From positions 35,897 through 99,896 of IMG/VR virus record IMGVR_UViG_3300035670_000085: 64,000 nt of DNA; one strand, 5' to 3'. The stretch is from a virus. A program made the translations under genes and the position numbers. The notes beneath the pieces are model-generated. The model was not told the DNA's origin and did not search any database. It saw only the letters and a program-made list of their open reading frames with translations. Positions 1 to 64,000 of this stretch are shown here, in pieces; within the stretch, counting starts at the first letter, position 1, and every line of letters starts with the position of its first letter.

Positions 1-23
1 TAATTTAAAGGAGTGTTTCAAAT

Positions 24-416
24 ATGAAAATGTCCGATGCTTGTGAATTGGATTTTTTTGAACAAATTTGCACAGTATCTAAGAAAGATAAAGAAACTGT
101 ACGTGATATTTTAAGATCCATTTTAATGGTAACTACTGCTAATCTTTATTTTGATAAAACGGAAATTGTAATACCTTATTTGTGTAAATTAAATATTAAA
201 TATGAAGATGCAATTCGTATAAATAAAAAAACTTCAAAATGTTGGAGCACAACTGATATATCAATAACAGCAGAACCATTAACTGCACTAATAAAAGAAA
301 TTGTAGCCTTAAATGAAGGAGACGATCCAGAATCATTGCAACATCTTGATAATAGTATTGCTATGAAAATGTCTCAACTTTTGGAGGTTGTTGACGATGG
401 GGAAGAAAAAAAATAA
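24..416 (+). CDS. unknown phage protein
   Basis: A 130-residue protein I do not recognise. AAAGGAG at 7-13 supports the ATG. Helical residues ~20-40 are followed by a short beta-like stretch ending in IPYLCKL, a layout faintly like HU/IHF-type folds, but no diagnostic residue proves this. It opens a run of seven close-packed small plus-strand genes and its end overlaps the next gene by about 20 bases, suggesting translational coupling. Confidence 0.75.
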   Translation: MKMSDACELDFFEQICTVSKKDKETVRDILRSILMVTTANLYFDKTEIVIPYLCKLNIKYEDAIRINKKTSKCWSTTDISITAEPLTALIKEIVALNEGDDPESLQHLDNSIAMKMSQLLEVVDDGEEKK

Positions 417-609
417 AGACTTAGTTCACAGAGTTGCTGTTTTAATATCAAAAAAATTAACTAAGGCAGATTGGATGGCTTCTTTCTGGGATGAAATAGA
501 TGAGATAAAGGATAAAGATGTTATTACAGAACGTAAAAAATTATTACAACTTTCTGGGGAAATAATAAGATTGGTTAGACTAGAAATAGATAAAGAAAAT
601 GAGAAATAA
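397..609 (+). CDS. small basic unknown protein
   Basis: About 70 residues, lysine-rich, predicted all-helical, unrecognised. The start is set at ATG 397 because GGAGG at 383-387 is correctly spaced from it; an in-frame TTG at 388 is too close to that site. It overlaps the end of the preceding gene. Confidence 0.7.
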   Translation: MGKKKNKDLVHRVAVLISKKLTKADWMASFWDEIDEIKDKDVITERKKLLQLSGEIIRLVRLEIDKENEK

Positions 610-631
610 ATTTTAATGGAGAAAATATAAT

Positions 632-829
632 ATGAAAGATGGTTATAAACAACTTGAAGAATTTAAAGCAGGTAAAAGAAAATATTTAAAATATGCTTGG
701 AGAGAAAAAGCTATTTCTTTTTCTTTTTTACCTAAATTTGCTCATGTTAGGGTTCAAAAAACAGAAAGTTATTCCCTTCAATTTTTAAAATGGAATTTTC
801 GTTTAGTATATATGAAAAATGAGAAATAA
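632..829 (+). CDS. small basic unknown protein
   Basis: 65 residues, rich in Lys and aromatic residues, with no membrane segment or motif. GGAG at 619-622 lies upstream of the ATG. The next gene starts inside its last codons. Function not recognised. Confidence 0.6.
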   Translation: MKDGYKQLEEFKAGKRKYLKYAWREKAISFSFLPKFAHVRVQKTESYSLQFLKWNFRLVYMKNEK

Positions 830-1019
830 AATATTCAATATGAGAAAGAAAAAGAAAAAGAAATTTAAAATTGACCATACTGTTTTTTATAGCTTTGGTT
901 TCTATCTATTTCCAACTATTATTGTAGAAAAAATATCTTGTATAGATGCAAATGGAATAGAATTTTCTTTTCATTGGGGTAATATTGGGTATGACATAAT
1001 ATTGTGGAAAAATAAATGA
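819..1019 (+). CDS. small lysine-rich unknown protein
   Basis: 66 residues. The N-terminus carries a run of Lys/Arg (RKKKKKKFK at residues ~9-17), followed by an aromatic beta-like segment. It overlaps the preceding gene by 11 bases and the following gene by an ATGA junction, so it is probably translated by coupling. No family recognised. Confidence 0.55.
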   Translation: MRNKIFNMRKKKKKKFKIDHTVFYSFGFYLFPTIIVEKISCIDANGIEFSFHWGNIGYDIILWKNK

Positions 1020-1381
1020 AATATTTGATTTGTAAACAAGATGCATATGACACTATCAATTATATCACTGATGATATGTCTATGCCAGATGATATGGAAT
1101 ACAAAGATTTTTTAAACTATGTCCGACCTTATGTTATTGAAAATTGGGAACAATTTGTAAAAGAATTAAATTGTTTTAAAGTATTGCATATAGAATATCC
1201 AGAAGGAACATGGACGATAAAAGAAGATAAAAGAACATACACTGATTTTTCAAAAGAAGAATTATATAAATTAAATGATACTACTAATAAAAAAGAACCA
1301 ACTACATTCGAGAAGGTGAGAGATGAAAAAGTTCAGAAAGGAAAACAATTTTTACAACGATTTGGACGACATAAACGATGA
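1016..1381 (+). CDS. unknown protein
   Basis: 121 residues, mixed acidic and aromatic composition with a Lys-rich tail. The start overlaps the previous stop (ATGA). Its last ~60 bases overlap the start of the next gene in another frame. No recognisable domain. Confidence 0.65.
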   Translation: MKYLICKQDAYDTINYITDDMSMPDDMEYKDFLNYVRPYVIENWEQFVKELNCFKVLHIEYPEGTWTIKEDKRTYTDFSKEELYKLNDTTNKKEPTTFEKVRDEKVQKGKQFLQRFGRHKR

Positions 1382-1652
1382 TAATTTTGATATCGTTTTA
1401 TCAGATTTTGAAGAAGAAGAATATGATTTAAGTGGTATTGGGCTTGAAGGATTCTTTTTATCTGTAGAACAGTATAATAATTATTTGTGGTCTGAAGATG
1501 GATTTTCTTTTAGTTTTGAAAATTATGAAGAATTAAAACGATATTTAAATGTAATCGATGATTGTTTTGTTATTTATGACGAAGATGATATGGAATGTAG
1601 AATGACTGAAGATCAACTTGATAATATTAAACATATTTTAAAAGGAGAATAG
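1323..1652 (+). CDS. acidic unknown protein
   Basis: 109 residues, strongly acidic (many Asp/Glu from residue ~12 onward) with alternating aromatic residues. GAAGGTGAGAG just upstream of the ATG gives a ribosome site, and the long overlap with the preceding gene suggests coupling. No family recognised. Confidence 0.7.
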   Translation: MKKFRKENNFYNDLDDINDDNFDIVLSDFEEEEYDLSGIGLEGFFLSVEQYNNYLWSEDGFSFSFENYEELKRYLNVIDDCFVIYDEDDMECRMTEDQLDNIKHILKGE

Positions 1653-1654
1653 AT

Positions 1655-1798
1655 ATGATAGTTTTTCTTATATTGCTTTTAATACTTCAAATATATTTAA
1701 TTTATGCTGGTATTAAAAATAAAGATTATATATTTATTCTTATAAATATGGCTTCTGCTATATATAATATATTTATAATGTATCAATATTTTTTGTAA
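1655..1798 (+). CDS. 47-residue membrane protein
   Basis: A short gene: ATG 1655 to TAA 1796-1798, with AAAGGAG at 1641-1647. The protein is almost entirely hydrophobic, with two likely membrane helices (residues ~1-20 and ~25-45) separated by a short KNKD turn. It is last in the leading gene cluster; only non-coding sequence follows until 2038. Function unknown. Confidence 0.6.
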   Translation: MIVFLILLLILQIYLIYAGIKNKDYIFILINMASAIYNIFIMYQYFL

Positions 1799-1805
1799 GT
1801 GGTTA

Positions 1806-1819
1806 CATACTAATAAATA
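1806..1819 (+). promoter_or_regulatory. late-promoter-like motif
   Basis: ATACTAATAAATA matches the recurring plus-strand motif TATACTAATAAATATA. Here it precedes no open reading frame but the structured non-coding region that ends in a terminator at 1962-1999. Confidence 0.5.
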
Positions 1820-1999
1820 GAAATGCCAAAAAACTTATGATTTAATAATTAATTCACAAGTAATCGCATTTCTAAATAGTATACCCTCTATGCCTCCGTT
1901 TAAATTTGTTAAACATGCACAATTTAGGGGGTCTTTGGGATCTGGTAACAGGATGACCCGTGAAGCGTAAGACTGCGCAATCTTACGCTTCTTTTTTTA
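1818..1999 (+). ncRNA. candidate structured small RNA
   Basis: A gene-free stretch of 239 bases (1799-2037) bounded by a late-promoter-like motif and a strong terminator. Visible pairings: TAGAAATGC (1818-1826) with GCATTTCTA (1866-1874), 9 bp; ACCCTC (1883-1888) with GGGGGT (1927-1932), enclosing the hairpin GTTTAA/TTAAAC (1898-1914); GGGTC (1929-1933) with GACCC (1955-1959), enclosing CTG-gtaa-CAG; then the 11-bp terminator stem. The second and third helices share bases 1929-1932, so they exclude each other. No known RNA family was recognised. Confidence 0.5.
1962..1999 (+). terminator. rho-independent terminator
   Basis: An 11-bp perfect stem (1962-1972 with 1981-1991), 8-base loop, then a T-rich run at 1989-1998. 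Confidence 0.9.
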
Positions 2000-2004
2000 T
2001 TTTT

Positions 2005-2020
2005 TATACTAATAAATATA
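2005..2020 (+). promoter_or_regulatory. late-promoter-like motif
   Basis: Exact TATACTAATAAATATA just after the terminator and upstream of the metallopeptidase-like gene at 2038. Confidence 0.75.
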
Positions 2021-2037
2021 TAGAATAGTTTTATAAT

Positions 2038-3150
2038 ATGGTGGCAAATATGCCTATTACGAAAGATGATGTTCTCTCTCTCCTTCCAGATAAAAATGAC
2101 TATCGTCCTGGTTTACAATTAAAAAAAGACTTAGGACTTGAATTATTTCAAAATGTTGTTATTCAAAAAGCTATAAATTTTCCTATACCATTATATGTTG
2201 TAACTTATAATTCAAGATATCCAGAACGTGCTATTTTTTACAGTAAAGTAAAAGCTATAAAAACGTCTTTAATAACAAAATTAAAACAATATGGTGTCGC
2301 TAATAAATTTAAAGAATTAAGATTAACCCCACCAATCGATTTAAATTATTTTAATAGTCGTTTAAGAACAAATTCAATGATTTTTTGTCGGGATATGTGC
2401 GGGGAACAATTCAGAGACGATAAGATGTTCCAACGAATAAATGAAAGTTTGATTGAAGTAAAAAAAGATACAAGAAATTATTGTATATTTACTGGAAAAA
2501 TTTTAGAAGGTATTATTCGTCCAAATAAATATACAAACGAAATATCTGCAATAGTTAAAAGAAATTCAAATTTGTTATCACAGAATGATAATGAAAATAA
2601 TATAATTTTTTTATTGAATTCATTATTATATAATAAATATAAAATTCATTTTATATATGATGAGAATTCAAATAGAAATCTTCCTATATCAATCGCAGCA
2701 TATAATTATAAAAATAATGATATTGAAGTAGGAATAACTGACACTTTACTTAATAATACAAAAGATAACGGCATATTAAAACAATTATTTGAACAAATAG
2801 AATTGATTATTGGTCACGAAATAATCCACAGATTACAATTTGGTCAAAATAAAATTAAAAAACTTATGAACAAATACAATGTTGAAAATATTGATGATTT
2901 AAATCAAGTTAGGAAGTACCTCTCCGATAAAGATGAAATAATGGCTTATGCTTGGCAGATAGTAGAATTTTTTAAAGTACATGATTATTCAAAAGAAAAA
3001 ATAAAAACTCTATTGCAAAGTAACCATCTTGATAATGAAAAATATCAATACGAACCCTTATATTATTACCATAAAGTATTTACAATAAATGACACACCTT
3101 TGAAACTATTGTATAAATATATGTACTCTTATTTAGATATAGAAGGTTGA
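2038..3150 (+). CDS. zinc metallopeptidase-like protein
   Basis: 370 residues. Contains HEIIH at ~260-264, an HExxH zinc site, followed ~35 residues later by DEIMAYAWQ, whose Glu may be the third ligand as in gluzincin-type peptidases. The N-terminal 200 residues (basic, helical) match nothing I know. It follows an exact late-promoter motif, so it is likely expressed with the virion genes, but it lacks the MKRYK tag of the genes that follow. A second ATG at 2050 is better spaced from GGTGG than the one given. Substrate unknown. Confidence 0.8.
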   Translation: MVANMPITKDDVLSLLPDKNDYRPGLQLKKDLGLELFQNVVIQKAINFPIPLYVVTYNSRYPERAIFYSKVKAIKTSLITKLKQYGVANKFKELRLTPPIDLNYFNSRLRTNSMIFCRDMCGEQFRDDKMFQRINESLIEVKKDTRNYCIFTGKILEGIIRPNKYTNEISAIVKRNSNLLSQNDNENNIIFLLNSLLYNKYKIHFIYDENSNRNLPISIAAYNYKNNDIEVGITDTLLNNTKDNGILKQLFEQIELIIGHEIIHRLQFGQNKIKKLMNKYNVENIDDLNQVRKYLSDKDEIMAYAWQIVEFFKVHDYSKEKIKTLLQSNHLDNEKYQYEPLYYYHKVFTINDTPLKLLYKYMYSYLDIEG

Positions 3151-3188
3151 GGACGATTGCCTATTTTAGATAATTAGTTATATTACAT

Positions 3189-3665
3189 ATGGTGGTAGTT
3201 ATGCAGTTATTAATAGCATTCTTATTTAGGGCCGCTATTTACGTTTTATTCGGGTGGGGATTAGAGATATTAGCTACTTCTATAAGTAAAGTTTTTACTA
3301 AAGGATGGAATGAAGATACAAAATTATTAAATGGCGATGTTAGTGTATGGATGGCTCCAGTATATGGAGTATTTATATTTTTTTGTTTTGAACCCTTACA
3401 TAATCTAATAAGTTTCTTACCAGTCTATATTCGTTTTGCTATTTGGGGATTTTGTTTCATGGGTGTTGAATTTATAACTGGTTTAGTTTATGATAAAGTC
3501 TTTGGTATTCGACCTTGGAATTATGATAATGATGATGGAAATATCTGTGGTTATACAAAATGGTCCCTTTTTAGTTACTGGGCGTGGGCAGCATTTTGGT
3601 TGGAGTCTTTAAGCATGATTTTAATATATGCAACTCCTACAATATGTAAATATTTTGGATATTAA
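3189..3665 (+). CDS. CmpB-like multi-spanning membrane protein
   Basis: 158 residues with four likely membrane helices. The pattern GWNED...NGDVSVWMAPVYG...GVEFITG...RPWNYD...GYTKWSLFSYWAWA resembles the bacterial family called putative ABC-transporter type IV (CmpB-like, PF06541 by memory). Its role in a phage is unknown; it may alter the host envelope. A second ATG at 3201 has a better ribosome site (GGTGG) than 3189. It lies directly upstream of the first tagged gene. Confidence 0.7.
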   Translation: MVVVMQLLIAFLFRAAIYVLFGWGLEILATSISKVFTKGWNEDTKLLNGDVSVWMAPVYGVFIFFCFEPLHNLISFLPVYIRFAIWGFCFMGVEFITGLVYDKVFGIRPWNYDNDDGNICGYTKWSLFSYWAWAAFWLESLSMILIYATPTICKYFGY

Positions 3666-3668
3666 AAA

Positions 3669-3953
3669 ATGAAACGTTATAAATCATTATTAGAAGATGA
3701 TAAAAATAAACGATTTGCTTTACTTCTTTCTGATATGAAACATAGTCGTGGTTCATTTAAATATTTTGATACTGAAAAAGAAGCAGTTGATTTTGTTAAG
3801 AAACTACACAGCCAAAATAAACTTATGAGATATGTAGAAATAGAATTGCTTGATAGAAGTATTAAAGATTATCAAAGTCCTAAATATAGTAGAGTATTGT
3901 GGGATGGATTACATAATGAATTATATGTTAGAGGATATTTGGAGAGAATATAA
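3669..3953 (+). CDS. MKRYK-tagged protein (putative packaged internal protein)
   Basis: 94 residues. It begins MKRYKSLLED, the first copy in the window of a peptide that opens 27 otherwise unrelated proteins. The tag is basic, then hydrophobic, then ends in Glu, like the T4 capsid-targeting sequence (MKTYQEFIAE) cut after (L/I)-x-E. The body (residues 15-94) contains a segment with GSFKYFDTEKEAVDFVKKL, common in small nucleic-acid- or substrate-binding folds, but no function can be assigned. Confidence 0.8.
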   Translation: MKRYKSLLEDDKNKRFALLLSDMKHSRGSFKYFDTEKEAVDFVKKLHSQNKLMRYVEIELLDRSIKDYQSPKYSRVLWDGLHNELYVRGYLERI

Positions 3954-3972
3954 TAAATAAGAGGTTATCGTC

Positions 3973-4113
3973 ATGGGTAAAAATCCTTCAGAAGCAAATA
4001 AAAAAGAAACTCCTAAATGGAAAACAACTATAGTTATTTCTCATTATATAAAACCTAATGGGGCATGGGGAAAAAGAACTACAGAAATACGTGAAGAGGT
4101 TATTAAAAAATGA
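3973..4113 (+). CDS. 46-residue basic protein
   Basis: ATG 3973 is preceded by GAGGT; the stop overlaps the next gene as ATGA. The protein is Lys-rich (MGKNPSEANKKETPKW start) and has no MKRYK tag, one of the few untagged members of this array. Unrecognised. Confidence 0.6.
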   Translation: MGKNPSEANKKETPKWKTTIVISHYIKPNGAWGKRTTEIREEVIKK

Positions 4114-4613
4114 GACGATATAAACCGCTGTTTGAAAAAGTTGATTTAGAAAAAAAAGATTATCATGTTAGAGAATGGGATGAAGATTCTCGTGATACAT
4201 GGGAATATCTTCTTTCTAAATATGAAAACTGGGATCAAGCTAATAAAGATGGTATGGGAAGTCTTTATAATACTTTAGAAAAAAGTTTTATAAGTAATGG
4301 TGATGTTGCAAAGGAATTACTAAAATCTAATAGACAAAATAAAAATTATTTAAATGTTGGTGATGTTCTTTATTTTAAATATATAAACGCTTCAATAATG
4401 GGAAGAAATCCTTTGGATAATAAAGGTATAAAAGAGTTTAAAAAAAATGCATATGTAATTGTGACAGAAGTGAATTTAGAATCTAAAGTTTATGGGTTTA
4501 ATAAAAGCAATAAAAACAAAACAATATTAGGAAATACTTTTTATTATAAAATAAGCGATATAAATGAGTTATTAGAAAAACGAGAAGGAAAATCAATAGA
4601 AGTAATTTATTAA
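4110..4613 (+). CDS. MKRYK-tagged protein
   Basis: 167 residues; tag variant MRRYKPLFEK with LFE as the possible cleavage site. The body is charged and mostly helical to ~85, then a beta-rich part (residues ~90-160) with YLNVGDVLYFKYI, an SH3- or KOW-like look. Starts by ATGA overlap. No known family. Confidence 0.8.
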   Translation: MRRYKPLFEKVDLEKKDYHVREWDEDSRDTWEYLLSKYENWDQANKDGMGSLYNTLEKSFISNGDVAKELLKSNRQNKNYLNVGDVLYFKYINASIMGRNPLDNKGIKEFKKNAYVIVTEVNLESKVYGFNKSNKNKTILGNTFYYKISDINELLEKREGKSIEVIY

Positions 4614-4615
4614 TT

Positions 4616-4915
4616 ATGAAACGTTATAAAAAATTATTTGAATCACAAACTTATCATTCAATAGCTTACAGAGATATTGAAAATACAAGATATAAATCTA
4701 TAAAACCATATAGAGAATATCTTATTATTACTTCTGAAAGTAAAATAGAAAAAGATGGAAATATGATTTGTTATGATAACATTAAATTATATACTAAAGA
4801 AAATTATGCATCTAAAAAAATATCTAACAAAATGATTTTAGTTGATGTAAAAAATATGTGCATTGATATTAAAAGAGACCATTGGATATTTAAAAATGAG
4901 GATATAAATATATGA
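4616..4915 (+). CDS. MKRYK-tagged protein
   Basis: 99 residues; tag MKRYKKLFES. The remainder is basic and beta-rich (YREYLIITSESKIEKDG) without a recognisable motif. Only two bases separate it from the previous gene, and it overlaps the next by four. Confidence 0.75.
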   Translation: MKRYKKLFESQTYHSIAYRDIENTRYKSIKPYREYLIITSESKIEKDGNMICYDNIKLYTKENYASKKISNKMILVDVKNMCIDIKRDHWIFKNEDINI

Positions 4916-5343
4916 AACGGTATAAACCCTTACTTAGAGAGGAAAATTCACTATCGCAATTAGATAAACCAGAATTAGTAGATAAATTATTTCAATATTT
5001 TAAAGAGAATCCGTATCCACTTGACCACGAAGGATTCCATAAATTTGCTGAATCTCTTGGTATGGAAGCAGATGATTTAGAAATCTATGGTTGGGCAATT
5101 ATTAGCTGTTTTGTTACTGGTGGAAATTTTAATAAGTCTGGTAAGAAAGAAGAAGATTTTGATTCTAAAGAAATTGAGATTGGAATTGATATTGAAAAAG
5201 AGCATACCGACTATACTAATGAAAATCCTGTTGTAAAACGTATTGCAAATTTTATGCAAAAAAGAATTGCAAAAGATCATCTTTCAGAATTTTCAAATTA
5301 TTATACTTTGTTAAAAGAAATGGAAAAAAATGCAAAAAAATAA
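4912..5343 (+). CDS. MKRYK-tagged protein
   Basis: 143 residues; tag MKRYKPLLRE (LRE cut site). The body is helical: residues 15-70 are a compact acidic helical domain (DKPELVDKLFQYFKENP), and the C-terminus is a Lys/Glu helix. It closes an operon; a late-promoter motif follows at 5349. Confidence 0.8.
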   Translation: MKRYKPLLREENSLSQLDKPELVDKLFQYFKENPYPLDHEGFHKFAESLGMEADDLEIYGWAIISCFVTGGNFNKSGKKEEDFDSKEIEIGIDIEKEHTDYTNENPVVKRIANFMQKRIAKDHLSEFSNYYTLLKEMEKNAKK

Positions 5344-5348
5344 TAATA

Positions 5349-5364
5349 TATACTAATAAATATA
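5349..5364 (+). promoter_or_regulatory. late-promoter-like motif
   Basis: Exact TATACTAATAAATATA, 27 bases before the ATG at 5391 with a GAGGT ribosome site between. Confidence 0.8.
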
Positions 5365-5390
5365 TAACAATAAAAAAGAGGTAATTGATC

Positions 5391-5708
5391 ATGTATAGAA
5401 GTGTATTTGAAGAAAGCAATGGTAAAAGAAAAATGAATGAAGCTGTAGTATTTTCTATTAGCACAATAGACGATGCTTTTGAAGCTATTCAAAAATGTGT
5501 TGCATTGATAATTGAAAAGAAAAAATCCAGCATGGCTATGATGCTTCCTAGAATAGCTGAAGCAGTAATGAACGGAATTAAAGATGCACTTGGAAATATC
5601 TATAGTGATCCTAACAAAATTGAATCTGTTAAAAAACAAATAGTAGCTAAATTTATTCGTTTCTTTAAACAAGATGCAGTTAGTGCTCCAGAAGAACCAA
5701 TGATGTAG
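5391..5708 (+). CDS. divergent-tagged helical protein
   Basis: 105 residues. The N-terminus MYRSVFEES is a worn version of the tag (Tyr, Ser, hydrophobic pair, Glu-Glu kept; the MKRYK basic part mostly lost). Start chosen at ATG 5391 because GAGGT at 5379-5383 is well placed. The body is a continuous helical domain with an Ala/Lys-rich middle (EKKKSSMAMMLPRIAEAVM). Directly behind an exact late promoter. Function unknown. Confidence 0.75.
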   Translation: MYRSVFEESNGKRKMNEAVVFSISTIDDAFEAIQKCVALIIEKKKSSMAMMLPRIAEAVMNGIKDALGNIYSDPNKIESVKKQIVAKFIRFFKQDAVSAPEEPMM

Positions 5709-5716
5709 TATTAAGT

Positions 5717-5986
5717 ATGAAACGATACATTAGTATTTTTAAAGAATCTGGAACTGGTAATTACGCACCAAGTAGCATTCTTTTTAAAACAGATGAAGAG
5801 TTTAATAGGGCAGTGGAATTGTTAAGTTCTCTTAATTTTCAATTTAAACCAGATTTCTATATAAGAAAAAATGGTAATATTTCTGGGTATAGTAAAAATT
5901 ATTTAAGTTTTACATACTCTAAAGATTGGACTAAACTTGTTAAACTTCTTCAAAAAAATAATGTAGATTTCAAACAAATAAAATGA
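5717..5986 (+). CDS. MKRYK-tagged protein
   Basis: 89 residues; tag MKRYISIFKES. Residues 20-85 look like a small alpha/beta domain (FKTDEEFNRAVELLSSLNFQ, then beta strands and a final helix), as in ferredoxin-like small folds. Function unknown. The stop overlaps the following start. Confidence 0.75.
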   Translation: MKRYISIFKESGTGNYAPSSILFKTDEEFNRAVELLSSLNFQFKPDFYIRKNGNISGYSKNYLSFTYSKDWTKLVKLLQKNNVDFKQIK

Positions 5987-6084
5987 GGCGATACAAACCA
6001 TTATTTGAATATATGACTCCTTCCGAAAGGAAAGGAGCTTTTCTACATGGTCAAACTAATTTAGGAAAGATGGTAATGAAATGA
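5983..6084 (+). CDS. 33-residue MKRYK-tagged mini-protein
   Basis: ATG 5983 to TGA 6084, joined to both neighbours by ATGA overlaps. Begins MRRYKPLFEY, then ~23 residues (MTPSERKGAFLHGQTNLGKM). Almost the whole gene is tag, so it is either a minimal cargo or the remnant of a longer gene; its intact frame and overlaps argue it is still translated. Confidence 0.6.
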   Translation: MRRYKPLFEYMTPSERKGAFLHGQTNLGKMVMK

Positions 6085-6320
6085 AAAGATACAAAAGTAT
6101 ATTTAAAGAATCAAAAGAAGATGTTATAAAACGAGCATTAAATTTTGCAGATTCTGGCTCATTTCCTGTTAATAGAAAAGTATTTCGTTTTATGATGTAT
6201 TTAAATGATGAACAATTTGATATTGAAGAAATTAAGCAATTAGCATGTGAATTCTATAAAATACATAGAAGTAAAGTAGAAGGAATATTTAAAGAAGTTG
6301 AAAGATTAGAAAAAATATGA
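6081..6320 (+). CDS. MKRYK-tagged small helical protein
   Basis: 79 residues; tag MKRYKSIFKES. The rest is helical, about three helices, with basic residues (NRKVFRFMMYLNDEQFDIEE). ATGA overlap on both sides. No family recognised. Confidence 0.75.
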   Translation: MKRYKSIFKESKEDVIKRALNFADSGSFPVNRKVFRFMMYLNDEQFDIEEIKQLACEFYKIHRSKVEGIFKEVERLEKI

Positions 6321-6988
6321 AAAGATACAAACAACTTTTTAAAGAAGATCATGAACATTGGATAGATATAAAATTTTCTGATATAGAAAAGTTGGAAGAA
6401 GAACTTCATCTTGCAGATTTTAAAAAACATGCTGGTGCTTCTGATTTTACAAAAGATTGGATAGAAATAAGACGTAAGATAAAAGGACCAGGAAACAAAT
6501 CAGCTAAATTACATTCACTAAAGGTAAATCGTAAGGACGATTACGTTATTTTTGTATTTAAATCATCACCAACATATTCCGGATTAGAAAAATCAGTCAA
6601 TGTTAAATCTATGACATGGAATGGAAAAGTTAAAGCTTATACCGAAATGATAAAAATAAATGACTTCTTCAAATTGGCAGAAACTAAACCAGGATATGTT
6701 GAAAAAGAAATGACTTGGAAAGAAATAAAAGAAATTCTTTCTGTTGCGCCGATTTCGGTCTCCTGCAATTGCGGAAGTTTCACCTATCAAGGATTGTCTT
6801 ATTATTTGACACAATTAGAGGGAACAATTTTTCCAAATAATATAGAACCGAAGCGATGGAATAAATACCATGATAAAGGAAATGATATAGGATTGCTTTG
6901 TAAACATTTATCAATGATTTTTAATAGCATAGATTTCTTTTTATCTAACTTTACAAGTATGATAAATAAATATATTCAGGGTAAATAA
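6317..6988 (+). CDS. MKRYK-tagged protein with Cys/His cluster
   Basis: 223 residues; tag MKRYKQLFKED. Residues ~60-110 are a beta-rich basic region; ~150-200 hold SCNCGSFTYQG and, further on, LLCKHLSMIF. The spacing Cys-x-Cys...Cys-x-His resembles the SWIM zinc-finger signature (CxCxnCxH), a nucleic-acid or protein-binding motif; the surrounding text (CNCGSFTYQGLSYY...IGLLCKHL) fits SWIM-like elements seen in some phage proteins. The assignment is a family-pattern inference. Confidence 0.75.
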   Translation: MKRYKQLFKEDHEHWIDIKFSDIEKLEEELHLADFKKHAGASDFTKDWIEIRRKIKGPGNKSAKLHSLKVNRKDDYVIFVFKSSPTYSGLEKSVNVKSMTWNGKVKAYTEMIKINDFFKLAETKPGYVEKEMTWKEIKEILSVAPISVSCNCGSFTYQGLSYYLTQLEGTIFPNNIEPKRWNKYHDKGNDIGLLCKHLSMIFNSIDFFLSNFTSMINKYIQGK

Positions 6989-6989
6989 C

Positions 6990-7490
6990 ATGCCTTCACG
7001 GTCAGAGAGACAAAGAAATTTCATCTTTGCTAAACGCGGAGAATACAAAACCAAATCAGATACTCCAGAAGATTGGAAATGGGTGTGGAATGATGAATGG
7101 GAAAAAATAGAGGAGAGGTTTCCAATAAAACGATATAAACCATTGTTTGAATCAAATAAAATTATCTATTTTATCCGTGCAACAGATAAACAAGAAGTAC
7201 AAAGTAAACATTATGGAGATTACTGGAGATTCTTCAAGTCCTTAAAAGATTTATCTAATTTAATAAAATCAAATCAATTATATGTTGCTCAAAAAGATAA
7301 AAATGATCAATATATGATAATAGGACAAGGAAATATAGACGAACTTGAATTAAATTATTCTGAATTAAACGATGACTTTGATTCAAAAGAGATGCATTTT
7401 AAATTCAAAGACTTATTCGATAAAAATTATACACCTTCCTCTAAAGTTCTTTATGCTGGAAAAATTGATTACGATTTAAAATTAAAATAA
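6990..7490 (+). CDS. fusion protein with internal MKRYK-type tag
   Basis: 166 residues from ATG 6990. The first 45 residues (MPSRSERQRNFIFAKRG...) look like a separate small basic phage protein. At residue 46 the frame runs into IKRYKPLFES: the tag with its Met codon as ATA (7125-7127). A ribosome-site-like GGAGAGG sits at 7112-7118, correctly spaced for that codon. The simplest reading is that ATG mutated to ATA and fused two genes, or that ATA is still used as a weak start. The C-terminal 110 residues are a mixed alpha/beta domain of unknown role. Confidence 0.7.
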   Translation: MPSRSERQRNFIFAKRGEYKTKSDTPEDWKWVWNDEWEKIEERFPIKRYKPLFESNKIIYFIRATDKQEVQSKHYGDYWRFFKSLKDLSNLIKSNQLYVAQKDKNDQYMIIGQGNIDELELNYSELNDDFDSKEMHFKFKDLFDKNYTPSSKVLYAGKIDYDLKLK

Positions 7491-7491
7491 T

Positions 7492-8640
7492 ATGAAAAGA
7501 TATAAACCATTATTTAAAGAATCTATTCAATCAGAAAAAGCTATAGCAGAATTAGTTGATTTCGTTATAGATAAATTATCTAATAATATGATGAAAAAAA
7601 TAAATAATGGTGATTTTATTCCAGAAAAAAGATTTAATTTAAGAATGAGTTTTGATGAAAATAAATATTCAAATCCACCAGAAATATTAAAAGAATTTGT
7701 TAATTTATTTTTATATGAATTTGATGTTATATTATCAAGTGATAAAGATAAAGCAAATGGTGTATATCAAAGTAAAAAAAATAGAATAGTATTATGGAAT
7801 GTATTATTTCCAAATACATGGACTAAAGATAATCCTCATTTTGAAGGAAAAAAAGAAATTAAAGATTATTTCAGAAGATATTCTAGAGGTACTCTAATTC
7901 ATGAGTTTGCCCATGCTTATGACGATTTTATAAGTCGTGGAAAATATTTACCTAAAAAATATAAAGATGCCCCAGAAAGTCATGAAGACGAGAAGGGATG
8001 GAAAGATTACGCAAAACAAAATTTAGAAGTCAATGCAAGATATACTGATTGGATAAATGAACATCAAAAAGAAAGAATTACTTACACTTGGCCAGAATAT
8101 GTAAAAGAATTTAAACAAGAATGGGGGATTAAATACTTAAATCCGGAACAATATCGAAGACTTATAAATAGACTATTTGCTCAATATAATGAACCACTAC
8201 CAGAAGATTTTAAACTAGAAGTTTTAAATAGTTTATCCTTTAAATTATTTCATAAAGGATTTGAGAATAAGTTAAATGTTAATGATTTTATTCCAGAAGA
8301 TAAAAGATGGAAAGATCAACTGACCAAAAAAGATATTTTTAATTATATGAAAAAATCTATACAGAATATTTTAACTGGAAAAGTTAAAGAATCTGAGATA
8401 AAAAATCCAGCAATAATTGATAATAGATATGCTGGTTTAAAATCTATAAAATATAGTTTTGAATTGATTGATTCTATGGAAGAAAATCTTAAAAAACATG
8501 CAGACAATCCAGATATTGTTAAAACAATTCAAAAACAAATTGATAAAGAATTAGCATATTATGAAGGATTTAAAAGAATATTTAAATTATCTGATGAAGA
8601 TTTAAAACAGATTAATGATGTTATGATAAAATATTCATAA
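7492..8640 (+). CDS. MKRYK-tagged zinc metallopeptidase
   Basis: 382 residues; tag MKRYKPLFKES. HEFAHAYDD at ~137-145 is an HExxH zinc site, and NLEVNARYTDWI about 40 residues later offers a third Glu ligand, as in gluzincin-type peptidases. The C-terminal 200 residues are helical and charged. In phages, such peptidases occur in injected head proteins (for example in polyvalent proteins), which suits the tag. The cellular target is unknown. It is the largest tagged protein and is followed by a new late promoter. Confidence 0.85.
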   Translation: MKRYKPLFKESIQSEKAIAELVDFVIDKLSNNMMKKINNGDFIPEKRFNLRMSFDENKYSNPPEILKEFVNLFLYEFDVILSSDKDKANGVYQSKKNRIVLWNVLFPNTWTKDNPHFEGKKEIKDYFRRYSRGTLIHEFAHAYDDFISRGKYLPKKYKDAPESHEDEKGWKDYAKQNLEVNARYTDWINEHQKERITYTWPEYVKEFKQEWGIKYLNPEQYRRLINRLFAQYNEPLPEDFKLEVLNSLSFKLFHKGFENKLNVNDFIPEDKRWKDQLTKKDIFNYMKKSIQNILTGKVKESEIKNPAIIDNRYAGLKSIKYSFELIDSMEENLKKHADNPDIVKTIQKQIDKELAYYEGFKRIFKLSDEDLKQINDVMIKYS

Positions 8641-8661
8641 TTTCTATTATATTGAAGAAAT

Positions 8662-8677
8662 TATACTAATAAATATA
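8662..8677 (+). promoter_or_regulatory. late-promoter-like motif
   Basis: Exact TATACTAATAAATATA, 13 bases before the ATG at 8690. Confidence 0.8.
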
Positions 8678-8689
8678 AAGGTAATAAAT

Positions 8690-8941
8690 ATGAAAAGGTA
8701 TAAGCCATTATTCGAATCCTCTCAAAGATTTTGTGCAATATATAAAGCACAAAATAATAAATGGTACCTAGCTCTTGCTGACGAAGAATACGGTACATCA
8801 GAAGATGCCACTACTTACGGACCTTTTTCTAGTAAAGAGCAAGCTCATAGGTATTTGTTGAGAAATTTTTCAAATCCTGGTGGAATAATTGAGGATGGTT
8901 CTGGAGAACATTCAGTACCTCCCAGTGTTGTTAAGCCTTAG
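8690..8941 (+). CDS. MKRYK-tagged protein
   Basis: 83 residues; tag MKRYKPLFESS. The body (CAIYKAQNNKWYLALADEE...TYGPFSSKEQAHRYL) looks like a small alpha/beta domain of the kind found in many short phage proteins, with a Gly/Ser/Pro-rich tail. Unrecognised. Confidence 0.75.
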   Translation: MKRYKPLFESSQRFCAIYKAQNNKWYLALADEEYGTSEDATTYGPFSSKEQAHRYLLRNFSNPGGIIEDGSGEHSVPPSVVKP

Positions 8942-8981
8942 ATCTACATAGACAATTCAAAAATAGAATAGGTATGTAATT

Positions 8982-9335
8982 ATGATATGTGAACTAATTT
9001 CTTTCAGTGCAGCAGAACTCAATACAGGAATAGATGTTATAAAAGATATAGAATTTATTTCTATAGTTAAAAATGATGCAGAAGCGCTTCCAAAAGTATA
9101 TAGACCAATTGAGATACGCTTTTCAAATGTAAGCGGTATTGCAGCAAATATTGATATTTTTTCTGATATCGAACATGCTGCTTATCTAACAACTCCAACT
9201 TTATCTGATAAAATAACTATAGCTAATGGCGGTACATTGACATTAACCCCAACTAAAGATGCTATTACTAAAATAGTTGCTAAAGGTACAGCAGGACATT
9301 CTGGAAATTTAAATATTACAATAATAAAAGAGTAG
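8982..9335 (+). CDS. beta-sandwich protein, untagged
   Basis: 117 residues, almost all beta-strand pattern, no tag. It is a diverged paralogue of the gene at 11010 (shared layout: N-terminal strand, IxIxxxN.S..., FSDxEH/EY...TPT(L/I)(S/T)D, final TI/EIxKE). It could be a capsid decoration or small fibre protein, judged only from fold impression and late expression. Confidence 0.7.
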   Translation: MICELISFSAAELNTGIDVIKDIEFISIVKNDAEALPKVYRPIEIRFSNVSGIAANIDIFSDIEHAAYLTTPTLSDKITIANGGTLTLTPTKDAITKIVAKGTAGHSGNLNITIIKE

Positions 9336-9344
9336 GTGTAAAAA

Positions 9345-9641
9345 ATGAAAAGGTACAAAAGCTTATTTAAAGAAGATTCTACAGAATTTAATAATGATGA
9401 TTTTGTTTATCAAGAATTAAAATTTAAAAAACAATTATCAAAAGAATTGAAATTACCTTATACTGGAAAATGGGCAAATCAAAATAAAGAACTTCCAATT
9501 TATTTTGATGATGCAGATATGGTGTCAATGTTAGATGATAAAACTATTTTTAAAAATGCTATAAATGGTAAGCATACATATGGAGAATTAAAAACATTTG
9601 TTATAAACTTTATGAAAAAAAACACTCCTAATCTTATTTAA
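9345..9641 (+). CDS. MKRYK-tagged protein
   Basis: 98 residues; tag MKRYKSLFKED. The body has a basic helix (FKKQLSKELKLPY) and an acidic middle (YFDDADMVSMLDDK). No motif recognised. Confidence 0.75.
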   Translation: MKRYKSLFKEDSTEFNNDDFVYQELKFKKQLSKELKLPYTGKWANQNKELPIYFDDADMVSMLDDKTIFKNAINGKHTYGELKTFVINFMKKNTPNLI

Positions 9642-9656
9642 TAGAGGTAAAAAAAA

Positions 9657-9938
9657 ATGAAAAGATATAAAAGTGTTATTAGTAAAAATGAAATAAAATT
9701 AAATGAATCTAAGTGGAGTGATGCTAATCTAAGCAGGTTCTTTTTTAGTGGTGAATATGATAATTATCAGCATGGGAATCCAAAGAAAGCAGCGCAGCAA
9801 ATTTATGATCTCACTGTTAATTATTTAGATAATATTGAAAAGAATCTAGAATTGGCAGGTTCATTTTTAGCACCAGCCATAAAAGATGAACTTGAAAAAA
9901 TGTTAAAAAAGAATTTTAGTAGAATAAAAATAAAATGA
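9657..9938 (+). CDS. MKRYK-tagged protein, extended tag
   Basis: 93 residues. Begins MKRYKSVISKNEIKLNES: the usual Glu at position 10 is missing, but LNE at 15-17 restores an [LIF]-x-E site a few residues later, which supports a cleavage role for that motif. GAGGT precedes the ATG. The body is helical; function unknown. Confidence 0.75.
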   Translation: MKRYKSVISKNEIKLNESKWSDANLSRFFFSGEYDNYQHGNPKKAAQQIYDLTVNYLDNIEKNLELAGSFLAPAIKDELEKMLKKNFSRIKIK

Positions 9939-10243
9939 AAAAATATAAATCATTATTTAAAGAATCTGAACAAAAAGCTAGTTACGATTTGGTAGCAAAT
10001 CTTTATAAAAAGGGTTCAAAATGGAGAACTATAGAGTGGGCAAATAATAATGATAAAGCAATAATATCTAATCTATCTCCAACTCTTTTAAAAAAAGGAG
10101 AGAATTGTAATATTGAGATGATGAAAGGTTCTTCTCAATTTAATCTCATAATTTCATGGAAAAACTCTAGCAATGTCATATTAGGATGCTCACTTTCTTT
10201 TGATAATGAAAAAGAAGCACAGAAAGAAGGGTGGAGTATATGA
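9935..10243 (+). CDS. MKRYK-tagged protein
   Basis: 102 residues; tag MKKYKSLFKES. The body has a helical start and then beta strands (CNIEMMKGSSQFNLIISWK). ATGA overlap at both ends. Not recognised. Confidence 0.75.
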   Translation: MKKYKSLFKESEQKASYDLVANLYKKGSKWRTIEWANNNDKAIISNLSPTLLKKGENCNIEMMKGSSQFNLIISWKNSSNVILGCSLSFDNEKEAQKEGWSI

Positions 10244-10467
10244 AGCGTTATACACCAATAAAACTACAAGAACAAGATGAAGAAGAATTACATCCACGAG
10301 TTCTTGAAATACTCGATTGTTTCAAAAACGAAGATTTTAATAATTTTTCAAAACGTCTTGATTTTGCATCAAAGCTACTTGAAATTATAGTATTATCAAA
10401 GGATGTTCGTATAAGAAGACTCATAAAGAAAATCTGTCAGGCAATAAAAGAAATAGAGGAGGAATAA
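10240..10467 (+). CDS. MKRYK-tagged helical protein
   Basis: 75 residues from ATG 10240 (GGTGGAG just upstream; a GTG at 10231 is less likely). Tag variant MKRYTPIKLQEQ: here the site is LQE, again matching [LIF]-x-E although the rest of the tag has drifted. The body is acidic at first, then basic helices (IRRLIKKICQAIKE). Confidence 0.7.
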   Translation: MKRYTPIKLQEQDEEELHPRVLEILDCFKNEDFNNFSKRLDFASKLLEIIVLSKDVRIRRLIKKICQAIKEIEEE

Positions 10468-10469
10468 AA

Positions 10470-10712
10470 ATGAAAAGATATAAGAGTATTTTAAAAGAAG
10501 CACAACCAATTCATATCGGAAAAGTTACTGTTTTTGTTCATTTGAAAATCAAAGAAGAAGAAGTAAGTAAGATTATAGATCTATTTGATAATATAGATAG
10601 CGATCAAAAAATTCAAAATTTTCAATATTTAGCTGGAAATATGAAACTTAAAAATTTAGCAAAATTTATTGATAATAAAAATATTTATCTTTTAAGAATT
10701 TCAGAGGAATAA
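10470..10712 (+). CDS. MKRYK-tagged protein
   Basis: 80 residues; tag MKRYKSILKEA. AGGAGGAAT ribosome site. Small alpha/beta body (VTVFVHLKIKEEEVSKIIDLF). Unrecognised. Confidence 0.75.
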   Translation: MKRYKSILKEAQPIHIGKVTVFVHLKIKEEEVSKIIDLFDNIDSDQKIQNFQYLAGNMKLKNLAKFIDNKNIYLLRISEE

Positions 10713-10714
10713 AA

Positions 10715-10963
10715 ATGAAAAGATATAAAAGCATTATTAAAGAAGCTGAATTTTCAAAAGGAAACATCCAGGCAATAATTGCCGCATTTAAAGAATGTGG
10801 ATTTAAAGTTGAAGGGAAAGAAGGCGAACAGAAAGAAGGAATTTTTTATGCTTCTTTTGAGAAAGGAAAAGAAATTCTCTCTATAGAGGATGCTATAGAA
10901 AACTTACAAGCATTAAAAAAAAACGATAGAAAAAACACAGGATATAGATTTGAAATAGTATAG
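10715..10963 (+). CDS. MKRYK-tagged protein
   Basis: 82 residues; tag MKRYKSIIKEA. Body of alpha/beta type (NIQAIIAAFKECGFKVEGK) ending in YRFEIV, similar in layout to its upstream neighbour, so the two may be distant paralogues. AGAGGAAT ribosome site. Confidence 0.75.
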   Translation: MKRYKSIIKEAEFSKGNIQAIIAAFKECGFKVEGKEGEQKEGIFYASFEKGKEILSIEDAIENLQALKKNDRKNTGYRFEIV

Positions 10964-11009
10964 CACGACAATCCAATCAGATTTGATATATCCGACTGAG
11001 AGAGTAATT

Positions 11010-11357
11010 ATGATAACTGAAAAAATTGCAATAGTTAACGCAGACCTCGTAGCGGGAAAAGCGGTTAAAACAATAGAAGATATATCTTTAACTAGATTAG
11101 ATGCACAAGCTTCATCGAAACAATATATTCCTATCAAAATAAAATGTACTAATAACACTAATGTTTCTGGCAATTTTATTGCATTTTCTGATATGGAATA
11201 TATACAATATATAGCAACACCAACAATTACTGATTTAGTTCCTTTAGCAATCGGTGAATCGTTTGAATATATTCCAACAAATCAAAAAATGACAACTATT
11301 GTGGTCGAGTCTGCTGTTTTTACTGGAACCTATGATATAGAAATTTGGAAAGAATAA
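11010..11357 (+). CDS. beta-sandwich protein, paralogue of the 8982 gene
   Basis: 115 residues from ATG 11010 (GAGAGAG upstream). All-beta pattern, untagged. Its first codons (MITEKIAIVN) recur at 11610, where a different short protein starts MIIEKIAIVS, showing a partial local duplication. Possible small virion surface protein; no proof. Confidence 0.7.
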   Translation: MITEKIAIVNADLVAGKAVKTIEDISLTRLDAQASSKQYIPIKIKCTNNTNVSGNFIAFSDMEYIQYIATPTITDLVPLAIGESFEYIPTNQKMTTIVVESAVFTGTYDIEIWKE

Positions 11358-11376
11358 ATTTTGAAGTTTAAATAAA

Positions 11377-11607
11377 ATGAAAAGGTACAAGAGTGTTATT
11401 AAGGAATCTGGGGATAATTATGAGAATTTTGGCATCTCCTTATCAAAAATGTATAGTAAATCGACAAATATGACGCAATTAGCCAATATGATTTCAAATA
11501 GTATTGGAGAAGAGATCGGAGATAGCGAGGATTTAATAAAGGTATCTAAAACTCTTATTGGTAATTTACAAGACCTTATAAATGATGCAAAATCTTCAAG
11601 AGAATAA
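11377..11607 (+). CDS. MKRYK-tagged protein
   Basis: 76 residues; tag MKRYKSVIKES. Helical body with Ser/Asn-rich start (GDNYENFGISLSKMY). It is flanked on both sides by genes starting with the same ~30-base MIxEKIAIV sequence, a sign of local rearrangement. Confidence 0.75.
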   Translation: MKRYKSVIKESGDNYENFGISLSKMYSKSTNMTQLANMISNSIGEEIGDSEDLIKVSKTLIGNLQDLINDAKSSRE

Positions 11608-11609
11608 AT

Positions 11610-11771
11610 ATGATAATTGAAAAAATTGCAATAGTTAGCTTTGAGAGCGACCCAAAAACGTATAGTGAAATGCGTAAGCTTGTGGACGAACATTTCTCCG
11701 AAAAGGGTGGAGGTTGGTCTAGCGGTTTTAGGAATTTTATAAAATACGTAAGGGGAGAGGAAGTATATTAA
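11610..11771 (+). CDS. 53-residue protein with duplicated start
   Basis: ATG 11610 to TAA 11771. The first ten codons copy those of the 11010 gene at DNA level; after MIIEKIAIVSFES the protein is different (SEMRKLVDEHFSEKGGGW), rich in charged residues and glycine. It looks like a chimera in which a foreign body acquired a resident start region. Confidence 0.55.
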   Translation: MIIEKIAIVSFESDPKTYSEMRKLVDEHFSEKGGGWSSGFRNFIKYVRGEEVY

Positions 11772-11804
11772 AAAAAGCGGAAACGACAACTATGAAAAAT
11801 AGGA

Positions 11805-11849
11805 AAGAGTGCGTATAAAAAAATTTTAAACAACGAGGAAGGGAAATAA
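11805..11849 (+). pseudogene. decayed tag relic
   Basis: The frame at 11805-11849 reads KSAYKKILNNEEGK then stop, recalling the tag of the next gene (MKRYKSILNEES); the DNA around TTTTAAAC is shared. No start codon. Just upstream (about 11776-11803) SGNDNYEK resembles SGDNYENF of the 11377 gene. Together these suggest the eroded remains of a tagged gene. Confidence 0.35.
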
Positions 11850-11850
11850 G

Positions 11851-12216
11851 ATGAAAAGATACAAATCAATTTTAAACGAAGAATCACAATTTTCTAAAAA
11901 TTTACATAAGTATTTAAGACATTATGATAATCTTGAAACTTATAGCGAGTTAATTAAATTAATAAAAACTATAAATTATAATAAAAAAATAGAAACAGAT
12001 GAAGCAAAACAAAATGTTTATAAAGCTGTAATTTTATTGCTTCTTGGATATACTGGTTCAGAAGTGAGTAATAAACGTGATTATCTTTCTAAAGAATGGG
12101 AGAAAGAGGAAGAAAGTAAGAACGAAACTCCAGATGAATTTATGAAAAGAATGAAAATGGTGCCTTATAAAGAAAATTTGTCATGCAATAAAAGAAATGG
12201 AGGAGGAATAAAATGA
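11851..12216 (+). CDS. MKRYK-tagged protein
   Basis: 121 residues; tag MKRYKSILNEES. Helical throughout, with a Lys/Glu-rich C-terminal half. Ends in ATGA overlap with the next gene, whose ribosome site GGAGGAAT lies in its last codons. Confidence 0.75.
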   Translation: MKRYKSILNEESQFSKNLHKYLRHYDNLETYSELIKLIKTINYNKKIETDEAKQNVYKAVILLLLGYTGSEVSNKRDYLSKEWEKEEESKNETPDEFMKRMKMVPYKENLSCNKRNGGGIK

Positions 12217-12524
12217 AACGATATAGAAGTATTTTTAAAGAAGAAAAAAATTTACCTAATATGGATATTGATTCTTTTGTTAAAGAATTAATGAAAAATA
12301 GAAATTTAAAAGATACTTTTAAATCGTATACTATTGATGAATCTTATGAAAATCCAGATGGAGATTTTAATTCTGTTATTTATTTAGAAGATTTTATAAC
12401 TGAAAGACCAAGTTATGATTTTGTGAATCATTTACGCAGGATTGTTAATAAAAATGAAGATATTATTGATAGTAATATTGGTCGGGACAAATATAGAGTT
12501 GTTTTAAATATAACCCATAAATAA
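12213..12524 (+). CDS. MKRYK-tagged protein
   Basis: 103 residues; tag MKRYRSIFKEE. Acidic helical body (NMDIDSFVKELMKNRNLKD) then short strands. No family recognised. Confidence 0.75.
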   Translation: MKRYRSIFKEEKNLPNMDIDSFVKELMKNRNLKDTFKSYTIDESYENPDGDFNSVIYLEDFITERPSYDFVNHLRRIVNKNEDIIDSNIGRDKYRVVLNITHK

Positions 12525-12539
12525 AAAGGTGGAAATAAA

Positions 12540-12743
12540 ATGAAACGATACAAATCGATACTTAAAGAAGGAATGAGATACAATACTAGCTATTTTGAAG
12601 CAGGAAAAGATTTAAGATCAGCAAAAAAAATAGATACTGTAATTGGTGTTTTAGAAGAAATGATTATGGAATTAAAAGCTTGGAAAAAAGAAGGAGCTAA
12701 AGAAGTTCAAGGAAATAAAAATGAATTTATTCCATTATGGTAA
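12540..12743 (+). CDS. MKRYK-tagged small protein
   Basis: 67 residues; tag MKRYKSILKEG. The body is two helices (TVIGVLEEMIMELKAWKKE). AAGGTGG ribosome site. It immediately precedes the protease/scaffold gene, so the tag array and the head morphogenesis genes share a transcription unit. Confidence 0.75.
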   Translation: MKRYKSILKEGMRYNTSYFEAGKDLRSAKKIDTVIGVLEEMIMELKAWKKEGAKEVQGNKNEFIPLW

Positions 12744-12761
12744 TAGTGTAGGTAAAAGAAA

Positions 12762-14828
12762 ATGGCTAAAATAAAATTAGTTGAAAAGATAGGAATTAAT
12801 GTTCCTATTGAAAATATAAAAGTTTTTGATAAAGTAAAGATAGTAGAAGCTGCCGGAAAGAATTACGAGGCTATAGCAGTAATTGAGAAAGTACCTTTTA
12901 CTAGATTTGGCAGTGTTAATGATAACAATAGATATTATCCACGTAAACTTTGGGAAAAAGTTATAAAAGAAGGAGTATGTGAAGGAAGCTCTCTTTATAC
13001 AAACCATGCAGAAAATGAAACAGATGTATCTAAAAAAGCAGGTATCTGGCATAATGCATTTATTGACGATAAGAATAAAGTATGCAGAGCAGATCTTTAT
13101 CTTATAGGACCAAACGGACAACTCTTTCTCGATGCTTTAAAAGCTGGTTCAAAAGGGGAGGGTATCAGTTCAGTTGGCTACGGTGAGTTTGAAGATAGAT
13201 ACGAAGAATTAAAAGAATTTGGTAATATAGGACATGATGTAAAAGTAGTACGATGGGACACGTATGATGGAGAGTCTTATGGCGACTGGGTACATCAGCC
13301 GTCTCAAAACGTATTTGCAACATTAGAAAATATTAAAGAAAATAATGAAAACTCTTCTAATTTAAATGAAAGTTATACTAATAATAGTAAAGCTACTAAT
13401 GATAAATTAGATGAAAATATAAAATTACAAGAGAATAAAAAAGAGGTTTATATGGATAAGTCGATATTGAAGAATATGGTATTGAATGAAATAAAACGTT
13501 CAAAAAATAATCCTAATCTTCTTGAAGCAATTCAAGGATTGAAAGAGATTGACACTGCTGGTGATTCTGAACTTAATAATAGAGTAAATGATGCAATTGA
13601 AACTCTCACAACTAAACTTGAAGAAAGTAAAAGTAATGCAGAAAAACAGCTCAATGAAAGCACAACTAAATTGAATGAAATGACTGCTAAATATAATAAA
13701 CTTGTTGAGAATTATAAAAAAGCTACTTCTAAAGTTGTAGAATTGACAGAATCAACAAAACTTATGGAATCCGATATTAAATGCTTGGTAGAAGATTCTA
13801 ATCTCCGTGATAATGATATTAAATGTCTTACAGAAGACCGTAAAGTTATGATATCCGATCTTAAAAAAATGATTGAAGATCGTAAAGCAATGAGAAAAGA
13901 TATTAATGTTCTTACTACTAAATTGAAAGAAGCTGAAGAAGTTATTGGTCAACAAGAAGATGAACTTGAAAAACGTGGATTTGAATTTGAAGAAGATGAT
14001 GAAGAAGTAGAATTTGATGCGGAAGGAAATCCTATAGTAAAAGAGCCTGTAACAGAAGAAGAAATGCCTGCACCTGAAGTGCTTCCAGAAACCCCGGCAG
14101 AAATAAAAGAAGAAGGTGACGAACAAGAACTTCCTATGCAAATCGATCCTCTTCCAACTGAACCTGCAATGGTTGAAGAAGAAGATGAAATGATGAATCT
14201 TGATTTTGAAGATGAAGAAGAAGTTGAAGAACTTGAAGAAGAAGATGCTTTTGATGCATTTGCTCCTGCAGGTGAAGAAATGGATGAGCCTATGGTAGAA
14301 GAAGATGAGATGGAAATGCCTGTTGAGGAAATGCCAGTTGAAGAAGCTCCGGCAGAAGAAGTGAAAGAAGAAGAAATGCCTGCACCTGAAACTCTTGACA
14401 CTCCTCCTGCACCGGCTCCTGCTCCTATAGCCATAGAAGAACCTAAACCAGAAGAAACTAAAATGGTTGAGGAAGACGAAGAAGAAAAAGAAGATGAAGA
14501 AGAAGTTGAAGAACCAGAAGAAGAAAAAGAAGAAATGAAAGAATCTGTAATTAAGTTTTCATGGGAACCAAAAAAAGAAGTTAAAAAAGCTCCTGTAAAA
14601 ACTAAAATCGTAGAAAATAATATTAAGGCTGATCTTAAAAAATTCTATGAAAGTCAGATTGCAAAGAATCCTTCTGTAAAAGCTATTGAAAAACAAATCA
14701 TGTCTGCTAAATCTTTGTTAGAGGCCTTTGATATGGTTGATGTATTCAAGAGCAGAAAGTCAGATAAACTTGTGAAAGTTACTGAAAGTAAAAAATCTGA
14801 TGGTAATGTGATAAAATTTAAATTCTAA
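12762..14828 (+). CDS. prohead protease-scaffold protein
   Basis: 688 residues. Residues ~30-215 match the T4 gp21-type prohead protease (assemblin-like serine fold): NNRYYPRKLWEKVI at ~55-68, a candidate catalytic His at ~82 in YTNHAENE, and the conserved serine pocket GISSVGYGEF at ~134-143. Residues ~230-390 are coiled coil; ~395-600 are extremely Glu-rich with Pro/Ala/Met repeats; the last ~60 residues are basic and helical, typical of a head scaffold that binds the capsid protein. T4 makes protease and core from separate genes; here they form one frame with an internal start at 13452. Such proteases cut after [LI]-x-E, the motif present in the MKRYK tags around this gene. Confidence 0.9.
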   Translation: MAKIKLVEKIGINVPIENIKVFDKVKIVEAAGKNYEAIAVIEKVPFTRFGSVNDNNRYYPRKLWEKVIKEGVCEGSSLYTNHAENETDVSKKAGIWHNAFIDDKNKVCRADLYLIGPNGQLFLDALKAGSKGEGISSVGYGEFEDRYEELKEFGNIGHDVKVVRWDTYDGESYGDWVHQPSQNVFATLENIKENNENSSNLNESYTNNSKATNDKLDENIKLQENKKEVYMDKSILKNMVLNEIKRSKNNPNLLEAIQGLKEIDTAGDSELNNRVNDAIETLTTKLEESKSNAEKQLNESTTKLNEMTAKYNKLVENYKKATSKVVELTESTKLMESDIKCLVEDSNLRDNDIKCLTEDRKVMISDLKKMIEDRKAMRKDINVLTTKLKEAEEVIGQQEDELEKRGFEFEEDDEEVEFDAEGNPIVKEPVTEEEMPAPEVLPETPAEIKEEGDEQELPMQIDPLPTEPAMVEEEDEMMNLDFEDEEEVEELEEEDAFDAFAPAGEEMDEPMVEEDEMEMPVEEMPVEEAPAEEVKEEEMPAPETLDTPPAPAPAPIAIEEPKPEETKMVEEDEEEKEDEEEVEEPEEEKEEMKESVIKFSWEPKKEVKKAPVKTKIVENNIKADLKKFYESQIAKNPSVKAIEKQIMSAKSLLEAFDMVDVFKSRKSDKLVKVTESKKSDGNVIKFKF
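13452..14828 (+). CDS. internal-start scaffold protein (nested)
   Basis: Within the protease-scaffold gene, AAGAGG at 13441-13446 lies five bases before an in-frame ATG (13452), exactly at the boundary between the protease part and the coiled coil. Translation from here gives a 458-residue scaffold beginning MDKSILKNMVLNE, in which LNE could also be a protease site. The layout is like lambda C/Nu3, where the scaffold is translated from inside the protease gene. Separate use of this start is inferred. Confidence 0.6.
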   Translation: MDKSILKNMVLNEIKRSKNNPNLLEAIQGLKEIDTAGDSELNNRVNDAIETLTTKLEESKSNAEKQLNESTTKLNEMTAKYNKLVENYKKATSKVVELTESTKLMESDIKCLVEDSNLRDNDIKCLTEDRKVMISDLKKMIEDRKAMRKDINVLTTKLKEAEEVIGQQEDELEKRGFEFEEDDEEVEFDAEGNPIVKEPVTEEEMPAPEVLPETPAEIKEEGDEQELPMQIDPLPTEPAMVEEEDEMMNLDFEDEEEVEELEEEDAFDAFAPAGEEMDEPMVEEDEMEMPVEEMPVEEAPAEEVKEEEMPAPETLDTPPAPAPAPIAIEEPKPEETKMVEEDEEEKEDEEEVEEPEEEKEEMKESVIKFSWEPKKEVKKAPVKTKIVENNIKADLKKFYESQIAKNPSVKAIEKQIMSAKSLLEAFDMVDVFKSRKSDKLVKVTESKKSDGNVIKFKF

Positions 14829-14839
14829 TAAAAAATAAA

Positions 14840-14876
14840 CTCAAAGGAGGAATTCAAACTCCTTTGAGATTTCTTT
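14840..14876 (+). terminator. rho-independent terminator
   Basis: 10-bp stem CTCAAAGGAG/CTCCTTTGAG (14840-14849 with 14859-14868), then ATTTCTTT. It ends the protease-scaffold transcript. Confidence 0.8.
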
Positions 14877-14889
14877 AAAGATAATAAAA

Positions 14890-15105
14890 ATGAAACGATA
14901 TAAATCATTATTCAAAGAAGAATTTCCTCTTAATTACAAACAAGGAATGTTTCTTAAAAACATTATAGAGGAATATCTTATAGATATTGGAAAAGAAGAA
15001 AAAAGAAAAGAAGCGTTTACTATAATTTTACATGCAATATCTAACCATAAACTTGATTTTGATAAAGATAAAATTTTATTGTTTTTACAGAAAAAATATA
15101 ATTAA
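14890..15105 (+). CDS. MKRYK-tagged helical protein
   Basis: 71 residues; tag MKRYKSLFKEE. All-helical body (FLKNIIEEYLIDIGKEEKRK). It sits alone between the scaffold terminator and the capsid promoter, with no clear promoter of its own, so it relies on read-through. Unrecognised. Confidence 0.75.
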   Translation: MKRYKSLFKEEFPLNYKQGMFLKNIIEEYLIDIGKEEKRKEAFTIILHAISNHKLDFDKDKILLFLQKKYN

Positions 15106-15126
15106 AAAATTCATTTTTAAATAATT

Positions 15127-15142
15127 TATACTAATAAATATA
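15127..15142 (+). promoter_or_regulatory. late-promoter-like motif (capsid gene)
   Basis: Exact TATACTAATAAATATA 169 bases upstream of the major capsid ATG; this is the longest leader after any copy of the motif here. Confidence 0.85.
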
Positions 15143-15155
15143 AGTTGAAGATATT

Positions 15156-15253
15156 CTATCAAAAGATAGTTTGTATAAAAAAGACGATTCAAAAGAATCA
15201 AATGCAATAGTAGTTCTCAAAAGAGATCATTAATAGTGCCTTTCAGAAGAAAG
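15156..15253 (+). promoter_or_regulatory. hairpin-rich leader of the capsid mRNA
   Basis: Four short hairpins in a row, each with a four-base purine loop: CTATC-AAAA-GATAG (15156-15169), GATTC-AAAA-GAATC (15186-15199), TCTC-AAAA-GAGA (15215-15226), CTTTC-AGAA-GAAAG (15240-15253). Stem sequences differ while the C-loop-G design is kept, which suggests selected structure. It may stabilise the mRNA or tune translation of the most abundant protein. Confidence 0.55.
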
Positions 15254-15310
15254 ATGTTTCGATGTTCAATTAAAATTTAAAATTAAGAAAATAATTTCAA
15301 AAGAGGAAAT

Positions 15311-16819
15311 ATGAGTAATCAAATGAAACTCCAAGAGGAGTTAAAAGAGCGTAACGAACGCTTGAATAAAATAACTGAAAACTGGATGAGGACTGAATTT
15401 ACAAAAGGCGATGTAATTCCTAAAACTGGAAAAACTTATCGTTCCATGCTTCAAGAAGTTGCAGCAAGGAATCCTCATCATGCAAGATGTATCGCTGCTG
15501 CAGCTCAGCAAGAATACAACCACATGAAAAAAAGTAAAATGAATGAAACTACGATTTCTACTGCTCTTCAAACGCACCCGGAAAACGTAATAAAAGTAAT
15601 CATGCTTGGTATGGCTAATTCAATTCGTCCTATGGCATTCGTAGAATGGCCAATGACAACTATTGATGATGCTATGTATTGGGTAGATCGTACATATGAA
15701 CAATCAATTCGTGGCGCAACTGCTAACGATCTGATTTATTACAGCTTGAATGGAAGGTATGCTGGGGAATCTAAAGAAGAAACAGATGCAACTGTAACTT
15801 CATGTCTCCCGAACGTACCGAATAGCGCAACTCAAAACTTTACGTTGACCCTTACTCTCAATCCTATTATCATGAAAAAAACGTATATTACGTTGAATGA
15901 TACTCTGATTGGTTATGACAGTCTTGGAACTGGTGTTATTACCCGTCCAGGGAATTCAACTGTATTGACAACCAATACAACTAATAATAATATCGATTAT
16001 ACGAATGGTATTGTAAAACTTGGTTTTACTTCTGCTCCCGCAACTGGTGCTGTTATAAAAATAGCATATGAGTGGGATTCTGAAAATACAACTCTGTTTG
16101 CTGCAAATCAAGGAACAGTAAGTGTTAATCTTCGGAAAGATCGTTTTAATGCTCGTCCAATGCCGTTAGGATACAAATTCACGGATATGGCTGGCCTTAC
16201 TCTTATGTCAACTGGTCTTGGTGACATTCATGAAATGCTTATTTCTGCAGTAGCAGATGAGCATGCAAAAGCTCGGGATGCTCGTGCAATTCAGCTCGCA
16301 TACCAACTCGCAAAAGTTAATGGTACTTATACATTTGATTGCGATTTCCGTGTAGCTGGTGAAGTTCAAGCGAAATCACACGTCCAGAAAGTTGTAGCAA
16401 AAATAGATTCTATCGGTGGTTTGATTCAGGACGATATTAAAAAAGGTCAGATCAACGTAGCTATCGCTGGTTCACAAGCACTTTCTATTCTCCGGATGCA
16501 TGACAACTGGAAAGATGATAATTCAATGCCTCGTCAAGGATGCTATAAAGCAGGTTCTGTAAACGGTATTGATGTATTCTATGCACCTGCAACTACCGGA
16601 ATTATTGGAACAGAAGACATTATTCTTTCCTATAAAAACCCGCAAGAAAATGCAGACGTTGCTCTTGCTTTCGGTAACTTTACTGAAATCAGTGCAGAAT
16701 TACGTTATCCAAATTTTACAACTGAAGGATCGTTGGCAACTGTTGAAGACGTGAAAATAATTGAGCCTAAGTTTCTCCGTCATCTTCAGCTTTCAAATAC
16801 TTCGGCTGTTCTTTCCTAG
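15311..16819 (+). CDS. major capsid protein (HK97 fold)
   Basis: 502 residues, a T4 gp23-like length. The N-terminal ~100 residues are helical and charged, with LQE and ITE sites (residues ~7 and ~22) where the prohead protease might trim. The core has LGMANSIRPMAFVEWPM (~100-115) and RDARAIQLAYQLAKVNG, followed by a spine-type C-terminal domain with SQALSILRMHDNW and NGIDVFYAP, typical of HK97-fold capsid proteins. Codon use is richer in GC than the neighbours, as expected for a highly expressed gene. AGAGGAAAT ribosome site; downstream terminator at 16850. Confidence 0.9.
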   Translation: MSNQMKLQEELKERNERLNKITENWMRTEFTKGDVIPKTGKTYRSMLQEVAARNPHHARCIAAAAQQEYNHMKKSKMNETTISTALQTHPENVIKVIMLGMANSIRPMAFVEWPMTTIDDAMYWVDRTYEQSIRGATANDLIYYSLNGRYAGESKEETDATVTSCLPNVPNSATQNFTLTLTLNPIIMKKTYITLNDTLIGYDSLGTGVITRPGNSTVLTTNTTNNNIDYTNGIVKLGFTSAPATGAVIKIAYEWDSENTTLFAANQGTVSVNLRKDRFNARPMPLGYKFTDMAGLTLMSTGLGDIHEMLISAVADEHAKARDARAIQLAYQLAKVNGTYTFDCDFRVAGEVQAKSHVQKVVAKIDSIGGLIQDDIKKGQINVAIAGSQALSILRMHDNWKDDNSMPRQGCYKAGSVNGIDVFYAPATTGIIGTEDIILSYKNPQENADVALAFGNFTEISAELRYPNFTTEGSLATVEDVKIIEPKFLRHLQLSNTSAVLS

Positions 16820-16849
16820 TAACAAATAGAACTTACAGATATAAAAATT

Positions 16850-16882
16850 GAGACCGGTAGAAATGCCGGTCTCTTTTTGTCT
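16850..16882 (+). terminator. rho-independent terminator
   Basis: GAGACCGG (16850-16857) pairs with CCGGTCTC (16866-16873), followed by TTTTTGTCTTT; it ends the capsid transcript. Confidence 0.9.
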
Positions 16883-16908
16883 TTATCAAATTGTTATTTA
16901 TTATTTAG

Positions 16909-18714
16909 TTATGGTTTGTATTCAAAAACATAATTACCACAATCCCAAATTCTATCCCAACCATTTTGTTGCATATTTTCCCACTCTGTTAACTCTTGAT
17001 TATAAAATTCTAGTAGATTTTTGAGTTTATGTTTTTGAAATTTAATACGAGAATATAAATTTATATAATCTTGCGTATAGAAATAATTAGGAGAGGATTC
17101 ATTTATAAGAATGAAATTATTTTTAAGATATACGTTTCCAATACTAAATCGTTTATCTGCATATGATATAAGTGATGTAGAATAGTTTTGAGTAAAATAT
17201 TTTAAGCATTTAGAAAATCCACCAATAACAGATATATTTAATTGAGAAGAAAATCGAATTAATTCATATTTATGTTTTTGTTTCTTATCAAATCTTGGTT
17301 TAGAAAATGAACAAACTTGAACTAGTTCATTATTAAAAAATAATCCAATATTTATACTTGCAATAATTCCTCCTTGTATGTGAGTTCTATTTAAAAATTC
17401 AATTGTAGTTGCATTATCTATTTCTTTTATAATACATTTCCTTGCATATATTTTGTTTTCAGATATTCCTATTTTAGTAAGGATTATCGATTTTACAATA
17501 TCTTTTTTTTCTATCCATTCTTTATCCCATATATGAATAACTTGAATATTTTTTTCTTTAAAGAAATTAGTTTTAATTAAGTGATAATTTTGTCTTTTAT
17601 TGCCCGCAATTTCACTATGATAATATATGCCATTTAATTCAATACCAATATTTTTTTCTGGTATATAAATATCAAGTTCATGATGATGCTTTCCTTTATA
17701 ATAAAATCTTTTATTTGGTACTATAGAAATATTTAATTGTTTTAACCAATCTTTAATTTCATTTTCGATTTTAGAGGTATGATATTTAGGAGAAAAGCAA
17801 TGCGTACAGCGTGGAATTTTTCCATCTCTTAATACAAAAGAAAATTCTTGATTACAAGTAAGACATAAAAATTTATAAGATTTTAAATTACCTTTATATT
17901 CTTCAATAGTAAAAAGAGGTTTAACATGTGTAAGATTTAAAATTACTCTTTGATAATATTTAGTATAATGTGTATGTTTACTTTTTTCAATAACTTCTGG
18001 ATTTTGAGAAGGAAAATCAACTCCACGTTTTAATTGATTTGTTTCTTTCATTTTAGTTTCATTATATGCATTAACAGAACCATGAAGTTTCATATTAGTA
18101 TCTTGTCTTTTTCTAATAATTTCTTTCCATTCATCTTCTGATTTATTTAATAATCCTTCACTTATTGCCTTACCATTACTCCCCATTCCATATTTGTCAT
18201 TACATGTTTCAATTCTTTTCTCAGAATTGTTATAATTTTCATCCCCATATCGTTCTTTTTTTATTTCCTTGTTCTTTATAGTAGCCCTCTCGTAAGCATT
18301 CAATCCATTTTCATCAACAGAATTTATTTTATTATTGTGTTTCTTTTGAGAAATTTCTAAAAGCTCCGATTCATTTTTTGATTTCCAAGTTTCTGCTGCT
18401 TTATCATATCCTGGATTTCCTCTGTCTTTTCGGGTTGCATGACTTTTTTTATTACGAGCTTTAATCATAGTATCATAATCTGAATCATAATTTTCTCGTT
18501 TTCTTTTTTCTTTACATTTACCATTTTTACAATAATGATTTTTTAGAAAACAACTCACAGATTTTATGATAAGAGTATTACACGGCGTGTGGATATATTC
18601 TATTTGTTTTGTGTTTAAATGGATAAGTTTATATTCATCAGTCAGTTCTAATTTTTCAATTAAAATTAAAGCTTTTTCAATTTTAAATGCAGTATGTTTT
18701 GCTAATTCTTTCAT
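16909..18714 (-). CDS. homing endonuclease (Vsr-like nuclease domain)
   Basis: 601 residues from ATG 18714; in-frame TTG 18729 lies inside the promoter. N-terminal Lys/Arg-rich helical repeats (KSHATRKDRGNPGYDKAAE, then NAYERATIKNKE, NKSEDEWKEI) resemble NUMOD-type DNA-binding repeats. Mid-protein CLTCNQEF...CTHC is a zinc ribbon (~290-320). The nuclease core HELDIYIPEKNIGIELNGIYYHSE (~345-370) matches the Vsr-like fold of phage homing enzymes. A ~200-residue C-terminal domain follows. It is free-standing, convergent with the capsid gene, and has its own early promoter. Likely a mobile selfish gene; no intron seen. Confidence 0.8.
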   Translation of the reverse strand: MKELAKHTAFKIEKALILIEKLELTDEYKLIHLNTKQIEYIHTPCNTLIIKSVSCFLKNHYCKNGKCKEKRKRENYDSDYDTMIKARNKKSHATRKDRGNPGYDKAAETWKSKNESELLEISQKKHNNKINSVDENGLNAYERATIKNKEIKKERYGDENYNNSEKRIETCNDKYGMGSNGKAISEGLLNKSEDEWKEIIRKRQDTNMKLHGSVNAYNETKMKETNQLKRGVDFPSQNPEVIEKSKHTHYTKYYQRVILNLTHVKPLFTIEEYKGNLKSYKFLCLTCNQEFSFVLRDGKIPRCTHCFSPKYHTSKIENEIKDWLKQLNISIVPNKRFYYKGKHHHELDIYIPEKNIGIELNGIYYHSEIAGNKRQNYHLIKTNFFKEKNIQVIHIWDKEWIEKKDIVKSIILTKIGISENKIYARKCIIKEIDNATTIEFLNRTHIQGGIIASINIGLFFNNELVQVCSFSKPRFDKKQKHKYELIRFSSQLNISVIGGFSKCLKYFTQNYSTSLISYADKRFSIGNVYLKNNFILINESSPNYFYTQDYINLYSRIKFQKHKLKNLLEFYNQELTEWENMQQNGWDRIWDCGNYVFEYKP

Positions 18715-18718
18715 ATAT

Positions 18719-18757
18719 ATAATATACAAAATATCTAGAAAAAATTAACAACTTTTT
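18719..18757 (-). promoter_or_regulatory. sigma70-like promoter, leaderless type
   Basis: Minus strand: AAAAAAGTTGTTA, then 19 bases, then TATATT (18726-18721). The ATG of the homing endonuclease is only seven bases after the -10 box (TATATTATATATATG), so the transcript would begin at or near the start codon. Confidence 0.6.
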
Positions 18758-18777
18758 TCAGAAATTTATAAAAAATA

Positions 18778-19056
18778 TCAAAGAGTTACTAAATTGCTTT
18801 TTTGCTGCATTTGCATTCTTCTAGCATCTTCTATATACAGTCTATAATCATCAGCTTCCCACATTACATACACTCTAACCTGTCCATCCTCTTTTGTTAA
18901 TACATTTTGAACAGTTTGGATATTATATTCTTTTTCTCCTACTTGAACATATTCTCCTATATGTGCTATAAGACTTTGAATAACTATTGTTTCTTTTACT
19001 TCTGGGTATTGTCCATCACGTTTGTATGGACTCATTAAATGACACACTGCTTTCAT
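18778..19056 (-). CDS. unknown protein
   Basis: 92 residues, beta-rich middle (EYVQVGEKEYNIQTVQNVL...VRVYVMWEADDYRLYIED). GGAGGAGA precedes the ATG. Last gene of the long minus-strand cluster. Not recognised. Confidence 0.7.
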   Translation of the reverse strand: MKAVCHLMSPYKRDGQYPEVKETIVIQSLIAHIGEYVQVGEKEYNIQTVQNVLTKEDGQVRVYVMWEADDYRLYIEDARRMQMQQKSNLVTL

Positions 19057-19218
19057 TTTGTCTCCTCCTCAGATATACATTCAATTACACCATATTCTGA
19101 ACATCGACACTTTTTCCATATACCAGAACGATTTAAAATTGATTCAAGAATTTTATCCTCTTCTAAAGTTTTTAGATTCTTCTAATTTTTTGTAATATTC
19201 TTTTTTTGCTTTATCCAT
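19053..19218 (-). pseudogene. small gene with apparent frameshift
   Basis: ATG 19218 opens MDKAKKEYYKKLEESKNFRRG then stops. A one-base shift near TCTAAAAAC (about 19170) would continue as KTLEEDKILESILNRSGIW...CRCSEYG and end in an ATGA overlap with the gene at 19056. The overlap and coding look of the second frame suggest a real gene broken by an indel, a sequencing error, or slippage on the A-run. Confidence 0.45.
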
Positions 19219-19259
19219 TCTATTTCTCTTTTTCAATTTTTTATTTCTTTTTTAATACT

Positions 19260-19562
19260 TTATCTGGCTATAATATTTGCTATTATGGACACAATAAATC
19301 CTATTAGTACGATACAAAATATGTATATTATAATCGATATATAATATTCATAATCATAAGAGCGAACATCTTTAGCATAATCGAAGCAATTATTATATTT
19401 ATTTTTAATAAGCGGATCGTTATATGTCTTTTTTTCTTCAAAATGCTCCTTTTGTAGTGGAGACTCTTCAATATAATTTCCACGTACCCAAATACAGCAA
19501 TCAGGGTTGCCGTCAAGATTACGAAAATAATGTTTGCATTCCTTACAATATACTTTTTTCAT
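19260..19562 (-). CDS. KVYCxxC-family protein with C-terminal membrane helix
   Basis: 100 residues. Begins MKKVYCKECKHY, the hallmark of a cysteine family repeated across this cluster; further Cys in CCIW and NCFDY could complete a metal site. Residues ~75-98 form one membrane helix, so the Cys domain is anchored to a membrane. Role unknown. Confidence 0.75.
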   Translation of the reverse strand: MKKVYCKECKHYFRNLDGNPDCCIWVRGNYIEESPLQKEHFEEKKTYNDPLIKNKYNNCFDYAKDVRSYDYEYYISIIIYIFCIVLIGFIVSIIANIIAR

Positions 19563-19565
19563 ATT

Positions 19566-19853
19566 TTATTCCCCTTTTTTTGTATACTTTGTTTCTGATG
19601 GAATTTCTTTAACTTCTATTTCTAAATACTTTTCAAGCAATTCAATTTTTTTGTTTAATTTTTTAACAATAGTTTCTAAATTTCCATTTTTTGTTTCTAA
19701 GCAAAAACAAGTATCTAATAAAAAATCTATAATATTAGATTTACTGTAAGTACTTTGAAAAGTACCTATGTATTCTCCACCTCCACGCATATAATTCTGT
19801 TCTTCTATTCTGAGAATTCCTTCAATAGCTTTAATCTTTTCTTTTACGTTCAT
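19566..19853 (-). CDS. coiled-coil unknown protein
   Basis: 95 residues from ATG 19853 (AAGAAAGGT upstream; a longer frame exists but has no ribosome site). The C-terminal half (LETIVKKLNKKIELLEKYLEIE) is a clear coiled coil. Unrecognised. Confidence 0.7.
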   Translation of the reverse strand: MNVKEKIKAIEGILRIEEQNYMRGGGEYIGTFQSTYSKSNIIDFLLDTCFCLETKNGNLETIVKKLNKKIELLEKYLEIEVKEIPSETKYTKKGE

Positions 19854-19878
19854 TTTGTTACCTTTCTTGTTAATTTTT

Positions 19879-20124
19879 TTACTTAACCCATGAAATTCTT
19901 GTAAGCTTGCTATCCGATCCATTAAACCAATACTCAATCCTAAACCCATTTGACTCTAGCGTAAGTTCAATTGCATGATCAACAAGATAGTCAAGCTTAA
20001 CAAAAAACTCTCCAGCATTAACCGCATCTGATATTTTAATCATTATAGCTTGGTACTCCTCAGATTCTTCAACAGAAGTAAGAGTTCTACACCTACATAC
20101 ACTAGCTGATAATTTTATTGTCAT
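19879..20124 (-). CDS. unknown protein
   Basis: 81 residues, alpha/beta look with ESNGFRIEYWF near the end, similar in layout to small phage proteins of unknown role. It starts by ATGA overlap with the upstream gene. Begins MTIKLSASV, echoed loosely in MKLSVNAS of the 31846 gene. Confidence 0.65.
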   Translation of the reverse strand: MTIKLSASVCRCRTLTSVEESEEYQAIMIKISDAVNAGEFFVKLDYLVDHAIELTLESNGFRIEYWFNGSDSKLTRISWVK

Positions 20125-20345
20125 TTTACTACCTCATTTATAAAATACTTGCTCAATGCTCTTATTATAGCATTTTCTAACTCCTCTTCATGTAGTTCAA
20201 AATAAAAATTATCTTCAGACCATGCCTCTTTTTTTATTTCAATAATTATGTCATTTAATAAAGATTGTGCATCTGGACCAACAAAAATGTTTGATCTCTT
20301 ATCAAAACTATTCTCTTTCTGATCGAAGTACTCTTCTTTATTCAT
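20121..20345 (-). CDS. acidic unknown protein
   Basis: 74 residues, acidic, helical (SLLNDIIIEIKKEAW...LENAIIRALSKYF). ATGA overlaps both sides, so it is translated in a coupled set with its neighbours. Confidence 0.65.
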   Translation of the reverse strand: MNKEEYFDQKENSFDKRSNIFVGPDAQSLLNDIIIEIKKEAWSEDNFYFELHEEELENAIIRALSKYFINEVVK

Positions 20346-20536
20346 CTTATTACCTCCTCTTGTTTACTTATTTTTCCGCATTTTTCGCAAAATATTACAA
20401 CTGTTCTAATTGTATCTTTAACTGTCCTTGTATTACCAGAATGATGAGCTAATGGTTCCCTTATGCTTTTATAAATTTCAGACTCTGTTACTACTGAAAT
20501 AAACTTATGTTTACACTCTGATGATTGTATTGTCAT
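20342..20536 (-). CDS. zinc-ribbon-like small protein
   Basis: 64 residues. CKHKF near residue 8-12 and CEKCGK near 50-55 could make a CxH...CxxC metal site. Ribosome site GTGAGGCAATAAA, repeated almost exactly ahead of the 20914 gene. Confidence 0.65.
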   Translation of the reverse strand: MTIQSSECKHKFISVVTESEIYKSIREPLAHHSGNTRTVKDTIRTVVIFCEKCGKISKQEEVIR

Positions 20537-20593
20537 TTTATTGCCTCACTTTTATTTAAAAAAATCTTTATTGAAAATAATACAGGTAGCCAC

Positions 20594-20914
20594 TTATTTA
20601 GAAACTATGTTTTTTAATCTTTTAACCTCCTCTTCAAGCTCTTCTATTATATAATCTTTTGATTTAGTTCTGTAGGGAAAGCATCTCATATCAGGCTTTA
20701 ATGTTTTCCCTGCTGTATTACCTTTAATAATATCTCCTATCTTTAATTCATTTGGGCCACCATGTAAAAAAGGTTCGGCTATAGCACCAATAACTGCTCC
20801 TATAATAAGGCTTTGAATACTAAATCCAGACATTAAAAGGCCCGCTATACCAAAAACAAAAGCCCCAGCCAAAGAACCCTCTTTTGTGTAACCCTGACAT
20901 TTTTCTTTACTCAT
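20594..20914 (-). CDS. glycine-zipper membrane protein
   Basis: 106 residues. Residues ~12-48 are hydrophobic with spaced Gly/Ala (SLAGAFVFGIAGLLMSG, IIGAVIGAIAEPF), forming two glycine-zipper helices; the C-terminus is a Glu/Lys coiled coil. Such proteins insert in membranes; a role in lysis or superinfection control is only speculation. Confidence 0.7.
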   Translation of the reverse strand: MSKEKCQGYTKEGSLAGAFVFGIAGLLMSGFSIQSLIIGAVIGAIAEPFLHGGPNELKIGDIIKGNTAGKTLKPDMRCFPYRTKSKDYIIEELEEEVKRLKNIVSK

Positions 20915-20993
20915 TTTATTGCCTCACTTTTTTAATGATTTTCTGTTTTTAAAAGTTCAGTATCATTTTATTGTCCTTCTTTGTTGTATACTT

Positions 20994-21185
20994 CTAATTA
21001 TCAATTATAAGAAAATGTGATATATCTTTAGAATCAAAATAAGGTATAACCGGAGTAGATCCTTTGAATTTTGCTACTATTTTAGGATCACAATTGACTC
21101 CATTTTCACCCATAATAAATATTTCTGTATCCATTACTTCATCTGGTAAATTATTAATAGCTAATTTAAAATCATATAGTTTCAT
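20994..21185 (-). CDS. unknown protein
   Basis: 63 residues (start MKLYDFKLAINNLPDEVMDT). The pattern of helix, conserved-looking LPDEVMDTEIFI, then strands resembles small phage proteins with LPDDA-type motifs. GGAGGAAT ribosome site. Confidence 0.7.
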   Translation of the reverse strand: MKLYDFKLAINNLPDEVMDTEIFIMGENGVNCDPKIVAKFKGSTPVIPYFDSKDISHFLIIDN

Positions 21186-21227
21186 TTTATTCCTCCTTTA
21201 ATCTCTTTTTAAGTCGTCTATTTCAAA

Positions 21228-21452
21228 TCAATCTAGACACTGGCCGACGTTGTATTTTGAAGAATACAACCCACAATTATTAAGTGCGTTTATCTTATAA
21301 GGATCTCCATATTTTGCTATTGCTCTTTCTATAGGGGTGTCATGCATTTCAACTACATTAGGATGCTTGCAACGATGTTCACATGGCGTTGAATTAAGTG
21401 ATTGATACCGATAGTGTATACAATCTTTACAGTAAACTTTTTTAGTACTCAT
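21228..21452 (-). CDS. KVYCxxC-family cysteine protein
   Basis: 74 residues. MSTKKVYCKDCIHY start, then CEHRCKHP and a late CGLY. Six or more Cys suggest a metal-bound knuckle. Member of the family spread through this cluster. Confidence 0.75.
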   Translation of the reverse strand: MSTKKVYCKDCIHYRYQSLNSTPCEHRCKHPNVVEMHDTPIERAIAKYGDPYKINALNNCGLYSSKYNVGQCLD

Positions 21453-21511
21453 TTTATTTCTCCTAAATTTTTCTATTTGTTTTTCATCTATATTATTACT
21501 TTATTTTTTAT

Positions 21512-21715
21512 TCATTGTTTTTCTCTAATTTCTATCGAAAATTCGGGTACACAATACATACTTAAAACCCCTCCATGAGAATTCAGGCGGTATTTAACCA
21601 CATAACCTTTTGCTTCACATTTTTGTGAATAATCCAAAACATATTCTGGCGTATAACCACAAGAACAGAATAATAAACTAAAACTAATTAAAATGACAAT
21701 AATTACTTTTTTCAT
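21512..21715 (-). CDS. small lipoprotein
   Basis: 67 residues. Signal sequence MKKVIIVILISFSLLFCSC with a lipobox-like LLFC (Cys ~17, or Cys ~19). The mature part has a Cys-containing beta segment. Possible outer-spanin-like or exclusion lipoprotein; no proof. Confidence 0.7.
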   Translation of the reverse strand: MKKVIIVILISFSLLFCSCGYTPEYVLDYSQKCEAKGYVVKYRLNSHGGVLSMYCVPEFSIEIREKQ

Positions 21716-21726
21716 ATTTTACCTCT

Positions 21727-21822
21727 TTATTTTTTAAACTTAATTAGTGCTTCTTTAGACACGATCATTTCTAATGGGACATATTTTGATAACGCTTCAT
21801 ATATTTTATACCTTTCATGCAT
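21727..21822 (-). CDS. 31-residue protein, paralogue of the 31712 gene
   Basis: ATG 21822 to TAA 21727. Its core YVPLEMIVSKEALIKFKK recurs as YVPLEMIMSKEALIKFKK in the gene at 31712-31840, 10 kb away. Such strong conservation of a tiny peptide argues that both are real genes. Confidence 0.55.
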   Translation of the reverse strand: MHERYKIYEALSKYVPLEMIVSKEALIKFKK

Positions 21823-21833
21823 ACATCTTTAAT

Positions 21834-22256
21834 TTAATTATTGGCATTTTTATTTTCCTCTTCAATCTGTTTTAAAATTTGTCTATATTGTTCATCAGTT
21901 AAATCATTTTTATTTGAATATTCTTTAGCGTGTTTCGTTAGCCATTCTGGCCCTCCGGCAACACAAGGATATTTTACATTACAATATTTACAATCAAGCC
22001 CTTTCGTTGGATCTTTACCCTCTTTCAAACAGGCTTTCACATATAAACAAGTTTTAAAATGTTTACATTCTTTAATGTTATTGCCTTCTTTAATATAATA
22101 TAATATCTTTAGCTTAATACAATTACACTCATTGTCGTGTACATCCTCTTTTACTTTATTAAGATCTTCTTGTATGATATAATCAACTCCAGTAGCTTGT
22201 TTAATCATATCATTTTTAAGTTGTAAAAACCTAATAAGCCATTGTTTTGATGTCAT
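21834..22256 (-). CDS. cysteine-rich unknown protein
   Basis: 140 residues with about ten Cys: CNCIKL, CKHFKTC, CLKEG, LDCKYCNVKYPC. The latter spacing suggests one or two metal sites. N-terminal helix and Lys/Glu-rich tail. Unrecognised. Confidence 0.7.
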   Translation of the reverse strand: MTSKQWLIRFLQLKNDMIKQATGVDYIIQEDLNKVKEDVHDNECNCIKLKILYYIKEGNNIKECKHFKTCLYVKACLKEGKDPTKGLDCKYCNVKYPCVAGGPEWLTKHAKEYSNKNDLTDEQYRQILKQIEEENKNANN

Positions 22257-22272
22257 TTTATACCTTCTATTA

Positions 22273-22428
22273 TTATTCTCTTAAGGTTACATAAGTTGCC
22301 ACAAAAAAAGCAATGAAAAATAAAACTAAAAATGGTATTGGTCCTGCAACATGAACAAAATACGTTGAAACAATTGCTACAACAGATACTGTAAGTAAAA
22401 GCGCTATGATTTTTAAAATAGTTTTCAT
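22273..22428 (-). CDS. 51-residue membrane protein
   Basis: ATG 22428 to TAA 22273. Two hydrophobic helices (residues ~3-22 and ~27-47) joined by HVAGP. A sigma70-like promoter lies 25-50 bases upstream. A holin-like topology is possible but nothing specific shows it. Confidence 0.6.
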   Translation of the reverse strand: MKTILKIIALLLTVSVVAIVSTYFVHVAGPIPFLVLFFIAFFVATYVTLRE

Positions 22429-22451
22429 TTTGTCCCTGCCTTAAATTAACT

Positions 22452-22478
22452 ATTATAATACTTCCCTAAAAAAGTCAA
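22452..22478 (-). promoter_or_regulatory. sigma70-like promoter
   Basis: Minus strand TTGACT (22478-22473) and TATAAT (22457-22452), 15-base spacer, preceded by AAAAAGTGC. It overlaps the stop of the upstream gene and serves the membrane gene at 22428. Confidence 0.6.
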
Positions 22479-22984
22479 GCACTTTTTTCATCATTTTTAA
22501 AAATAAACCATTTAGGAACTGGCCTTTTTGTCCATTTTGCTATATGTTGCTTCTCGCCGATGTAATAGTTTCTATATGCTTGTACAGGATCATTACATCT
22601 ATACTGATCTGGCATACACTGGACAAAAGGGGTACGTTCAAGTTGATCAAAAGTATACATAGTTGTTGTAGTGCTTACACTATTTAGAAACTCTGTAATT
22701 TTTATAAAAGATAGATGACTTGTACACTTATTATAACGAAATTCATATTCAGCATTTAAAGAGTATAGCAGATCTACTAAATATTCAAAATTACCAAAAG
22801 ATTTACCTGCCCACTTAACGCATGGATGATTTTTATGTGTTGATTTATATGGTGCATTAAAACCCTTCTCGTTAAGCACGGTACACAAAATTTGTGATGT
22901 TTCTAGTATCATTTTTATACAGTGTCTATTATTGTAATATGACACGCTTTTTTCAATGTTGTTGTCTAGTATAAATATGTTCAT
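22475..22984 (-). CDS. conserved phage protein (KMILET / THKNHPC family)
   Basis: 169 residues. The pattern MNIFILD...RHCIKMILETSQILCT...YKSTHKNHPCVKWAGKS...NFEYLVDLL...EYEFRYNK is that of a family common in T4-like and other large phages, usually annotated as hypothetical; conserved His, Lys, Glu and Cys suggest an enzyme, but I know no proven reaction. The usual Asp in the DKH motif is Asn-Arg here (NNRH). ATGA overlap with the upstream gene. Confidence 0.75.
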   Translation of the reverse strand: MNIFILDNNIEKSVSYYNNRHCIKMILETSQILCTVLNEKGFNAPYKSTHKNHPCVKWAGKSFGNFEYLVDLLYSLNAEYEFRYNKCTSHLSFIKITEFLNSVSTTTTMYTFDQLERTPFVQCMPDQYRCNDPVQAYRNYYIGEKQHIAKWTKRPVPKWFIFKNDEKSA

Positions 22985-23163
22985 ACGTTTTTTTCCTTAT
23001 ATTTTACTTGAACATAATAAAAATCCAGTGTCTCAGAAATACAATTCAATTTTGAGTTATATTTTTCTTCTTCACATTTTGCCCCTTTATCAAAAAAGTA
23101 GCATTTCAAACATGGTGCGCCATCAGTTGGATCAGCAAGTTTCTTTTTAAGATAAATTTTCAT
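22981..23163 (-). CDS. small cysteine protein
   Basis: 60 residues. CLKCYFFDKGAKC (~18-30) and a later Cys suggest a metal knuckle related to the KVYCxxC set. First gene after an early promoter. Confidence 0.65.
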   Translation of the reverse strand: MKIYLKKKLADPTDGAPCLKCYFFDKGAKCEEEKYNSKLNCISETLDFYYVQVKYKEKNV

Positions 23164-23183
23164 ATCACTATTCCTATATATAC

Positions 23184-23217
23184 AATATAATATATTTACC
23201 CAAAAAATACAATACTT
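23184..23217 (-). promoter_or_regulatory. sigma70-like promoter
   Basis: Minus strand AAAGTA-TTGTAT (23212-23207), 17-base spacer, TATATT (23189-23184). Drives the genes from 23163 downwards. Confidence 0.6.
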
Positions 23218-23292
23218 TTTTTTTAAATTATGAAAAAAAGTTAAATTTTTTATTGTACTTATAATTACAAATTACTATTAAAATTTATATAC

Positions 23293-23976
23293 TCATTTTA
23301 TATTATAAATTTTTTGTGCAATTTTCCTTTTTAATCCAGTAACATATGCTTGAGATTTTTTCATCTCTTTAGCTATATCTTTTTGAACCCATCCATCAAG
23401 AAGTTTTTCTACAAGAAACATTTCTGCTTCGTTGAGAGTTTTTAATTTAGAGTTAAAATCTATTTCATCACATAGCTTTTGAGTGAAATCTTCTTTGGTG
23501 GCTCTAGTAATTCTTTCCACTGTTTTTTGAAAGATATTATTAACACGAGAACTTGTAGCATCTCCCATCACATCATCAAAGTAACATTCACTCACTCCGT
23601 ACTTATAAATTCTATTCCTATTTCCAACATAATCAATTCTAAGTGACATATATGTTTGATAGAACATTTTATTTGTTTTATAACTATGATCTATTCTATT
23701 AATATCAATTTTAGTATTCATATTTTCAAGCATTCTATATTGTAACTCTTCTTTATAATCTTCAACATCTCTACTTCCATCATATGTGTGAAATTCTTTC
23801 CATAATTTAAATGCATATACATCAATAACATCTTTATGTCGATTATTTAATTCTACTATAGCTTTTTGACACATACCACAACTTTTATTAATATTATTTC
23901 CGGGACATTTTTGGCAACGATACATTTTTATCAATTCTTTGTCTGGCATTGTTGTCAAATCAGTATAATAATTCAT
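23293..23976 (-). CDS. sigma-factor-like protein (candidate late sigma)
   Basis: 227 residues. The C-terminus (LNEAEMFLVEKLLDGWVQKDIAKEMKK..., ~180-225) is a region-4 type helix-turn-helix; ~45-130 is helical with KLWKEFHTY...YMSLRIDYVGNR, consistent with a region-2-like core in phage ECF/T4 gp55-type factors. Unusually, residues 21-36 form a CxxC-x8-CxxC zinc site ahead of the core. The window has a distinct plus-strand promoter motif that host sigma would not read, so this is the natural candidate to read it. That link is inference. Confidence 0.7.
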   Translation of the reverse strand: MNYYTDLTTMPDKELIKMYRCQKCPGNNINKSCGMCQKAIVELNNRHKDVIDVYAFKLWKEFHTYDGSRDVEDYKEELQYRMLENMNTKIDINRIDHSYKTNKMFYQTYMSLRIDYVGNRNRIYKYGVSECYFDDVMGDATSSRVNNIFQKTVERITRATKEDFTQKLCDEIDFNSKLKTLNEAEMFLVEKLLDGWVQKDIAKEMKKSQAYVTGLKRKIAQKIYNIK

Positions 23977-23985
23977 ATGATCTCC

Positions 23986-24522
23986 TTATAGTGTTATTAG
24001 TTCAAAAGTTCTATAAATATTTGAATTCTTTCCATCAATAAACATATCATAATTAATCAAATCCATCTCTTCTTTCAATTGCTCATCAAACTCATAACGA
24101 GCATAACCATTATTAAATATCCATTCACATATTTTTTCATCAGATTCAAATTTCTTTAAATTTTCTAAAAAAATTTTCTTATCTTTTTGAGTTAATATTT
24201 TCATTTCATTATCAGATAAAGTTGTTGCTGTATATCCTCCATATTTTTTTGTATTTCTGTCTGGTCTCCAATGCACTTGAATTCCAAAACTTTTTTCTTT
24301 AGAATACCACAAATATCTATCTTCGATATTTGTTTTTTTATTGTCAATAAGCCAATCTATTCCTTTTTTAAGTAAATTTTCATATACTGTAATATCCTCT
24401 CCAACTCTTTCATGATACCTGACAACAGAATGTTCTGTATCATAAATAAAATATCCTTTATATGTCAAGACTTTTTTAAAATATTCTTTTATAGGAAATA
24501 ATGGTTCATATCGAGTTACCAT
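23986..24522 (-). CDS. unknown protein with tag-like N-terminus
   Basis: 178 residues. Begins MVTRYEPLFPIKEYF; RYEPLF resembles RYKPLF of the tagged genes, followed by IKE, but this lies on the early strand. The middle has TEHSVVRYHERVGED, an HxxxRxxER pattern, and a Trp/Arg region (VHWRPDRNTKKYGG). Function unknown; a small nuclease- or toxin-like domain is possible. Confidence 0.65.
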   Translation of the reverse strand: MVTRYEPLFPIKEYFKKVLTYKGYFIYDTEHSVVRYHERVGEDITVYENLLKKGIDWLIDNKKTNIEDRYLWYSKEKSFGIQVHWRPDRNTKKYGGYTATTLSDNEMKILTQKDKKIFLENLKKFESDEKICEWIFNNGYARYEFDEQLKEEMDLINYDMFIDGKNSNIYRTFELITL

Positions 24523-24719
24523 ATTTCCTCCGCTACAATCTCATCACGACATGTTAGATATCGACCAGTAATATAAAAATCTGACCTATTATAATTTGTT
24601 TTCCAGACTTCATTACAATCGATAATACCAGTAATAATATTTTCAGCAGTATCGATCCATTTAGTAGAACTGAATTTTGAATTACAAACCTCAAAAGTAT
24701 GTGTCATTTTACTACTCAT
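24516..24719 (-). CDS. unknown protein
   Basis: 67 residues, beta-rich with three Cys (CNSKF, CNEVW, CRDE). GGAGAG precedes the ATG; the end overlaps the next gene by seven bases. Not recognised. Confidence 0.6.
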   Translation of the reverse strand: MSSKMTHTFEVCNSKFSSTKWIDTAENIITGIIDCNEVWKTNYNRSDFYITGRYLTCRDEIVAEEIW

Positions 24720-24721
24720 TG

Positions 24722-25078
24722 TTACTCTCCTTTTTCTTCTTTATTATTACATTCCTCTTCTTCATTATCATAATCATCTTCTTCCCAATAAATCTCATCC
24801 CCTTTAGTAAAAATCATTTCATATATTTCTTCTTCCATAATATCTAGCAAATCTTCTGGAACTTCCATAAAAAATACTTGATTTTTCATAAAATAAAAAT
24901 GAACTATGTATTCATCAAATTCAGGATCATCTCCACAATCTGAAAATAACGGACTGTCCGGATTATTACATGGTGGAGCCGGTCTTGTTGGAGTAAATCC
25001 TTTAACTTGAATAAGTACATCAAAATTTCCATTATCTAATTTCAAAGAGGAAATAAAATCAAAATCTAATTTTTTCAT
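24722..25078 (-). CDS. acidic protein with TPTRPAPPCNNPDSP motif
   Basis: 118 residues. The stretch GFTPTRPAPPCNNPDSPLF then DPEFDEY (~28-55) is a motif known from many small phage proteins of unknown function (Pro-rich element followed by an acidic strand). The tail is very acidic (residues ~95-118). Directly coupled to the gene upstream. Confidence 0.75.
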   Translation of the reverse strand: MKKLDFDFISSLKLDNGNFDVLIQVKGFTPTRPAPPCNNPDSPLFSDCGDDPEFDEYIVHFYFMKNQVFFMEVPEDLLDIMEEEIYEMIFTKGDEIYWEEDDYDNEEEECNNKEEKGE

Positions 25079-25290
25079 TATTTTACCCTTATTATTTTAT
25101 TTTCGATATTAGCTATTTGACTTTTAATAGCTATGAGATTCTTTTTTAAGGATGGCAAAATACTCCCATAATATTCTTGCATATAAGGAGAAGTAGCATA
25201 GGCTTTTTCTCCTCTTGCATATTCTCTTGCATCATTATAAATAGCAGTATGTTTATCAAGCATTTTGTATAATTTGATTAAATCAGTCAT
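25078..25290 (-). CDS. coiled-coil small protein
   Basis: 70 residues, all helical: MTDLIKLYKMLDKHTAIYNDA, then a second long helix with IANIENKIIRVK. First gene after an early promoter, with AAGGAG ribosome site. Unrecognised. Confidence 0.7.
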   Translation of the reverse strand: MTDLIKLYKMLDKHTAIYNDAREYARGEKAYATSPYMQEYYGSILPSLKKNLIAIKSQIANIENKIIRVK

Positions 25291-25322
25291 ATTAATTCTC
25301 CTTAATCTAATCTAATATATAC

Positions 25323-25356
25323 AATATAATATAATATATAAAAAATGTAAACAACT
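25323..25356 (-). promoter_or_regulatory. sigma70-like promoter
   Basis: Minus strand AAAAAGTTG-TTTACA (25351-25346) with 17 bases to TATATT (about 25328-25323). It lies just after the terminator of the upstream unit and serves the genes from 25290 on. Confidence 0.6.
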
Positions 25357-25368
25357 TTTTTATAAAAA

Positions 25369-25405
25369 TAAAAAAAAGTTCAATTTTTTAGTGTAAATTG
25401 AACTT
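25369..25405 (-). terminator. rho-independent terminator (minus strand)
   Basis: Perfect 10-bp stem AAGTTCAATT/AATTGAACTT (25376-25385 with 25396-25405), 10-base loop, T-run on the minus strand from 25377 downwards. Ends the unit whose last gene is at 25444. Confidence 0.8.
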
Positions 25406-25443
25406 AAAGATTGATATAAAAATTTTTATATATTAAATAAAAA

Positions 25444-25782
25444 TTATTCAATTCCGCATTGAATAGGTCTTCCATATTCATCGAGTTTATACATAACATT
25501 TAGAATCATTTGTTTTTCTGTTTGAGTATGCTTTTTACCATTTTTTATTATTGTAGACGTAACAACATACATAACTTGATTATTTTGACATACTTCAATC
25601 ATTGATACATTTGATTCTAGAATAGCACTAACATCTTGATACATTAGATCTGGATAATTTTTTTCCTCCACAGTATTATTAGTCACATTAGTTATTTTTT
25701 TATTTCCTGTATCATCATCACAGGAGAAATACAAAAAAGATAAACACACTACAATAAAACATAGAAAAATTTGTTTAATCAT
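25444..25782 (-). CDS. lipoprotein
   Basis: 112 residues. Signal MIKQIFLCFIVVCLSFLYFSC with Cys ~21 as the likely lipid site, followed by DDD and an Asn/Thr-rich linker. The mature domain (YPDLMYQDVSAILESNVSMIEV) is small and beta-rich. It may act in lysis (spanin-like) or superinfection exclusion; the sequence does not decide. Confidence 0.7.
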   Translation of the reverse strand: MIKQIFLCFIVVCLSFLYFSCDDDTGNKKITNVTNNTVEEKNYPDLMYQDVSAILESNVSMIEVCQNNQVMYVVTSTIIKNGKKHTQTEKQMILNVMYKLDEYGRPIQCGIE

Positions 25783-26228
25783 TCGACCTCCTTAATATAT
25801 TTAACTTTATTTTTAATAAAAATTTCAATAGCAGTTTGATAAGTATTTTCTCCCAAAATATGAAAAATTAAATTAAGATACATATCAGCATATTCTATAC
25901 CATGGGGAGCAATATCTCTATCAAAATAAATTCTATCACAAATTCCATGTGCTATTTCATGTAAAATTGTTGCTTGATTTTTAGACCATTTAGGAAGTTT
26001 CATAGCTATTGTATAATTATCTTCCAACCACCCATATGCTACATTTCCTTTACTGCAATAAACATGAATGTGTTTTATATTGAATTTTTTAAACCATTTA
26101 TTAGCAAGAATTTCATTAAGAAAAATTTGTATTTCCGATAAATTTTTATAAAATTTCAATTCAGATTTATATTTCCGTCTGAATTGCCTATCAGAGTCAT
26201 ATATTTTTTGTCTTTGAAAGTCTCTCAT
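25779..26228 (-). CDS. small metallopeptidase (SprT/TIGR04338-like)
   Basis: 149 residues. ATILHEIAHGICDRI with HExxH at ~90-94, then APHGIEYADMYLNL at ~107-120 supplying the third His, as in the HExxH...HG.xF family of small putative metallohydrolases. The N-terminal half has a beta hairpin (IHVYCSKGNVAYGWLEDNYTI) that would carry substrate. Coupled by ATGA overlaps to the neighbours. Target unknown. Confidence 0.8.
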   Translation of the reverse strand: MRDFQRQKIYDSDRQFRRKYKSELKFYKNLSEIQIFLNEILANKWFKKFNIKHIHVYCSKGNVAYGWLEDNYTIAMKLPKWSKNQATILHEIAHGICDRIYFDRDIAPHGIEYADMYLNLIFHILGENTYQTAIEIFIKNKVKYIKEVE

Positions 26229-26527
26229 ATTTTATATAATTCATTTAATCTTTTTAAATATGAAGTTGCTCCTGTATCTCCACTTGTATACCATTCTAAT
26301 TCTTTAGCTCTAATAGCTAATTGTCTCAAATCAACAATAAATCTCTTCACTTCATCAAGAATAATTTCTCGTTCCTCATCTGTAGCATCTGATAACAAAT
26401 CATATTTATGATCTGTATCATTCCCATACTTTTCACATATTACTCCATCATTAATAAAATCTCTTTCAATTTCATCTGCAAGATATTCTAAATATCTATA
26501 TTGATATTGATAGTGTCCACCACTCAT
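26225..26527 (-). CDS. MSGGHYQYQY-family protein
   Basis: 100 residues beginning MSGGHYQYQYRYLEYLADEI, a start found in a widespread family of small phage proteins of unknown function. A close paralogue lies at 28408-28887, with DATDEEREIILDEVK(R/S) shared. Helical; Glu-rich. Confidence 0.8.
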   Translation of the reverse strand: MSGGHYQYQYRYLEYLADEIERDFINDGVICEKYGNDTDHKYDLLSDATDEEREIILDEVKRFIVDLRQLAIRAKELEWYTSGDTGATSYLKRLNELYKI

Positions 26528-26529
26528 TG

Positions 26530-27198
26530 TTATATTTCCTCCAATATTACATCCCTCAATTTTAGTTGATTCTTTATTTGAACCATAAAAAATATACCCG
26601 GATCTTTCTTAATAGTTCGCATATCACTTTTTTCTTTCCATAAATCAGTTTTTTCGAACTTTCTATACTCATAATGTCCAATAACATATTTAATAGTCGG
26701 ATATTTTGAAATTAAGTATTCACATAGTTGTACATTTGCAATCATTTGTTCTTGTGTCAAATCATTATATCCAATATTCTCTATTCCAATAGAGCACCAA
26801 TCTAGTCCTATACAATGTCTTCCAATTAACAAATCTGGCATAAGTCTATAAACAGTTCCATCTCGATCAATAATAAATTGAGTACCAACATTTAATCTTC
26901 CATATCTTCGTATATAATTCCAAGATTTATAGTAACGACCTCTTAAAGAATCATCAAAAAAATATTCACGTATATTATCAACAGAATTACTATGATAACG
27001 AGATTCTGTACTGTGAATAACAATAATTTTAGGATCTATTTGAACTTGTGCTTTTCCATATCTAATTCTTGTGTATTCTTTGATGTTTTTAATACGTTGT
27101 TCTGTTACTGGAATAGATTTATCCTCAATAATCAAAGTATCATTTGTTATTGAAGATAAAAATAAGATAGAACTTAAAATAATTAAATACGGTTTCAT
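26530..27198 (-). CDS. N-acetylmuramoyl-L-alanine amidase (endolysin)
   Basis: 222 residues. An Amidase_2/PGRP-type fold that cuts the amide between MurNAc and the stem peptide. Zinc ligands visible: His ~62 (IVIHSTES), His ~175 (VIGHYEYRKF) and Asp ~199 (KKDPG), with GTQFIIDRDGTVYRLM (~105-120), GRHCIG (~126-131) and SIGIENIG (~136-143) typical of the family. The N-terminus (MKPYLIILSSILFLSSI) is a signal or signal-anchor, so export is by the host Sec route rather than by a holin. It sits among early-type minus-strand genes, not the late ones. Confidence 0.85.
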   Translation of the reverse strand: MKPYLIILSSILFLSSITNDTLIIEDKSIPVTEQRIKNIKEYTRIRYGKAQVQIDPKIIVIHSTESRYHSNSVDNIREYFFDDSLRGRYYKSWNYIRRYGRLNVGTQFIIDRDGTVYRLMPDLLIGRHCIGLDWCSIGIENIGYNDLTQEQMIANVQLCEYLISKYPTIKYVIGHYEYRKFEKTDLWKEKSDMRTIKKDPGIFFMVQIKNQLKLRDVILEEI

Positions 27199-27449
27199 TT
27201 CTGTTCTTTACCACGCTTAACTGATTTATTTATACAGTCAGAACAATATAATTCTGGTCCACAATAATCATCATCTAGAGTATATCCAATTATGTTTTTA
27301 CAACCTGTGCCTTGACACTCTAATAGGTGTACTACATTTGGGTTTTCACAATCACATTCAGCTCCCCACAATTTAGAAGGGTATTGTTTTCCACAATTCA
27401 GACAAAGATCTTTGTTTGCGATTTGCTGAAGAGTCTCTTGTTTTGTCAT
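27195..27449 (-). CDS. zinc-binding small protein
   Basis: 84 residues with CLNCGKQYP, CDCENP, CQGTGCKN and CSDCINK: enough Cys pairs for two zinc ribbons. ATGA overlap with both neighbours. Function unknown. Confidence 0.75.
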   Translation of the reverse strand: MTKQETLQQIANKDLCLNCGKQYPSKLWGAECDCENPNVVHLLECQGTGCKNIIGYTLDDDYCGPELYCSDCINKSVKRGKEQK

Positions 27450-27589
27450 ATATCCTCCCTAAGTATTGTTTTGAATAAATAAAGTTCCTGTACATGTTTA
27501 GGAAGTTGTTCCCAATAATCTCTTACATCTAAACTATTTTTGGTTTCCTCACAATATAATTCCCATGCTAATTCTTCTCGTTTTGTCAT
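27446..27589 (-). CDS. 47-residue helical protein
   Basis: ATG 27589 to TGA 27446, overlapping both neighbours by ATGA. MTKREELAWELYCEETKNSL then YWEQLPKHVQELYLF; acidic, helical. Unrecognised. Confidence 0.6.
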   Translation of the reverse strand: MTKREELAWELYCEETKNSLDVRDYWEQLPKHVQELYLFKTILREDI

Positions 27590-27792
27590 ATTATTTTTCT
27601 CCCCTCAAAATAATGTTTTCTACATACTGGACATTGAATATCAATATTGTTATCTAAATCTTCATTGGTGATGAAAACCAACTCATCCTCATAAAGACAA
27701 TGTAATATTTTTCCCTGTGCTATTAACTCATCATGTGTGTATAATTGATAGGTATCACGAATAGAGCATGTTTGTAATTTAAGTTTTTCCAT
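27586..27792 (-). CDS. zinc-knuckle small protein
   Basis: 68 residues. CPVCRKHYF near the end with further Cys at CSIRD and HCLYED. Possibly a nucleic-acid-binding ribbon. ATGA overlap with the 27589 gene. Confidence 0.65.
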   Translation of the reverse strand: MEKLKLQTCSIRDTYQLYTHDELIAQGKILHCLYEDELVFITNEDLDNNIDIQCPVCRKHYFEGRKII

Positions 27793-27807
27793 TATTCTTC
27801 TCCAATA

Positions 27808-28050
27808 TTATAAATTATTTATTATTTTATACAAGTCTTGTTCAAGTTCAGAATTTTCTATACCAGTATGTTGTTCGGCTACATATTTAAAAGCTTCACA
27901 TAATCTCTCATGTATAACACTTTTTAATTTTATCATTAAATCAACACAGGTATCTGCTTGAATATAACTATTTTTTTGAATATTTTCTATAGTTATTTTT
28001 TCAGCATATTCTTCTGCAATTGAAACAAAATCCTGTGTGTAAATTTCCAT
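27808..28050 (-). CDS. helical unknown protein
   Basis: 80 residues, all-helical, acidic (FVSIAEEYAEKITIENIQK). GGAGAA precedes the ATG, inside the end of the upstream gene. No family recognised. Confidence 0.65.
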   Translation of the reverse strand: MEIYTQDFVSIAEEYAEKITIENIQKNSYIQADTCVDLMIKLKSVIHERLCEAFKYVAEQHTGIENSELEQDLYKIINNL

Positions 28051-28199
28051 TATTTTTCTCCAATAAGTATTTCTAAACAGTGTGTTCCAACATCAATGAA
28101 AATATGATAATGATAACCATCATCTGGATTGTGTTTATGTTTAGCAATTGCAAGACCAAACTGTAATTGATCTTCATATTTAATCCATTGCGCTTTCAT
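28050..28199 (-). CDS. 49-residue histidine-rich protein
   Basis: ATG 28199 to TAA 28050. KHKHNPDDGYHYHIFIDVGTH has six His in ~20 residues, which could bind metal, in a beta-hairpin context. ATGA overlap with the upstream gene. Confidence 0.55.
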   Translation of the reverse strand: MKAQWIKYEDQLQFGLAIAKHKHNPDDGYHYHIFIDVGTHCLEILIGEK

Positions 28200-28411
28200 A
28201 TACTTTTACACTCCATTTTAGTAGATTTAAATTGTACACTTTTATAACCAAAATCTTCAGTAAAGGGCATACAATGATACCTTTTGAACTCCCCATCAAA
28301 ATACTCTTTAAAAATGTATTTAGTCGGGACTCGATGTTGAAGATAATAATTATATCCATTAATACCTAAACTAAAAGCAGAAATTAGTGATAATATTATT
28401 AATTTGTTCAT
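28196..28411 (-). CDS. small exported or anchored protein
   Basis: 71 residues. MNKLIILSLISAFSLGINGY is a signal peptide or signal anchor; the rest is beta-rich with two Cys (YHCMPF and MECKS). Unknown. Confidence 0.65.
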   Translation of the reverse strand: MNKLIILSLISAFSLGINGYNYYLQHRVPTKYIFKEYFDGEFKRYHCMPFTEDFGYKSVQFKSTKMECKSI

Positions 28412-28887
28412 ATTTTTTTATTCTCAAATTTCTTCTTTTTTTGATATTGTGAAAAATTATCCGCTGTACAATCCATACATCTTTGAGAAATCAAATCTTC
28501 CCCAGTATAAGAGGTACAATTTTCACAATTTTTTCTATAGGTTGCATTTCCATCCAGTATACGGGCTATTAATCTCTGTTGTTCTTGTATAAAAAGAAAC
28601 CCCTTTTCTCTTAATATTTCAATATAAGAAGTTGACCCATAGTCCCCAGATGTTAGCCACTCAAGTGCTTTTGCACGTTCTGCACAATTCTTTAAATCAA
28701 CAATAAGACTTTTCACTTCATCTAAAATAATTTCTCGTTCTTCATCTGTAGCATCAGAAAGATAGTCATATGTTCTGTTTTCGCCAAAATCACTTTTCAC
28801 AACCCCATCATTAAGAAAATCACGTTCAATCTCGTCTGCAAGACACTCTAAATATCTATATTGGTATTGATAATGTCCACCGCTCAT
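28408..28887 (-). CDS. MSGGHYQYQY-family protein with Cys tail
   Basis: 159 residues. The first ~100 residues parallel the 26225-26527 gene (MSGGHYQYQYRYLECLADEI; SDATDEEREIILDEVK). A ~50-residue extension carries CENCTSY and CMDCTADN, a CxxC...CxxC site like that of the KVYCxxC family. This looks like a duplication followed by fusion to a resident Cys module. Confidence 0.8.
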   Translation of the reverse strand: MSGGHYQYQYRYLECLADEIERDFLNDGVVKSDFGENRTYDYLSDATDEEREIILDEVKSLIVDLKNCAERAKALEWLTSGDYGSTSYIEILREKGFLFIQEQQRLIARILDGNATYRKNCENCTSYTGEDLISQRCMDCTADNFSQYQKKKKFENKKI

Positions 28888-28901
28888 TTTTATATTTCCT
28901 C

Positions 28902-29087
28902 CTATTCTTCATAATCATCTTTTTGTATAAAAACTCTATCTGATATAAATTCTATTGTTTTAATTTCAAAAGAGTAACCTATTTCATTATAAATTACCGC
29001 CTCCGCCTGTGATATACAACTAGCTGCTATCCAGCATACAAGATCATCACTATCATCTGAAGATGCTATAACTTTATATAATTTCAT
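28902..29087 (-). CDS. unknown protein (MKLYKVIASSDDSDD)
   Basis: 61 residues from ATG 29087. The start MKLYKVIASSDDSDD and WIAASCISQAEAVIYNE follow a pattern seen in small phage proteins (strand, acidic turn, WxAxxxxxA helix). A weak echo, MNSYKVIVSSCRES, opens the 30431 gene. Confidence 0.65.
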   Translation of the reverse strand: MKLYKVIASSDDSDDLVCWIAASCISQAEAVIYNEIGYSFEIKTIEFISDRVFIQKDDYEE

Positions 29088-29251
29088 TTTGTTTTCTCCT
29101 CTCCCATAACTTCTAAAAAATATCCACAATACCAATTAGGTTCAACTAGTACATAGTCATAGTCAATATCTAGCCCTTCTATAATTTTTGTACATTGCCC
29201 CATGTAATAAAAATAACAGTTTTTACATTTTAATTCTTTTGGTATTTTCAT
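29084..29251 (-). CDS. 55-residue cysteine protein
   Basis: ATG 29251 to TGA 29084. MKIPKELKCKNCYFYYMGQCTK then VEPNWYCGYF: C-x2-C-x7-C...C. Tandem paralogue of the next gene upstream, joined by ATGA overlaps. Confidence 0.65.
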   Translation of the reverse strand: MKIPKELKCKNCYFYYMGQCTKIIEGLDIDYDYVLVEPNWYCGYFLEVMGEEKTK

Positions 29252-29412
29252 TTTATTCTCTCTTCAACAAAGTCTCCACAAACATAATCTGGTTCTACAA
29301 TGAAAGAAACATGTTGAGTGTAGCGTAAGTCTTCTATTTCGATATGCTTAGTACAACATTTATGATAATAAAAATTACAATTTTTACAACATAATTCTTT
29401 GATAGTTTTCAT
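29248..29412 (-). CDS. 54-residue cysteine protein
   Basis: ATG 29412 to TGA 29248. MKTIKELCCKNCNFYYHKCCTK then VEPDYVCGDF; the same Cys frame as the gene at 29084-29251, so the pair arose by tandem duplication. Confidence 0.65.
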   Translation of the reverse strand: MKTIKELCCKNCNFYYHKCCTKHIEIEDLRYTQHVSFIVEPDYVCGDFVEERIK

Positions 29413-29415
29413 TTT

Positions 29416-29892
29416 TTATTCCATCACTCCACAAGGACTTTCATTTAAAAATACATATCTTTCATATAGTTGATAATAAGATGTTATAGATGAATTCCGT
29501 CCAATAATTACTCCATCCGGATAAATTTCAGTAATTATAAATTTTCCAAATATCTGTGATACTTCATGTTTCATACTCTTATTAAAACAATCATGTCCTA
29601 TAGCAATATAGGAATAATCCAATTTGATACATTTTCCTAATAATTGAGTTTCTGCTTCTTTAAAAGTAAATGGTCGATAAGTTTTTTGTTTTGGAATACG
29701 CCAAGTACCCCTTGTATAACCTTCTGTATTAAAGCTAAATCCGTCTTTAAAGAGAAATTCATCATCTTTAGAAACTACAATAATACTATTATTAGGACAT
29801 CCATATTTAACAAAAATAGCCGACTTCCATTCATTATCTGGCATAATGCATACTTCAACCGTGTCCCCCATTTTTAATTCCTTTTCATTCAT
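29416..29892 (-). CDS. beta-barrel-like unknown protein
   Basis: 158 residues. The start KMGDTVEVCIMPDNEWKSAIFVKYG resembles an SH3/KOW-type barrel; later strands (SQIFGKFIITEIYPDGVIIGR) may form another. Similar to the small 33640 gene in its GDTVE/GDTIE start. Role unknown. Confidence 0.7.
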   Translation of the reverse strand: MNEKELKMGDTVEVCIMPDNEWKSAIFVKYGCPNNSIIVVSKDDEFLFKDGFSFNTEGYTRGTWRIPKQKTYRPFTFKEAETQLLGKCIKLDYSYIAIGHDCFNKSMKHEVSQIFGKFIITEIYPDGVIIGRNSSITSYYQLYERYVFLNESPCGVME

Positions 29893-29910
29893 ATTATTTC
29901 CTCCAATAGA

Positions 29911-30054
29911 TTATTTTTTCTCCTCTAAAATAATATCCCCATCGGGCAATAACGTATACTTTTCAGTATATTGTTCACACGGTTTCTCAATTTCACAATA
30001 TTCACAATCTGCATCATCGTGTACTATTATTTTATAATATTTACAATAGGCCAT
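29911..30054 (-). CDS. 47-residue cysteine protein
   Basis: ATG 30054 to TAA 29911. MAYCKYYKII, then CEYCEIEKPC, acidic end. A further short Cys protein of this cluster; GAGGAAAAT ribosome site. Confidence 0.6.
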   Translation of the reverse strand: MAYCKYYKIIVHDDADCEYCEIEKPCEQYTEKYTLLPDGDIILEEKK

Positions 30055-30125
30055 ATTTTCCTCTTTAAAACAACTAATACCCATTTTTTGTTTCTTCTAA
30101 TTATAATATATATGATTTTAGAAAT

Positions 30126-30431
30126 TTATTTAAAAACATTAATAATCTTTTGAAAAAAAGATGTATGTTTACAATTTATACAATAGACTTTCGGTGTGCT
30201 AGGTATTTTTAAAAAATCTTCAACAGATATTTTTTTAAAATTACTGTCATCAAAAGAATCTATATCATCATAGGTTATATTTTTATAGTATCCATCAAAG
30301 TAAAAACAAGGTTTATTAAGATTCTTAAGAACAAATCTATTGACAAACCAACTATATCCTAATTTAAAAGCATGTTCCTGTATATTGATTGATTCTCTAC
30401 AGGAGCTAACTATAACTTTGTAACTATTCAT
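30126..30431 (-). CDS. unknown protein with KVYCxxC tail
   Basis: 101 residues from ATG 30431. The N-terminal ~80 residues (SINIQEHAFKLGYSW, acidic middle) carry at their end PKVYCINCKHTSFF, the KVYCxxC motif placed C-terminally. This shows the motif is a mobile module. Confidence 0.7.
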   Translation of the reverse strand: MNSYKVIVSSCRESINIQEHAFKLGYSWFVNRFVLKNLNKPCFYFDGYYKNITYDDIDSFDDSNFKKISVEDFLKIPSTPKVYCINCKHTSFFQKIINVFK

Positions 30432-30432
30432 A

Positions 30433-30696
30433 CTATTCCTCATATTCTTTATAATATTCTTCAGCAGCTTTTAATTGCTCTTGAACTTGAGGTTGATTTA
30501 AAAATTGTTGTATATCCTTAATGTGTATACCACCTATTCCATCAATTATTAGATTATCAATGTCAAGATTTTCATATTTTTTAAAGTCTGGGCTTAATCT
30601 TTTTACAGGTATCAATACAAAAACTAAAAACACAACAAACAGAAATATTGATAAACATCCAATAATAAATATAATTTTGTAAATTAATAGTTCCAT
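30433..30696 (-). CDS. single-pass membrane protein
   Basis: 87 residues. Residues ~5-30 form one membrane helix (IIGCLSIFLFVVFLVFVLIPV), followed by a charged helix (QFLNQPQVQEQLKAAEEYYKE). Topology like an inner-membrane spanin, though on an early-type transcript. Confidence 0.65.
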   Translation of the reverse strand: MELLIYKIIFIIGCLSIFLFVVFLVFVLIPVKRLSPDFKKYENLDIDNLIIDGIGGIHIKDIQQFLNQPQVQEQLKAAEEYYKEYEE

Positions 30697-30708
30697 TATA
30701 ACCCCATT

Positions 30709-30924
30709 TTAACAACTCGAATCTAATTTAAGTCTAAAGGCAAATCCCACGAGAAACGAAATTGAGCCTACTATCCGTAAAACTGTCAGAGCATCTGAAT
30801 TTGTAATCCAGAAAGTGAACACACCAATATCCCAAAATATTAAACTACCAACAAGAGCTGGAAGTAAAAATACACTAATTGAACCCACAAAGCATAGGAA
30901 GCCAAAATATATTGCTTTTATCAC
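30709..30924 (-). CDS. small multi-spanning membrane protein
   Basis: About 71 residues from GTG 30924, chosen for AGAGGAG eight bases upstream. Two to three hydrophobic helices (IKAIYFGFLCFVGSISVFLLP, then IVGSISFLVGFAF). Unrecognised. Confidence 0.6.
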   Translation of the reverse strand: MIKAIYFGFLCFVGSISVFLLPALVGSLIFWDIGVFTFWITNSDALTVLRIVGSISFLVGFAFRLKLDSSC

Positions 30925-30925
30925 G

Positions 30926-31180
30926 CTATTCACACTCCTCTTTATTCTTACCACACAACTCAACTCTCATATGATATTGCCCTTCATACACACTACCAAA
31001 AGACATTTTTTTAAAATCTCCTGATATTTTCAAATCACATTCTTTAGTACCCGAATAAATTTTACCTAATGGACCAGTTATTTTTATTCTATAAAACCCC
31101 CTAATAGTGTTGAATTCTGTATTAGAAGCTTGTAATGGAATGAAAATCAACAGAAACATTAGACAAAATTTTGATATCAT
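30926..31180 (-). CDS. secreted small protein
   Basis: 84 residues. Signal peptide MISKFCLMFLLIFIPLQA with a likely cut near residue 18-19; the mature part is beta-rich with three Cys (KECDLK, ELCGKN, EECE). Periplasmic or surface role; unknown. Confidence 0.65.
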   Translation of the reverse strand: MISKFCLMFLLIFIPLQASNTEFNTIRGFYRIKITGPLGKIYSGTKECDLKISGDFKKMSFGSVYEGQYHMRVELCGKNKEECE

Positions 31181-31209
31181 TATTGACTCCTATATTATAA
31201 TATATAAGA

Positions 31210-31719
31210 TTATTCAAAAAATTTTTTAATCCAACTAATAAATGAAAACTTTTCTTCATAATGCTTACAATTATTAATTTCATTGCTTTCATACATATGA
31301 ACAAATACTGGCATCTTAATAATTGCAGTATCATATTCATGTTCAATTTTATTACAAATTAATGATGTTGGATCTTTTATGTAATATTTACAATCTGAAC
31401 AATACACTTTCTTATTTAGGTCTTTTGGATTTTGCCCTTCTCTCAATATTCTACATTCTGGTTCTTTTGGTTTTTCATTTGAATCTTTTGTCCATATAAA
31501 TGATCTATCTGGTTTTTTGTTTCCTTCAGTTACAGTTCTAAGATAATCTTTAGGATTGAGCATTCGTTTTGTCTTTTTCTTTTCAATATTCTCAGCTATT
31601 TCAGTTAACCCTTCAATTATACCTTCAACTACTGGATTAGAGTATGGTCTAGTTGATGCTGGAGGAGGTGTAGGTCGTTTTATATTTTTTGGTTTTGAAT
31701 TACTTTGTTTTTTAGTCAT
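31210..31719 (-). CDS. unknown protein with KVYCxxC module
   Basis: 169 residues. The N-terminal third is basic and Pro-rich (KNIKRPTPPPASTRPYS), then a Lys-rich region; residues ~105-150 hold KKVYCSDCKYYIKD...LICNK...NNCKHYEE, a full KVYCxxC domain with four Cys and a His. The layout suggests the domain was joined to a disordered linker. Confidence 0.7.
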   Translation of the reverse strand: MTKKQSNSKPKNIKRPTPPPASTRPYSNPVVEGIIEGLTEIAENIEKKKTKRMLNPKDYLRTVTEGNKKPDRSFIWTKDSNEKPKEPECRILREGQNPKDLNKKVYCSDCKYYIKDPTSLICNKIEHEYDTAIIKMPVFVHMYESNEINNCKHYEEKFSFISWIKKFFE

Positions 31720-31840
31720 TGTATTTTTCCTTTTTGAATTTAATCAATGCTTCTTTAGACATAATCATTTCTAATGGAACATAGCACGATACTATTCTAT
31801 AAATTTCAATGCATAATTCTTTCATTTGTTTTTCATCCAT
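31712..31840 (-). CDS. 42-residue protein, paralogue of the 21727 gene
   Basis: ATG 31840 to TAA 31712, overlapping the next start. YVPLEMIMSKEALIKFKK is shared with the 31-residue gene at 21727-21822; the N-terminus (MDEKQMKELCIEIYRIVS) is longer here. Confidence 0.6.
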   Translation of the reverse strand: MDEKQMKELCIEIYRIVSCYVPLEMIMSKEALIKFKKEKYND

Positions 31841-31845
31841 ATTAT

Positions 31846-32214
31846 TTAATCCTTTATTTTATCTCCAAAACAAAATACTTTATAAAATTTATTGTTTTCT
31901 GGTAATAAAAGGTATATTCCAGTATATTTTGGTTTATTAAATAATACTTTTATTTCATGTATGCCAATAGAATGTTTTTGAATAAACCTCATACTAAATG
32001 TATTTGTTTCTTTGTTATATCTAAGTTCCCATTCCTTTAAAAGTTTACTTAATAAATTATTAAAGACATCACCACAATAAGTAGAAAAGAAACAAATATT
32101 ACCTTCAGTTTTACTATTAACAAGATACATAGAATAATATTCGTAACTATAATATACAATAGTTTTAATTATATACTCTAATTTTATATTTGAAGCATTA
32201 ACCGATAATTTCAT
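31846..32214 (-). CDS. unknown protein
   Basis: 122 residues, alpha/beta, Tyr-rich (IVYYSYEYYSMYL), with CFFSTYCGD. No signal peptide. The start MKLSVNASNIKLEY recalls MTIKLSASV of the 20124 gene. Not recognised. Confidence 0.65.
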   Translation of the reverse strand: MKLSVNASNIKLEYIIKTIVYYSYEYYSMYLVNSKTEGNICFFSTYCGDVFNNLLSKLLKEWELRYNKETNTFSMRFIQKHSIGIHEIKVLFNKPKYTGIYLLLPENNKFYKVFCFGDKIKD

Positions 32215-32259
32215 TAGTTTTACTCTTTATAAGTTATTAATATATAATAATGTTAAAAA

Positions 32260-32613
32260 TTATTTATATTTTTCTAATATTTCATTCCAACATTCATCAC
32301 ATCGAGTATATAACCAACTATTACCTCTAAGTTTCCCTTTAGCACCACATTCTTCACAAGTAGTTTCAGATTCTTCTTCAGCTTTTTCTATTATTGTCCA
32401 CTGTTCTTCAGTAGCTCCATTGGCATATACTCTAAGTGTTCCAAATTTTTCTTTTATTTGAGCAAATCCCTGATTAAAATCTAATTTTTTTAATTCAATA
32501 CACATATTCCAAAGTAAGTCAAACCAACCGTCCAACACTTCAAAACCGAATTGGCATTCATCAAACCAACCGGGGAATTCATCGTAAAACTTTTTTTCTA
32601 ATTCTTCTCTCAT
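32260..32613 (-). CDS. conserved phage zinc-ribbon protein
   Basis: 117 residues. FAQIKEKFGTLRVYANGA...IIEKAEEESETTCEECGAKGKLR...WLYTRCDEC is a pattern found in many phage hypothetical proteins: an alpha/beta domain followed by a CxxC...CxxC ribbon. N-terminal MREELEKKFYDEFPGWF is also typical. Function not known. Confidence 0.8.
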   Translation of the reverse strand: MREELEKKFYDEFPGWFDECQFGFEVLDGWFDLLWNMCIELKKLDFNQGFAQIKEKFGTLRVYANGATEEQWTIIEKAEEESETTCEECGAKGKLRGNSWLYTRCDECWNEILEKYK

Positions 32614-32617
32614 TTAC

Positions 32618-32788
32618 TTATACCCTTCCTTCATAATCCTTACAATTATGTTTTGCGTTTTTATAATCTGCTTTGACATATGATATTGCAACAGCATTTG
32701 AGTATATTTTTAATTTGCAAACTCTAATGGTTTTACCATGTTTCGTATTTATAAAATATATACAATTTTCACAGTATACTTTTTTCAT
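32618..32788 (-). CDS. KVYCxxC-family cysteine protein
   Basis: 56 residues from ATG 32788 (GAGGT upstream). MKKVYCENCIYF, then CKLKI and NCKDYEG. A minimal, complete member of the family. Confidence 0.7.
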   Translation of the reverse strand: MKKVYCENCIYFINTKHGKTIRVCKLKIYSNAVAISYVKADYKNAKHNCKDYEGRV

Positions 32789-32982
32789 ATTAACCTCATT
32801 ACAATAGCTTCTCCCGGACAATCGGCTTCATGCAAACATTTTCCACAATCAATACATTTATTTTGATCAATAATCATACCTTTATACATCCCTTCTATTG
32901 TAGGCTTAGGACCAATAGCTTCTTGTGGACAAAGTTCCTCACAATTTCCGCAACTCATACATTTTTCAATCAAAATTTTCAT
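32785..32982 (-). CDS. 2[4Fe-4S] ferredoxin
   Basis: 65 residues. Two clusters: CMSCGNCEELCP (Cys 8, 11, 14, 18) and CIDCGKCLHEADCP (Cys 43, 46, 49, 55), the second with five instead of three residues before the last Cys, as in some clostridial-type ferredoxins. It carries low-potential electrons, so it is useful only in a host with matching reductases. Rare in phages; coupled by ATGA overlap to the Cys gene below and next to the YhhN gene above. Confidence 0.9.
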   Translation of the reverse strand: MKILIEKCMSCGNCEELCPQEAIGPKPTIEGMYKGMIIDQNKCIDCGKCLHEADCPGEAIVMRLI

Positions 32983-32995
32983 TTATATTTTCCTT

Positions 32996-33625
32996 TTAAA
33001 GTTTAAAACAAGACAGCGCAATTATGTATTGTGCTGGACCATAGAACAACCAAGTATAAGTAACTGCTCTGTTAAAAGGACGAACAAAGGCATCAATAGC
33101 TAAAATGATATCTGAAATCAAAAAGCAGATAGTACCAATTTTAAGTTCAGGAGTATTAGGAACTCCAAACGAAATAACTACCATTGAACATAAAACAAAC
33201 ATATAAACTACAACAGGTATCAACAATTCTTTATTCAAATTTTTTAACAAATTAAACATAACAACAATTATTGCAATCATCGCAGCAGTGACTCCTGCAC
33301 TAACAGAAGTATATATAGATACAGATGATAATCCGATAATATAAAAAATGTGTGTAATAAGAAAAAATACAATACCATGTTTCAATAAGTCTATCTCTTT
33401 AATCATCAACATACTGTCCGCTACAACAGCAACAATTAAACCAATCAAAATACACATATTTGTAAATGTAAGTCCTGTTGTGTATATACCCACAAGAGCT
33501 ATACCAATTGATGATAAAGTAATCAATGGTGTTGCTAGATATTGTACAAAAGTATTACCTTTAGCTTTGAGTACCATATTGACTAGCCAAAACACTGTCA
33601 AAACTCCAATCACGATCATGCCCAT
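32996..33625 (-). CDS. YhhN/TMEM86-like lysoplasmalogenase
   Basis: 209 residues, about eight membrane helices. The signature VVADSMLMI...HGIVFFLITHIFYIIGL (~65-100) and FLISDIILAIDAF...YTWLFYGPAQYIIALS (~165-205) match the YhhN family, whose bacterial and animal members cleave the vinyl-ether bond of lysoplasmalogens. The two conserved acids (ADS and SDI) are present. In a phage this would remodel host ether lipids, or it may be a membrane moron. Homology by pattern only. Confidence 0.75.
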   Translation of the reverse strand: MGMIVIGVLTVFWLVNMVLKAKGNTFVQYLATPLITLSSIGIALVGIYTTGLTFTNMCILIGLIVAVVADSMLMIKEIDLLKHGIVFFLITHIFYIIGLSSVSIYTSVSAGVTAAMIAIIVVMFNLLKNLNKELLIPVVVYMFVLCSMVVISFGVPNTPELKIGTICFLISDIILAIDAFVRPFNRAVTYTWLFYGPAQYIIALSCFKL

Positions 33626-33639
33626 AGTTTTAATCCTCT

Positions 33640-33855
33640 TTATTTTAAAGATTTTTTATTATTACTTCTATCTACAGAAATAATTTCAGAATTATATAGC
33701 CATATGCCATCATTCTGTGATCCATCAGTCAGAAATACTAAATAAGCCTCTTGTTTAAGATCTAGTATATACTTTTTATCCGCCACTTTTCCTTTACCAA
33801 AACGAGAGCACTCAATAGTATCTCCTACTGTAACATATTCTTTATTCCTCACCAT
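33640..33855 (-). CDS. KOW/SH3-like small protein
   Basis: 71 residues from ATG 33855. VTVGDTIECSRFGKGKVADKK and LVFLTDGSQNDGIWLYN fit a small beta barrel. Overlaps the upstream gene by 14 bases. Role unknown. Confidence 0.65.
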   Translation of the reverse strand: MVRNKEYVTVGDTIECSRFGKGKVADKKYILDLKQEAYLVFLTDGSQNDGIWLYNSEIISVDRSNNKKSLK

Positions 33856-33979
33856 TATCACTCTCAATAATTTCTTCTGTATAATTACATTCTTTTATAT
33901 TTGATGGATTAATTAAACAAATACCGCATTCATTATTTGTATCAACTTCTTTTTTGTAGTGGGTGCAATAAATTTTCAT
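33842..33979 (-). CDS. 45-residue cysteine protein
   Basis: ATG 33979 to TAA 33842. MKIYCTHYKKEV, then ECGICLINP and ECNYTEE; acidic tail. First gene of the minus-strand cluster, behind an early promoter. GAGGATT ribosome site. Confidence 0.6.
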   Translation of the reverse strand: MKIYCTHYKKEVDTNNECGICLINPSNIKECNYTEEIIESDNGEE

Positions 33980-34011
33980 ATAATCCTCATTTGAATATAT
34001 TCTTAGTATCT

Positions 34012-34048
34012 ATTATATAATAGTTATAAAAAAAATTTACACTTTTTT
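34012..34048 (-). promoter_or_regulatory. sigma70-like promoter
   Basis: Minus strand AAAAAAAGTG-TGTAAA region (34041-34036), 18-base spacer, TATAAT (34017-34012). It starts the minus-strand cluster, back to back with the terminase promoter motif. Confidence 0.5.
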
Positions 34049-34063
34049 TAATATTTTTATATT

Positions 34064-34079
34064 TATACTAATAATTATG
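34064..34079 (+). promoter_or_regulatory. late-promoter-like motif overlapping the terminase start
   Basis: TATACTAATAATTATG: the motif's last three bases are the ATG assigned to the terminase gene. A transcript starting a few bases downstream would lack that ATG. Confidence 0.55.
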
Positions 34080-36176
34080 GAAATATTTGCAAATAAAGAA
34101 ATTTTGATAGAAGAAACCATATCAAAAGAATATGAAAAATATTCTGATGAAGAAAAGAAAAATCTTCACAATCTCTATCATCATTATAGTCAAAATCCAG
34201 AAAAATTCGATCGAATGATTAGAAAGTTGGAGAAAGTTATATTTAAAAAAAGACCCCCAACTATGGCAGAATTTCTTGATGCTAAAAATGGTTGGCTTCC
34301 GAGAAAAGTTATAGATTCTATATGGCCACATGTTAAAGAAGATTTATTAAATATAGTTGACGGTGAAGAAAAATATTTTCAAATTTCTCTATACGGATCT
34401 ACTCGTTTAGGAAAATCTTTCATGGCGCAACTTCTTATGATTTATACTATTGTATTTATGCAACATTTAAGAAGTCCCGCACTATATTACGGTTTATCCC
34501 CCCTTACAAAATTATGTATTTACATCATTTCATTCAAATTTGATAAATCGAGAGAAATATATTTAAAAGATATTTATAATTTTTTAGAAAACTCAGAACG
34601 ATTTGTTAAGATTAAATTTCAAGATCAAGTTAAAGAAAAGCAAGAAGAATATGGCTGTGATAAAATAGTATGGTCTAAAGCTTCTGTTTCTGGTGAAATA
34701 ACAGTAGCTTCTGGATTACAAATATTACTTGGTAATAAAAATCCAGATGAAATAATTGGAGCGAACTGTTTACAAATTTACATATCTGAGATTGCATTTT
34801 TTATAAATCAAGCAGGAGCATCTGAAGATGATATTTTTGAACTATATACAAATAGTTATTCTCGTATTCGTGCTACTGTTGGAAAAAATTATTTAGCGTG
34901 GGTATTTCTTGATTCGTCTGCAAATTTTGAAGAATCAAAGATTGAACGACATATTATAAAAACTCTTCAATATGATAAAGATACATATTTTAGATGGAGA
35001 TCACAATGGCAAGCTAGACCATGGGATTTTAAACAATATTATAAAGGATTGCAGGAAGCAAAAAAGAATAATATTCCAGAAGAGTTAATAAATGAAGAAC
35101 TTTTAAAAAAAGGATGTGTATTTCAAGTTATTACTGGAAATGGTACAATTCCAGCACAAATGGTTACTAATCAAGCTCAAATTTCTGGTATTTCAAAAGA
35201 GTTAATAGACTATGTTCCTATTGATATTAAAACAGAATATGATAATAACCTTATAAAGTCAATTAAAGATATTGGGGGAAAACCAACATCTAATGAATCA
35301 AAACTTATTCAAAATGTAAAATTAATTGACGCTCTTTTTAATAATACTTATTTAAAAAATATAGAAGGTGGCTTAATAGCTGATGCTGCTGATTTTCCTG
35401 AAGAATTATTATGGAAACAAGTAGAACAAATATTTTTTCATAAACAATTTAATGGAAGAACTCAAATATATAGAGCACCAACTGAACCTAGATTTGTAGG
35501 AATAGACGTAGCTCATTCCGCAAAAGGAGACGTTTATGGATTTTCAATTGGTCATCTAGAATATTCAAAATTATTAAAAGAACGAATGTATATAGGGGAT
35601 ATGAATTTTGTAATTCTTCCTGGATCTGAAGGTATAAATTTGAGTGCTGTAGAACACTTTATTATTGATTTAATGACCAAAGGAAATTTATCTATTATAG
35701 CGTTAGCTTCTGATACTTTTCAATCACAGCAAACTATACAAGATTTAAAAAGAATGAATATTAATATTATAAGACCTCAACTTGATACATCTCTTGAACC
35801 ATATATTCGTCTTTTAACTTCTTTGGTTACCGGTTCATGCAAAGTAGGTAAGAATATATTTTTAAAAAATAATTTGAAATGTCTTGAAAGAGTTAGACCA
35901 GATAATGGGCGGGAAAAAATAGACCACCCAAAAGGACCAACTGTTAATAAATATTTTGGTGATTGGAATAATTCAGAAGCGGGTAAAAATGCAAAAGACT
36001 GTTCAGATGCTCTCTGTTCCTCACACTATGCTGCTTTAGAGAGTCAAGTGTTACCATCAACAGTTTATGAAGAAGAGAATAAAAGATGTAATAAAGAAAT
36101 TATAAAAGATGATGAATACTTTAAAAAAATAGATGAAGATTATAAAAAAATTACTGGGGAGTTTTTCAAAATGTGA
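34077..36176 (+). CDS. terminase large subunit
   Basis: Up to 699 residues. DNA-packaging motor: Walker A-like GSTRLGKS at ~107-114, Walker B with catalytic Glu in LQIYISE at ~232-238, and an RNase H-like nuclease with acids at ~477 (VGIDVAHS), ~545 (LASDTF) and ~644 (CSDAL). Length and order agree with terminases of large myoviruses. The assigned ATG lies in a late-promoter motif and lacks a ribosome site; a downstream start such as TTG at residue ~10 is possible, or the mRNA comes from further upstream. Confidence 0.9.
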   Translation: MEIFANKEILIEETISKEYEKYSDEEKKNLHNLYHHYSQNPEKFDRMIRKLEKVIFKKRPPTMAEFLDAKNGWLPRKVIDSIWPHVKEDLLNIVDGEEKYFQISLYGSTRLGKSFMAQLLMIYTIVFMQHLRSPALYYGLSPLTKLCIYIISFKFDKSREIYLKDIYNFLENSERFVKIKFQDQVKEKQEEYGCDKIVWSKASVSGEITVASGLQILLGNKNPDEIIGANCLQIYISEIAFFINQAGASEDDIFELYTNSYSRIRATVGKNYLAWVFLDSSANFEESKIERHIIKTLQYDKDTYFRWRSQWQARPWDFKQYYKGLQEAKKNNIPEELINEELLKKGCVFQVITGNGTIPAQMVTNQAQISGISKELIDYVPIDIKTEYDNNLIKSIKDIGGKPTSNESKLIQNVKLIDALFNNTYLKNIEGGLIADAADFPEELLWKQVEQIFFHKQFNGRTQIYRAPTEPRFVGIDVAHSAKGDVYGFSIGHLEYSKLLKERMYIGDMNFVILPGSEGINLSAVEHFIIDLMTKGNLSIIALASDTFQSQQTIQDLKRMNINIIRPQLDTSLEPYIRLLTSLVTGSCKVGKNIFLKNNLKCLERVRPDNGREKIDHPKGPTVNKYFGDWNNSEAGKNAKDCSDALCSSHYAALESQVLPSTVYEEENKRCNKEIIKDDEYFKKIDEDYKKITGEFFKM

Positions 36177-36182
36177 TTTTTT

Positions 36183-36198
36183 TATACTAATAAATATA
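36183..36198 (+). promoter_or_regulatory. late-promoter-like motif
   Basis: Exact TATACTAATAAATATA, seven bases after the terminase stop; AGGAG and ATG 36217 follow. Confidence 0.8.
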
Positions 36199-36216
36199 AG
36201 TCAATAGGAGTTCGAT

Positions 36217-36399
36217 ATGAAAACATTAAAATGGACTTGGTTTTTGCTTATATTATTATTTTATTCAATTCCTAGAATAGTATACGCAATTAAATTTTTA
36301 ATTTCAGACGAATCAGAAGATAAAGAGGATTGTAATTCGTATATAAATAATCTTGCCGAATCTATAAAAGAATTAAATAAGGAAACAAGGATGTTATGA
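36217..36399 (+). CDS. single-pass membrane protein
   Basis: 60 residues. Residues ~5-28 form a membrane helix (WFLLILLFYSIPRIVYAIKF) followed by an acidic helix (DESEDKEDC...ESIKELNKET). Together with the next three genes it forms a small envelope-directed set behind one late promoter; a lysis role is possible. Confidence 0.65.
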   Translation: MKTLKWTWFLLILLFYSIPRIVYAIKFLISDESEDKEDCNSYINNLAESIKELNKETRML

Positions 36400-36554
36400 A
36401 AAAGGGAATTATAATACTAAAATGTCGTTGTGGTTATGAAGACTCTGTTAAAACAGAAGGAATTTGTCCTATGTGTGGTAATGAAATGAAACTGGAATTT
36501 AAGGAAACAAAAGAGGAAATTAAGGAGATTAAAGAGAGGATTCATTATGACTGA
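36396..36554 (+). CDS. 52-residue zinc-ribbon protein
   Basis: ATG 36396 to TGA 36554. LKCRCGYEDSV and GICPMCGNEMK form a CxC...CxxC ribbon, followed by a Glu/Lys helix. ATGA overlap with the previous gene; its end overlaps the start of the next. Confidence 0.6.
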   Translation: MKKGIIILKCRCGYEDSVKTEGICPMCGNEMKLEFKETKEEIKEIKERIHYD

Positions 36555-37050
36555 TAAAACTAAAATTATAGTAGTAAGTGTGGTATCAGCAGTACTTGTT
36601 GCTGGTTCTTTTGTAGGCGGATGGTATGGATCAAAAAATTGGTATGGTAATAAAAAACCTGTCGTAAAAATAGTGAAAGAAACTGTAACAGAAACCAAAA
36701 TTATAAAAGTTCCAATGAATGATGCTGAATGGGAAGCTTGGAAATTAGCCCCGATGAAGATAACTGGCAAAATGACCTCAACGGATGTGTTTTATGTCGA
36801 AGCTTCTGATGGTTATAAGATAGGAAGTAAATCGTTCACTCTTAAAACTACATGTCCAGATGAAGGAAAAAACGTAATGATATTTAGTTATGTTGGCGGT
36901 ATTGATTATAAAGCTGATACTTTTAAATGGCAACATGGAGCATCTGTTTCATATCATTATATGATTCTTCCAATGATCGGATGTGGAATTCAAATTATAG
37001 CGACGGAAAGTAATGTATTTCTAGCTCCGGGAATTATAGTAAAGTTTTAA
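36547..37050 (+). CDS. membrane-anchored protein
   Basis: 167 residues. An N-terminal anchor (KIIVVSVVSAVLVAGSFVGGW) is followed by a coiled segment (VKIVKETVTETKIIKVP) and a beta-rich domain with GGIDYKADTFKWQHGASVSYHY. The layout resembles phage proteins acting in the envelope at lysis or during DNA entry. Unassigned. Confidence 0.7.
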   Translation: MTDKTKIIVVSVVSAVLVAGSFVGGWYGSKNWYGNKKPVVKIVKETVTETKIIKVPMNDAEWEAWKLAPMKITGKMTSTDVFYVEASDGYKIGSKSFTLKTTCPDEGKNVMIFSYVGGIDYKADTFKWQHGASVSYHYMILPMIGCGIQIIATESNVFLAPGIIVKF

Positions 37051-37054
37051 TAGT

Positions 37055-37381
37055 ATGAATTGGTTATTTACATTATTATTTCTCACAGTACCTTTAACAG
37101 CATATGCTAATATAGACCATGAATTTGAGAAATTCCTATATGGTAACTTAAAATATGAATTTCAACAGGATGCCAGAAACTATCTGAAAAAGAATTTATA
37201 CAAAGAAATAAATAATCAATTTTATAAAATAGATACGTCGTGGATCGAATATATTCCAACTATAATGCAGATTTATTTAAATAGTTTTGCTTTACAACAA
37301 TATGATACAAATAATTATACTTTTGTAGTAGAAAAATTGAGTTGGAGAGAAGTTAAGATAGAAGTTAGATATTATTTTTAG
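37055..37381 (+). CDS. secreted unknown protein
   Basis: 108 residues. Signal peptide MNWLFTLLFLTVPLTAYA (cut near residue 18); the mature protein is helical, then two strands at the end (YTFVVEKLSW, KIEVRYYF). No motif recognised. Confidence 0.65.
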   Translation: MNWLFTLLFLTVPLTAYANIDHEFEKFLYGNLKYEFQQDARNYLKKNLYKEINNQFYKIDTSWIEYIPTIMQIYLNSFALQQYDTNNYTFVVEKLSWREVKIEVRYYF

Positions 37382-37411
37382 GCTATTATATCTTTTATTT
37401 TTATAGATATT

Positions 37412-37427
37412 TATACTAATAAATATA
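37412..37427 (+). promoter_or_regulatory. late-promoter-like motif
   Basis: Exact TATACTAATAAATATA, starts the first copy of the duplicated appendage cassette. Confidence 0.8.
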
Positions 37428-37500
37428 TGATGGGTAGAAATATTCTCATCATATCCGAAATATGTTAATGTTATTATGTTATGGAGATTGTTATTGTTAA

Positions 37501-37911
37501 GTGGAAGCACTCCTTACTAACCCCCTATATTTACAATATTTGAGTGAGTATCAAAAGAAATATAAAAATTTTCTTTGTGATAGTACTGCGCAAATAGGAG
37601 ATATTGTATATATACATCCTACCGAAAATAATAAAGTAATTGTTAATATTGATAATTGTAATGATAATCCTTCAGTTGGAATTATTGTTAAAAAAATTTC
37701 TATAACTGAAGCAAAAGTACAGCTTTGTGGAGAATGTTCTTTATTGTTCTCTGGACTTCAAAAATCTAAAAATGTTTTTCTTGGACTGGATGGAAAGTTA
37801 ACAAATGCCGTTCCAAATACTGGTTTTATTCAAAAAATTGGAATATCTCTAGAAGATCAAAAGGTCTTCTTAAATATTGATTACATGAGGATAAAAAGGA
37901 ATCCTTTTTAA
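37501..37911 (+). CDS. appendage/decoration protein, cassette copy 1 gene A
   Basis: 136 residues from GTG 37501 (an in-frame stop directly precedes it). Its C-terminal ~90 residues match the gene at 43758: SVGIIVKKISITEAKV...LFSGLQKSKNVFL..DGKLTNAVP..G.IQKIGI. Beta-rich, of the kind found in head-decoration and fibre-base domains. The N-termini of the two copies differ. Confidence 0.7.
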   Translation: MEALLTNPLYLQYLSEYQKKYKNFLCDSTAQIGDIVYIHPTENNKVIVNIDNCNDNPSVGIIVKKISITEAKVQLCGECSLLFSGLQKSKNVFLGLDGKLTNAVPNTGFIQKIGISLEDQKVFLNIDYMRIKRNPF

Positions 37912-37918
37912 AAAAAAT

Positions 37919-37934
37919 TATACTAATAATTGTA
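37919..37934 (+). promoter_or_regulatory. late-promoter-like motif variant
   Basis: TATACTAATAATTGTA, nine bases before the ATG at 37943; the second half deviates from the consensus. Confidence 0.55.
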
Positions 37935-37942
37935 GGTAGTTT

Positions 37943-38179
37943 ATGGAAAACAAAATTAAAAACAAAAATAAAACTAAGGATTTGTGGTTTTATGCTTTTT
38001 TGAGAATACGTGGCTATGAATTGTCAGATTATGTAAAGCATGAAGATACAAATAAATCTGAATTTATTTTTAATATTACTAATGATGAATGGAAACAATT
38101 AAAGCTTGATTTTAATAAATCCGATTTATCAAAAGGAAAGTGGTTTATCGAAGAAGCAAAAGATTTAATTTTTGGATAG
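37943..38179 (+). CDS. DUF5659-like small protein
   Basis: 78 residues. TKDLWFYAFLRIRGYELSDY...SEFIFNITNDEWKQLKLDF follows the pattern of the phage DUF5659 family (tKDlyxAaFLxxxGxxL...xFxF). Unknown role. It is present only in copy 1 of the cassette. Confidence 0.65.
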   Translation: MENKIKNKNKTKDLWFYAFLRIRGYELSDYVKHEDTNKSEFIFNITNDEWKQLKLDFNKSDLSKGKWFIEEAKDLIFG

Positions 38180-38192
38180 GGTGGTCAAAGTT

Positions 38193-38627
38193 ATGGACGA
38201 TATTCAAAAACCTCAAAAACGTAAAAAGCAAAAACTGTTTTCTGAACCAACTACAATAAACAATAATGATTTAACTATAGAAGAGAATTCTTCTAAAATT
38301 TTATTAGAAAAAGAGGCATTAAAACTTGAAAATTATATGTTAACTATTGCAAACAAAAAAATGCAATCAGATAATATTTTAATGCAAATAACTAATAAAA
38401 AATTAATTCTTGAAAATGCAGAATTAAAAGAACAAATAGAAAAATTTAAGCTTGATAAAATTAAAAATGATATTCAGTTTTTAGAAGCTCAAAAAGAAAA
38501 CAACCAAAAACAAGTTAGTTCTGTAATGAAAGATTATGATAGTTACAAAAAAATGTTAGAAGATAAATACACGTTAGCGGGAAAATGGGGATTTAATCCC
38601 GAAACATTCGAAATTATGGTTGATTGA
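38193..38627 (+). CDS. coiled-coil protein, cassette copy 1 gene B
   Basis: 144 residues from ATG 38193. A basic start, long coiled coil (~35-120), and the end KWGFNPETFEIMVD, matching RWGFDPRSGEIKI of the 44190 gene. A short coiled coil before fibres suggests a trimerising or chaperone function. Confidence 0.7.
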   Translation: MDDIQKPQKRKKQKLFSEPTTINNNDLTIEENSSKILLEKEALKLENYMLTIANKKMQSDNILMQITNKKLILENAELKEQIEKFKLDKIKNDIQFLEAQKENNQKQVSSVMKDYDSYKKMLEDKYTLAGKWGFNPETFEIMVD

Positions 38628-38638
38628 GGTAAATTTTT

Positions 38639-40153
38639 ATGAGTATTAAAAAATTCTTATTCGTTGATTCGGATAGTTTTTATTCTGAATCGTCTGGAGC
38701 ATATGAAACTTCTGATTATATCAGCGGTACTGCTGGTGCGGGAGATGCAAATAAGCCTATTAAAACAAATCCTTCTGGTTTGTTAGATGCTACCTTTTTG
38801 CCATCTGTTGTAGTGAGGACAGATCAAGATTCAACTCTTGCTTCTGGAGTAACTATTGCTGTTAATCCGGCAACTACTTTTACAGCTAATGATCTTATTT
38901 CTAAATCTTATGCAGATGCTATTGCTGCTGGTTTTGGTCCTAAACGTTCTGTAAGAATAGCTACTGATGCAAACATAGACACATTTGTTTATGATAATGG
39001 GACTGATGGTGTTGGTGCAACATTAACAGCTCCTACAAATAATAGTTCTTATAACACTATGCAGTCAGTTTTATTGTCTGTTGGTGATAGGGTTTTAGTT
39101 AAAGACCAAACAGATACGTTTGAAAATGGTATTTACGCTGTAAGTGCATTGGGTAATGATTCTGACACATCTTTTACTTTGACAAGAGCAATTGACTTTG
39201 ATAATAATCCAGATGGAGAAATTCGTCCTGGTGATTATACTTTCGTCATTGAAGGTACAAAAGCCGATCTCGGTTTTGTTCAGATAGATTTTACAACTAG
39301 TGATGTTGTTGGAACAGATCCTATCACTTTTACTGAATTTATGTCTCCGACTGTTTATGTTGCTGGCGACGGTATTGATATTGCCGGAACAACTATATCA
39401 GTAGATGTAACTGATTTTATTGATACCACGTATGGATTAACAGAAAGTTCAAATGATATTCGAGTTAATCTTGATTCTGCTGGTGGTCTTGGTTTTGATT
39501 CTATAAATTATGGTATTGAAGTAGTACCGGATGTAACAACTGGGGCAACTGTTGCTCCTGTGACTGTTGGAGCAAATGGAGTTGGTGTAACTGTAGATAA
39601 TAGTACTATTGGCCATACTTCTGGAACTTTGGGAGTTAAAGCTGATGGTATAAACGACACTCATATCAATTGGGGTACTGGTGCTAATCAAGTATCTGCA
39701 GTTGATGTTCCAATCGCTGATGCCGGCGGGTATACTACTCAAACTGAAGTTGAAGGAGCATTACAAGAAATTTATGGAATGTTGGCTGAAAGTGGTGCTG
39801 AAACTTTTACTGTTGGTGCTGGTGGAGTTACCAAAGGTGATTTAGTTTATGTAAGTGCAAATGATACTGTAAATAAACTTGATATAGATGATTCAGAATA
39901 TGGTATTGGTTTAGCAATGGCAACTATTGGAGCAGGTAGTTCAGTGAAAGTTGTTCAAGATGATACTATTCTTGAAGGAGTTCTTACTGGAGCTATAGCA
40001 GGAGCTAAATATTACTGGTCATGGGATGGTTCAACTGGTGGTATAACTGCAACAGCACCCACTGCATCCGGTAAATCTGTATGGCAAATTGGTATAGCTA
40101 AAAATGCAACAGATTTGTATGTAGAAATAAGATTCATAACAAAACGGTCTTAA
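38639..40153 (+). CDS. tail fibre/appendage protein, cassette copy 1 gene C
   Basis: 504 residues, beta-rich and poor in Cys. The N-terminal ~230 residues are ~85% identical to the 44611 gene (for example TFTANDLISK(S/A)YAD(A/S)IAAGFGPKRSV), with DNA that differs mainly at synonymous sites. The middle is diverged, and the end (VWQIGIAKNATDLYVEIRF) is again alike. Typical trimeric fibre composition. A terminator follows at 40164. Confidence 0.8.
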   Translation: MSIKKFLFVDSDSFYSESSGAYETSDYISGTAGAGDANKPIKTNPSGLLDATFLPSVVVRTDQDSTLASGVTIAVNPATTFTANDLISKSYADAIAAGFGPKRSVRIATDANIDTFVYDNGTDGVGATLTAPTNNSSYNTMQSVLLSVGDRVLVKDQTDTFENGIYAVSALGNDSDTSFTLTRAIDFDNNPDGEIRPGDYTFVIEGTKADLGFVQIDFTTSDVVGTDPITFTEFMSPTVYVAGDGIDIAGTTISVDVTDFIDTTYGLTESSNDIRVNLDSAGGLGFDSINYGIEVVPDVTTGATVAPVTVGANGVGVTVDNSTIGHTSGTLGVKADGINDTHINWGTGANQVSAVDVPIADAGGYTTQTEVEGALQEIYGMLAESGAETFTVGAGGVTKGDLVYVSANDTVNKLDIDDSEYGIGLAMATIGAGSSVKVVQDDTILEGVLTGAIAGAKYYWSWDGSTGGITATAPTASGKSVWQIGIAKNATDLYVEIRFITKRS

Positions 40154-40163
40154 TATTAAATAA

Positions 40164-40199
40164 ACAGGGGAGGAACTCCACTCCTCTGTTTTGTAATTT
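40164..40199 (+). terminator. rho-independent terminator
   Basis: ACAGGGGAG/CTCCTCTGT (40164-40172 with 40181-40189, one G-T pair) then TTTTGTAATTTTT. Same place in the cassette as the terminator at 46248. Confidence 0.8.
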
Positions 40200-40201
40200 T
40201 T

Positions 40202-40714
40202 ATGGATAATGTAAAACCATTAAAGTTGGAAACTTCTATCGATGGATCTCAAAATGATGAGTTTCAAACAGAAGTCAATTCATTAGAAGATTATATTACT
40301 GCTAAAGGTTTTTCATTTGAAAATTTAAAAACCCATTATATTGATTTAAAAGATAATGAAATAGCCTTTACGGATATAGTGAATGGAACTCTAAAAATTT
40401 CTGAAATAATGGGCGGTGGTGGTTTAACTGCTAATTCTCATAAAGCACTCGATCAGTTAGTTCATAATATATCAGAAACATGTTATGTAGAAATAAATAG
40501 AACCAATAATAAAATAAATTCTGTAATTTATTGGGATTCTATTTCTAAATTAAAAAAAATAAGAGAGGAATTAATAACATATTCATCAAATTTTATTTCT
40601 GAAGTCGTTACGAAACAATATGACAGTTCTGGTAGTCTTTCAGAAACCTTAACTGATACATATAATAGAGATGTTAATAATTTTGTTACGTCAATCACAT
40701 CTGTATTATCATGA
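40202..40714 (+). CDS. fibre-attachment protein, cassette copy 1 gene D
   Basis: 170 residues. Residues 1-75 resemble those of the 1308-residue fibre at 46297: VKPLKLE...EDYITAKGFSFENLK...IAFTDIVNGTLKISE against VRVFKLE...EDYIAVKGISFENLE...IQFKDTVNGTIKLSE. The rest is unrelated and helical. This is a short fibre with the same base-binding N-terminus as the long one. Confidence 0.75.
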   Translation: MDNVKPLKLETSIDGSQNDEFQTEVNSLEDYITAKGFSFENLKTHYIDLKDNEIAFTDIVNGTLKISEIMGGGGLTANSHKALDQLVHNISETCYVEINRTNNKINSVIYWDSISKLKKIREELITYSSNFISEVVTKQYDSSGSLSETLTDTYNRDVNNFVTSITSVLS

Positions 40715-40724
40715 GGTATTTATT

Positions 40725-41396
40725 ATGTTTTTTAAATGGATAAATCAAAAACTTGCAGAAAAATTTAAAAAAGAGACTAAACCATCTGCTCATAGAGAAA
40801 TGACTTTAGAATCCTATCAAAGATTTCAATCTAATGGTGAAGGAATTTATTATTGCAATGTAAAAGGAAAATCAAATACAATAACTGCTAAACTTATAGA
40901 ATTTTTTGCTCATAAATTAACACATAGTTTTGCTGTTCTTTTTTCAAATGATTTAAGGAGTTGGTTCACTGACGAACAATGGAAAAAATTATGTGATAGA
41001 TGGAATTATCATTATGGTGTCACAACTGGTATTCCTTCAACAGTAAAAGCATTAATTTTAGGTTCTGCAGATCAAGATGGTATAAATATAATGGATTATT
41101 CTGCATATCAAAGTAGAGAACATTCTATTAGAAAAGCACCATTAAATTCAATACAAATTAAAAAACTTCTTGAGTTTGTATGTCAAGATAAGATATTAAA
41201 TGCTAATTATGATTATGTTGGTCTTGCATTACATTTAATTTCTAGGAAATTGCAAGATAAAACTGCATGGTATTGTTCTGAGTTGGTATATGATTCTTTT
41301 ATGGCAATAGGAGTTAAAACTGCAAAAAAACCATATCCTACTCCATATGAGCTCGAATGCTATAATAAAGAATGGATAATTTGGAGTAATCTTTAG
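40725..41396 (+). CDS. papain-like (NlpC/P60, YiiX-type) peptidase
   Basis: About 223 residues from ATG 40725 (GAGGT upstream). Permuted papain-like fold: a candidate catalytic His in KLTHSFAVLF (~60-68), YDYVGLALHLI (~165), and Cys in AWYCSELVYDSF (~185-196). Such enzymes hydrolyse amide or thioester bonds in peptidoglycan or lipid-linked groups. Lying among fibre genes, it may locally open the cell wall or process a virion protein. No tag. Confidence 0.75.
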   Translation: MFFKWINQKLAEKFKKETKPSAHREMTLESYQRFQSNGEGIYYCNVKGKSNTITAKLIEFFAHKLTHSFAVLFSNDLRSWFTDEQWKKLCDRWNYHYGVTTGIPSTVKALILGSADQDGINIMDYSAYQSREHSIRKAPLNSIQIKKLLEFVCQDKILNANYDYVGLALHLISRKLQDKTAWYCSELVYDSFMAIGVKTAKKPYPTPYELECYNKEWIIWSNL

Positions 41397-41448
41397 TTTA
41401 TAAAGATTATGAAAATTTTAAATAGATTTTAATAAGGGATTAAAAAAG

Positions 41449-41464
41449 TATACTAATAAATATA
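41449..41464 (+). promoter_or_regulatory. late-promoter-like motif
   Basis: Exact TATACTAATAAATATA upstream of the acidic tagged gene at 41487. Confidence 0.8.
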
Positions 41465-41486
41465 TTTAATTTTAATGAGGCAAAGT

Positions 41487-41900
41487 ATGAAGAGATACAA
41501 AAGACTTTTTGAACAAGAAGATATGGTTGTTAAACCAGAAGAAGAAATTAACGAACCAGAAATGGATTTAAAACAACAAACACAAGATGCAGTTATTGAA
41601 AATCCAATGGTTGAAGAAGATGATGAAGAAATTAATTTCGAAGATGAGAATGAAGAAGAATTTAATTTTGAAGAAGAAGACGAAACCCTTCCAGAAATAG
41701 AAGATGATGAAGAGGAATTCAATTTTGAAGAAGAAGACGATGATGAAATTCTTCCTGAATTAGAAGATGAAGAAGAATTTAATCTTGAAGAAGAAGATTC
41801 TGAATTTCCAATCATTAATTTTGAAGAGGAAGATGATGATGAAATTCTTCCTGAATTAGAAGATGAAGATGAAATTCAAGAACCAGAAATAGTACAATAA
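41487..41900 (+). CDS. highly acidic MKRYK-tagged repeat protein
   Basis: 137 residues from ATG 41487 (TGAGG upstream). Tag MKRYKRLFEQE, then about half Asp/Glu arranged in imperfect repeats of EEEFNFEEED and DDEILPELEDE (four or so between residues 45 and 130). If packaged it might act as DNA mimic or internal head counter-ion, like T4 internal proteins or Ocr in effect; it also resembles the acidic part of the scaffold. Role is inference. Confidence 0.75.
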   Translation: MKRYKRLFEQEDMVVKPEEEINEPEMDLKQQTQDAVIENPMVEEDDEEINFEDENEEEFNFEEEDETLPEIEDDEEEFNFEEEDDDEILPELEDEEEFNLEEEDSEFPIINFEEEDDDEILPELEDEDEIQEPEIVQ

Positions 41901-41913
41901 TTTAAGGTAATAA

Positions 41914-43068
41914 ATGTCATTTAATATAGTAGAAGGAATTGTCCGTGTTTCTGATGATAACGGCAATTTAGTAACTTCACAAGATAATGGTTCTCAAAGA
42001 GCATTAGATATTGGAGTTACTGTAGAGGGTAATCAAATTGACCCAAGACAAATTAGACAAATAACTACTTCTGATGAAATAACTGTACAGCAAGGAGGTA
42101 TCTGGGATATTAATAATATTTCGGGTACTGTCTCTTTACCTACTGGAGCTTCTACAGCAGCTAATCAGATAACAACTAATAGTAAGCTTGACACATTACA
42201 CATAGATATAACCACAACACAGCCAAGAAAATTACAGGATGGTTCTGGTAATGTTATAACTTCTCAAATATCTGGTTCTCAACGTGCTCTGGATATTGGA
42301 GTTAATGTTGGTGGCGTTCAAGTTGATCCAAGACAAATTAGAGCTTTAATTTCTTCAGATATTATAACTGCAAATCAAGGGGGAGTTTGGAACATCACTA
42401 ATATTTCTGGAGAAGTTTCTTTGCCTACTGGTGCAGCCACTTCCGCCAATCAATTAACTACTCATGCTAAATTAGACACAGTTAATTCTAATTTAACAAC
42501 TATTGATTCCGACATTAAAGCTTCTCAACCTCGTAAATTACAAGATGGAAATGGCAACATAGTAACTTCTACGATTGTTGGATCAACACGATCATTAGAT
42601 GTTAATATTTCTGCCTCTGCTGATTCTGGAGTATGGATTCGAGATGGAATAAATGCTTCATTTAAAGCAAAAGTTGACGGTTCTGGAAATCTATATATGG
42701 TTACTCCAACACCAGAAGCTCCAGCAGGGAAAACATCAATAGTAGATACAAAACAAGGGGATGTAACCGGTACTTCCGATAGTTTTACAATAATACCTTC
42801 TGGATTTGCAATTACAATACAAAGATTAAAAGCCGGTTCTGAAGTAGATACTGTTGCAGGAAGTAAAGTTGAACTACATTATGCTCCTAATGGAACTACT
42901 GTTGGAACTATTCTTATTGATGCGGTATATGTAAACGGAGATAGTGACCATTCTGATTTAAATTATATAACTGAAATTGGAAATGGCACTAAAGCTATTT
43001 TACTTCGTAGACAAAGATTAGGCGGTGGCGCAGTAGAAATATTCGGTAAATGGGAAGGATACTATTAA
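41914..43068 (+). CDS. virion protein with internal repeats
   Basis: 384 residues, three repeats of ~90 residues: (R)KLQDGxGNxxTSxxxGSxRxLDIxV...VDPRQIR...ITxxQGGxWxIxNISGxVSLPTGAxTxANQ(I/L)TT. The C-terminal ~150 residues form a beta-rich domain (GFAITIQRLKAGSEVDT). Known in phages as collar/fibre-type proteins; function unproven. The short 50238 gene echoes its GGIW motif. Confidence 0.75.
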   Translation: MSFNIVEGIVRVSDDNGNLVTSQDNGSQRALDIGVTVEGNQIDPRQIRQITTSDEITVQQGGIWDINNISGTVSLPTGASTAANQITTNSKLDTLHIDITTTQPRKLQDGSGNVITSQISGSQRALDIGVNVGGVQVDPRQIRALISSDIITANQGGVWNITNISGEVSLPTGAATSANQLTTHAKLDTVNSNLTTIDSDIKASQPRKLQDGNGNIVTSTIVGSTRSLDVNISASADSGVWIRDGINASFKAKVDGSGNLYMVTPTPEAPAGKTSIVDTKQGDVTGTSDSFTIIPSGFAITIQRLKAGSEVDTVAGSKVELHYAPNGTTVGTILIDAVYVNGDSDHSDLNYITEIGNGTKAILLRRQRLGGGAVEIFGKWEGYY

Positions 43069-43749
43069 ATGAAATTATCATATTCGTCAATAATATCAAC
43101 AGTTACTTCTAAAAATTTAAGACTACAATATACAACAATACCAAGTGGTGGTTATTATATATATGCATGGGATGGATCACAATATTATGATAGTACAATA
43201 ATTGATTCGTCAGATATAACAAATTTTGAAACAAATTATAAATCTTCTTGCAATAAAAAAATTAATCCTATAGAGACGGGCACTGGTTGGTTAAAAGTTA
43301 GACCCAGAAAAGCGTCTGGGGACATTCAATTAAAATATATTTATTTTACTTCTGCAACATCTAATAATTTTGATGATGCTGGAGATTCTGATTATACAAT
43401 TTCTATAAATGAGGCTCATACTAAAACAATTATAGATTTTATGCCTGATTATGATTATGAACTTGCTGGAGGAAGATTAAGAGCTCTTTCTTCTTCTATA
43501 GCTAATAACACAATATCATTAAATTTCATAATGGCTCCGGATATACCAGAAGCATATAGTGGTAACTATTACATTATCACAAATAAACATATAGATGACG
43601 ATGAAAAATTTTTTGTAATGAATGAAGAACCTAAATGTATGTTATATGACCCTTTAGTTCCGCAAGCATCAAAAGTGAGGTTAGAAATCAATCATTCTGT
43701 CGATGAGCAGATTTCGTTTGAGTATAATTTAAAAATATATAGGATTTAG
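43069..43749 (+). CDS. virion-type unknown protein
   Basis: 226 residues starting at the stop of the previous gene. Beta-rich (SGGYYIYAWDGSQYYDS..., IQLKYIYFTS). Late, and next to fibre genes, so probably structural. No family recognised. Confidence 0.65.
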   Translation: MKLSYSSIISTVTSKNLRLQYTTIPSGGYYIYAWDGSQYYDSTIIDSSDITNFETNYKSSCNKKINPIETGTGWLKVRPRKASGDIQLKYIYFTSATSNNFDDAGDSDYTISINEAHTKTIIDFMPDYDYELAGGRLRALSSSIANNTISLNFIMAPDIPEAYSGNYYIITNKHIDDDEKFFVMNEEPKCMLYDPLVPQASKVRLEINHSVDEQISFEYNLKIYRI

Positions 43750-43757
43750 TTAATAGA

Positions 43758-44180
43758 ATGAGTACTGTAATACTAACTCGTTCTGTAAATGCTGGAAGAA
43801 CGATCCATGTTAATGATGAAGAATCATTAAGAATTGTTAGAGAATTTGATTGTGATAGTAGTACGTTAGTAGGTCAACCTGTTATTTTATCTTCAACTGA
43901 AATAAATAAAGTAATTGTACCAAATAATAATTTTGATGTTATGCCTATTTTTGGCATAGTTGAATCAAAAATAACAGCAACAACCTGTAAAGTTATCACT
44001 CATGGATATAGTGACGTTACGTTTACTGGACTAGTTAAAAATAAAAATATTTTTTTATCTTCGGATGGGGCATTAACTACAGATGTTCCATTAAGTGGTT
44101 ATATGCAGATATTAGGTATTGCATATGAAGATAATAAAATGTATGTTAATATTGGTTTACAGATTACGTTAATGGGATAA
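43758..44180 (+). CDS. appendage/decoration protein, cassette copy 2 gene A
   Basis: 140 residues. Homologous over the C-terminal two-thirds to the 37501 gene (MPIFGIVESKITATTCKV...FTGLVKNKNIFLSSDGALTTDVPLSGYMQILGIAYEDNKMYVNI). Beta-rich. The order of the following three genes matches copy 1. Confidence 0.75.
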   Translation: MSTVILTRSVNAGRTIHVNDEESLRIVREFDCDSSTLVGQPVILSSTEINKVIVPNNNFDVMPIFGIVESKITATTCKVITHGYSDVTFTGLVKNKNIFLSSDGALTTDVPLSGYMQILGIAYEDNKMYVNIGLQITLMG

Positions 44181-44189
44181 GGTATTTAT

Positions 44190-44600
44190 ATGGGCAGAAA
44201 AAAAGTAATAAAAGTTGAAGCAGAAATGGTCAAAATTGATTCTCTCAAACTCTTAAAAGAAGAGTTATTAGAGTTGAAATTGGATAAAGCGGAAACAAGA
44301 GAAAAAGAATTAGAAATGGAATTGAAAAAGAAAGACTATTCAATTAAAGCACTTGAATTAAAAATTATGGATTTGCAAAATAAATTGCAAAGAATAGAAG
44401 AAGAAAAAAAGATTCAAGAAATGAAAGCGGTATTAGTCTCAATTGATAATGAAGTTGCTAATTTAAAAAAACATGTAGAAGATAAATATAAAGAACATAT
44501 TCCATTAATGAAAAAAATAGCTGAAAATCATAATATAGGAGAAGATGTTAGGTGGGGTTTTGATCCCCGTAGTGGTGAAATTAAAATAATAGATAAATAA
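44190..44600 (+). CDS. coiled-coil protein, cassette copy 2 gene B
   Basis: 136 residues, basic start, continuous coiled coil (~25-110), end RWGFDPRSGEIKI as in the 38193 gene. GGTAT upstream of the ATG. Confidence 0.7.
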   Translation: MGRKKVIKVEAEMVKIDSLKLLKEELLELKLDKAETREKELEMELKKKDYSIKALELKIMDLQNKLQRIEEEKKIQEMKAVLVSIDNEVANLKKHVEDKYKEHIPLMKKIAENHNIGEDVRWGFDPRSGEIKIIDK

Positions 44601-44610
44601 GAGGTATTAT

Positions 44611-46233
44611 ATGGCTACAAGTCAAAAATATATAATTGTAAATACAACTACTGGCCGGTATGAAGTTGAAAATACTTATGCGGCTGCTGATTTATTTGCA
44701 AAAGATGAATACATAAGTGGTACATCGGGAGCAGGAGATGCCGATAAACCGATTAAAACCAACGTGTCTGGATTATTGGATTCTACTTTTCTTCCTTCAG
44801 TAGTAGTAAGAACAGACCAAGATTCAACATTAGCTTCAGGTGTAACTATTGCCGTTGATGCAGCAACAACATTTACTGCTAATGATTTGATTTCTAAAGC
44901 ATATGCTGATTCTATAGCAGCAGGATTTGGTCCTAAAAGATCTGTAACATTAGCCACCGATGCTAATATTGATACATTCGTATACGATAATGGTACTTCT
45001 GGTGTTGGTGCTACATTAACAGCTCCAACAAACAATAGTTCCTATAATACAATGCAGACAGTATTATTAGTTGTTGGAGATCGTGTTTTGGTTAAAGATC
45101 AAACAGATACATTTGAAAATGGTATCTATGCAGTTAGCGCACTTGGTAATGATTCGGATACATCATTTACGTTAACACGTTCTGATGATTTTGATAATAA
45201 TCCCGATGGAGAAATTAGACCAGGCGATTATACATTTGCAGTATCTGGAACAAATGCAAATAGAGGGTATTATCAAGTTGATTTTACAACTGGAGATGCA
45301 GTTGGTACTGATCCTATTACTTTCTCAGAATTTATGGCACCGGCAGTATATACCGCTGGAGATGGTATCGATATAGCTGCTAATTCTATATCTGTAGATG
45401 TTACTGATATAATTGATACAAATTATGGTTTGACTGAAAATGCTAATGATATTAGAATTAATCTTGAATCCGACGGTGGTTTACAATTCGATGCGTCTAA
45501 TAAAGGAATAGAAATTAAATCAGATTCTATAACTGCTAATACAATTGCTATTACAACTACTGCAAATGGAGCTGGAGTAAAATATGATAACACTAAAGGT
45601 TTAGGGGAAACATCTGAAACATTAGAAGTTAAATTAAATCCTGCTGGAGCATTAGAATTTGATGTTACTTCTGGAACTATTGGAGTAAATGTTGATAATA
45701 GTTCAATTGAAATTAATGGTTCAAATGAAATTCAAGTAAAAGCAGACGGTATTAAAGATACTATGATAGATTGGGGAATAGGAGCAAGTCAAGTATCTGC
45801 TGCTGATATGCCAATAGCTGATACTGGTGACGTATTTACAGCAACTGATGTTGAAGCTGCTTTGCTTGAACTCTATAATGGTATTGGTTCTACAACTTAT
45901 ACAACCGACGGTACTGGAGTAACTGCAGGAGATGTTGTATATATTTCAGCAAATAATATTGTATCAAAATGGTCAGATATCACATCAAATCAGTACATAG
46001 TTGGTATTGCTGCTGAAACAAAAGGTGCTGGTGTAGCAGTTAGAGTATTGTGGTCTGGAGAAATTATTACTGGAATTCTTACTGGAGCAACTGCTGGAAA
46101 CGAATACTACTGGAGTGGTTCAGCTTGGGTAACAACATTTCCTTCAACAGCCGGGGGATATGTTTATCAAGTTGGTGTTGCTAAAAATGCTACTGATGCG
46201 GTAGTTCAAATCGAGTTTATAGTTCAAAACTAA
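44611..46233 (+). CDS. tail fibre/appendage protein, cassette copy 2 gene C
   Basis: 540 residues. N-terminal ~235 residues closely match copy 1 gene C, including DRVLVKDQTDTFENGIYAV; about 35 residues longer in the middle. C-terminal ~120 residues share GAGVAVRVLW/GAGSSVKVVQ and VYQVGVAKNATDAVVQI. Terminator at 46248. Confidence 0.8.
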   Translation: MATSQKYIIVNTTTGRYEVENTYAAADLFAKDEYISGTSGAGDADKPIKTNVSGLLDSTFLPSVVVRTDQDSTLASGVTIAVDAATTFTANDLISKAYADSIAAGFGPKRSVTLATDANIDTFVYDNGTSGVGATLTAPTNNSSYNTMQTVLLVVGDRVLVKDQTDTFENGIYAVSALGNDSDTSFTLTRSDDFDNNPDGEIRPGDYTFAVSGTNANRGYYQVDFTTGDAVGTDPITFSEFMAPAVYTAGDGIDIAANSISVDVTDIIDTNYGLTENANDIRINLESDGGLQFDASNKGIEIKSDSITANTIAITTTANGAGVKYDNTKGLGETSETLEVKLNPAGALEFDVTSGTIGVNVDNSSIEINGSNEIQVKADGIKDTMIDWGIGASQVSAADMPIADTGDVFTATDVEAALLELYNGIGSTTYTTDGTGVTAGDVVYISANNIVSKWSDITSNQYIVGIAAETKGAGVAVRVLWSGEIITGILTGATAGNEYYWSGSAWVTTFPSTAGGYVYQVGVAKNATDAVVQIEFIVQN

Positions 46234-46247
46234 TAAATAAATACTAA

Positions 46248-46282
46248 TTAGTGGAGGAGATTAATCTCCTCCACTAATTTTT
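46248..46282 (+). terminator. terminator (perfect palindrome)
   Basis: A 30-base perfect palindrome centred on ATTAAT (46248-46277) followed by TTTTTG; it separates gene C from gene D of copy 2. Confidence 0.85.
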
Positions 46283-46296
46283 GTATATGGTATTAT

Positions 46297-49200
46297 ATGG
46301 ATAGAGTTAGAGTATTTAAGTTAGAAAATCCTACCAATGGAACTGAAAATAATCGTAGACAACAATTATTAGATTTTAATGAAGATTATATTGCTGTAAA
46401 AGGTATATCTTTTGAAAATCTTGAATCAAGTTCTATCGATATAGTTAGTGGAACCTCTGGAACAGATATTCAATTTAAAGATACCGTAAATGGTACAATT
46501 AAATTATCAGAATTAGTAGATCGGGGATTTTCAACTTATACAACTACATCTTCTGCTGAAACTGCTACTGGATCAGATAATGATTTATGTTATGTTGTGG
46601 AAACTGAAACATTCTATCGATATGAAGCAACTGGGTCTTCTTATACCGATGATAATAAATGGGTTCTCTCTACTGGAAATGGCGGAACTACTCGATGGAT
46701 TGGAATAGCAGGTAAATATATTTACACTACTTCAAATGCTTTTTATGGTTTTAAATCTGCTATTTCTAATAGTTCTGGATTATATAATACCTCATTTGGA
46801 ATGAATAGTTTATATACTAATTCAACAGGAAGTTCAAATGTGGCGATTGGTCATAATGCATTATATGCAAACAATGATGATCAAAATACTGCAATTGGTA
46901 AAAGTGCAGGATCTCAAGCAACGAGCGGATATAATACATTTATAGGAGCTGGAAGTGCATATAATGTAACTTCTGGGGGGAATAATGTTGCTATAGGGTA
47001 TTCCGCACTTTATGGAGCAATATCCCCTACATTTGCTACAGGAACAAATAATGTAGCTATTGGATATGAATCTGCAAAATCAGTATCTACTGCTTCTCGA
47101 TTAGTATTTGCGGGATATCGTTCTGGATATACAAATACAACTGGAGCAGATAATATTTTTATTGGTTCAAGTTCTGGATATTCAAATAGTACTGGTGGTA
47201 ATATTATTGCTATTGGAACAAGTGCTCTATATTCTAATACCACTGGAAGTAATATAGCAATTGGTTATCAGGCTGGTTATTCAAATACTTCAGCAACATC
47301 AATAACATATATAGGACATCAAGCCGGTCAATATGCTACTGGTAATAGTAATATAGCGTTAGGTTTTCAAGCATATAAAGGAGTTAACGGACAAACAACT
47401 GGAACAAATAATACAACTATAGGCGCTAATGCTTTTTATGGTTTAACTTCTGGATCATACGGAATTGCTATAGGTTCTTCAGCTGGTTATACACTAACAA
47501 CCGGAACAGACAATATCGCTATAGGTTATAGAGCAGGATATTTAAATAGCACTGGAAATTATCAAATAGCTATTGGTACGGATGCACTTTATAATACTAC
47601 GTCATCAAACAACACAGCGGTGGGGTATAAAGCTGGAGAGTCAAACACCTCTGGTGGTTCGCATGTATTGATTGGTTACGAAGCTGGAAGATATTCTACT
47701 GGATCTTTATCCAATACTTATGTTGGAGATAGAGCTGGTAAGGGTGCAGCTGGAACGAACTCTGGATATTATAATACTGGTTTTGGCGGCGGAGCATTAC
47801 AATTAATAACTTCTGGCCATGATAATATGGCTATTGGGCAACAATCTTTGCAACAGTGTAGTTCGGGAAGTTATAATACCGCAGTTGGAACTAATTCTGG
47901 TATTTTTACTGGAACAGGAAGCTATAATACTTATATAGGGAACGCAACTGGACAGAATGTAACAAATTGTAGTAATAATATTTTCATTGGTGCAAGTTCC
48001 GGAGCTAGTTTTTATGGAACTTCTCAAACATTAGCATATAATATTGCAATTGGTCTTGGATCTTCGTCTTCATTAGTATCTAGTTCATATAATATTACAC
48101 TTGGTGCTAATACAGGATTAATCAATAATTATAATAATTATAATATACTTATTGGTCATGATGCTGGTAATAGTGTTCAGTCAGATAATAACGTTGCTAT
48201 TGGTTATCGCACATTAGGTTATAAAGGTACTTCAGCGGCTCAAGAGAGAAGTAGAGTTATAACTGTAGCTGATGTATCTGGTTCATTGGACGGAAAATAT
48301 TTTATTCTTTATTCTACAACTACCACATATTGGGTATGGTATGATGTTAATAATGGTTCAACTCCACCGAGTCCGTCTAGCGGAGAAACTTTAGTTGAAG
48401 TTGATATTAGTACTAATGCAACTGCAGCGACAGTAGCAACAAATACTAAAACGGCAATTAATGCAATTAGTGGAACACCCTTTTTAGCTTTTATAGAAGC
48501 GAGCGGGACAAATTATCTGGGTATTGTTTGCAAATTAGCAGGAAATAATACTAACACTACTGATGGGGCCGCACCAACTGGATTTACAATATCAACAGTA
48601 ATTGCTGGAGCAGGTACTTCAACAACTGGAGCAGATAATACTGCCATTGGTTATAAATCACTCTATAATTTAAGTTCTGGATATGGAAATGTAACTGGAG
48701 GATATCAAGCTGGCGATACAATCACGACTGGCTATAATAATATTATTTTTGGTTATGACGCTGATGTAAATGCAACTGTTTATAATACAATTGTTCTAGG
48801 TGCAAATGCATCAAGTACAGTAAATAATCAAATACTTATAGGAAATTCATCCCATACGACAGCTATTATAAAAGGAATTTATGGTAATGAAAACGGAGTA
48901 AATCCTTATGTAAGGGTGGGATCAGATGGGACATTATATGAAGATAATAATCCACCAACTGGAGGAAGTGGAGTAACCACATACACAACGGTTACAGCAG
49001 CAGAAGCAGCATCAGGCTCAGACAATGATATATGTTATGTAGTTGAAACTGAAACTTTCTATCGTTATGAATCTAGTGGATCATCATATACGGATGATAA
49101 CAAGTGGATTTTAAGCACTGGGGATGGAGGAGATACACGATGGATTGGGGTTAGTGGTAAATACACATACACAACAGATAATTTATTTTATGGTTTAGGT

Positions 49201-50223
49201 TCATTAAAAAGTATAGTTTATGGAGATAGAAATATTGCAATAGGAAATAACGCCCTATCTGTAAATGATGGTGATTATAATGTTGGTATTGGTCGAAAAT
49301 CTTTATATAGCAACACATCCGGTTATGAAAATATAGCAATTGGAGATTATGCATTATACTCTAACGTATCGGGTTATGATAATACTGCTATAGGAGTTAA
49401 TGCCGGAAATTATCTTACAGGAGACAATAATACATTGCTTGGTGCATATGTATATAATAATTGTACATCTGGAAATAACAATACTGCTATCGGCTATCAG
49501 GCAATGTTTGGGGGAGGTGGGAGTACAGTTAATAATAGTATAGCTATTGGTTTCAATTCATTATATAATATCCAATCTGGAACAAATATTGCTATTGGAA
49601 ATTTCGCAGGATATACCCTTCAAGCGGGACAATATAATGTCATGTTTGGAAATTACGCTAATTATTCTAATCCCAATGGCGGATATAATGTTGCTATTGG
49701 ATACAATGCTTTATATCTCAATATTACCAACAATAACGTAGCAGTAGGTTATCAAGCTGGTAATTCAATTACCTCTGGCTCTTCTAACGTTATTATCGGT
49801 TATGATGCTGACCTTGCATCTAACACTAATTCAAACTCTATTGTAATAGGATCTGGAGCTACTTCAACTGCGAATAATCAAACATTTATAGGAAACGCAT
49901 CAACCACCTCAACAATCATTAAGGGTATTTATGGCAATCAAAATGGTTCTAATCCTTATGTGAGGGTTGGCTCTGACGGTACTTTATACGAAGACAATAA
50001 TGCTCCTTCTGGTGGGGTTAATATTTTAGAAGAAATTTTTACAGCTACTGCATCACAAACAGATTTTGTATTAACTAATTCTCCAACAGATGAAAATGGT
50101 GTCTGGGTATTTATCGATGCGGCATATTCAGCAACAGATCAATATAGCATATCTACTAATACTTTATCATTGAGCTCTGGTTTAGTTGGTGGAGAAAAAG
50201 TAGTTATTAAATATATATACTAA
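46297..50223 (+). CDS. long tail fibre with YadA-like head repeats, cassette copy 2 gene D
   Basis: 1308 residues. The N-terminus (1-75) is shared with the 40202 gene. Then come dozens of repeats of the form GxxNxAIGYxAGxxxTTGxxN, the left-handed beta-roll repeat of YadA-type trimeric adhesins, which bind surfaces. Two modules follow each other: each begins with SGSDND(L/I)CYVVETETFYRYE (~85 and ~905) and ends with IIKGIYGN(E/Q)NGxNPYVRVGSDG. A ~140-residue globular domain (VITVADVSGSLDGKYFILYS) interrupts the first module at ~650-790. The last ~65 residues (ILEEIFTATASQTDFVL) form a cap. Host-binding fibre. Confidence 0.85.
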   Translation: MDRVRVFKLENPTNGTENNRRQQLLDFNEDYIAVKGISFENLESSSIDIVSGTSGTDIQFKDTVNGTIKLSELVDRGFSTYTTTSSAETATGSDNDLCYVVETETFYRYEATGSSYTDDNKWVLSTGNGGTTRWIGIAGKYIYTTSNAFYGFKSAISNSSGLYNTSFGMNSLYTNSTGSSNVAIGHNALYANNDDQNTAIGKSAGSQATSGYNTFIGAGSAYNVTSGGNNVAIGYSALYGAISPTFATGTNNVAIGYESAKSVSTASRLVFAGYRSGYTNTTGADNIFIGSSSGYSNSTGGNIIAIGTSALYSNTTGSNIAIGYQAGYSNTSATSITYIGHQAGQYATGNSNIALGFQAYKGVNGQTTGTNNTTIGANAFYGLTSGSYGIAIGSSAGYTLTTGTDNIAIGYRAGYLNSTGNYQIAIGTDALYNTTSSNNTAVGYKAGESNTSGGSHVLIGYEAGRYSTGSLSNTYVGDRAGKGAAGTNSGYYNTGFGGGALQLITSGHDNMAIGQQSLQQCSSGSYNTAVGTNSGIFTGTGSYNTYIGNATGQNVTNCSNNIFIGASSGASFYGTSQTLAYNIAIGLGSSSSLVSSSYNITLGANTGLINNYNNYNILIGHDAGNSVQSDNNVAIGYRTLGYKGTSAAQERSRVITVADVSGSLDGKYFILYSTTTTYWVWYDVNNGSTPPSPSSGETLVEVDISTNATAATVATNTKTAINAISGTPFLAFIEASGTNYLGIVCKLAGNNTNTTDGAAPTGFTISTVIAGAGTSTTGADNTAIGYKSLYNLSSGYGNVTGGYQAGDTITTGYNNIIFGYDADVNATVYNTIVLGANASSTVNNQILIGNSSHTTAIIKGIYGNENGVNPYVRVGSDGTLYEDNNPPTGGSGVTTYTTVTAAEAASGSDNDICYVVETETFYRYESSGSSYTDDNKWILSTGDGGDTRWIGVSGKYTYTTDNLFYGLGSLKSIVYGDRNIAIGNNALSVNDGDYNVGIGRKSLYSNTSGYENIAIGDYALYSNVSGYDNTAIGVNAGNYLTGDNNTLLGAYVYNNCTSGNNNTAIGYQAMFGGGGSTVNNSIAIGFNSLYNIQSGTNIAIGNFAGYTLQAGQYNVMFGNYANYSNPNGGYNVAIGYNALYLNITNNNVAVGYQAGNSITSGSSNVIIGYDADLASNTNSNSIVIGSGATSTANNQTFIGNASTTSTIIKGIYGNQNGSNPYVRVGSDGTLYEDNNAPSGGVNILEEIFTATASQTDFVLTNSPTDENGVWVFIDAAYSATDQYSISTNTLSLSSGLVGGEKVVIKYIY
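46520..46746 (+). repeat. intragenic module start, copy 1
   Basis: Encodes TGSDNDLCYVVETETFYRYE...WIGIAGKYIYTTSNAFYGF; pairs with the copy at 48977-49200. Protein similarity is high but the DNA is well diverged. Confidence 0.75.
48977..49200 (+). repeat. intragenic module start, copy 2
   Basis: Encodes SGSDNDICYVVETETFYRYE...WIGVSGKYTYTTDNLFYGL, second copy of the module in the long fibre. Confidence 0.75.
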
Positions 50224-50237
50224 AAGGATAGAAGCAT

Positions 50238-50426
50238 ATGGATAAAATAACTCCAAAATCAGTAAATTTTTTAAGTTCGGATGGAATATTCCATTTGTTT
50301 GCTCAAACAGTATCAAATGATTATACAGTAGCTTCAACAGTAAATGCTTTATCTGTTGGGCCAGTTTCAGTAGACGATGGAGTTACTGTAACTGTTGAAG
50401 ATGGTGGAATCTGGACAATTGTATAA
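50238..50426 (+). CDS. small virion-type protein
   Basis: 62 residues, beta-rich. DDGVTVTVEDGGIWTIV echoes EITVQQGGIWDI of the 41914 repeats, so it may be a single-unit relative of that protein. AAAGGAT ribosome site. Confidence 0.65.
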   Translation: MDKITPKSVNFLSSDGIFHLFAQTVSNDYTVASTVNALSVGPVSVDDGVTVTVEDGGIWTIV

Positions 50427-50448
50427 AATTAGGAGAATACTAATATAT

Positions 50449-51156
50449 ATGAGCACATTAAAAGTAGATAATATTGAACCAAGAACAGGAACATCCATTA
50501 CACTAGCCGGTGGTCTTGTATTGCCTTCATGGGTTACAAGTACTTCATATACAACTGGAATGATGGTGTTAAAAGGAAATACAGTCTATATTTGTATTTC
50601 GGATCACACTTCTGGAACTTTTGCAACAGATTGGCTTACAAATAGTTATTGGGTTACAAATGGATCTGCTCCGGGAACTGTAACTATGCTTGGAAAATCA
50701 ACGACAATAACAGGACATTTACTCTGTGATGGTTCAGCAGTTTCTAGAACAACATATGCAGACTTATTTGCAGTAATTGGAACTACATATGGTGCTGGAG
50801 ATACTACAACAACATTTAATCTTCCAGATTTTAGGGGGGTGTATCCAAAAGGTGCTGGAACTACAAATAGAGCAGCTGGAAAGGATGCAAGCGGAAATTT
50901 TTACGCCGCAACACTTGGTACATATACAACCGATAAAATGCAAGGTCACTATCACACCATTAAAGATATGGAAGGGGGCGGTGGTTCGCTGAGAAATTAC
51001 ACGGTTTCCGGCTCCCCACAAACAAATACGGGAGCGGGAATTGCGGTTGATTTAGGTGTATTGGAACCAATAACAGACGGAACAAATGATACACCCAGAA
51101 CCGGACACACAACAGAGCCCCAGAACTTGGGGATTACTTTTATAATTAAATATTAA
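50449..51156 (+). CDS. tail-collar-domain fibre protein
   Basis: 235 residues from ATG 50449 (AGGAG at 50431-50435). N-terminal LKVDNIEPRTGTSITLAGG is a fibre-base motif. Residues ~85-150 form a Phage Tail Collar domain (GHLLCDGSAVSRTTYADLF...FNLPDFRG). The C-terminal part is Gly/His-rich (GHYHTIKDMEGGGG) and ends in IKY like many fibre tips. Likely short tail fibre or tip. Confidence 0.8.
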   Translation: MSTLKVDNIEPRTGTSITLAGGLVLPSWVTSTSYTTGMMVLKGNTVYICISDHTSGTFATDWLTNSYWVTNGSAPGTVTMLGKSTTITGHLLCDGSAVSRTTYADLFAVIGTTYGAGDTTTTFNLPDFRGVYPKGAGTTNRAAGKDASGNFYAATLGTYTTDKMQGHYHTIKDMEGGGGSLRNYTVSGSPQTNTGAGIAVDLGVLEPITDGTNDTPRTGHTTEPQNLGITFIIKY

Positions 51157-51167
51157 GGATATATTTT

Positions 51168-51962
51168 ATGTCAACAGTTGAAGTAAATACAATTAAACCA
51201 TCAACAGGAAATACTACAACATTTTCTAATACAACAGAATCATCCTCTTCTACAACAGGAGCAGTAGTTATTTCTGGTGGTGTTGGAATTGCTAAAAATG
51301 TGAATATAGCAGGAACATTATCTGCAACAACTTCTATATTACCAGATAAAGCGTCTATATCTTCTGGATCAGGGGCTCCATCATCAACTCCGGAAAAAAT
51401 TGGAGATTTATATGTTGATACAATAAATAAACTATTGTATACTGCTGATGGAAATTCTTCAAGTGCAAATTGGGTTATACAGTCTCCAGCTTCAAAAATT
51501 GGTATGATGACAACAAGTAATTGGGCCGATGTTAGTTGGGGAAAAGATAACGTAGGAGCAACAAGATTCATGGCATATCAAACAGGATATGTTTCAACAA
51601 TTGCAATGTGGATAAACTCCAATACTAGTGGAACTAAAGTAAAATGTGCATTATATGCAAATTATTCTGATAGTTCTCGACCAAATGGAGCACCTCTTAC
51701 AATAAGTGATGAAGTTACATTGGATGGTGTTGCAATGAAAATATGGTTATTTGATTTTTCAACTCCTTATAAAATAACAAAAGGAACTAATTATTGGTTA
51801 GCTTTCAATTTTGGCACATACAATTCAAACCCCATGCGTATTGGGACATCAGCTATTCCAATGTGTCAATATTGGTCACAATCTTATAATTCTGGAAATA
51901 GTTTTTTAACAATATCAGGAGCGGGTACAAATGAAAAAGGGATAGCAATGTTTGGTTATTAA
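51168..51962 (+). CDS. tail fibre protein (GGVGIAKN motif)
   Basis: 264 residues. STVEVNTIKPSTGN start, then STTGAVVISGGVGIAKNVNIAG, a segment common in phage and giant-virus fibre proteins. The C-terminal ~130 residues are a beta-sandwich-like receptor-type domain (TGYVSTIAMWINSNTSGTKVKC). Shares a 43-base identical segment with the next gene. Confidence 0.75.
   Translation: MSTVEVNTIKPSTGNTTTFSNTTESSSSTTGAVVISGGVGIAKNVNIAGTLSATTSILPDKASISSGSGAPSSTPEKIGDLYVDTINKLLYTADGNSSSANWVIQSPASKIGMMTTSNWADVSWGKDNVGATRFMAYQTGYVSTIAMWINSNTSGTKVKCALYANYSDSSRPNGAPLTISDEVTLDGVAMKIWLFDFSTPYKITKGTNYWLAFNFGTYNSNPMRIGTSAIPMCQYWSQSYNSGNSFLTISGAGTNEKGIAMFGY
51271..51313 (+). repeat. 43-bp direct repeat, copy 1
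   Basis: From TTTCTGGTGGTGTTGG to ATAGCAGG; identical to 52116-52158 in the neighbouring fibre gene, at the base/tip boundary of both proteins. Confidence 0.9.
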
Positions 51963-51991
51963 TCCTATTTATTAAAAGAGAGTATACAATA

Positions 51992-53056
51992 ATGGCTGGA
52001 ATTTTAAAAGTTGACGAATTACAAAAATCTTCTGCATCAAATATAACAATATCTGATTCTATAACTATATCTGATGATACTGAATCTACATCATCGAGTA
52101 CAGGATCTTTAATAGTTTCTGGTGGTGTTGGAATTGCTAAAAATGTGAATATAGCAGGGACATCTACATTAGCTACATTAAATGTTACCGGGGTGACTTC
52201 TGCTGTTAAAATAAGTACTGCAACCAAAACAGCAGATTATACAGTATTAGATGATGATGGATACGAACAAATATTTGTCAATCCTACAGGTAAGACAATA
52301 ACTATAACTCTCCCTACTGCATCAGCAAATACAGGTAGACGATTGATTGTAAAAGTTACTCATGCTGGTGGTGCTGTAACTGTAAATGGTGAAGGGAGTG
52401 AAACAATTGATGGTGCAACAACTTTTGTCATGCAATCACAATATGACTTTTTAGATATTACTTGTAATGGTACTACATGGTTTATAAATAGTTGCTATGC
52501 TAAATTAGATACTGGTTGGATAAACACGGCCGATGAAACTAATCGGGAGATGGGAAGCCAACAAGTTACATATAACGGGGCGTCTGGGTCCTTTACACTG
52601 GGGGAAACAATCACTGAAGCAACTAGCAATAATACCGGAATTATTATAGCTGATAGTGGGACTGTGCTAACACTCAAAAATGTAACTGGAACAGGAGTTT
52701 TTACTAACGGGCGACAAATAACGGGATCAACGTCGTCTGTTACTGCAAATGTAAACGGAAATACAATAAACCAAGATACTAATGTTACTCATAATTTTTC
52801 TTTGTCTCTGGCGTCCCCATTAGAGGTTTCGTACTATTACTCAACCGATAAAGCGGAAAATACAACGATATATATGCCCCTTACAATCGAATCAGATGGG
52901 GCCGTATATAATTTTTCACTCTTTGGCGTGAGCACATCTGCAGTAAAAGTTCAATCCGGCGCACAGGGGATGGTATGGGTTGCCGAGAATGGCACGTCAA
53001 CCCCCATAACTGCAACTAGTATATATTATAAATTACTTGTGGAGTATAAAAAATAA
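51992..53056 (+). CDS. tail fibre protein (GGVGIAKN motif)
   Basis: 354 residues. AGILKVDELQKSSASNI start, then STGSLIVSGGVGIAKNVNIAG as in the 51168 gene. Residues ~80-170 form a beta-helix-like part (YEQIFVNPTGKTITITLPTA); the C-terminal ~180 residues have a more GC-rich codon use from about 52510 on, suggesting a tip acquired from another phage. Confidence 0.75.
   Translation: MAGILKVDELQKSSASNITISDSITISDDTESTSSSTGSLIVSGGVGIAKNVNIAGTSTLATLNVTGVTSAVKISTATKTADYTVLDDDGYEQIFVNPTGKTITITLPTASANTGRRLIVKVTHAGGAVTVNGEGSETIDGATTFVMQSQYDFLDITCNGTTWFINSCYAKLDTGWINTADETNREMGSQQVTYNGASGSFTLGETITEATSNNTGIIIADSGTVLTLKNVTGTGVFTNGRQITGSTSSVTANVNGNTINQDTNVTHNFSLSLASPLEVSYYYSTDKAENTTIYMPLTIESDGAVYNFSLFGVSTSAVKVQSGAQGMVWVAENGTSTPITATSIYYKLLVEYKK
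52116..52158 (+). repeat. 43-bp direct repeat, copy 2
   Basis: Identical to 51271-51313. Unit of recombination between two fibre genes. Confidence 0.9.
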
Positions 53057-53403
53057 TGAAAACAATAACATCAAGAAAACCAGAAAGTATAGTTATAGAA
53101 TCAGGGGAAGAAATATTATATGATATGTCTCAATGGCCAGAAAGTTCACCCGGTCAACCTTATAGAAAATCTGAAGTGTTGTGGGATGAAGTAAATGAAG
53201 TTATAGTTTTAAAAACACAAGCACAATTGGATAGTGAAAATGCTTTAAAACAACTTGTTGAAACTGATAAAGAAATGAATAGAAAATTAGAAGATCACGT
53301 TGATTTACTAATTTCAAAAGGGTTAGTTGAAATTGAAGATTATCCAGTTCAATTTCAAGAAGTTTATAATTTGAGAAAGGAATTGAGAACAAAATTAATT
53401 TAA
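53056..53403 (+). CDS. possible tail-fibre assembly protein
   Basis: 115 residues. N-terminal small beta part (SIVIESGEEILYDMSQWPE), then a long helix (DSENALKQLVETDKEMNRKLED). The layout and position right after fibre genes fit fibre-assembly chaperones, but no diagnostic motif is present. Overlaps the previous stop (TAATG). Confidence 0.6.
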   Translation: MKTITSRKPESIVIESGEEILYDMSQWPESSPGQPYRKSEVLWDEVNEVIVLKTQAQLDSENALKQLVETDKEMNRKLEDHVDLLISKGLVEIEDYPVQFQEVYNLRKELRTKLI

Positions 53404-53425
53404 AATATATTAGAGGTAACTAATT

Positions 53426-53650
53426 ATGTCAGACACTTTTGAATTTAAAAACCCAGAAGAGCAATTGCCAGAAGTAAAAAAAGAAATAGTTCAGACAGTA
53501 ACTACTCAAATTCAAACTATTTTTAGAATTGAGGATTTACAAGAAGAAATGAATAGAATTGATTCGGAAATTGCTATGCTTCAAGGTCGTAAAGCAACAT
53601 TACAAGCGAAAATTGATGCAGCAGCAATAGCATTAAATATTACATTATAA
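53426..53650 (+). CDS. coiled-coil small protein
   Basis: 74 residues. Acidic start, Gln/Thr-rich middle, then a coiled coil (IEDLQEEMNRIDSEIAMLQGRK) and a hydrophobic end. GAGGT ribosome site. Unrecognised. Confidence 0.65.
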   Translation: MSDTFEFKNPEEQLPEVKKEIVQTVTTQIQTIFRIEDLQEEMNRIDSEIAMLQGRKATLQAKIDAAAIALNITL

Positions 53651-53656
53651 AATAAG

Positions 53657-53672
53657 ACTACTAATAAATAAA
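53657..53672 (+). promoter_or_regulatory. late-promoter-like motif, weak
   Basis: ACTACTAATAAATAAA: the core CTAATAAATA is kept with altered flanks; 25 bases before the ATG at 53697. Confidence 0.4.
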
Positions 53673-53696
53673 CTATAATATAAAAGGAGAAATATT

Positions 53697-54173
53697 ATGA
53701 AAAATATTGATTTATTAGATTTGTCTTATGTTTTAGAAAATGTAGATACTAAAGAATCATCAGTAAAATTTAAATATTTTATTTCAAAAAATAAACAAAA
53801 TATTGATGGTCAAGTTAAGATTTTAAAAGACTTGATAAAACCCTCTGATGAATACATGAAAGTAGAAAATGAAAGAATAGCTATATGTGAAAAATATAGT
53901 GTTAAAAACGAAAATAATGAGCCTATTAAAGAAAAAAGTGGTTACATTATTTCAAATGATAAAATAGAAGAATTTAATAAAGAAATTAAAAATTTATTTG
54001 ATGAAAATGATTCAATTTTGAAAAAAGAAATAGAAAAGTCTAAAGAAATAGAGGCTATATTACAAGAAGAAATTACTAATATAGTATTAGATAAAATAAA
54101 TATTAATGATTTGCCAAATAATGTGCAACAAATAGAGATGGATATTCTGGTTAAACTTGACCTAATTTATTAA
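53697..54173 (+). CDS. helical unknown protein
   Basis: 158 residues, all-helical, Lys/Glu/Ile-rich, with a final amphipathic part (LDKININDLPNNVQQIEMDIL). AAGGAG ribosome site. Found between fibre and neck genes, so possibly a chaperone. Unrecognised. Confidence 0.65.
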   Translation: MKNIDLLDLSYVLENVDTKESSVKFKYFISKNKQNIDGQVKILKDLIKPSDEYMKVENERIAICEKYSVKNENNEPIKEKSGYIISNDKIEEFNKEIKNLFDENDSILKKEIEKSKEIEAILQEEITNIVLDKININDLPNNVQQIEMDILVKLDLIY

Positions 54174-54178
54174 AAAAT

Positions 54179-54194
54179 TATACTAATAAATATA
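54179..54194 (+). promoter_or_regulatory. late-promoter-like motif
   Basis: Exact TATACTAATAAATATA, ten bases before the ATG at 54205, followed by a short GGTTAATAAA leader. Confidence 0.8.
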
Positions 54195-54204
54195 GGTTAA
54201 TAAA

Positions 54205-54636
54205 ATGCCAGCAATAATATTAAAACTTATTTCTTTTATACCAATGATATGGGAAATTATTAAAAAAATAATTCCCTTTATTCACAAAAAAGAAGAAACA
54301 TTGATAGCTTTTTGTGATGATTATGGTTCTTTTTATGATTTTAAAGAGCATGTTGTAATTCCTGATTACGATGTATTGCATAAAAGTTTGATGAAGGTTA
54401 TTAAAAGAGCTAGAAAAAAAGGAGAAGTTTTAATTCTTAATTTTTCTGATATGAAACAATTTAATAACGATACTTCTGAAGCTATTAGAGAATGTTTGAG
54501 AGATGCCGTTATTCATAATAATATAAGACTTAGAGCTATTTTTCCTAAAAAAGGAATGAATGATTTATATAAAGAATTATCAAAATTGATAAACCAAAAA
54601 GATTGTAAATCTATAAGCATAAAAAGGGTTGGTTAA
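54205..54636 (+). CDS. unknown protein with amphipathic N-terminus
   Basis: 143 residues. The first ~28 residues are hydrophobic/amphipathic (AIILKLISFIPMIWEIIKKI), possibly membrane-associated. The rest is alpha/beta with GEVLILNFSDMKQFNNDTSEA, a layout like STAS-type domains, which I offer only as a resemblance. Confidence 0.6.
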   Translation: MPAIILKLISFIPMIWEIIKKIIPFIHKKEETLIAFCDDYGSFYDFKEHVVIPDYDVLHKSLMKVIKRARKKGEVLILNFSDMKQFNNDTSEAIRECLRDAVIHNNIRLRAIFPKKGMNDLYKELSKLINQKDCKSISIKRVG

Positions 54637-54637
54637 A

Positions 54638-54937
54638 ATGATAATAGTTTCTTATTTTGCCGATGAAGATTCTAACCCTATAACTGGATTAACACCAACT
54701 ATAAAAATATATGATGTTATAACGTATGAACAATCTGTTTCATCTGGTTCAATGGAAGAGATTGATAATGCTGATGATGCTGGTTGGTATAAATATGATT
54801 TTACAACAGTTGATTTATCTCATACATATACAGTTAATATTGATGGTGGTAATACTCTCGATAGTTTTATACGTTATCAAAACGCAATAGTAGTTCCAGA
54901 AATACCACAAAGACCAGTAGTAGATTTTGGAAATTAA
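54638..54937 (+). CDS. beta-sandwich virion-type protein
   Basis: 99 residues from ATG 54638. An Ig-like pattern: FADEDSNPITGLTPTIKIYDV ... AGWYKYDFTTVDLSHTYTVNIDGG. The same fold pattern (ALTDADSTPTYVI...GYYTASYDVP) makes up the N-terminus of the 55116 gene. Probably structural. Confidence 0.65.
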   Translation: MIIVSYFADEDSNPITGLTPTIKIYDVITYEQSVSSGSMEEIDNADDAGWYKYDFTTVDLSHTYTVNIDGGNTLDSFIRYQNAIVVPEIPQRPVVDFGN

Positions 54938-54939
54938 TT

Positions 54940-55116
54940 ATGATTTATAAACAGATTTTAAAAGATAAAGAATTATTATATACAGAATATATTATTATTA
55001 AAAATTTAATTAGAATAAAAGAAAGTGAATTTAAAAATAATAATCAATATTTAGATTTTTTAATTTTTAAAAATATACCAAGATATTTAACAAATAGACT
55101 TGGCGAGGTATTGTAA
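54940..55116 (+). CDS. 58-residue basic helical protein
   Basis: ATG 54940 to TAA 55116, where the stop overlaps the next ATG (TAATG). MIYKQILKDKELLYTEYIIIK then IFKNIPRYLTNRLGE. Unrecognised. Confidence 0.55.
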   Translation: MIYKQILKDKELLYTEYIIIKNLIRIKESEFKNNNQYLDFLIFKNIPRYLTNRLGEVL

Positions 55117-56177
55117 TGGCAAGTAAGAATCAGACTAGAGTAGCACAGGGAAGTACTCTCACAACCGATATATTTTTATATGCATATTCCGGAGGAGCTT
55201 TAACAGATGCAGATTCTACTCCAACATATGTGATAAAAAATCCTGATGGTGATACTGTATATACTGATTTTGCAAATAGAATTTCTATTGGATATTATAC
55301 TGCTTCATATGATGTACCAGCAGATGCAACGATATCTGAAGATTGGTCAATAGAATGGACTATTTATCTTCGTAGTGTTTTAGTTCCGGGAGCTACTGAA
55401 AATTTTATAGTTGTAGAATCTGGATTACCTGATTTTGGAGATTCCATTGTAATTGAAGATAAATGGATGAGGCAAATAAAACGAATCATTGGTTTTCCTA
55501 AAGTTACAAAATTGATATTAACTGATGATGAGATAAAAGAATTATGTGTTGAGCCTGCTCTTAGAGAATACTTTAAAAAATTTCCAAAACGTTTAGTATA
55601 CGAACAATGGGTTAATAGAGATTCTAAATACGAAATTGCTTTTCCTGCAGAATCTGTTTTTGGAGTTATAGATGCAAGAATAACTGATAGGAGAACTGCT
55701 ACTGTTGGCAGTCAATCATCATTTTGGGAACTTATTAAATTTCAACAATTTGGTGGTTCTAATATCACTCTTTATGGAGTTAAAGGTTTTAATCCAAACG
55801 CATTACGACAATCTAATTTAACACAATTTCAAGGATTAAACGCTTATAGAAAAACATATAAAACTGAATTTATTGAGATGGAATTAGATGAACGAAAATT
55901 ACATGTATATACTAATCAAGAAGGAACTCTTCAGGTTGATTGGGCATTATGGTCTAATAATTTTGAAGATGTAAGATATCAGCAAATAGAAAATGTTATA
56001 AAATTGTCTCAAAGTTATGTATTGCGACAAGTAGCTGATTTAACTGGATTAATGACAGATGCAGACGTTTCAATTAGTATGAATGCAGAAGAATTAAAAA
56101 CTAAAGCCGATGATTTGCGTGAAAAAGTATTTGAAGAATGGAATGAAATTACAGATATAGTAATGATTAAAATGTAA
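55116..56177 (+). CDS. neck/head-tail connector-like protein
   Basis: 353 residues. Residues 1-100 are an Ig-like beta domain. Residues ~115-353 start with DKWMRQIKRIIGFP, LTDDEIKELCVEPALREYFKKFP, then beta elements and the helical end YVLRQVADLTGLMTDADVSI. The alpha-beta layout and place before the sheath gene recall T4 neck proteins (gp13/gp14 type); the assignment is tentative. Confidence 0.55.
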   Translation: MASKNQTRVAQGSTLTTDIFLYAYSGGALTDADSTPTYVIKNPDGDTVYTDFANRISIGYYTASYDVPADATISEDWSIEWTIYLRSVLVPGATENFIVVESGLPDFGDSIVIEDKWMRQIKRIIGFPKVTKLILTDDEIKELCVEPALREYFKKFPKRLVYEQWVNRDSKYEIAFPAESVFGVIDARITDRRTATVGSQSSFWELIKFQQFGGSNITLYGVKGFNPNALRQSNLTQFQGLNAYRKTYKTEFIEMELDERKLHVYTNQEGTLQVDWALWSNNFEDVRYQQIENVIKLSQSYVLRQVADLTGLMTDADVSISMNAEELKTKADDLREKVFEEWNEITDIVMIKM

Positions 56178-56192
56178 ATTTATAGAGGAAAA

Positions 56193-56414
56193 ATGAAAAA
56201 GTATAGAAGTATATTTCAAGAAGCTGAAGAAGATAAAACACAAGATTCTATTGATGAATTAATTACTATGAAACGCCTTGATACTGAAGAAGATAAAGGA
56301 AAATTTCTTGAACTTATAAAAGGAATCGTTTTTTCAAATAATTCTAAAGGAAATGAATTTTTGAATAAAATAAATGATTTCACTTCTACTTTAAAAAAAG
56401 AAGATATTGAGTAA
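56193..56414 (+). CDS. MKRYK-tagged protein
   Basis: 73 residues; tag MKKYRSIFQEA. Acidic helical body (DKTQDSIDELITMKRLDTEED). AGAGGAAAA ribosome site. A lone tagged gene in the tail region, between neck gene and homing-type gene. Confidence 0.75.
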   Translation: MKKYRSIFQEAEEDKTQDSIDELITMKRLDTEEDKGKFLELIKGIVFSNNSKGNEFLNKINDFTSTLKKEDIE

Positions 56415-56426
56415 TATCTAATAAGT

Positions 56427-57503
56427 ATGAATGACAAAAAATGTAAATATTGTGGAACAATAGAAAATTTATGTACACGAACAATGAAGACAGGACAAGT
56501 CTTCATTTTAAATATTTGTAAAGAATGTCATTCTAGTTTAATTAGTAAAACAACTAAAAAAGCAATGTCAGAATTACCAGAAGATAAAAAAGAAAAATGT
56601 CAGAATGCTTTTAAGAATTTTTGGGAAACTTGTACAGAAGAACAAAAACAAAAAATTTTAGAGAAACGAAGTAATTCTATAAAAGAATCTGATAAAACAA
56701 ATAATAGAAAAGAAAAAATATCAGAATATTGGAAAACTTGTGATAATTCTATTATTGAAGAAAAAACTAAAAAACAATTAGAAACTATCAATAATAAGAC
56801 AGAAGAAGAGAGAAATCAAACTAAAGAAAAACAAAGTATATCTATGAGTTTTTATTGTCAAAGTGACGATGGAAAAGAACAAAGAAGTAAATCTTCTAAA
56901 AAAATGTGGTCTTCAAAATCTGAAGAAGAGAAAGAAGAAATTAATAAAAAACGTTCTATATCTTATAAAGAAAGCTATTCGCTCCTATCAAAAGAAGAAA
57001 AAGAGATACGTAGTCAAAATATGAAGACAGTAATGCTTAACTTACCAGAAGAAACTAAAAAAAGAAGAAGTGAAAAACTTTCTATAGCAAATGTAAAAAG
57101 GATAGAAAGAGCTATTTTTAACAGAACTCATAGAACATCAAAAGTTGAAGTTAAGTGTTTAGAATACATAAGAGAAAATATTGATGAAAATGTTCAATAT
57201 CAAGTAACTTATAAACACAATCATGATGGAAGAAATAGATATTGGATAATGGATTTTTATCTTCCGAAATTTGATTTGTATGTCAATTTAGACGGTGTTT
57301 ATTGGCATGGTCATTCTACTACAAATGAAAAATTAAAAGAAACTAAAATGGGCAAAGCTATTTTAAAATGTAAAGAGAAAGATATTTTACAAAATCAAGT
57401 TATTGATAATTTAGTTAGAATTTCTGATGTAGAATTTAACAAAAACCCTTTCACTTTGAACAGAATAATTGAATTTAGATTAGAAAATGATATGTCTTTT
57501 TAG
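56427..57503 (+). CDS. homing-endonuclease-like protein, altered catalytic site
   Basis: 358 residues. N-terminal zinc site (CKYCGT ... CKECHSS, residues ~4-35), then helical repeats of ~25 residues (KNFWETCTEEQKQKILEKR, MWSSKSEEEKEEINKKR, LSKEEKEIRSQNMK) that probably bind DNA, and a C-terminal Vsr-like nuclease: WIMDFYLPKFDLYVNLDGVYWHG. In the 16909 enzyme the matching place reads IGIELNG; here the Glu is Asn (VNLDG), so catalysis may be lost or altered. It lies between the tag gene and the sheath promoter. Confidence 0.75.
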   Translation: MNDKKCKYCGTIENLCTRTMKTGQVFILNICKECHSSLISKTTKKAMSELPEDKKEKCQNAFKNFWETCTEEQKQKILEKRSNSIKESDKTNNRKEKISEYWKTCDNSIIEEKTKKQLETINNKTEEERNQTKEKQSISMSFYCQSDDGKEQRSKSSKKMWSSKSEEEKEEINKKRSISYKESYSLLSKEEKEIRSQNMKTVMLNLPEETKKRRSEKLSIANVKRIERAIFNRTHRTSKVEVKCLEYIRENIDENVQYQVTYKHNHDGRNRYWIMDFYLPKFDLYVNLDGVYWHGHSTTNEKLKETKMGKAILKCKEKDILQNQVIDNLVRISDVEFNKNPFTLNRIIEFRLENDMSF

Positions 57504-57510
57504 GGAATAT

Positions 57511-57526
57511 TATACTAATAAATATA
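57511..57526 (+). promoter_or_regulatory. late-promoter-like motif (sheath)
   Basis: Exact TATACTAATAAATATA 35 bases before the sheath ATG; GAGGT lies between. Confidence 0.85.
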
Positions 57527-57560
57527 AGATTAGAATATAAGAAATAATGAGGTAAATATT

Positions 57561-59735
57561 ATGCCAGGAAGTTTTAGGTCCGATTTTTCTATAAAAGACC
57601 TTTCGGGTTATATACAAGCAACAGGAGTTGAAACTGGGTTTATGGCCATTAATGCTAGTAAAGGCCAATCTAAACCAGTTAAATGTAGAAATCAAGATGA
57701 TGTTTTAACATATTTTGGTAATCCTTCAGCAACATTTCCTGAAGTTTTTGAAGCACTTGCTTTTGTACAATCAGCTCCTTGTTGGATTGGACGTGCAATT
57801 GGAACTGGTGCATATTGGGGCGGTGTTGATGTAACTGCTACTAATGTGGTTCCTTTTGGCGGTGGTAGAGGAAATCCAGAAACTTTTAATTTTACAACTG
57901 CAACACAACTTACTGAATATACTGCTGGTTCTGGAACGGGACTGGTGAAACATTTTTCTGGTACTGCTACAAATATACCTGCTGTAAACGCAACATTAAA
58001 AATAAAAGTTGGTTCAACATATGTAAATGCTTCTGAAACTGGAGATTCTATTTCTGGTTCTGATATTGATTCTGGGGCAACACATACATTTATAAAAACA
58101 ACTGGTGCATATGATTTTACCTTTACTGGAACTGTTGGAACTGTTGCTGAAGTTACTGGTAATGTTGCTCAACCTTATAATCTATCTACAAATAAATATG
58201 TAAATATTACAATTGATGGAACACTGTACGAAAATATAGATTTGTCTGATGGCGCTAGTGATCCTTCAGCAGTTACAAATGTAGAAGTTGTAAATGCTAT
58301 AAATGCTATTATACCCGGAACAAAAGCACATACAAGTGGAAATTATGTGAAGCTTAATGGTGCTATAGCAAGTCTGGCATCTGGAAATATTTCTGTAGAA
58401 GATCCAACATTAGGAGCTTCTGCTTTATCTACAGTATTTAGTTCTGGTGGTGGTGTTTTAAGTGCTAAAGGAACTGATCCTGTTGGTGCAGTGCCTAAAT
58501 ATGGTGAAACTGTAGTTTTAGAATATTCTTATACAAGTGATATTTCTTCTACAGTATCTCATTCATTCTTTTCAGCGTCTCCTGCTGATGATGAATATAA
58601 AGTGCTAATTGATAATATTTCTGGTTCACAATTTAATCTTAAATTATATCAAACTGTAGCCGGTAATGATGTATATCTTAAAGAATATAATTATTCATTA
58701 CTTCGTGAAAAAGATGCATTTGGAAAAAATCTTTATATTATGGATGTATTTGATGATGATCCTTATTTAATTCCTGTAGTTAATAGTTCTTATGCTGGAA
58801 CGATTCCTTCACTCCCCGGCACTCCTGCAGTTGCACTTGCTGGTGGTGATAGTGGTTCTGCTCCTTCAGCTTCTAATTATGTAACTGTTTGGGATTATGC
58901 TAAAAAAGTACAAGATTATCCTGCTAAAATATTTATGAACGTAAATGGATTAAATCTTGCATATGTTAATAATATTCTTGAAACTTATCAATATTATTCA
59001 CATCAAATCGGTGTTGTTCCTCTAGGAAATGATGTAGCTGATGCAATTGCTTGGAGAAGTGCTACTACAATAGATTCTAAATATACATCACTCTATACAA
59101 ACTGGAGAAAAATCTATGATGTATATAATGATAGTTATGCATGGATTTCAAACGTTGGTTCAATAGGACGTAAATATGCAGCAATGGCAGATGTATATGA
59201 TGGACTCTCTCCTGCTGGTATTGATGAAGGTCCTTATGGTGGTCAAATTGCAGACTGGACAACAATAGAAATGGAATACGGATATGATGATTCTGAACTC
59301 GCAGATTTAGATGCAGCTCAAATCAATCCTATTATTCTTGATGAGATTTATGGAGTTATGATTTATGGTGATAAAACTTTACAAGTAAGTTTATCAGATA
59401 CATCATTTATACATTCAAAAAGGATTATTGATACGATTATTGAAACTGCTGTTAAACAAGTTTTGAGAAAACAAGAATTTAAATTGAATGATCAAAACCA
59501 TCAGTTATCTGCTAAATCTAAAATAGAAACTTTTATGGAACCTATTTTAGCTAAACAGTTGATTAGGGATTATCGTGTCCAGTGTGACGATATTAATAAC
59601 TCAGATGCGGTGAAAACACAAAGATTGTTCATTGTCGACATTATCTTGAAAGTTTCCGTGAATTCTCAGAAATGTAGGGTTAGACTAACACAAACCTCTC
59701 AAAATGCAGTTCTTAGTCAAATAACGCCGGCATAA
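57561..59735 (+). CDS. contractile tail sheath protein
   Basis: 724 residues, T4 gp18-like size. The N-terminus (SIKDLSGYIQATGVETGFMAINASKGQ, then DDVLTYFGNPS, CWIGRAIG) and the C-terminus (RIIDTIIETAVKQVLRKQEFKLNDQNHQLSAKSKIE...VNSQKCRVRLTQTSQNAVLSQI) are typical of the sheath core; the middle (~100-430) is a variable outer insertion rich in Gly/Thr. Directly followed by the tube gene. Contracts to drive the tube into the cell. Confidence 0.9.
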   Translation: MPGSFRSDFSIKDLSGYIQATGVETGFMAINASKGQSKPVKCRNQDDVLTYFGNPSATFPEVFEALAFVQSAPCWIGRAIGTGAYWGGVDVTATNVVPFGGGRGNPETFNFTTATQLTEYTAGSGTGLVKHFSGTATNIPAVNATLKIKVGSTYVNASETGDSISGSDIDSGATHTFIKTTGAYDFTFTGTVGTVAEVTGNVAQPYNLSTNKYVNITIDGTLYENIDLSDGASDPSAVTNVEVVNAINAIIPGTKAHTSGNYVKLNGAIASLASGNISVEDPTLGASALSTVFSSGGGVLSAKGTDPVGAVPKYGETVVLEYSYTSDISSTVSHSFFSASPADDEYKVLIDNISGSQFNLKLYQTVAGNDVYLKEYNYSLLREKDAFGKNLYIMDVFDDDPYLIPVVNSSYAGTIPSLPGTPAVALAGGDSGSAPSASNYVTVWDYAKKVQDYPAKIFMNVNGLNLAYVNNILETYQYYSHQIGVVPLGNDVADAIAWRSATTIDSKYTSLYTNWRKIYDVYNDSYAWISNVGSIGRKYAAMADVYDGLSPAGIDEGPYGGQIADWTTIEMEYGYDDSELADLDAAQINPIILDEIYGVMIYGDKTLQVSLSDTSFIHSKRIIDTIIETAVKQVLRKQEFKLNDQNHQLSAKSKIETFMEPILAKQLIRDYRVQCDDINNSDAVKTQRLFIVDIILKVSVNSQKCRVRLTQTSQNAVLSQITPA

Positions 59736-59748
59736 AAAAAATTGAGAA

Positions 59749-59784
59749 AAGAGCGATAGTTAAATCGATTATCGCTTCTTTTTA
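59749..59784 (+). terminator. rho-independent terminator
   Basis: GAGCGATA/TATCGCTT (59751-59758 with 59770-59777), then CTTTTTAAA; follows the sheath stop. Confidence 0.8.
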
Positions 59785-59821
59785 AATATAAAAAAGATAA
59801 TAACAAGAGGTAAATAAATAT

Positions 59822-60328
59822 ATGTCAATTAGTAAAATATTAAATTTGGGCGACGACGCTCTTGCAAGCAAATATTTTTTGGTATTTCCAAATGGTCTTC
59901 CAACTGGAGGAGATACTGATTCTATAGCACTTAGAATGGATCAATCATTTGATTTTCCTGAAATTGGTCCCGGAACATATGAAGTTGCATGGAAAGGAAT
60001 GAAAGTTCCAAAAACTAATGCAACAGATCAAACTACAAAAGAATTTACAGTACAGGTTCGTATAGACCAACAATGGAAGGTGATGGATGATTTGTATAAT
60101 CTTTCAAAAGCATCTTATGATCCAAATACAGGAACATATCTTCCAGATTCTGCTGTTCGTTTTCCTTTAGCAATTAGATTTGTTGATGGTCAAGATGTTG
60201 TTAAAAAAACGTGGACTTTTCAATATGCTAAATTAAAAACTTTTACTATACAATCAATTGAACCTATTTCTGAAGATCCTCTTCGTGTAAGTTTGACCTT
60301 TATTTATGCATCTCATAAGTACGAATAG
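59822..60328 (+). CDS. tail tube protein (gp19-like)
   Basis: 168 residues, the usual size. SKYFLVFPNGLPTGG, DFPEIGPGTYEVAWKGMKVPKTN, FTVQVRIDQQWKVMDDLYNL, then FQYAKLKTFTIQSIEPISEDPLRVSLTFIYA fit the tube fold of the gp19 family. Follows the sheath as in T4. AGAGGT ribosome site. Confidence 0.85.
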   Translation: MSISKILNLGDDALASKYFLVFPNGLPTGGDTDSIALRMDQSFDFPEIGPGTYEVAWKGMKVPKTNATDQTTKEFTVQVRIDQQWKVMDDLYNLSKASYDPNTGTYLPDSAVRFPLAIRFVDGQDVVKKTWTFQYAKLKTFTIQSIEPISEDPLRVSLTFIYASHKYE

Positions 60329-60343
60329 TTATTTTTCCACACT

Positions 60344-60391
60344 AAACCATATCGATTTAATTTCTCCTTTTTAGATCGGTATGGTTTATAA
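60344..60391 (+). terminator. terminator-like inverted repeat
   Basis: AAACCATATCGAT (60344-60356) pairs with ATCGGTATGGTTT (60375-60387), with one G-T pair, loop containing CTCCTTTTTAG. It separates tube from the next gene. Confidence 0.65.
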
Positions 60392-60415
60392 TTTCTTCTT
60401 TTTTGATAAAATATT

Positions 60416-61021
60416 ATGGCAGATATAAATTCATTATTAAGTATAGCGCAAGCAAATGGAAAAAGATTTGAAGCTGAAAGACTTTTATTTCAGCTTATGG
60501 ATTTTCAAAATAAAAATTCTTTTGATGTAATATTTTATCCTACTTATTTTTCTACAGATCCGGTAAGTGCTATACTTCAAGGGGCTTCTGTTGCATTGGA
60601 TCAACTTGTTCAAAGACTTCATATTCAATCTATCTCTATACCAGCTTTTAATACTCTTGAATTTGAAAACGCAGATAAAGAACAATATGCAAGAGCTTTA
60701 ACTCGTGCTACTGAAATTACAATGACCTTTATTGAAACAGAACAATCTGTTATTAGAAATTATATATATGCTTGGAATAATCTTATTTATTATTATGATT
60801 TTGTTAAACAAACATATATTTTTAGAGATGATCAATATGCGGCTAAACGAAATTGTAAAATTTTTCTACTTACTGGTATAGGAAATCCATCTGTTGCATA
60901 TTTAACTATCACTGGTATGAGACCAAAATCAATAGATGAACTCACTCTTTCACATGAAGAACAAGATCCTTATAAGCCTGTTATAACTTTTCATTGTGAT
61001 AGAATAGACTGGGTATTTTAA
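60416..61021 (+). CDS. tail tube-like or baseplate protein
   Basis: 201 residues. FDVIFYPTYFSTD, LVQRLHIQSISIPAF, ALTRATEITMTFIETEQSVIRNYIYAW and AYLTITGMRPKSIDEL...PVITFHCDRIDWVF match the tube-fold pattern shared by tail tubes and tube-initiating baseplate proteins (T4 gp48/gp54 type). Longer than the tube, so more likely the initiator. Its stop overlaps the stop of the minus gene (TTAA). Confidence 0.65.
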   Translation: MADINSLLSIAQANGKRFEAERLLFQLMDFQNKNSFDVIFYPTYFSTDPVSAILQGASVALDQLVQRLHIQSISIPAFNTLEFENADKEQYARALTRATEITMTFIETEQSVIRNYIYAWNNLIYYYDFVKQTYIFRDDQYAAKRNCKIFLLTGIGNPSVAYLTITGMRPKSIDELTLSHEEQDPYKPVITFHCDRIDWVF

Positions 61022-61275
61022 TCTTCTTGACATTCTACTGGCGTAAAATTATCTACATTATACACTCTTTTAATCTTTAATCCTTGCGACGTTCTAATTA
61101 AAATTAATTCATTTCCATTTCTACAAACCACTTGAATTGTTGTTGTGAATTCTTCCGGATATGGAATATCTTTTGCCACTCCTTTTATAACATTTTCATA
61201 TATAGTTATATCGATAGCAAAAGTAGAATTTAACAAACACACAATAAAAATAATTGTAAATATTAGTGTTTTCAT
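61018..61275 (-). CDS. secreted small protein, lone minus gene
   Basis: 85 residues. Signal peptide MKTLIFTIIFIVCLLNSTFA (cut ~20), mature part beta-rich (TIYENVIKGVAKDIPYPEEFTTTIQVVC) with two Cys. It is the only minus-strand gene in the 34-64 kb late block and carries its own early-type, leaderless-looking promoter: probably a moron gene. Confidence 0.7.
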   Translation of the reverse strand: MKTLIFTIIFIVCLLNSTFAIDITIYENVIKGVAKDIPYPEEFTTTIQVVCRNGNELILIRTSQGLKIKRVYNVDNFTPVECQED

Positions 61276-61316
61276 ATATATAATATATCAATATTTTTAA
61301 TAAAAATCAACTATTT
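61276..61316 (-). promoter_or_regulatory. sigma70-like promoter, leaderless type
   Basis: Minus strand AAAAAATAG-TTGATT (61310-61305), 17-base spacer, TATATT (61287-61282), then ATATATATG: the ATG is at the expected transcription start. Confidence 0.65.
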
Positions 61317-61353
61317 TTTCTTAAAAAAAGTAAAAAAGTACAAATTTTTTATA

Positions 61354-61369
61354 TATACTAATAATTAAA
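61354..61369 (+). promoter_or_regulatory. late-promoter-like motif variant
   Basis: TATACTAATAATTAAA before the gene at 61399, with TTGAGGT as ribosome site. Confidence 0.6.
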
Positions 61370-61398
61370 ATAATATATTAAAATTGAGGTTTATTTAT

Positions 61399-62541
61399 AT
61401 GCCAGATATTCTATCACCACAAGAAGTTGCTGAAAGAAAAGCTAGATCGGCTCAACCTATAAAACCAACTATTGATTTAGGTACAAACATTATAGCTGAA
61501 AATAATGCATCAAAAGTCAAATTAGATTATGAGACGATGGGTAGATTTAGTATTCCAGAATCTCTTTATTTTGAAGATTGGGATACTGAAGATGTTAATA
61601 ATCTTACTCTTTGCAATGAAGACAATATCTTTGAAACTTTAGTTACTATTTTAAATAAAAATGCTAAAAATCAAAATTTTAAAGTTGAAGATATGCTTCT
61701 TGAAGAATTCCTTGAAACGATGATAGGTATTAAATCTTCATTTGATTCCCCAGTTCATGTACATAAATGGATATGTGAATGTCAGAGAGATATTGAAGAC
61801 AAAGATAGAGCTATTCATGATCATACTATTGATTTGAGAACTATCAATTATATTTCTATTCTTGAAGCAGATGAAAAGATGAAAGAATATTATAAAAAAA
61901 TATTTGAGTCTATGACAAGAGAACAATTTGCTGAATTTGCTATTATGAAATATGGCGATAGTATGAAAGATACTGTTGCTGATTATACTATTGAAAAAGA
62001 ATTGGAAACTATTCGTATACAAGAACCTATTAAGCAAAATATTAATGGTAAGTTATATGAGTTTAGATTTATGAGAGTTGGGGATTTATTGCTTGCTCAA
62101 AAAGAAGCTGATAAAAAATATATTTATGAAATGAAGATATTAAATAGCAAAAAATATCGTAAAGAACTTGGTGAACTTGCAGTATTTAAAGCTAATCAAG
62201 AAGAACAAATGAATAAGCTTAAAGAACAAAAAGCAAAAGAAATAGTATTCTATTCACAGGCATCTACCATAGTTGCTGTTGATGGAAAGCCGGTATCTAA
62301 TATGCAAGAAAAAGCAAAACTATATAAAGAAATAAAAAGAAAAGCTCGTTTTGATTTTCTTAATTTCCTTGAAGAAATAAAATTTGGTATATCGAATGAG
62401 ATGACTTTAGTTTGTCCGCTATGTGGTCAGGAGGAGAAAAGGCCCTTTCGACGTGAAGTCAACCCTCTCGAATTCATACCTGTTTCAACTGATTCCACCA
62501 ATAAATTACGAAACACTCCAACAGGGTATATTTTTATGTAA
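61399..62541 (+). CDS. baseplate-hub-type protein with C-terminal zinc motif
   Basis: 380 residues from ATG 61399. N-terminal linker (PDILSPQEVAERKARSAQP), central helical domain (YKKIFESMTREQFAEFAIMKYG), then LYEFRFMRVGDLLLAQKEADKKY and, at the end, VCPLCGQEEKRPFRREVNPLEFI. The order (gp26-like domain with C-terminal CxxC) resembles baseplate hub assembly proteins of T4-like phages. Medium-low certainty. Confidence 0.55.
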   Translation: MPDILSPQEVAERKARSAQPIKPTIDLGTNIIAENNASKVKLDYETMGRFSIPESLYFEDWDTEDVNNLTLCNEDNIFETLVTILNKNAKNQNFKVEDMLLEEFLETMIGIKSSFDSPVHVHKWICECQRDIEDKDRAIHDHTIDLRTINYISILEADEKMKEYYKKIFESMTREQFAEFAIMKYGDSMKDTVADYTIEKELETIRIQEPIKQNINGKLYEFRFMRVGDLLLAQKEADKKYIYEMKILNSKKYRKELGELAVFKANQEEQMNKLKEQKAKEIVFYSQASTIVAVDGKPVSNMQEKAKLYKEIKRKARFDFLNFLEEIKFGISNEMTLVCPLCGQEEKRPFRREVNPLEFIPVSTDSTNKLRNTPTGYIFM

Positions 62542-62542
62542 T

Positions 62543-62683
62543 ATGAAACTTAAACTCTGTGATAGTGAAATTATGAAGATTAAGTATCATAGAATGAGAG
62601 ATAAATTTAAGTACCTTGCTGAATATAATAAAGCTTTTGAAGATGCTTTAAAAGAAGGTGCTAGTAAGATGAAGAAGAAATAA
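62543..62683 (+). CDS. small basic helical protein
   Basis: 46 residues from ATG 62543, one base after the previous stop. MKLKLCDSEIMKIKYHRMRDK then KYLAEYNKAFEDALKE. The same frame is open 120 bases upstream, but there is no slip site, so simple coupling is preferred. Possibly a tiny hub or assembly factor. Confidence 0.6.
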   Translation: MKLKLCDSEIMKIKYHRMRDKFKYLAEYNKAFEDALKEGASKMKKK

Positions 62684-62693
62684 AGTTACATAT

Positions 62694-62728
62694 AACCACT
62701 TTGATTGAAAAATCATTGTGGTTTTTCT
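62694..62728 (+). terminator. rho-independent terminator
   Basis: AACCAC...GTGGTT (62694-62699 with 62718-62723) with further pairing of TGAT/ATCA inside, then TTTCTATTATTTTT. Confidence 0.7.
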
Positions 62729-62746
62729 ATTATTTTTCAAAATTTT

Positions 62747-62762
62747 TATACTAATAAATATA
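62747..62762 (+). promoter_or_regulatory. late-promoter-like motif
   Basis: Exact TATACTAATAAATATA, 12 bases before the tagged SprT-like gene. Confidence 0.8.
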
Positions 62763-62774
62763 AAGTTTACCCAT

Positions 62775-63125
62775 ATGAAAAGATATAAATCCTTATTTGA
62801 ACAAAATAGCGATGATTATGATCTCAAAACAAAATATAAGGAGTTCAATGATTTATATTTTAACGGAGAACTTTCACCAACCACTAAATTAGAATGGGCA
62901 GATAGAATGGGTGATGCAACTATGGCTATGACACATCCAACACTTCCATTCACAATTAAAATGGGTAATAAAAAAGACTTAGATGAAATAGTTCTTGACT
63001 CGACATTGATACACGAAATGATTCATGTTCTTCAATTTCAAATGGGAAGACAAGGTTTTCACGATGATTGGTTCAATGCTGAAAAAGAACGTATAGAAAA
63101 ATTAAATCCAAAATTAGATATATGA
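62775..63125 (+). CDS. MKRYK-tagged SprT-like metalloprotease
   Basis: 116 residues from ATG 62775; tag MKRYKSLFEQ. YKEFNDLYFNGELSPTTKLEW (~25-45), STLIHEMIHVLQFQMGRQGFHDDW (~76-99) with HExxH at 80-84 and a third His at ~96 are the SprT-family layout (compare Spartan, which digests proteins cross-linked to DNA). Shorter than usual, lacking the C-terminal zinc ribbon. If packaged it could clear DNA-bound proteins from the incoming genome. Role inferred. Confidence 0.85.
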   Translation: MKRYKSLFEQNSDDYDLKTKYKEFNDLYFNGELSPTTKLEWADRMGDATMAMTHPTLPFTIKMGNKKDLDEIVLDSTLIHEMIHVLQFQMGRQGFHDDWFNAEKERIEKLNPKLDI

Positions 63126-63607
63126 AAAGATATAAACCGTTATTCAAAGAAGAAGTTATAGGCGATCTAAAAAGTTTAGAATTTACCAAAACTTATCATG
63201 GTACAACTTCTCAAAAACTACCGGGTGGATTAAAGTTATCCAAAAGTGAGAATAAAAATATATTTGGCGGCAATGCTTCAATAAGTGTAACTGATAATAA
63301 ATTTTTAGCGCAATCTTTTACAAAAGGGGAGTTGGGCCTCGATCCAGAGGGTAAGATTTTTATTATTACAAAACCTATAAAAGTACTAGATTTACGAGAT
63401 AAAAAGACGCATAGTTTTTGGAAAAATTCAAAATACAATCCTCAAATAATTCTAAATGCTGGGTACGATGGTGTAGCTTTTGAAAATCTTGAAGAGATAA
63501 GAATTGAATCTTTTTATAAAGAAATTCCAATAAATAAAATAAAAAATGCTTTAGAGATTCAATTATTTAAGAATGTAGAAGAAAGATATATAAAAGAACT
63601 AAAATGA
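63122..63607 (+). CDS. MKRYK-tagged ADP-ribosyltransferase-like protein
   Basis: 161 residues; tag MKRYKPLFKEE. TYHGTTSQKLPGGLKLS (~22-38), GGNASISVTDNKFLAQSF (~47-64), GKIFIITKPIKVLDLRD and GYDGVAFENLEEIRIE follow the order of mono-ADP-ribosyltransferase folds (YHGT first strand, S-T region, late Glu). T4 packages the ADP-ribosyltransferase Alt with a similar targeting peptide, so the pairing of tag and fold is striking. Activity is not provable from sequence alone. Confidence 0.7.
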   Translation: MKRYKPLFKEEVIGDLKSLEFTKTYHGTTSQKLPGGLKLSKSENKNIFGGNASISVTDNKFLAQSFTKGELGLDPEGKIFIITKPIKVLDLRDKKTHSFWKNSKYNPQIILNAGYDGVAFENLEEIRIESFYKEIPINKIKNALEIQLFKNVEERYIKELK

Positions 63608-64000
63608 AAAGATATAAACCGTTATTCAGAGAAAATAATATCTCAGATTTCTATGAGTATGAAGAAGTTCGGAGAACTATTGACGAACTTCAATTACCAT
63701 ATAATATAGAAGAAATAATTGATAAATTTAATAAAACAAAAACTCAAAAATTAGATAAAGCAATTTGGAAAATTTTGAATAATACTGATTATGATGTCAA
63801 TACAGAACAGGATGTTAGAGCGCGATTAGAGCAGTATGAGCGTGACCTAAACAACTATAATAAAGTATTGAATGAATTTAAGAAGGGTATATTTTATCCT
63901 TCCTTAATAGTACATACAGAAAAAGATGGTTATTATTTAGTAGCAGGAAATACTAGATTAATGGTATCTAAAGTTAATAATTTAATACCGTTTGTAAAAA
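63604..64000 (+). CDS. MKRYK-tagged ParB-like protein (3' end outside window)
   Basis: 132 residues visible; tag MKRYKPLFREN. Helical N-terminal ~85 residues, then YPSLIVHTEKDGYYLVAGNTRLMVSKV (~100-126), the ParB/sulfiredoxin-type core with GNTRL. Such domains occur as nucleases/CTPases and in injected polyvalent phage proteins. Starts by ATGA overlap with the previous tagged gene. Incomplete at the window edge. Confidence 0.8.
   Translation, partial: MKRYKPLFRENNISDFYEYEEVRRTIDELQLPYNIEEIIDKFNKTKTQKLDKAIWKILNNTDYDVNTEQDVRARLEQYERDLNNYNKVLNEFKKGIFYPSLIVHTEKDGYYLVAGNTRLMVSKVNNLIPFVK

Follow-up and report, generated by a model that had tools for sequence, protein, structure and literature searches.

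A T4 capsid-targeting-like N-terminal tag on 28 ORFs of an uncultured phage, including a co-oriented trio with peptidase-, ADP-ribosyltransferase- and ParB-like features

The internal proteins IPII and IPIII of phage T4 both begin with MKTYQEFIAE (read from NC_000866), and in IPIII these first ten residues are enough for packaging into the T4 head (PMC9026906). Mutations in this capsid-targeting sequence (CTS) assigned residues 4 and 7 chiefly to targeting, and residues 8 and 10 to processing, and the T4 protease gp21 cleaves after L/I-x-E (PMC9026906). A further described system is that of the polyvalent proteins of phages and conjugative elements, whose hub domains include a zincin peptidase, an ADP-ribosyltransferase (ART) and a DdrB-like ParB domain (Iyer et al. 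2017, PMC5512222). Polyvalent proteins are predicted to be packaged and injected, with T4 Alt cited as the model of a packaged ART, and T4 alt adjoins tail and baseplate genes (PMC5512222), as is also seen in the T4 gene order. Here, we describe an uncultured phage in which a ten-residue N-terminal tag, very probably a CTS of a head-packaged, cleaved and injected effector set, is carried by 28 ORFs. Among the open-licence papers searched, no description of such a tagged array was found.

The window, that is, the whole stretch of 64,000 nucleotides that was analysed, comprises bases 35,897 to 99,896 of the IMG/VR record IMGVR_UViG_3300035670_000085, which is 99,896 b long with 29% G+C. An earlier note on this DNA had pointed out three consecutive tagged genes at the right end of the window, and all three indeed share the N-terminus MKRYK[SP]LFxE (Table 1). 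The tag itself is thus confirmed, but it is not special to these three genes, as 28 ORFs of the record, all on the plus strand, start with M[KR][KR]Y, 26 of them in the window and 2 further left. The consensus of the 28 is MKRYK[SP][LI]F[KE]E, or more loosely MKRYK[SP][LIV]FxE, and an exact MKRYK start was found in 19 ORFs against 0.0025 expected. A search with an over-specific DNA pattern of the tag had no match.

Table 1. Positions of the trio, its upstream signals, the head genes and other tagged genes (window coordinates unless marked as record coordinates).
Feature	Position	Strand	Remarks
Array of 20 tagged ORFs	3669-12743	+	several ATGA junctions; few untagged ORFs interspersed
Candidate gp21-like prohead protease with scaffold-like region	12762-14828	+	688 aa
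Tagged gene	14890-15105	+	MKRYKSLFKE; between protease/scaffold and capsid genes
Major capsid protein, Gp23 type	15311-16819	+	PF07068, E 1.3e-5, 25.3 bits (cut-off 24.4)
Tagged gene	41487-41900	+	almost purely acidic body; own late-promoter motif at 41452
Tagged 73-aa protein	56193-56414	+	MKKYRSIFQE; within tail module
Hairpin with U-rich tail, intrinsic-terminator-like	62694-62738	+	closes the preceding unit and separates the trio from the previous gene
Late-promoter-like motif TATACTAATAAATA	62747-62760	+	14 b upstream of gene 1 ATG
Gene 1	62775-63125	+	116 aa; tag MKRYKSLFEQ
Gene 2	63122-63607	+	161 aa; tag MKRYKPLFKE
Gene 3	63604-64000	+	132 or more aa; tag MKRYKPLFRE; without stop
Tagged protein	record 26258-26848 (L003:8758-9348)	+	MKRYKPLFEAE-DYRGDHRAP...; homologues in Straboviridae Vibrio phages

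The layout of the trio also agrees with the earlier description of one unit behind an exact late promoter, joined by ATGA overlaps, since ATGA is present at both junctions (gene 1/gene 2 and gene 2/gene 3) and the motif stands at its short distance from the first ATG. The core of the motif, ACTAATAAATA, occurs 13 times on the plus strand and never on the minus strand of the window, compared with 0.27 copies expected under a first-order Markov model (60 trials, maximum 3). Further copies lie directly upstream of the tagged gene at 41487, of 46297 and of the tail sheath gene at 57561, and one copy lies 171 b ahead of the capsid gene. The T4 late promoter is TATAAATA; the phage motif is similar to it, yet is a distinct motif of its own. 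The hairpin ahead of the promoter has a folding energy of -13 kcal/mol (z -3.59; 0 of 200 shuffles equally stable), and was not listed by a simple, stricter terminator scan. Gene 3 lacks a stop codon because the window ends where the record ends, and comparison of the two record ends revealed no overlap that would allow gene 3 to continue at the opposite end. No relatives of gene 1, 2 or 3 were found by tblastn in INPHARED, and no close relatives of gene 1, gene 2 or the capsid gene in IMG/VR.

Gene 1 almost certainly encodes a SprT-like zinc metallopeptidase, as had been proposed. It matched PF10263 with an E of 2.5e-11 and 43.8 bits, well above the curated cut-off of 25.6, and has the HExxH motif as HEMIH at residues 80-84, with a candidate third His at 96; the best PDB sequence relative was Spartan 6mdx (E 0.024). 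ArdC, a plasmid anti-restriction protein, contains a Spartan-like metalloprotease domain (PMC7213743). Gene 1 is likewise SprT-like with HExxH, but differs from the SprT/Spartan and ArdC-type proteins in its short total length, in its tag and in that no partner DNA-binding domain was seen in it.

Gene 2 had been called ADP-ribosyltransferase-like, and it is the profile comparison that bears this out. No match was obtained in Pfam, PHROG or NCBIfam, nor with PF18760 by HMMER, and a PDB sequence search returned matches at chance level only. An ART-PolyVal alignment was then built from the ART domains of Roseobacter-phage virion RNA polymerases and of a crAss-like phage, the RPP1 ART domain being PF18760 ART-PolyVal (E 1.3e-10). 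Against this alignment, hhalign scored gene 2 at 30.6 (E 2e-4), compared with a maximum of 20.1 among 100 shuffles and with 18.5 for the next best of 56 window ORFs. The two are collinear through YHGT, SVT...LAQSF, GYDG and the following strand, and the GYDG half alone gave an E of 4e-4 in pairwise BLASTP. Within the H-Y-D site (strands 1, 2 and 5), H26 of YHGT and a candidate D116 of GYDG were aligned; the Tyr is not clearly kept. Gene 2 is quite probably an ART. That it is some other small alpha/beta protein, with YHGT and GYDG present by chance, is unlikely: the missing family matches, the unclear Tyr and a single-sequence AlphaFold model with a pLDDT of 30.6, which is uninformative, would suit such a protein, but the hhalign score exceeds all 100 shuffles and all other window ORFs, and the collinear motifs and the BLASTP match of the GYDG half speak against chance.

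The putative ART of gene 2 was further compared with T4 Alt, for which a parallel solution had been suggested. The parallel holds as an analogy and not as homology, because gene 2 resembles the ART-PolyVal type, and no similarity to Alt could be detected; its hhalign score against the Alt catalytic domain was 13.8, within the shuffle range. With Alt, gene 2 shares an N-terminal peptide, a gene position in the tail/baseplate region and an expected injection; it is a candidate ART that resembles ART-PolyVal with an H-Y-D site, whereas Alt has R-S-E. The Alt N-terminus, MELITELFDE, has LFxE at positions 7-10 as the phage tag does, a likeness that may be accidental because the published Alt propeptide is about 7 residues long.

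Gene 3 consists of the tag, a helical region and the beginning of a ParB/Srx-like domain (AGNTRLMVSK, with GNTRL near the record end). It holds the sole match to PF02195 in the record, which covers profile positions 19-68 of a gene that is cut and stays below the cut-off (E 0.011). The proposed ParB likeness thus stands as a weak match and not as a match to the whole domain, since the gene is cut by the record end, and gene 3 is reasonably likely to be ParB-like.

To turn from the trio to the tag, its conservation ends sharply after residue 10, with column entropies over the 28 tags of 0-2.2 bits at residues 1-10, 2.7 bits at residue 11 and 3.3-3.8 bits beyond. No pair of tagged bodies was related at E<=0.01 in blastp, and codons within the tag vary synonymously, Arg3 being encoded by AGA, AGG, CGT, CGA and CGG. 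Because the bodies are unrelated and the tag codons synonymous, the peptide, not copied DNA, appears to be conserved, and this pattern is the one expected of a peptide that is functional and transferable.

Position by position, the tag agrees with the mutational map of the T4 CTS. Tyr is found at position 4 in 28 of 28 tags, L/I/V at position 7 in 27 of 28 and F/L/I at position 8 in 27 of 28, and Glu stands at position 10 in 18 and at position 9 in 8 of the 28. A [LIVF]xE ending at residues 9-11 was present in 25 of 27 tagged vs. 6 of 154 untagged ORFs, and the strict T4 cleavage motif [LI]xE in 13 of the 27, both counts being approximate because the set of 27 includes one lipoprotein-like false positive and omits two tagged ORFs. 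Phe occupies P3 in most tags, where the T4 motif has L/I, and the specificity of the protease would have to be shifted accordingly. A short N-terminal peptide on unrelated bodies, with its determinants at residues 4, 7, 8 and 10, is what characterizes the T4 CTS, and the tag is, with high probability, a peptide of the same kind.

The head genes of the phage are consistent with this assignment. In the 688-aa protein next to the capsid gene, the candidate protease part makes up the N-terminal ~190 aa and is followed by a Glu-rich, scaffold-like stretch. This N-terminus is the sole place in the record that matched PF03420 Peptidase_S77 (E 2.2e-4, below cut-off; E 0.025 by hmmscan). Local alignment of the protein with T4 gp21 scored 69 vs. 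a shuffle maximum of 54 and spans VN.N.R.YP and the active Ser, the Ser of VSSRGLG standing opposite ISSVGYG. A candidate gp21-family protease, with its S77 match below cut-off, and a Gp23-type capsid protein are thus encoded in one genome. Most tagged ORFs are located between a portal candidate, named by position and appearance with no family match, and the protease/scaffold fusion that adjoins the capsid gene. This succession, from the portal candidate through the tagged array and the protease/scaffold gene to the capsid gene, parallels T4 20-67-68-21-22-23, with the array in the position of the T4 prohead-core genes.

Compared with T4 IPI-IPIII, both sets have the pattern M-K-x-Y-x-x-hydrophobic-hydrophobic-x-E on unrelated bodies and a prohead-core gene position, and the Gp23-type capsid and candidate S77-type protease are found in the phage genome as well. 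The phage differs in its consensus MKRYK[SP]LFxE, where P3 is mostly Phe, in having about 28 tagged genes vs. a handful in T4, in the clustering of most of its cargo in one array and in the fusion of its protease to a scaffold-like region.

Several irregular ORFs were observed in and around the array. At 6990-7490, KRYKPLFES is internal (residues 46-54), with ATA replacing ATG and a ribosome-binding-like GAGGAGAGG just upstream, which could be either a gene fusion via loss of the start codon or an AUA start; both Rhodothermus phage RM378 and a 735-kb phage have a small basic protein that matches the N-terminal part of this ORF. A 33-codon ORF at 5983-6084 (MRRYKPLFEYMTPSERKG...) is barely more than a tag and sits in an ATGA chain amid tagged genes, and the ORF at 5385-5708 starts with LIMYRSVFEES, a shortened tag variant, immediately behind a late-promoter motif at 5352. 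Two untagged array ORFs (8982-9335 and 10983-11357) are alike by eye and are possibly duplicated beta-rich proteins. Outside the array, a block of three genes (small protein, coiled coil and large head-decoration/fibre-like protein) is apparently duplicated at 37501-40153 and 43758-46233, and a tagged protein at record positions 8044-8619 (L002), starting with MKRYQSQFMES, gave a weak nucleotidyltransferase match (PHROG_1614, E 3e-4).

Homologues of one tagged protein, that at record position 26258, allowed the tag to be followed on the same cargo in other phages. In the Straboviridae Vibrio phage VH7D, gp301 has the same body with the N-terminus MKTYTEFLSE-YHMQHRAP..., and gp301 was the only match to the T4-type CTS DNA pattern in the 247-kb VH7D genome; the identical pattern matched ipII, ipIII and one 54-aa ORF in T4. 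At least 80 homologues from uncultured phages were found in IMG/VR, either as stand-alone tagged proteins or within large polyvalent proteins. Among these 80, the stand-alone ones bear other short N-termini, and many of the remainder occur as domains within large proteins that lack a tag and reach 4141 residues in length. At 6 of 9 examined loci with stand-alone cargo, a neighbour of different body shares the local tag, sharing being defined as at least four of nine post-Met residues identical to it. Sharing was clear at L028 and L029 (MNFKxWL), L030 (MKLYxILFE) and L051 (MINFKEYLME) and weaker at L036 and L048, while no neighbour with the cargo's tag was found at L027, L034 and L038. Since homologous cargo carries different, neighbour-shared tags, different lineages appear to label the same cargo with their own tag, with some exceptions. 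A second replacement test, on the tagged array body at 4912 (DUF5661), gave no phage relative.

The body of the 26258 protein is a polyvalent-associated domain of unknown function. It had been considered as a second ART on the basis of the motifs YRA, GDWV and EWGY, and this idea was withdrawn because comparison with the ART-PolyVal and Alt profiles was at noise level and a homologue model (pLDDT 88.6, 37 sequences) gave no PDB fold match at E<=0.001. In BFVD, the model matched only uncharacterised or polyvalent-type viral proteins, and the PHROG label "ParB C-terminal domain" for this protein was not relied on. Separately, L030:858-1685, with the local tag MKLYxILFE, contains VFHGT...GLFVTLDWEMAKRFGG and scored 22.7 in hhalign vs. 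a shuffle maximum of 19.3; it is probably a further tagged ART-like protein.

An alternative is that the tagged proteins are mainly structural or scaffolding components of the prohead core, like T4 gp67 and gp68, which are degraded and lost instead of being injected as effectors. The array stands at the core-gene position adjoining the scaffold, the almost purely acidic tagged body at 41487 is reminiscent of gp67-type core proteins, and in a relative, the tagged protein at L007:7307 is likewise acidic and resembles a coiled coil. We consider this improbable, because genes 1-3 carry enzyme-like domains with conserved motifs, the tagged bodies are mutually unrelated, and the homologue of one of them sits in large polyvalent proteins, a class predicted to be injected (PMC5512222). 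Least tenable is a shared N-terminus without targeting role, as a translation-initiation or expression element or a relic of duplication: a short common start could help translation, and several tagged genes have ATGA overlaps and no clear ribosome-binding site, but synonymous codons, unrelated bodies, the abrupt loss of conservation after residue 10, the agreement of the hydrophobic and Glu positions with the T4 CTS and the replacement of the tag on the same cargo by tag peptides of other lineages make it very improbable.

The reading as a T4-style set of tagged effectors thus fits the anatomy of the tag, the CTS mutational map, the presence of a candidate protease and a Gp23-like capsid protein, the gene order and the tag replacement. 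For this reading, we infer a course of docking, packaging, cleavage and injection, as well as the enzymatic activities and their targets. The tagged proteins would be made late in infection from the late promoters, and the tag would dock them into the scaffolding core of the prohead. Cleavage by the gp21-like protease behind the Glu at residue 9 or 10 would then free the bodies, which would stay alongside the DNA inside the head and pass into the next host cell. The trio, which is likely to be injected into the host, would be one such unit, made late, whose products are a SprT-like metallopeptidase, an ADP-ribosyltransferase similar to ART-PolyVal and a ParB-like protein, most likely aimed, at the start of infection, at host proteins and at the incoming DNA or its defences.

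The trio corresponds to three main domain types of the polyvalent proteins. It differs from them in that the domains are separate small proteins, three short ORFs each with its own tag, rather than several effector domains in one polypeptide, and one may regard it as a polyvalent protein that has been divided into parts with a tag each. In the nearest relative (L004/L006), with a sheath identity of 43-47%, and in L005, the sheath-tube block is followed by a predicted tape measure, with no tagged genes at that site; the trio therefore appears to have been inserted into the tail module. The L004/L006 relative has tagged genes of its own at L007:6218-7780, of which one contains HEVVH; close to them is a neck-type gene similar to the gene 3' of the tagged 26258 protein. 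Different tagged genes thus occupy comparable sites, so the cargo differs while the tag stays.

The kind of system is known, as in T4 Alt and the internal proteins, while its scale and cargo are new. Ten residues send a protein into the T4 head, yet few cargo proteins are known from T4 itself, and some 28 tagged cargo genes, with a protease, a likely ART and a ParB-like protein among them, would be a rich natural case of bulk protein delivery. Finding a lineage's tag would be a simple rule to list candidate injected proteins of uncultured phages. A broader proposal, which could go either way, is that many T4-related uncultured phages combine a lineage-specific CTS, serving as an address label, with a large set of injected effectors that have one domain each and are exchangeable (about 28 in this genome), and that the same domains move between single proteins with a tag and polyvalent megaproteins without one. 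If so, the injected set of such a phage could be taken straight from its sequence by means of the tag. The finding would link the literature on T4 internal proteins with that on polyvalent injected proteins, and the tagged set offers candidate anti-defence and host-takeover proteins.
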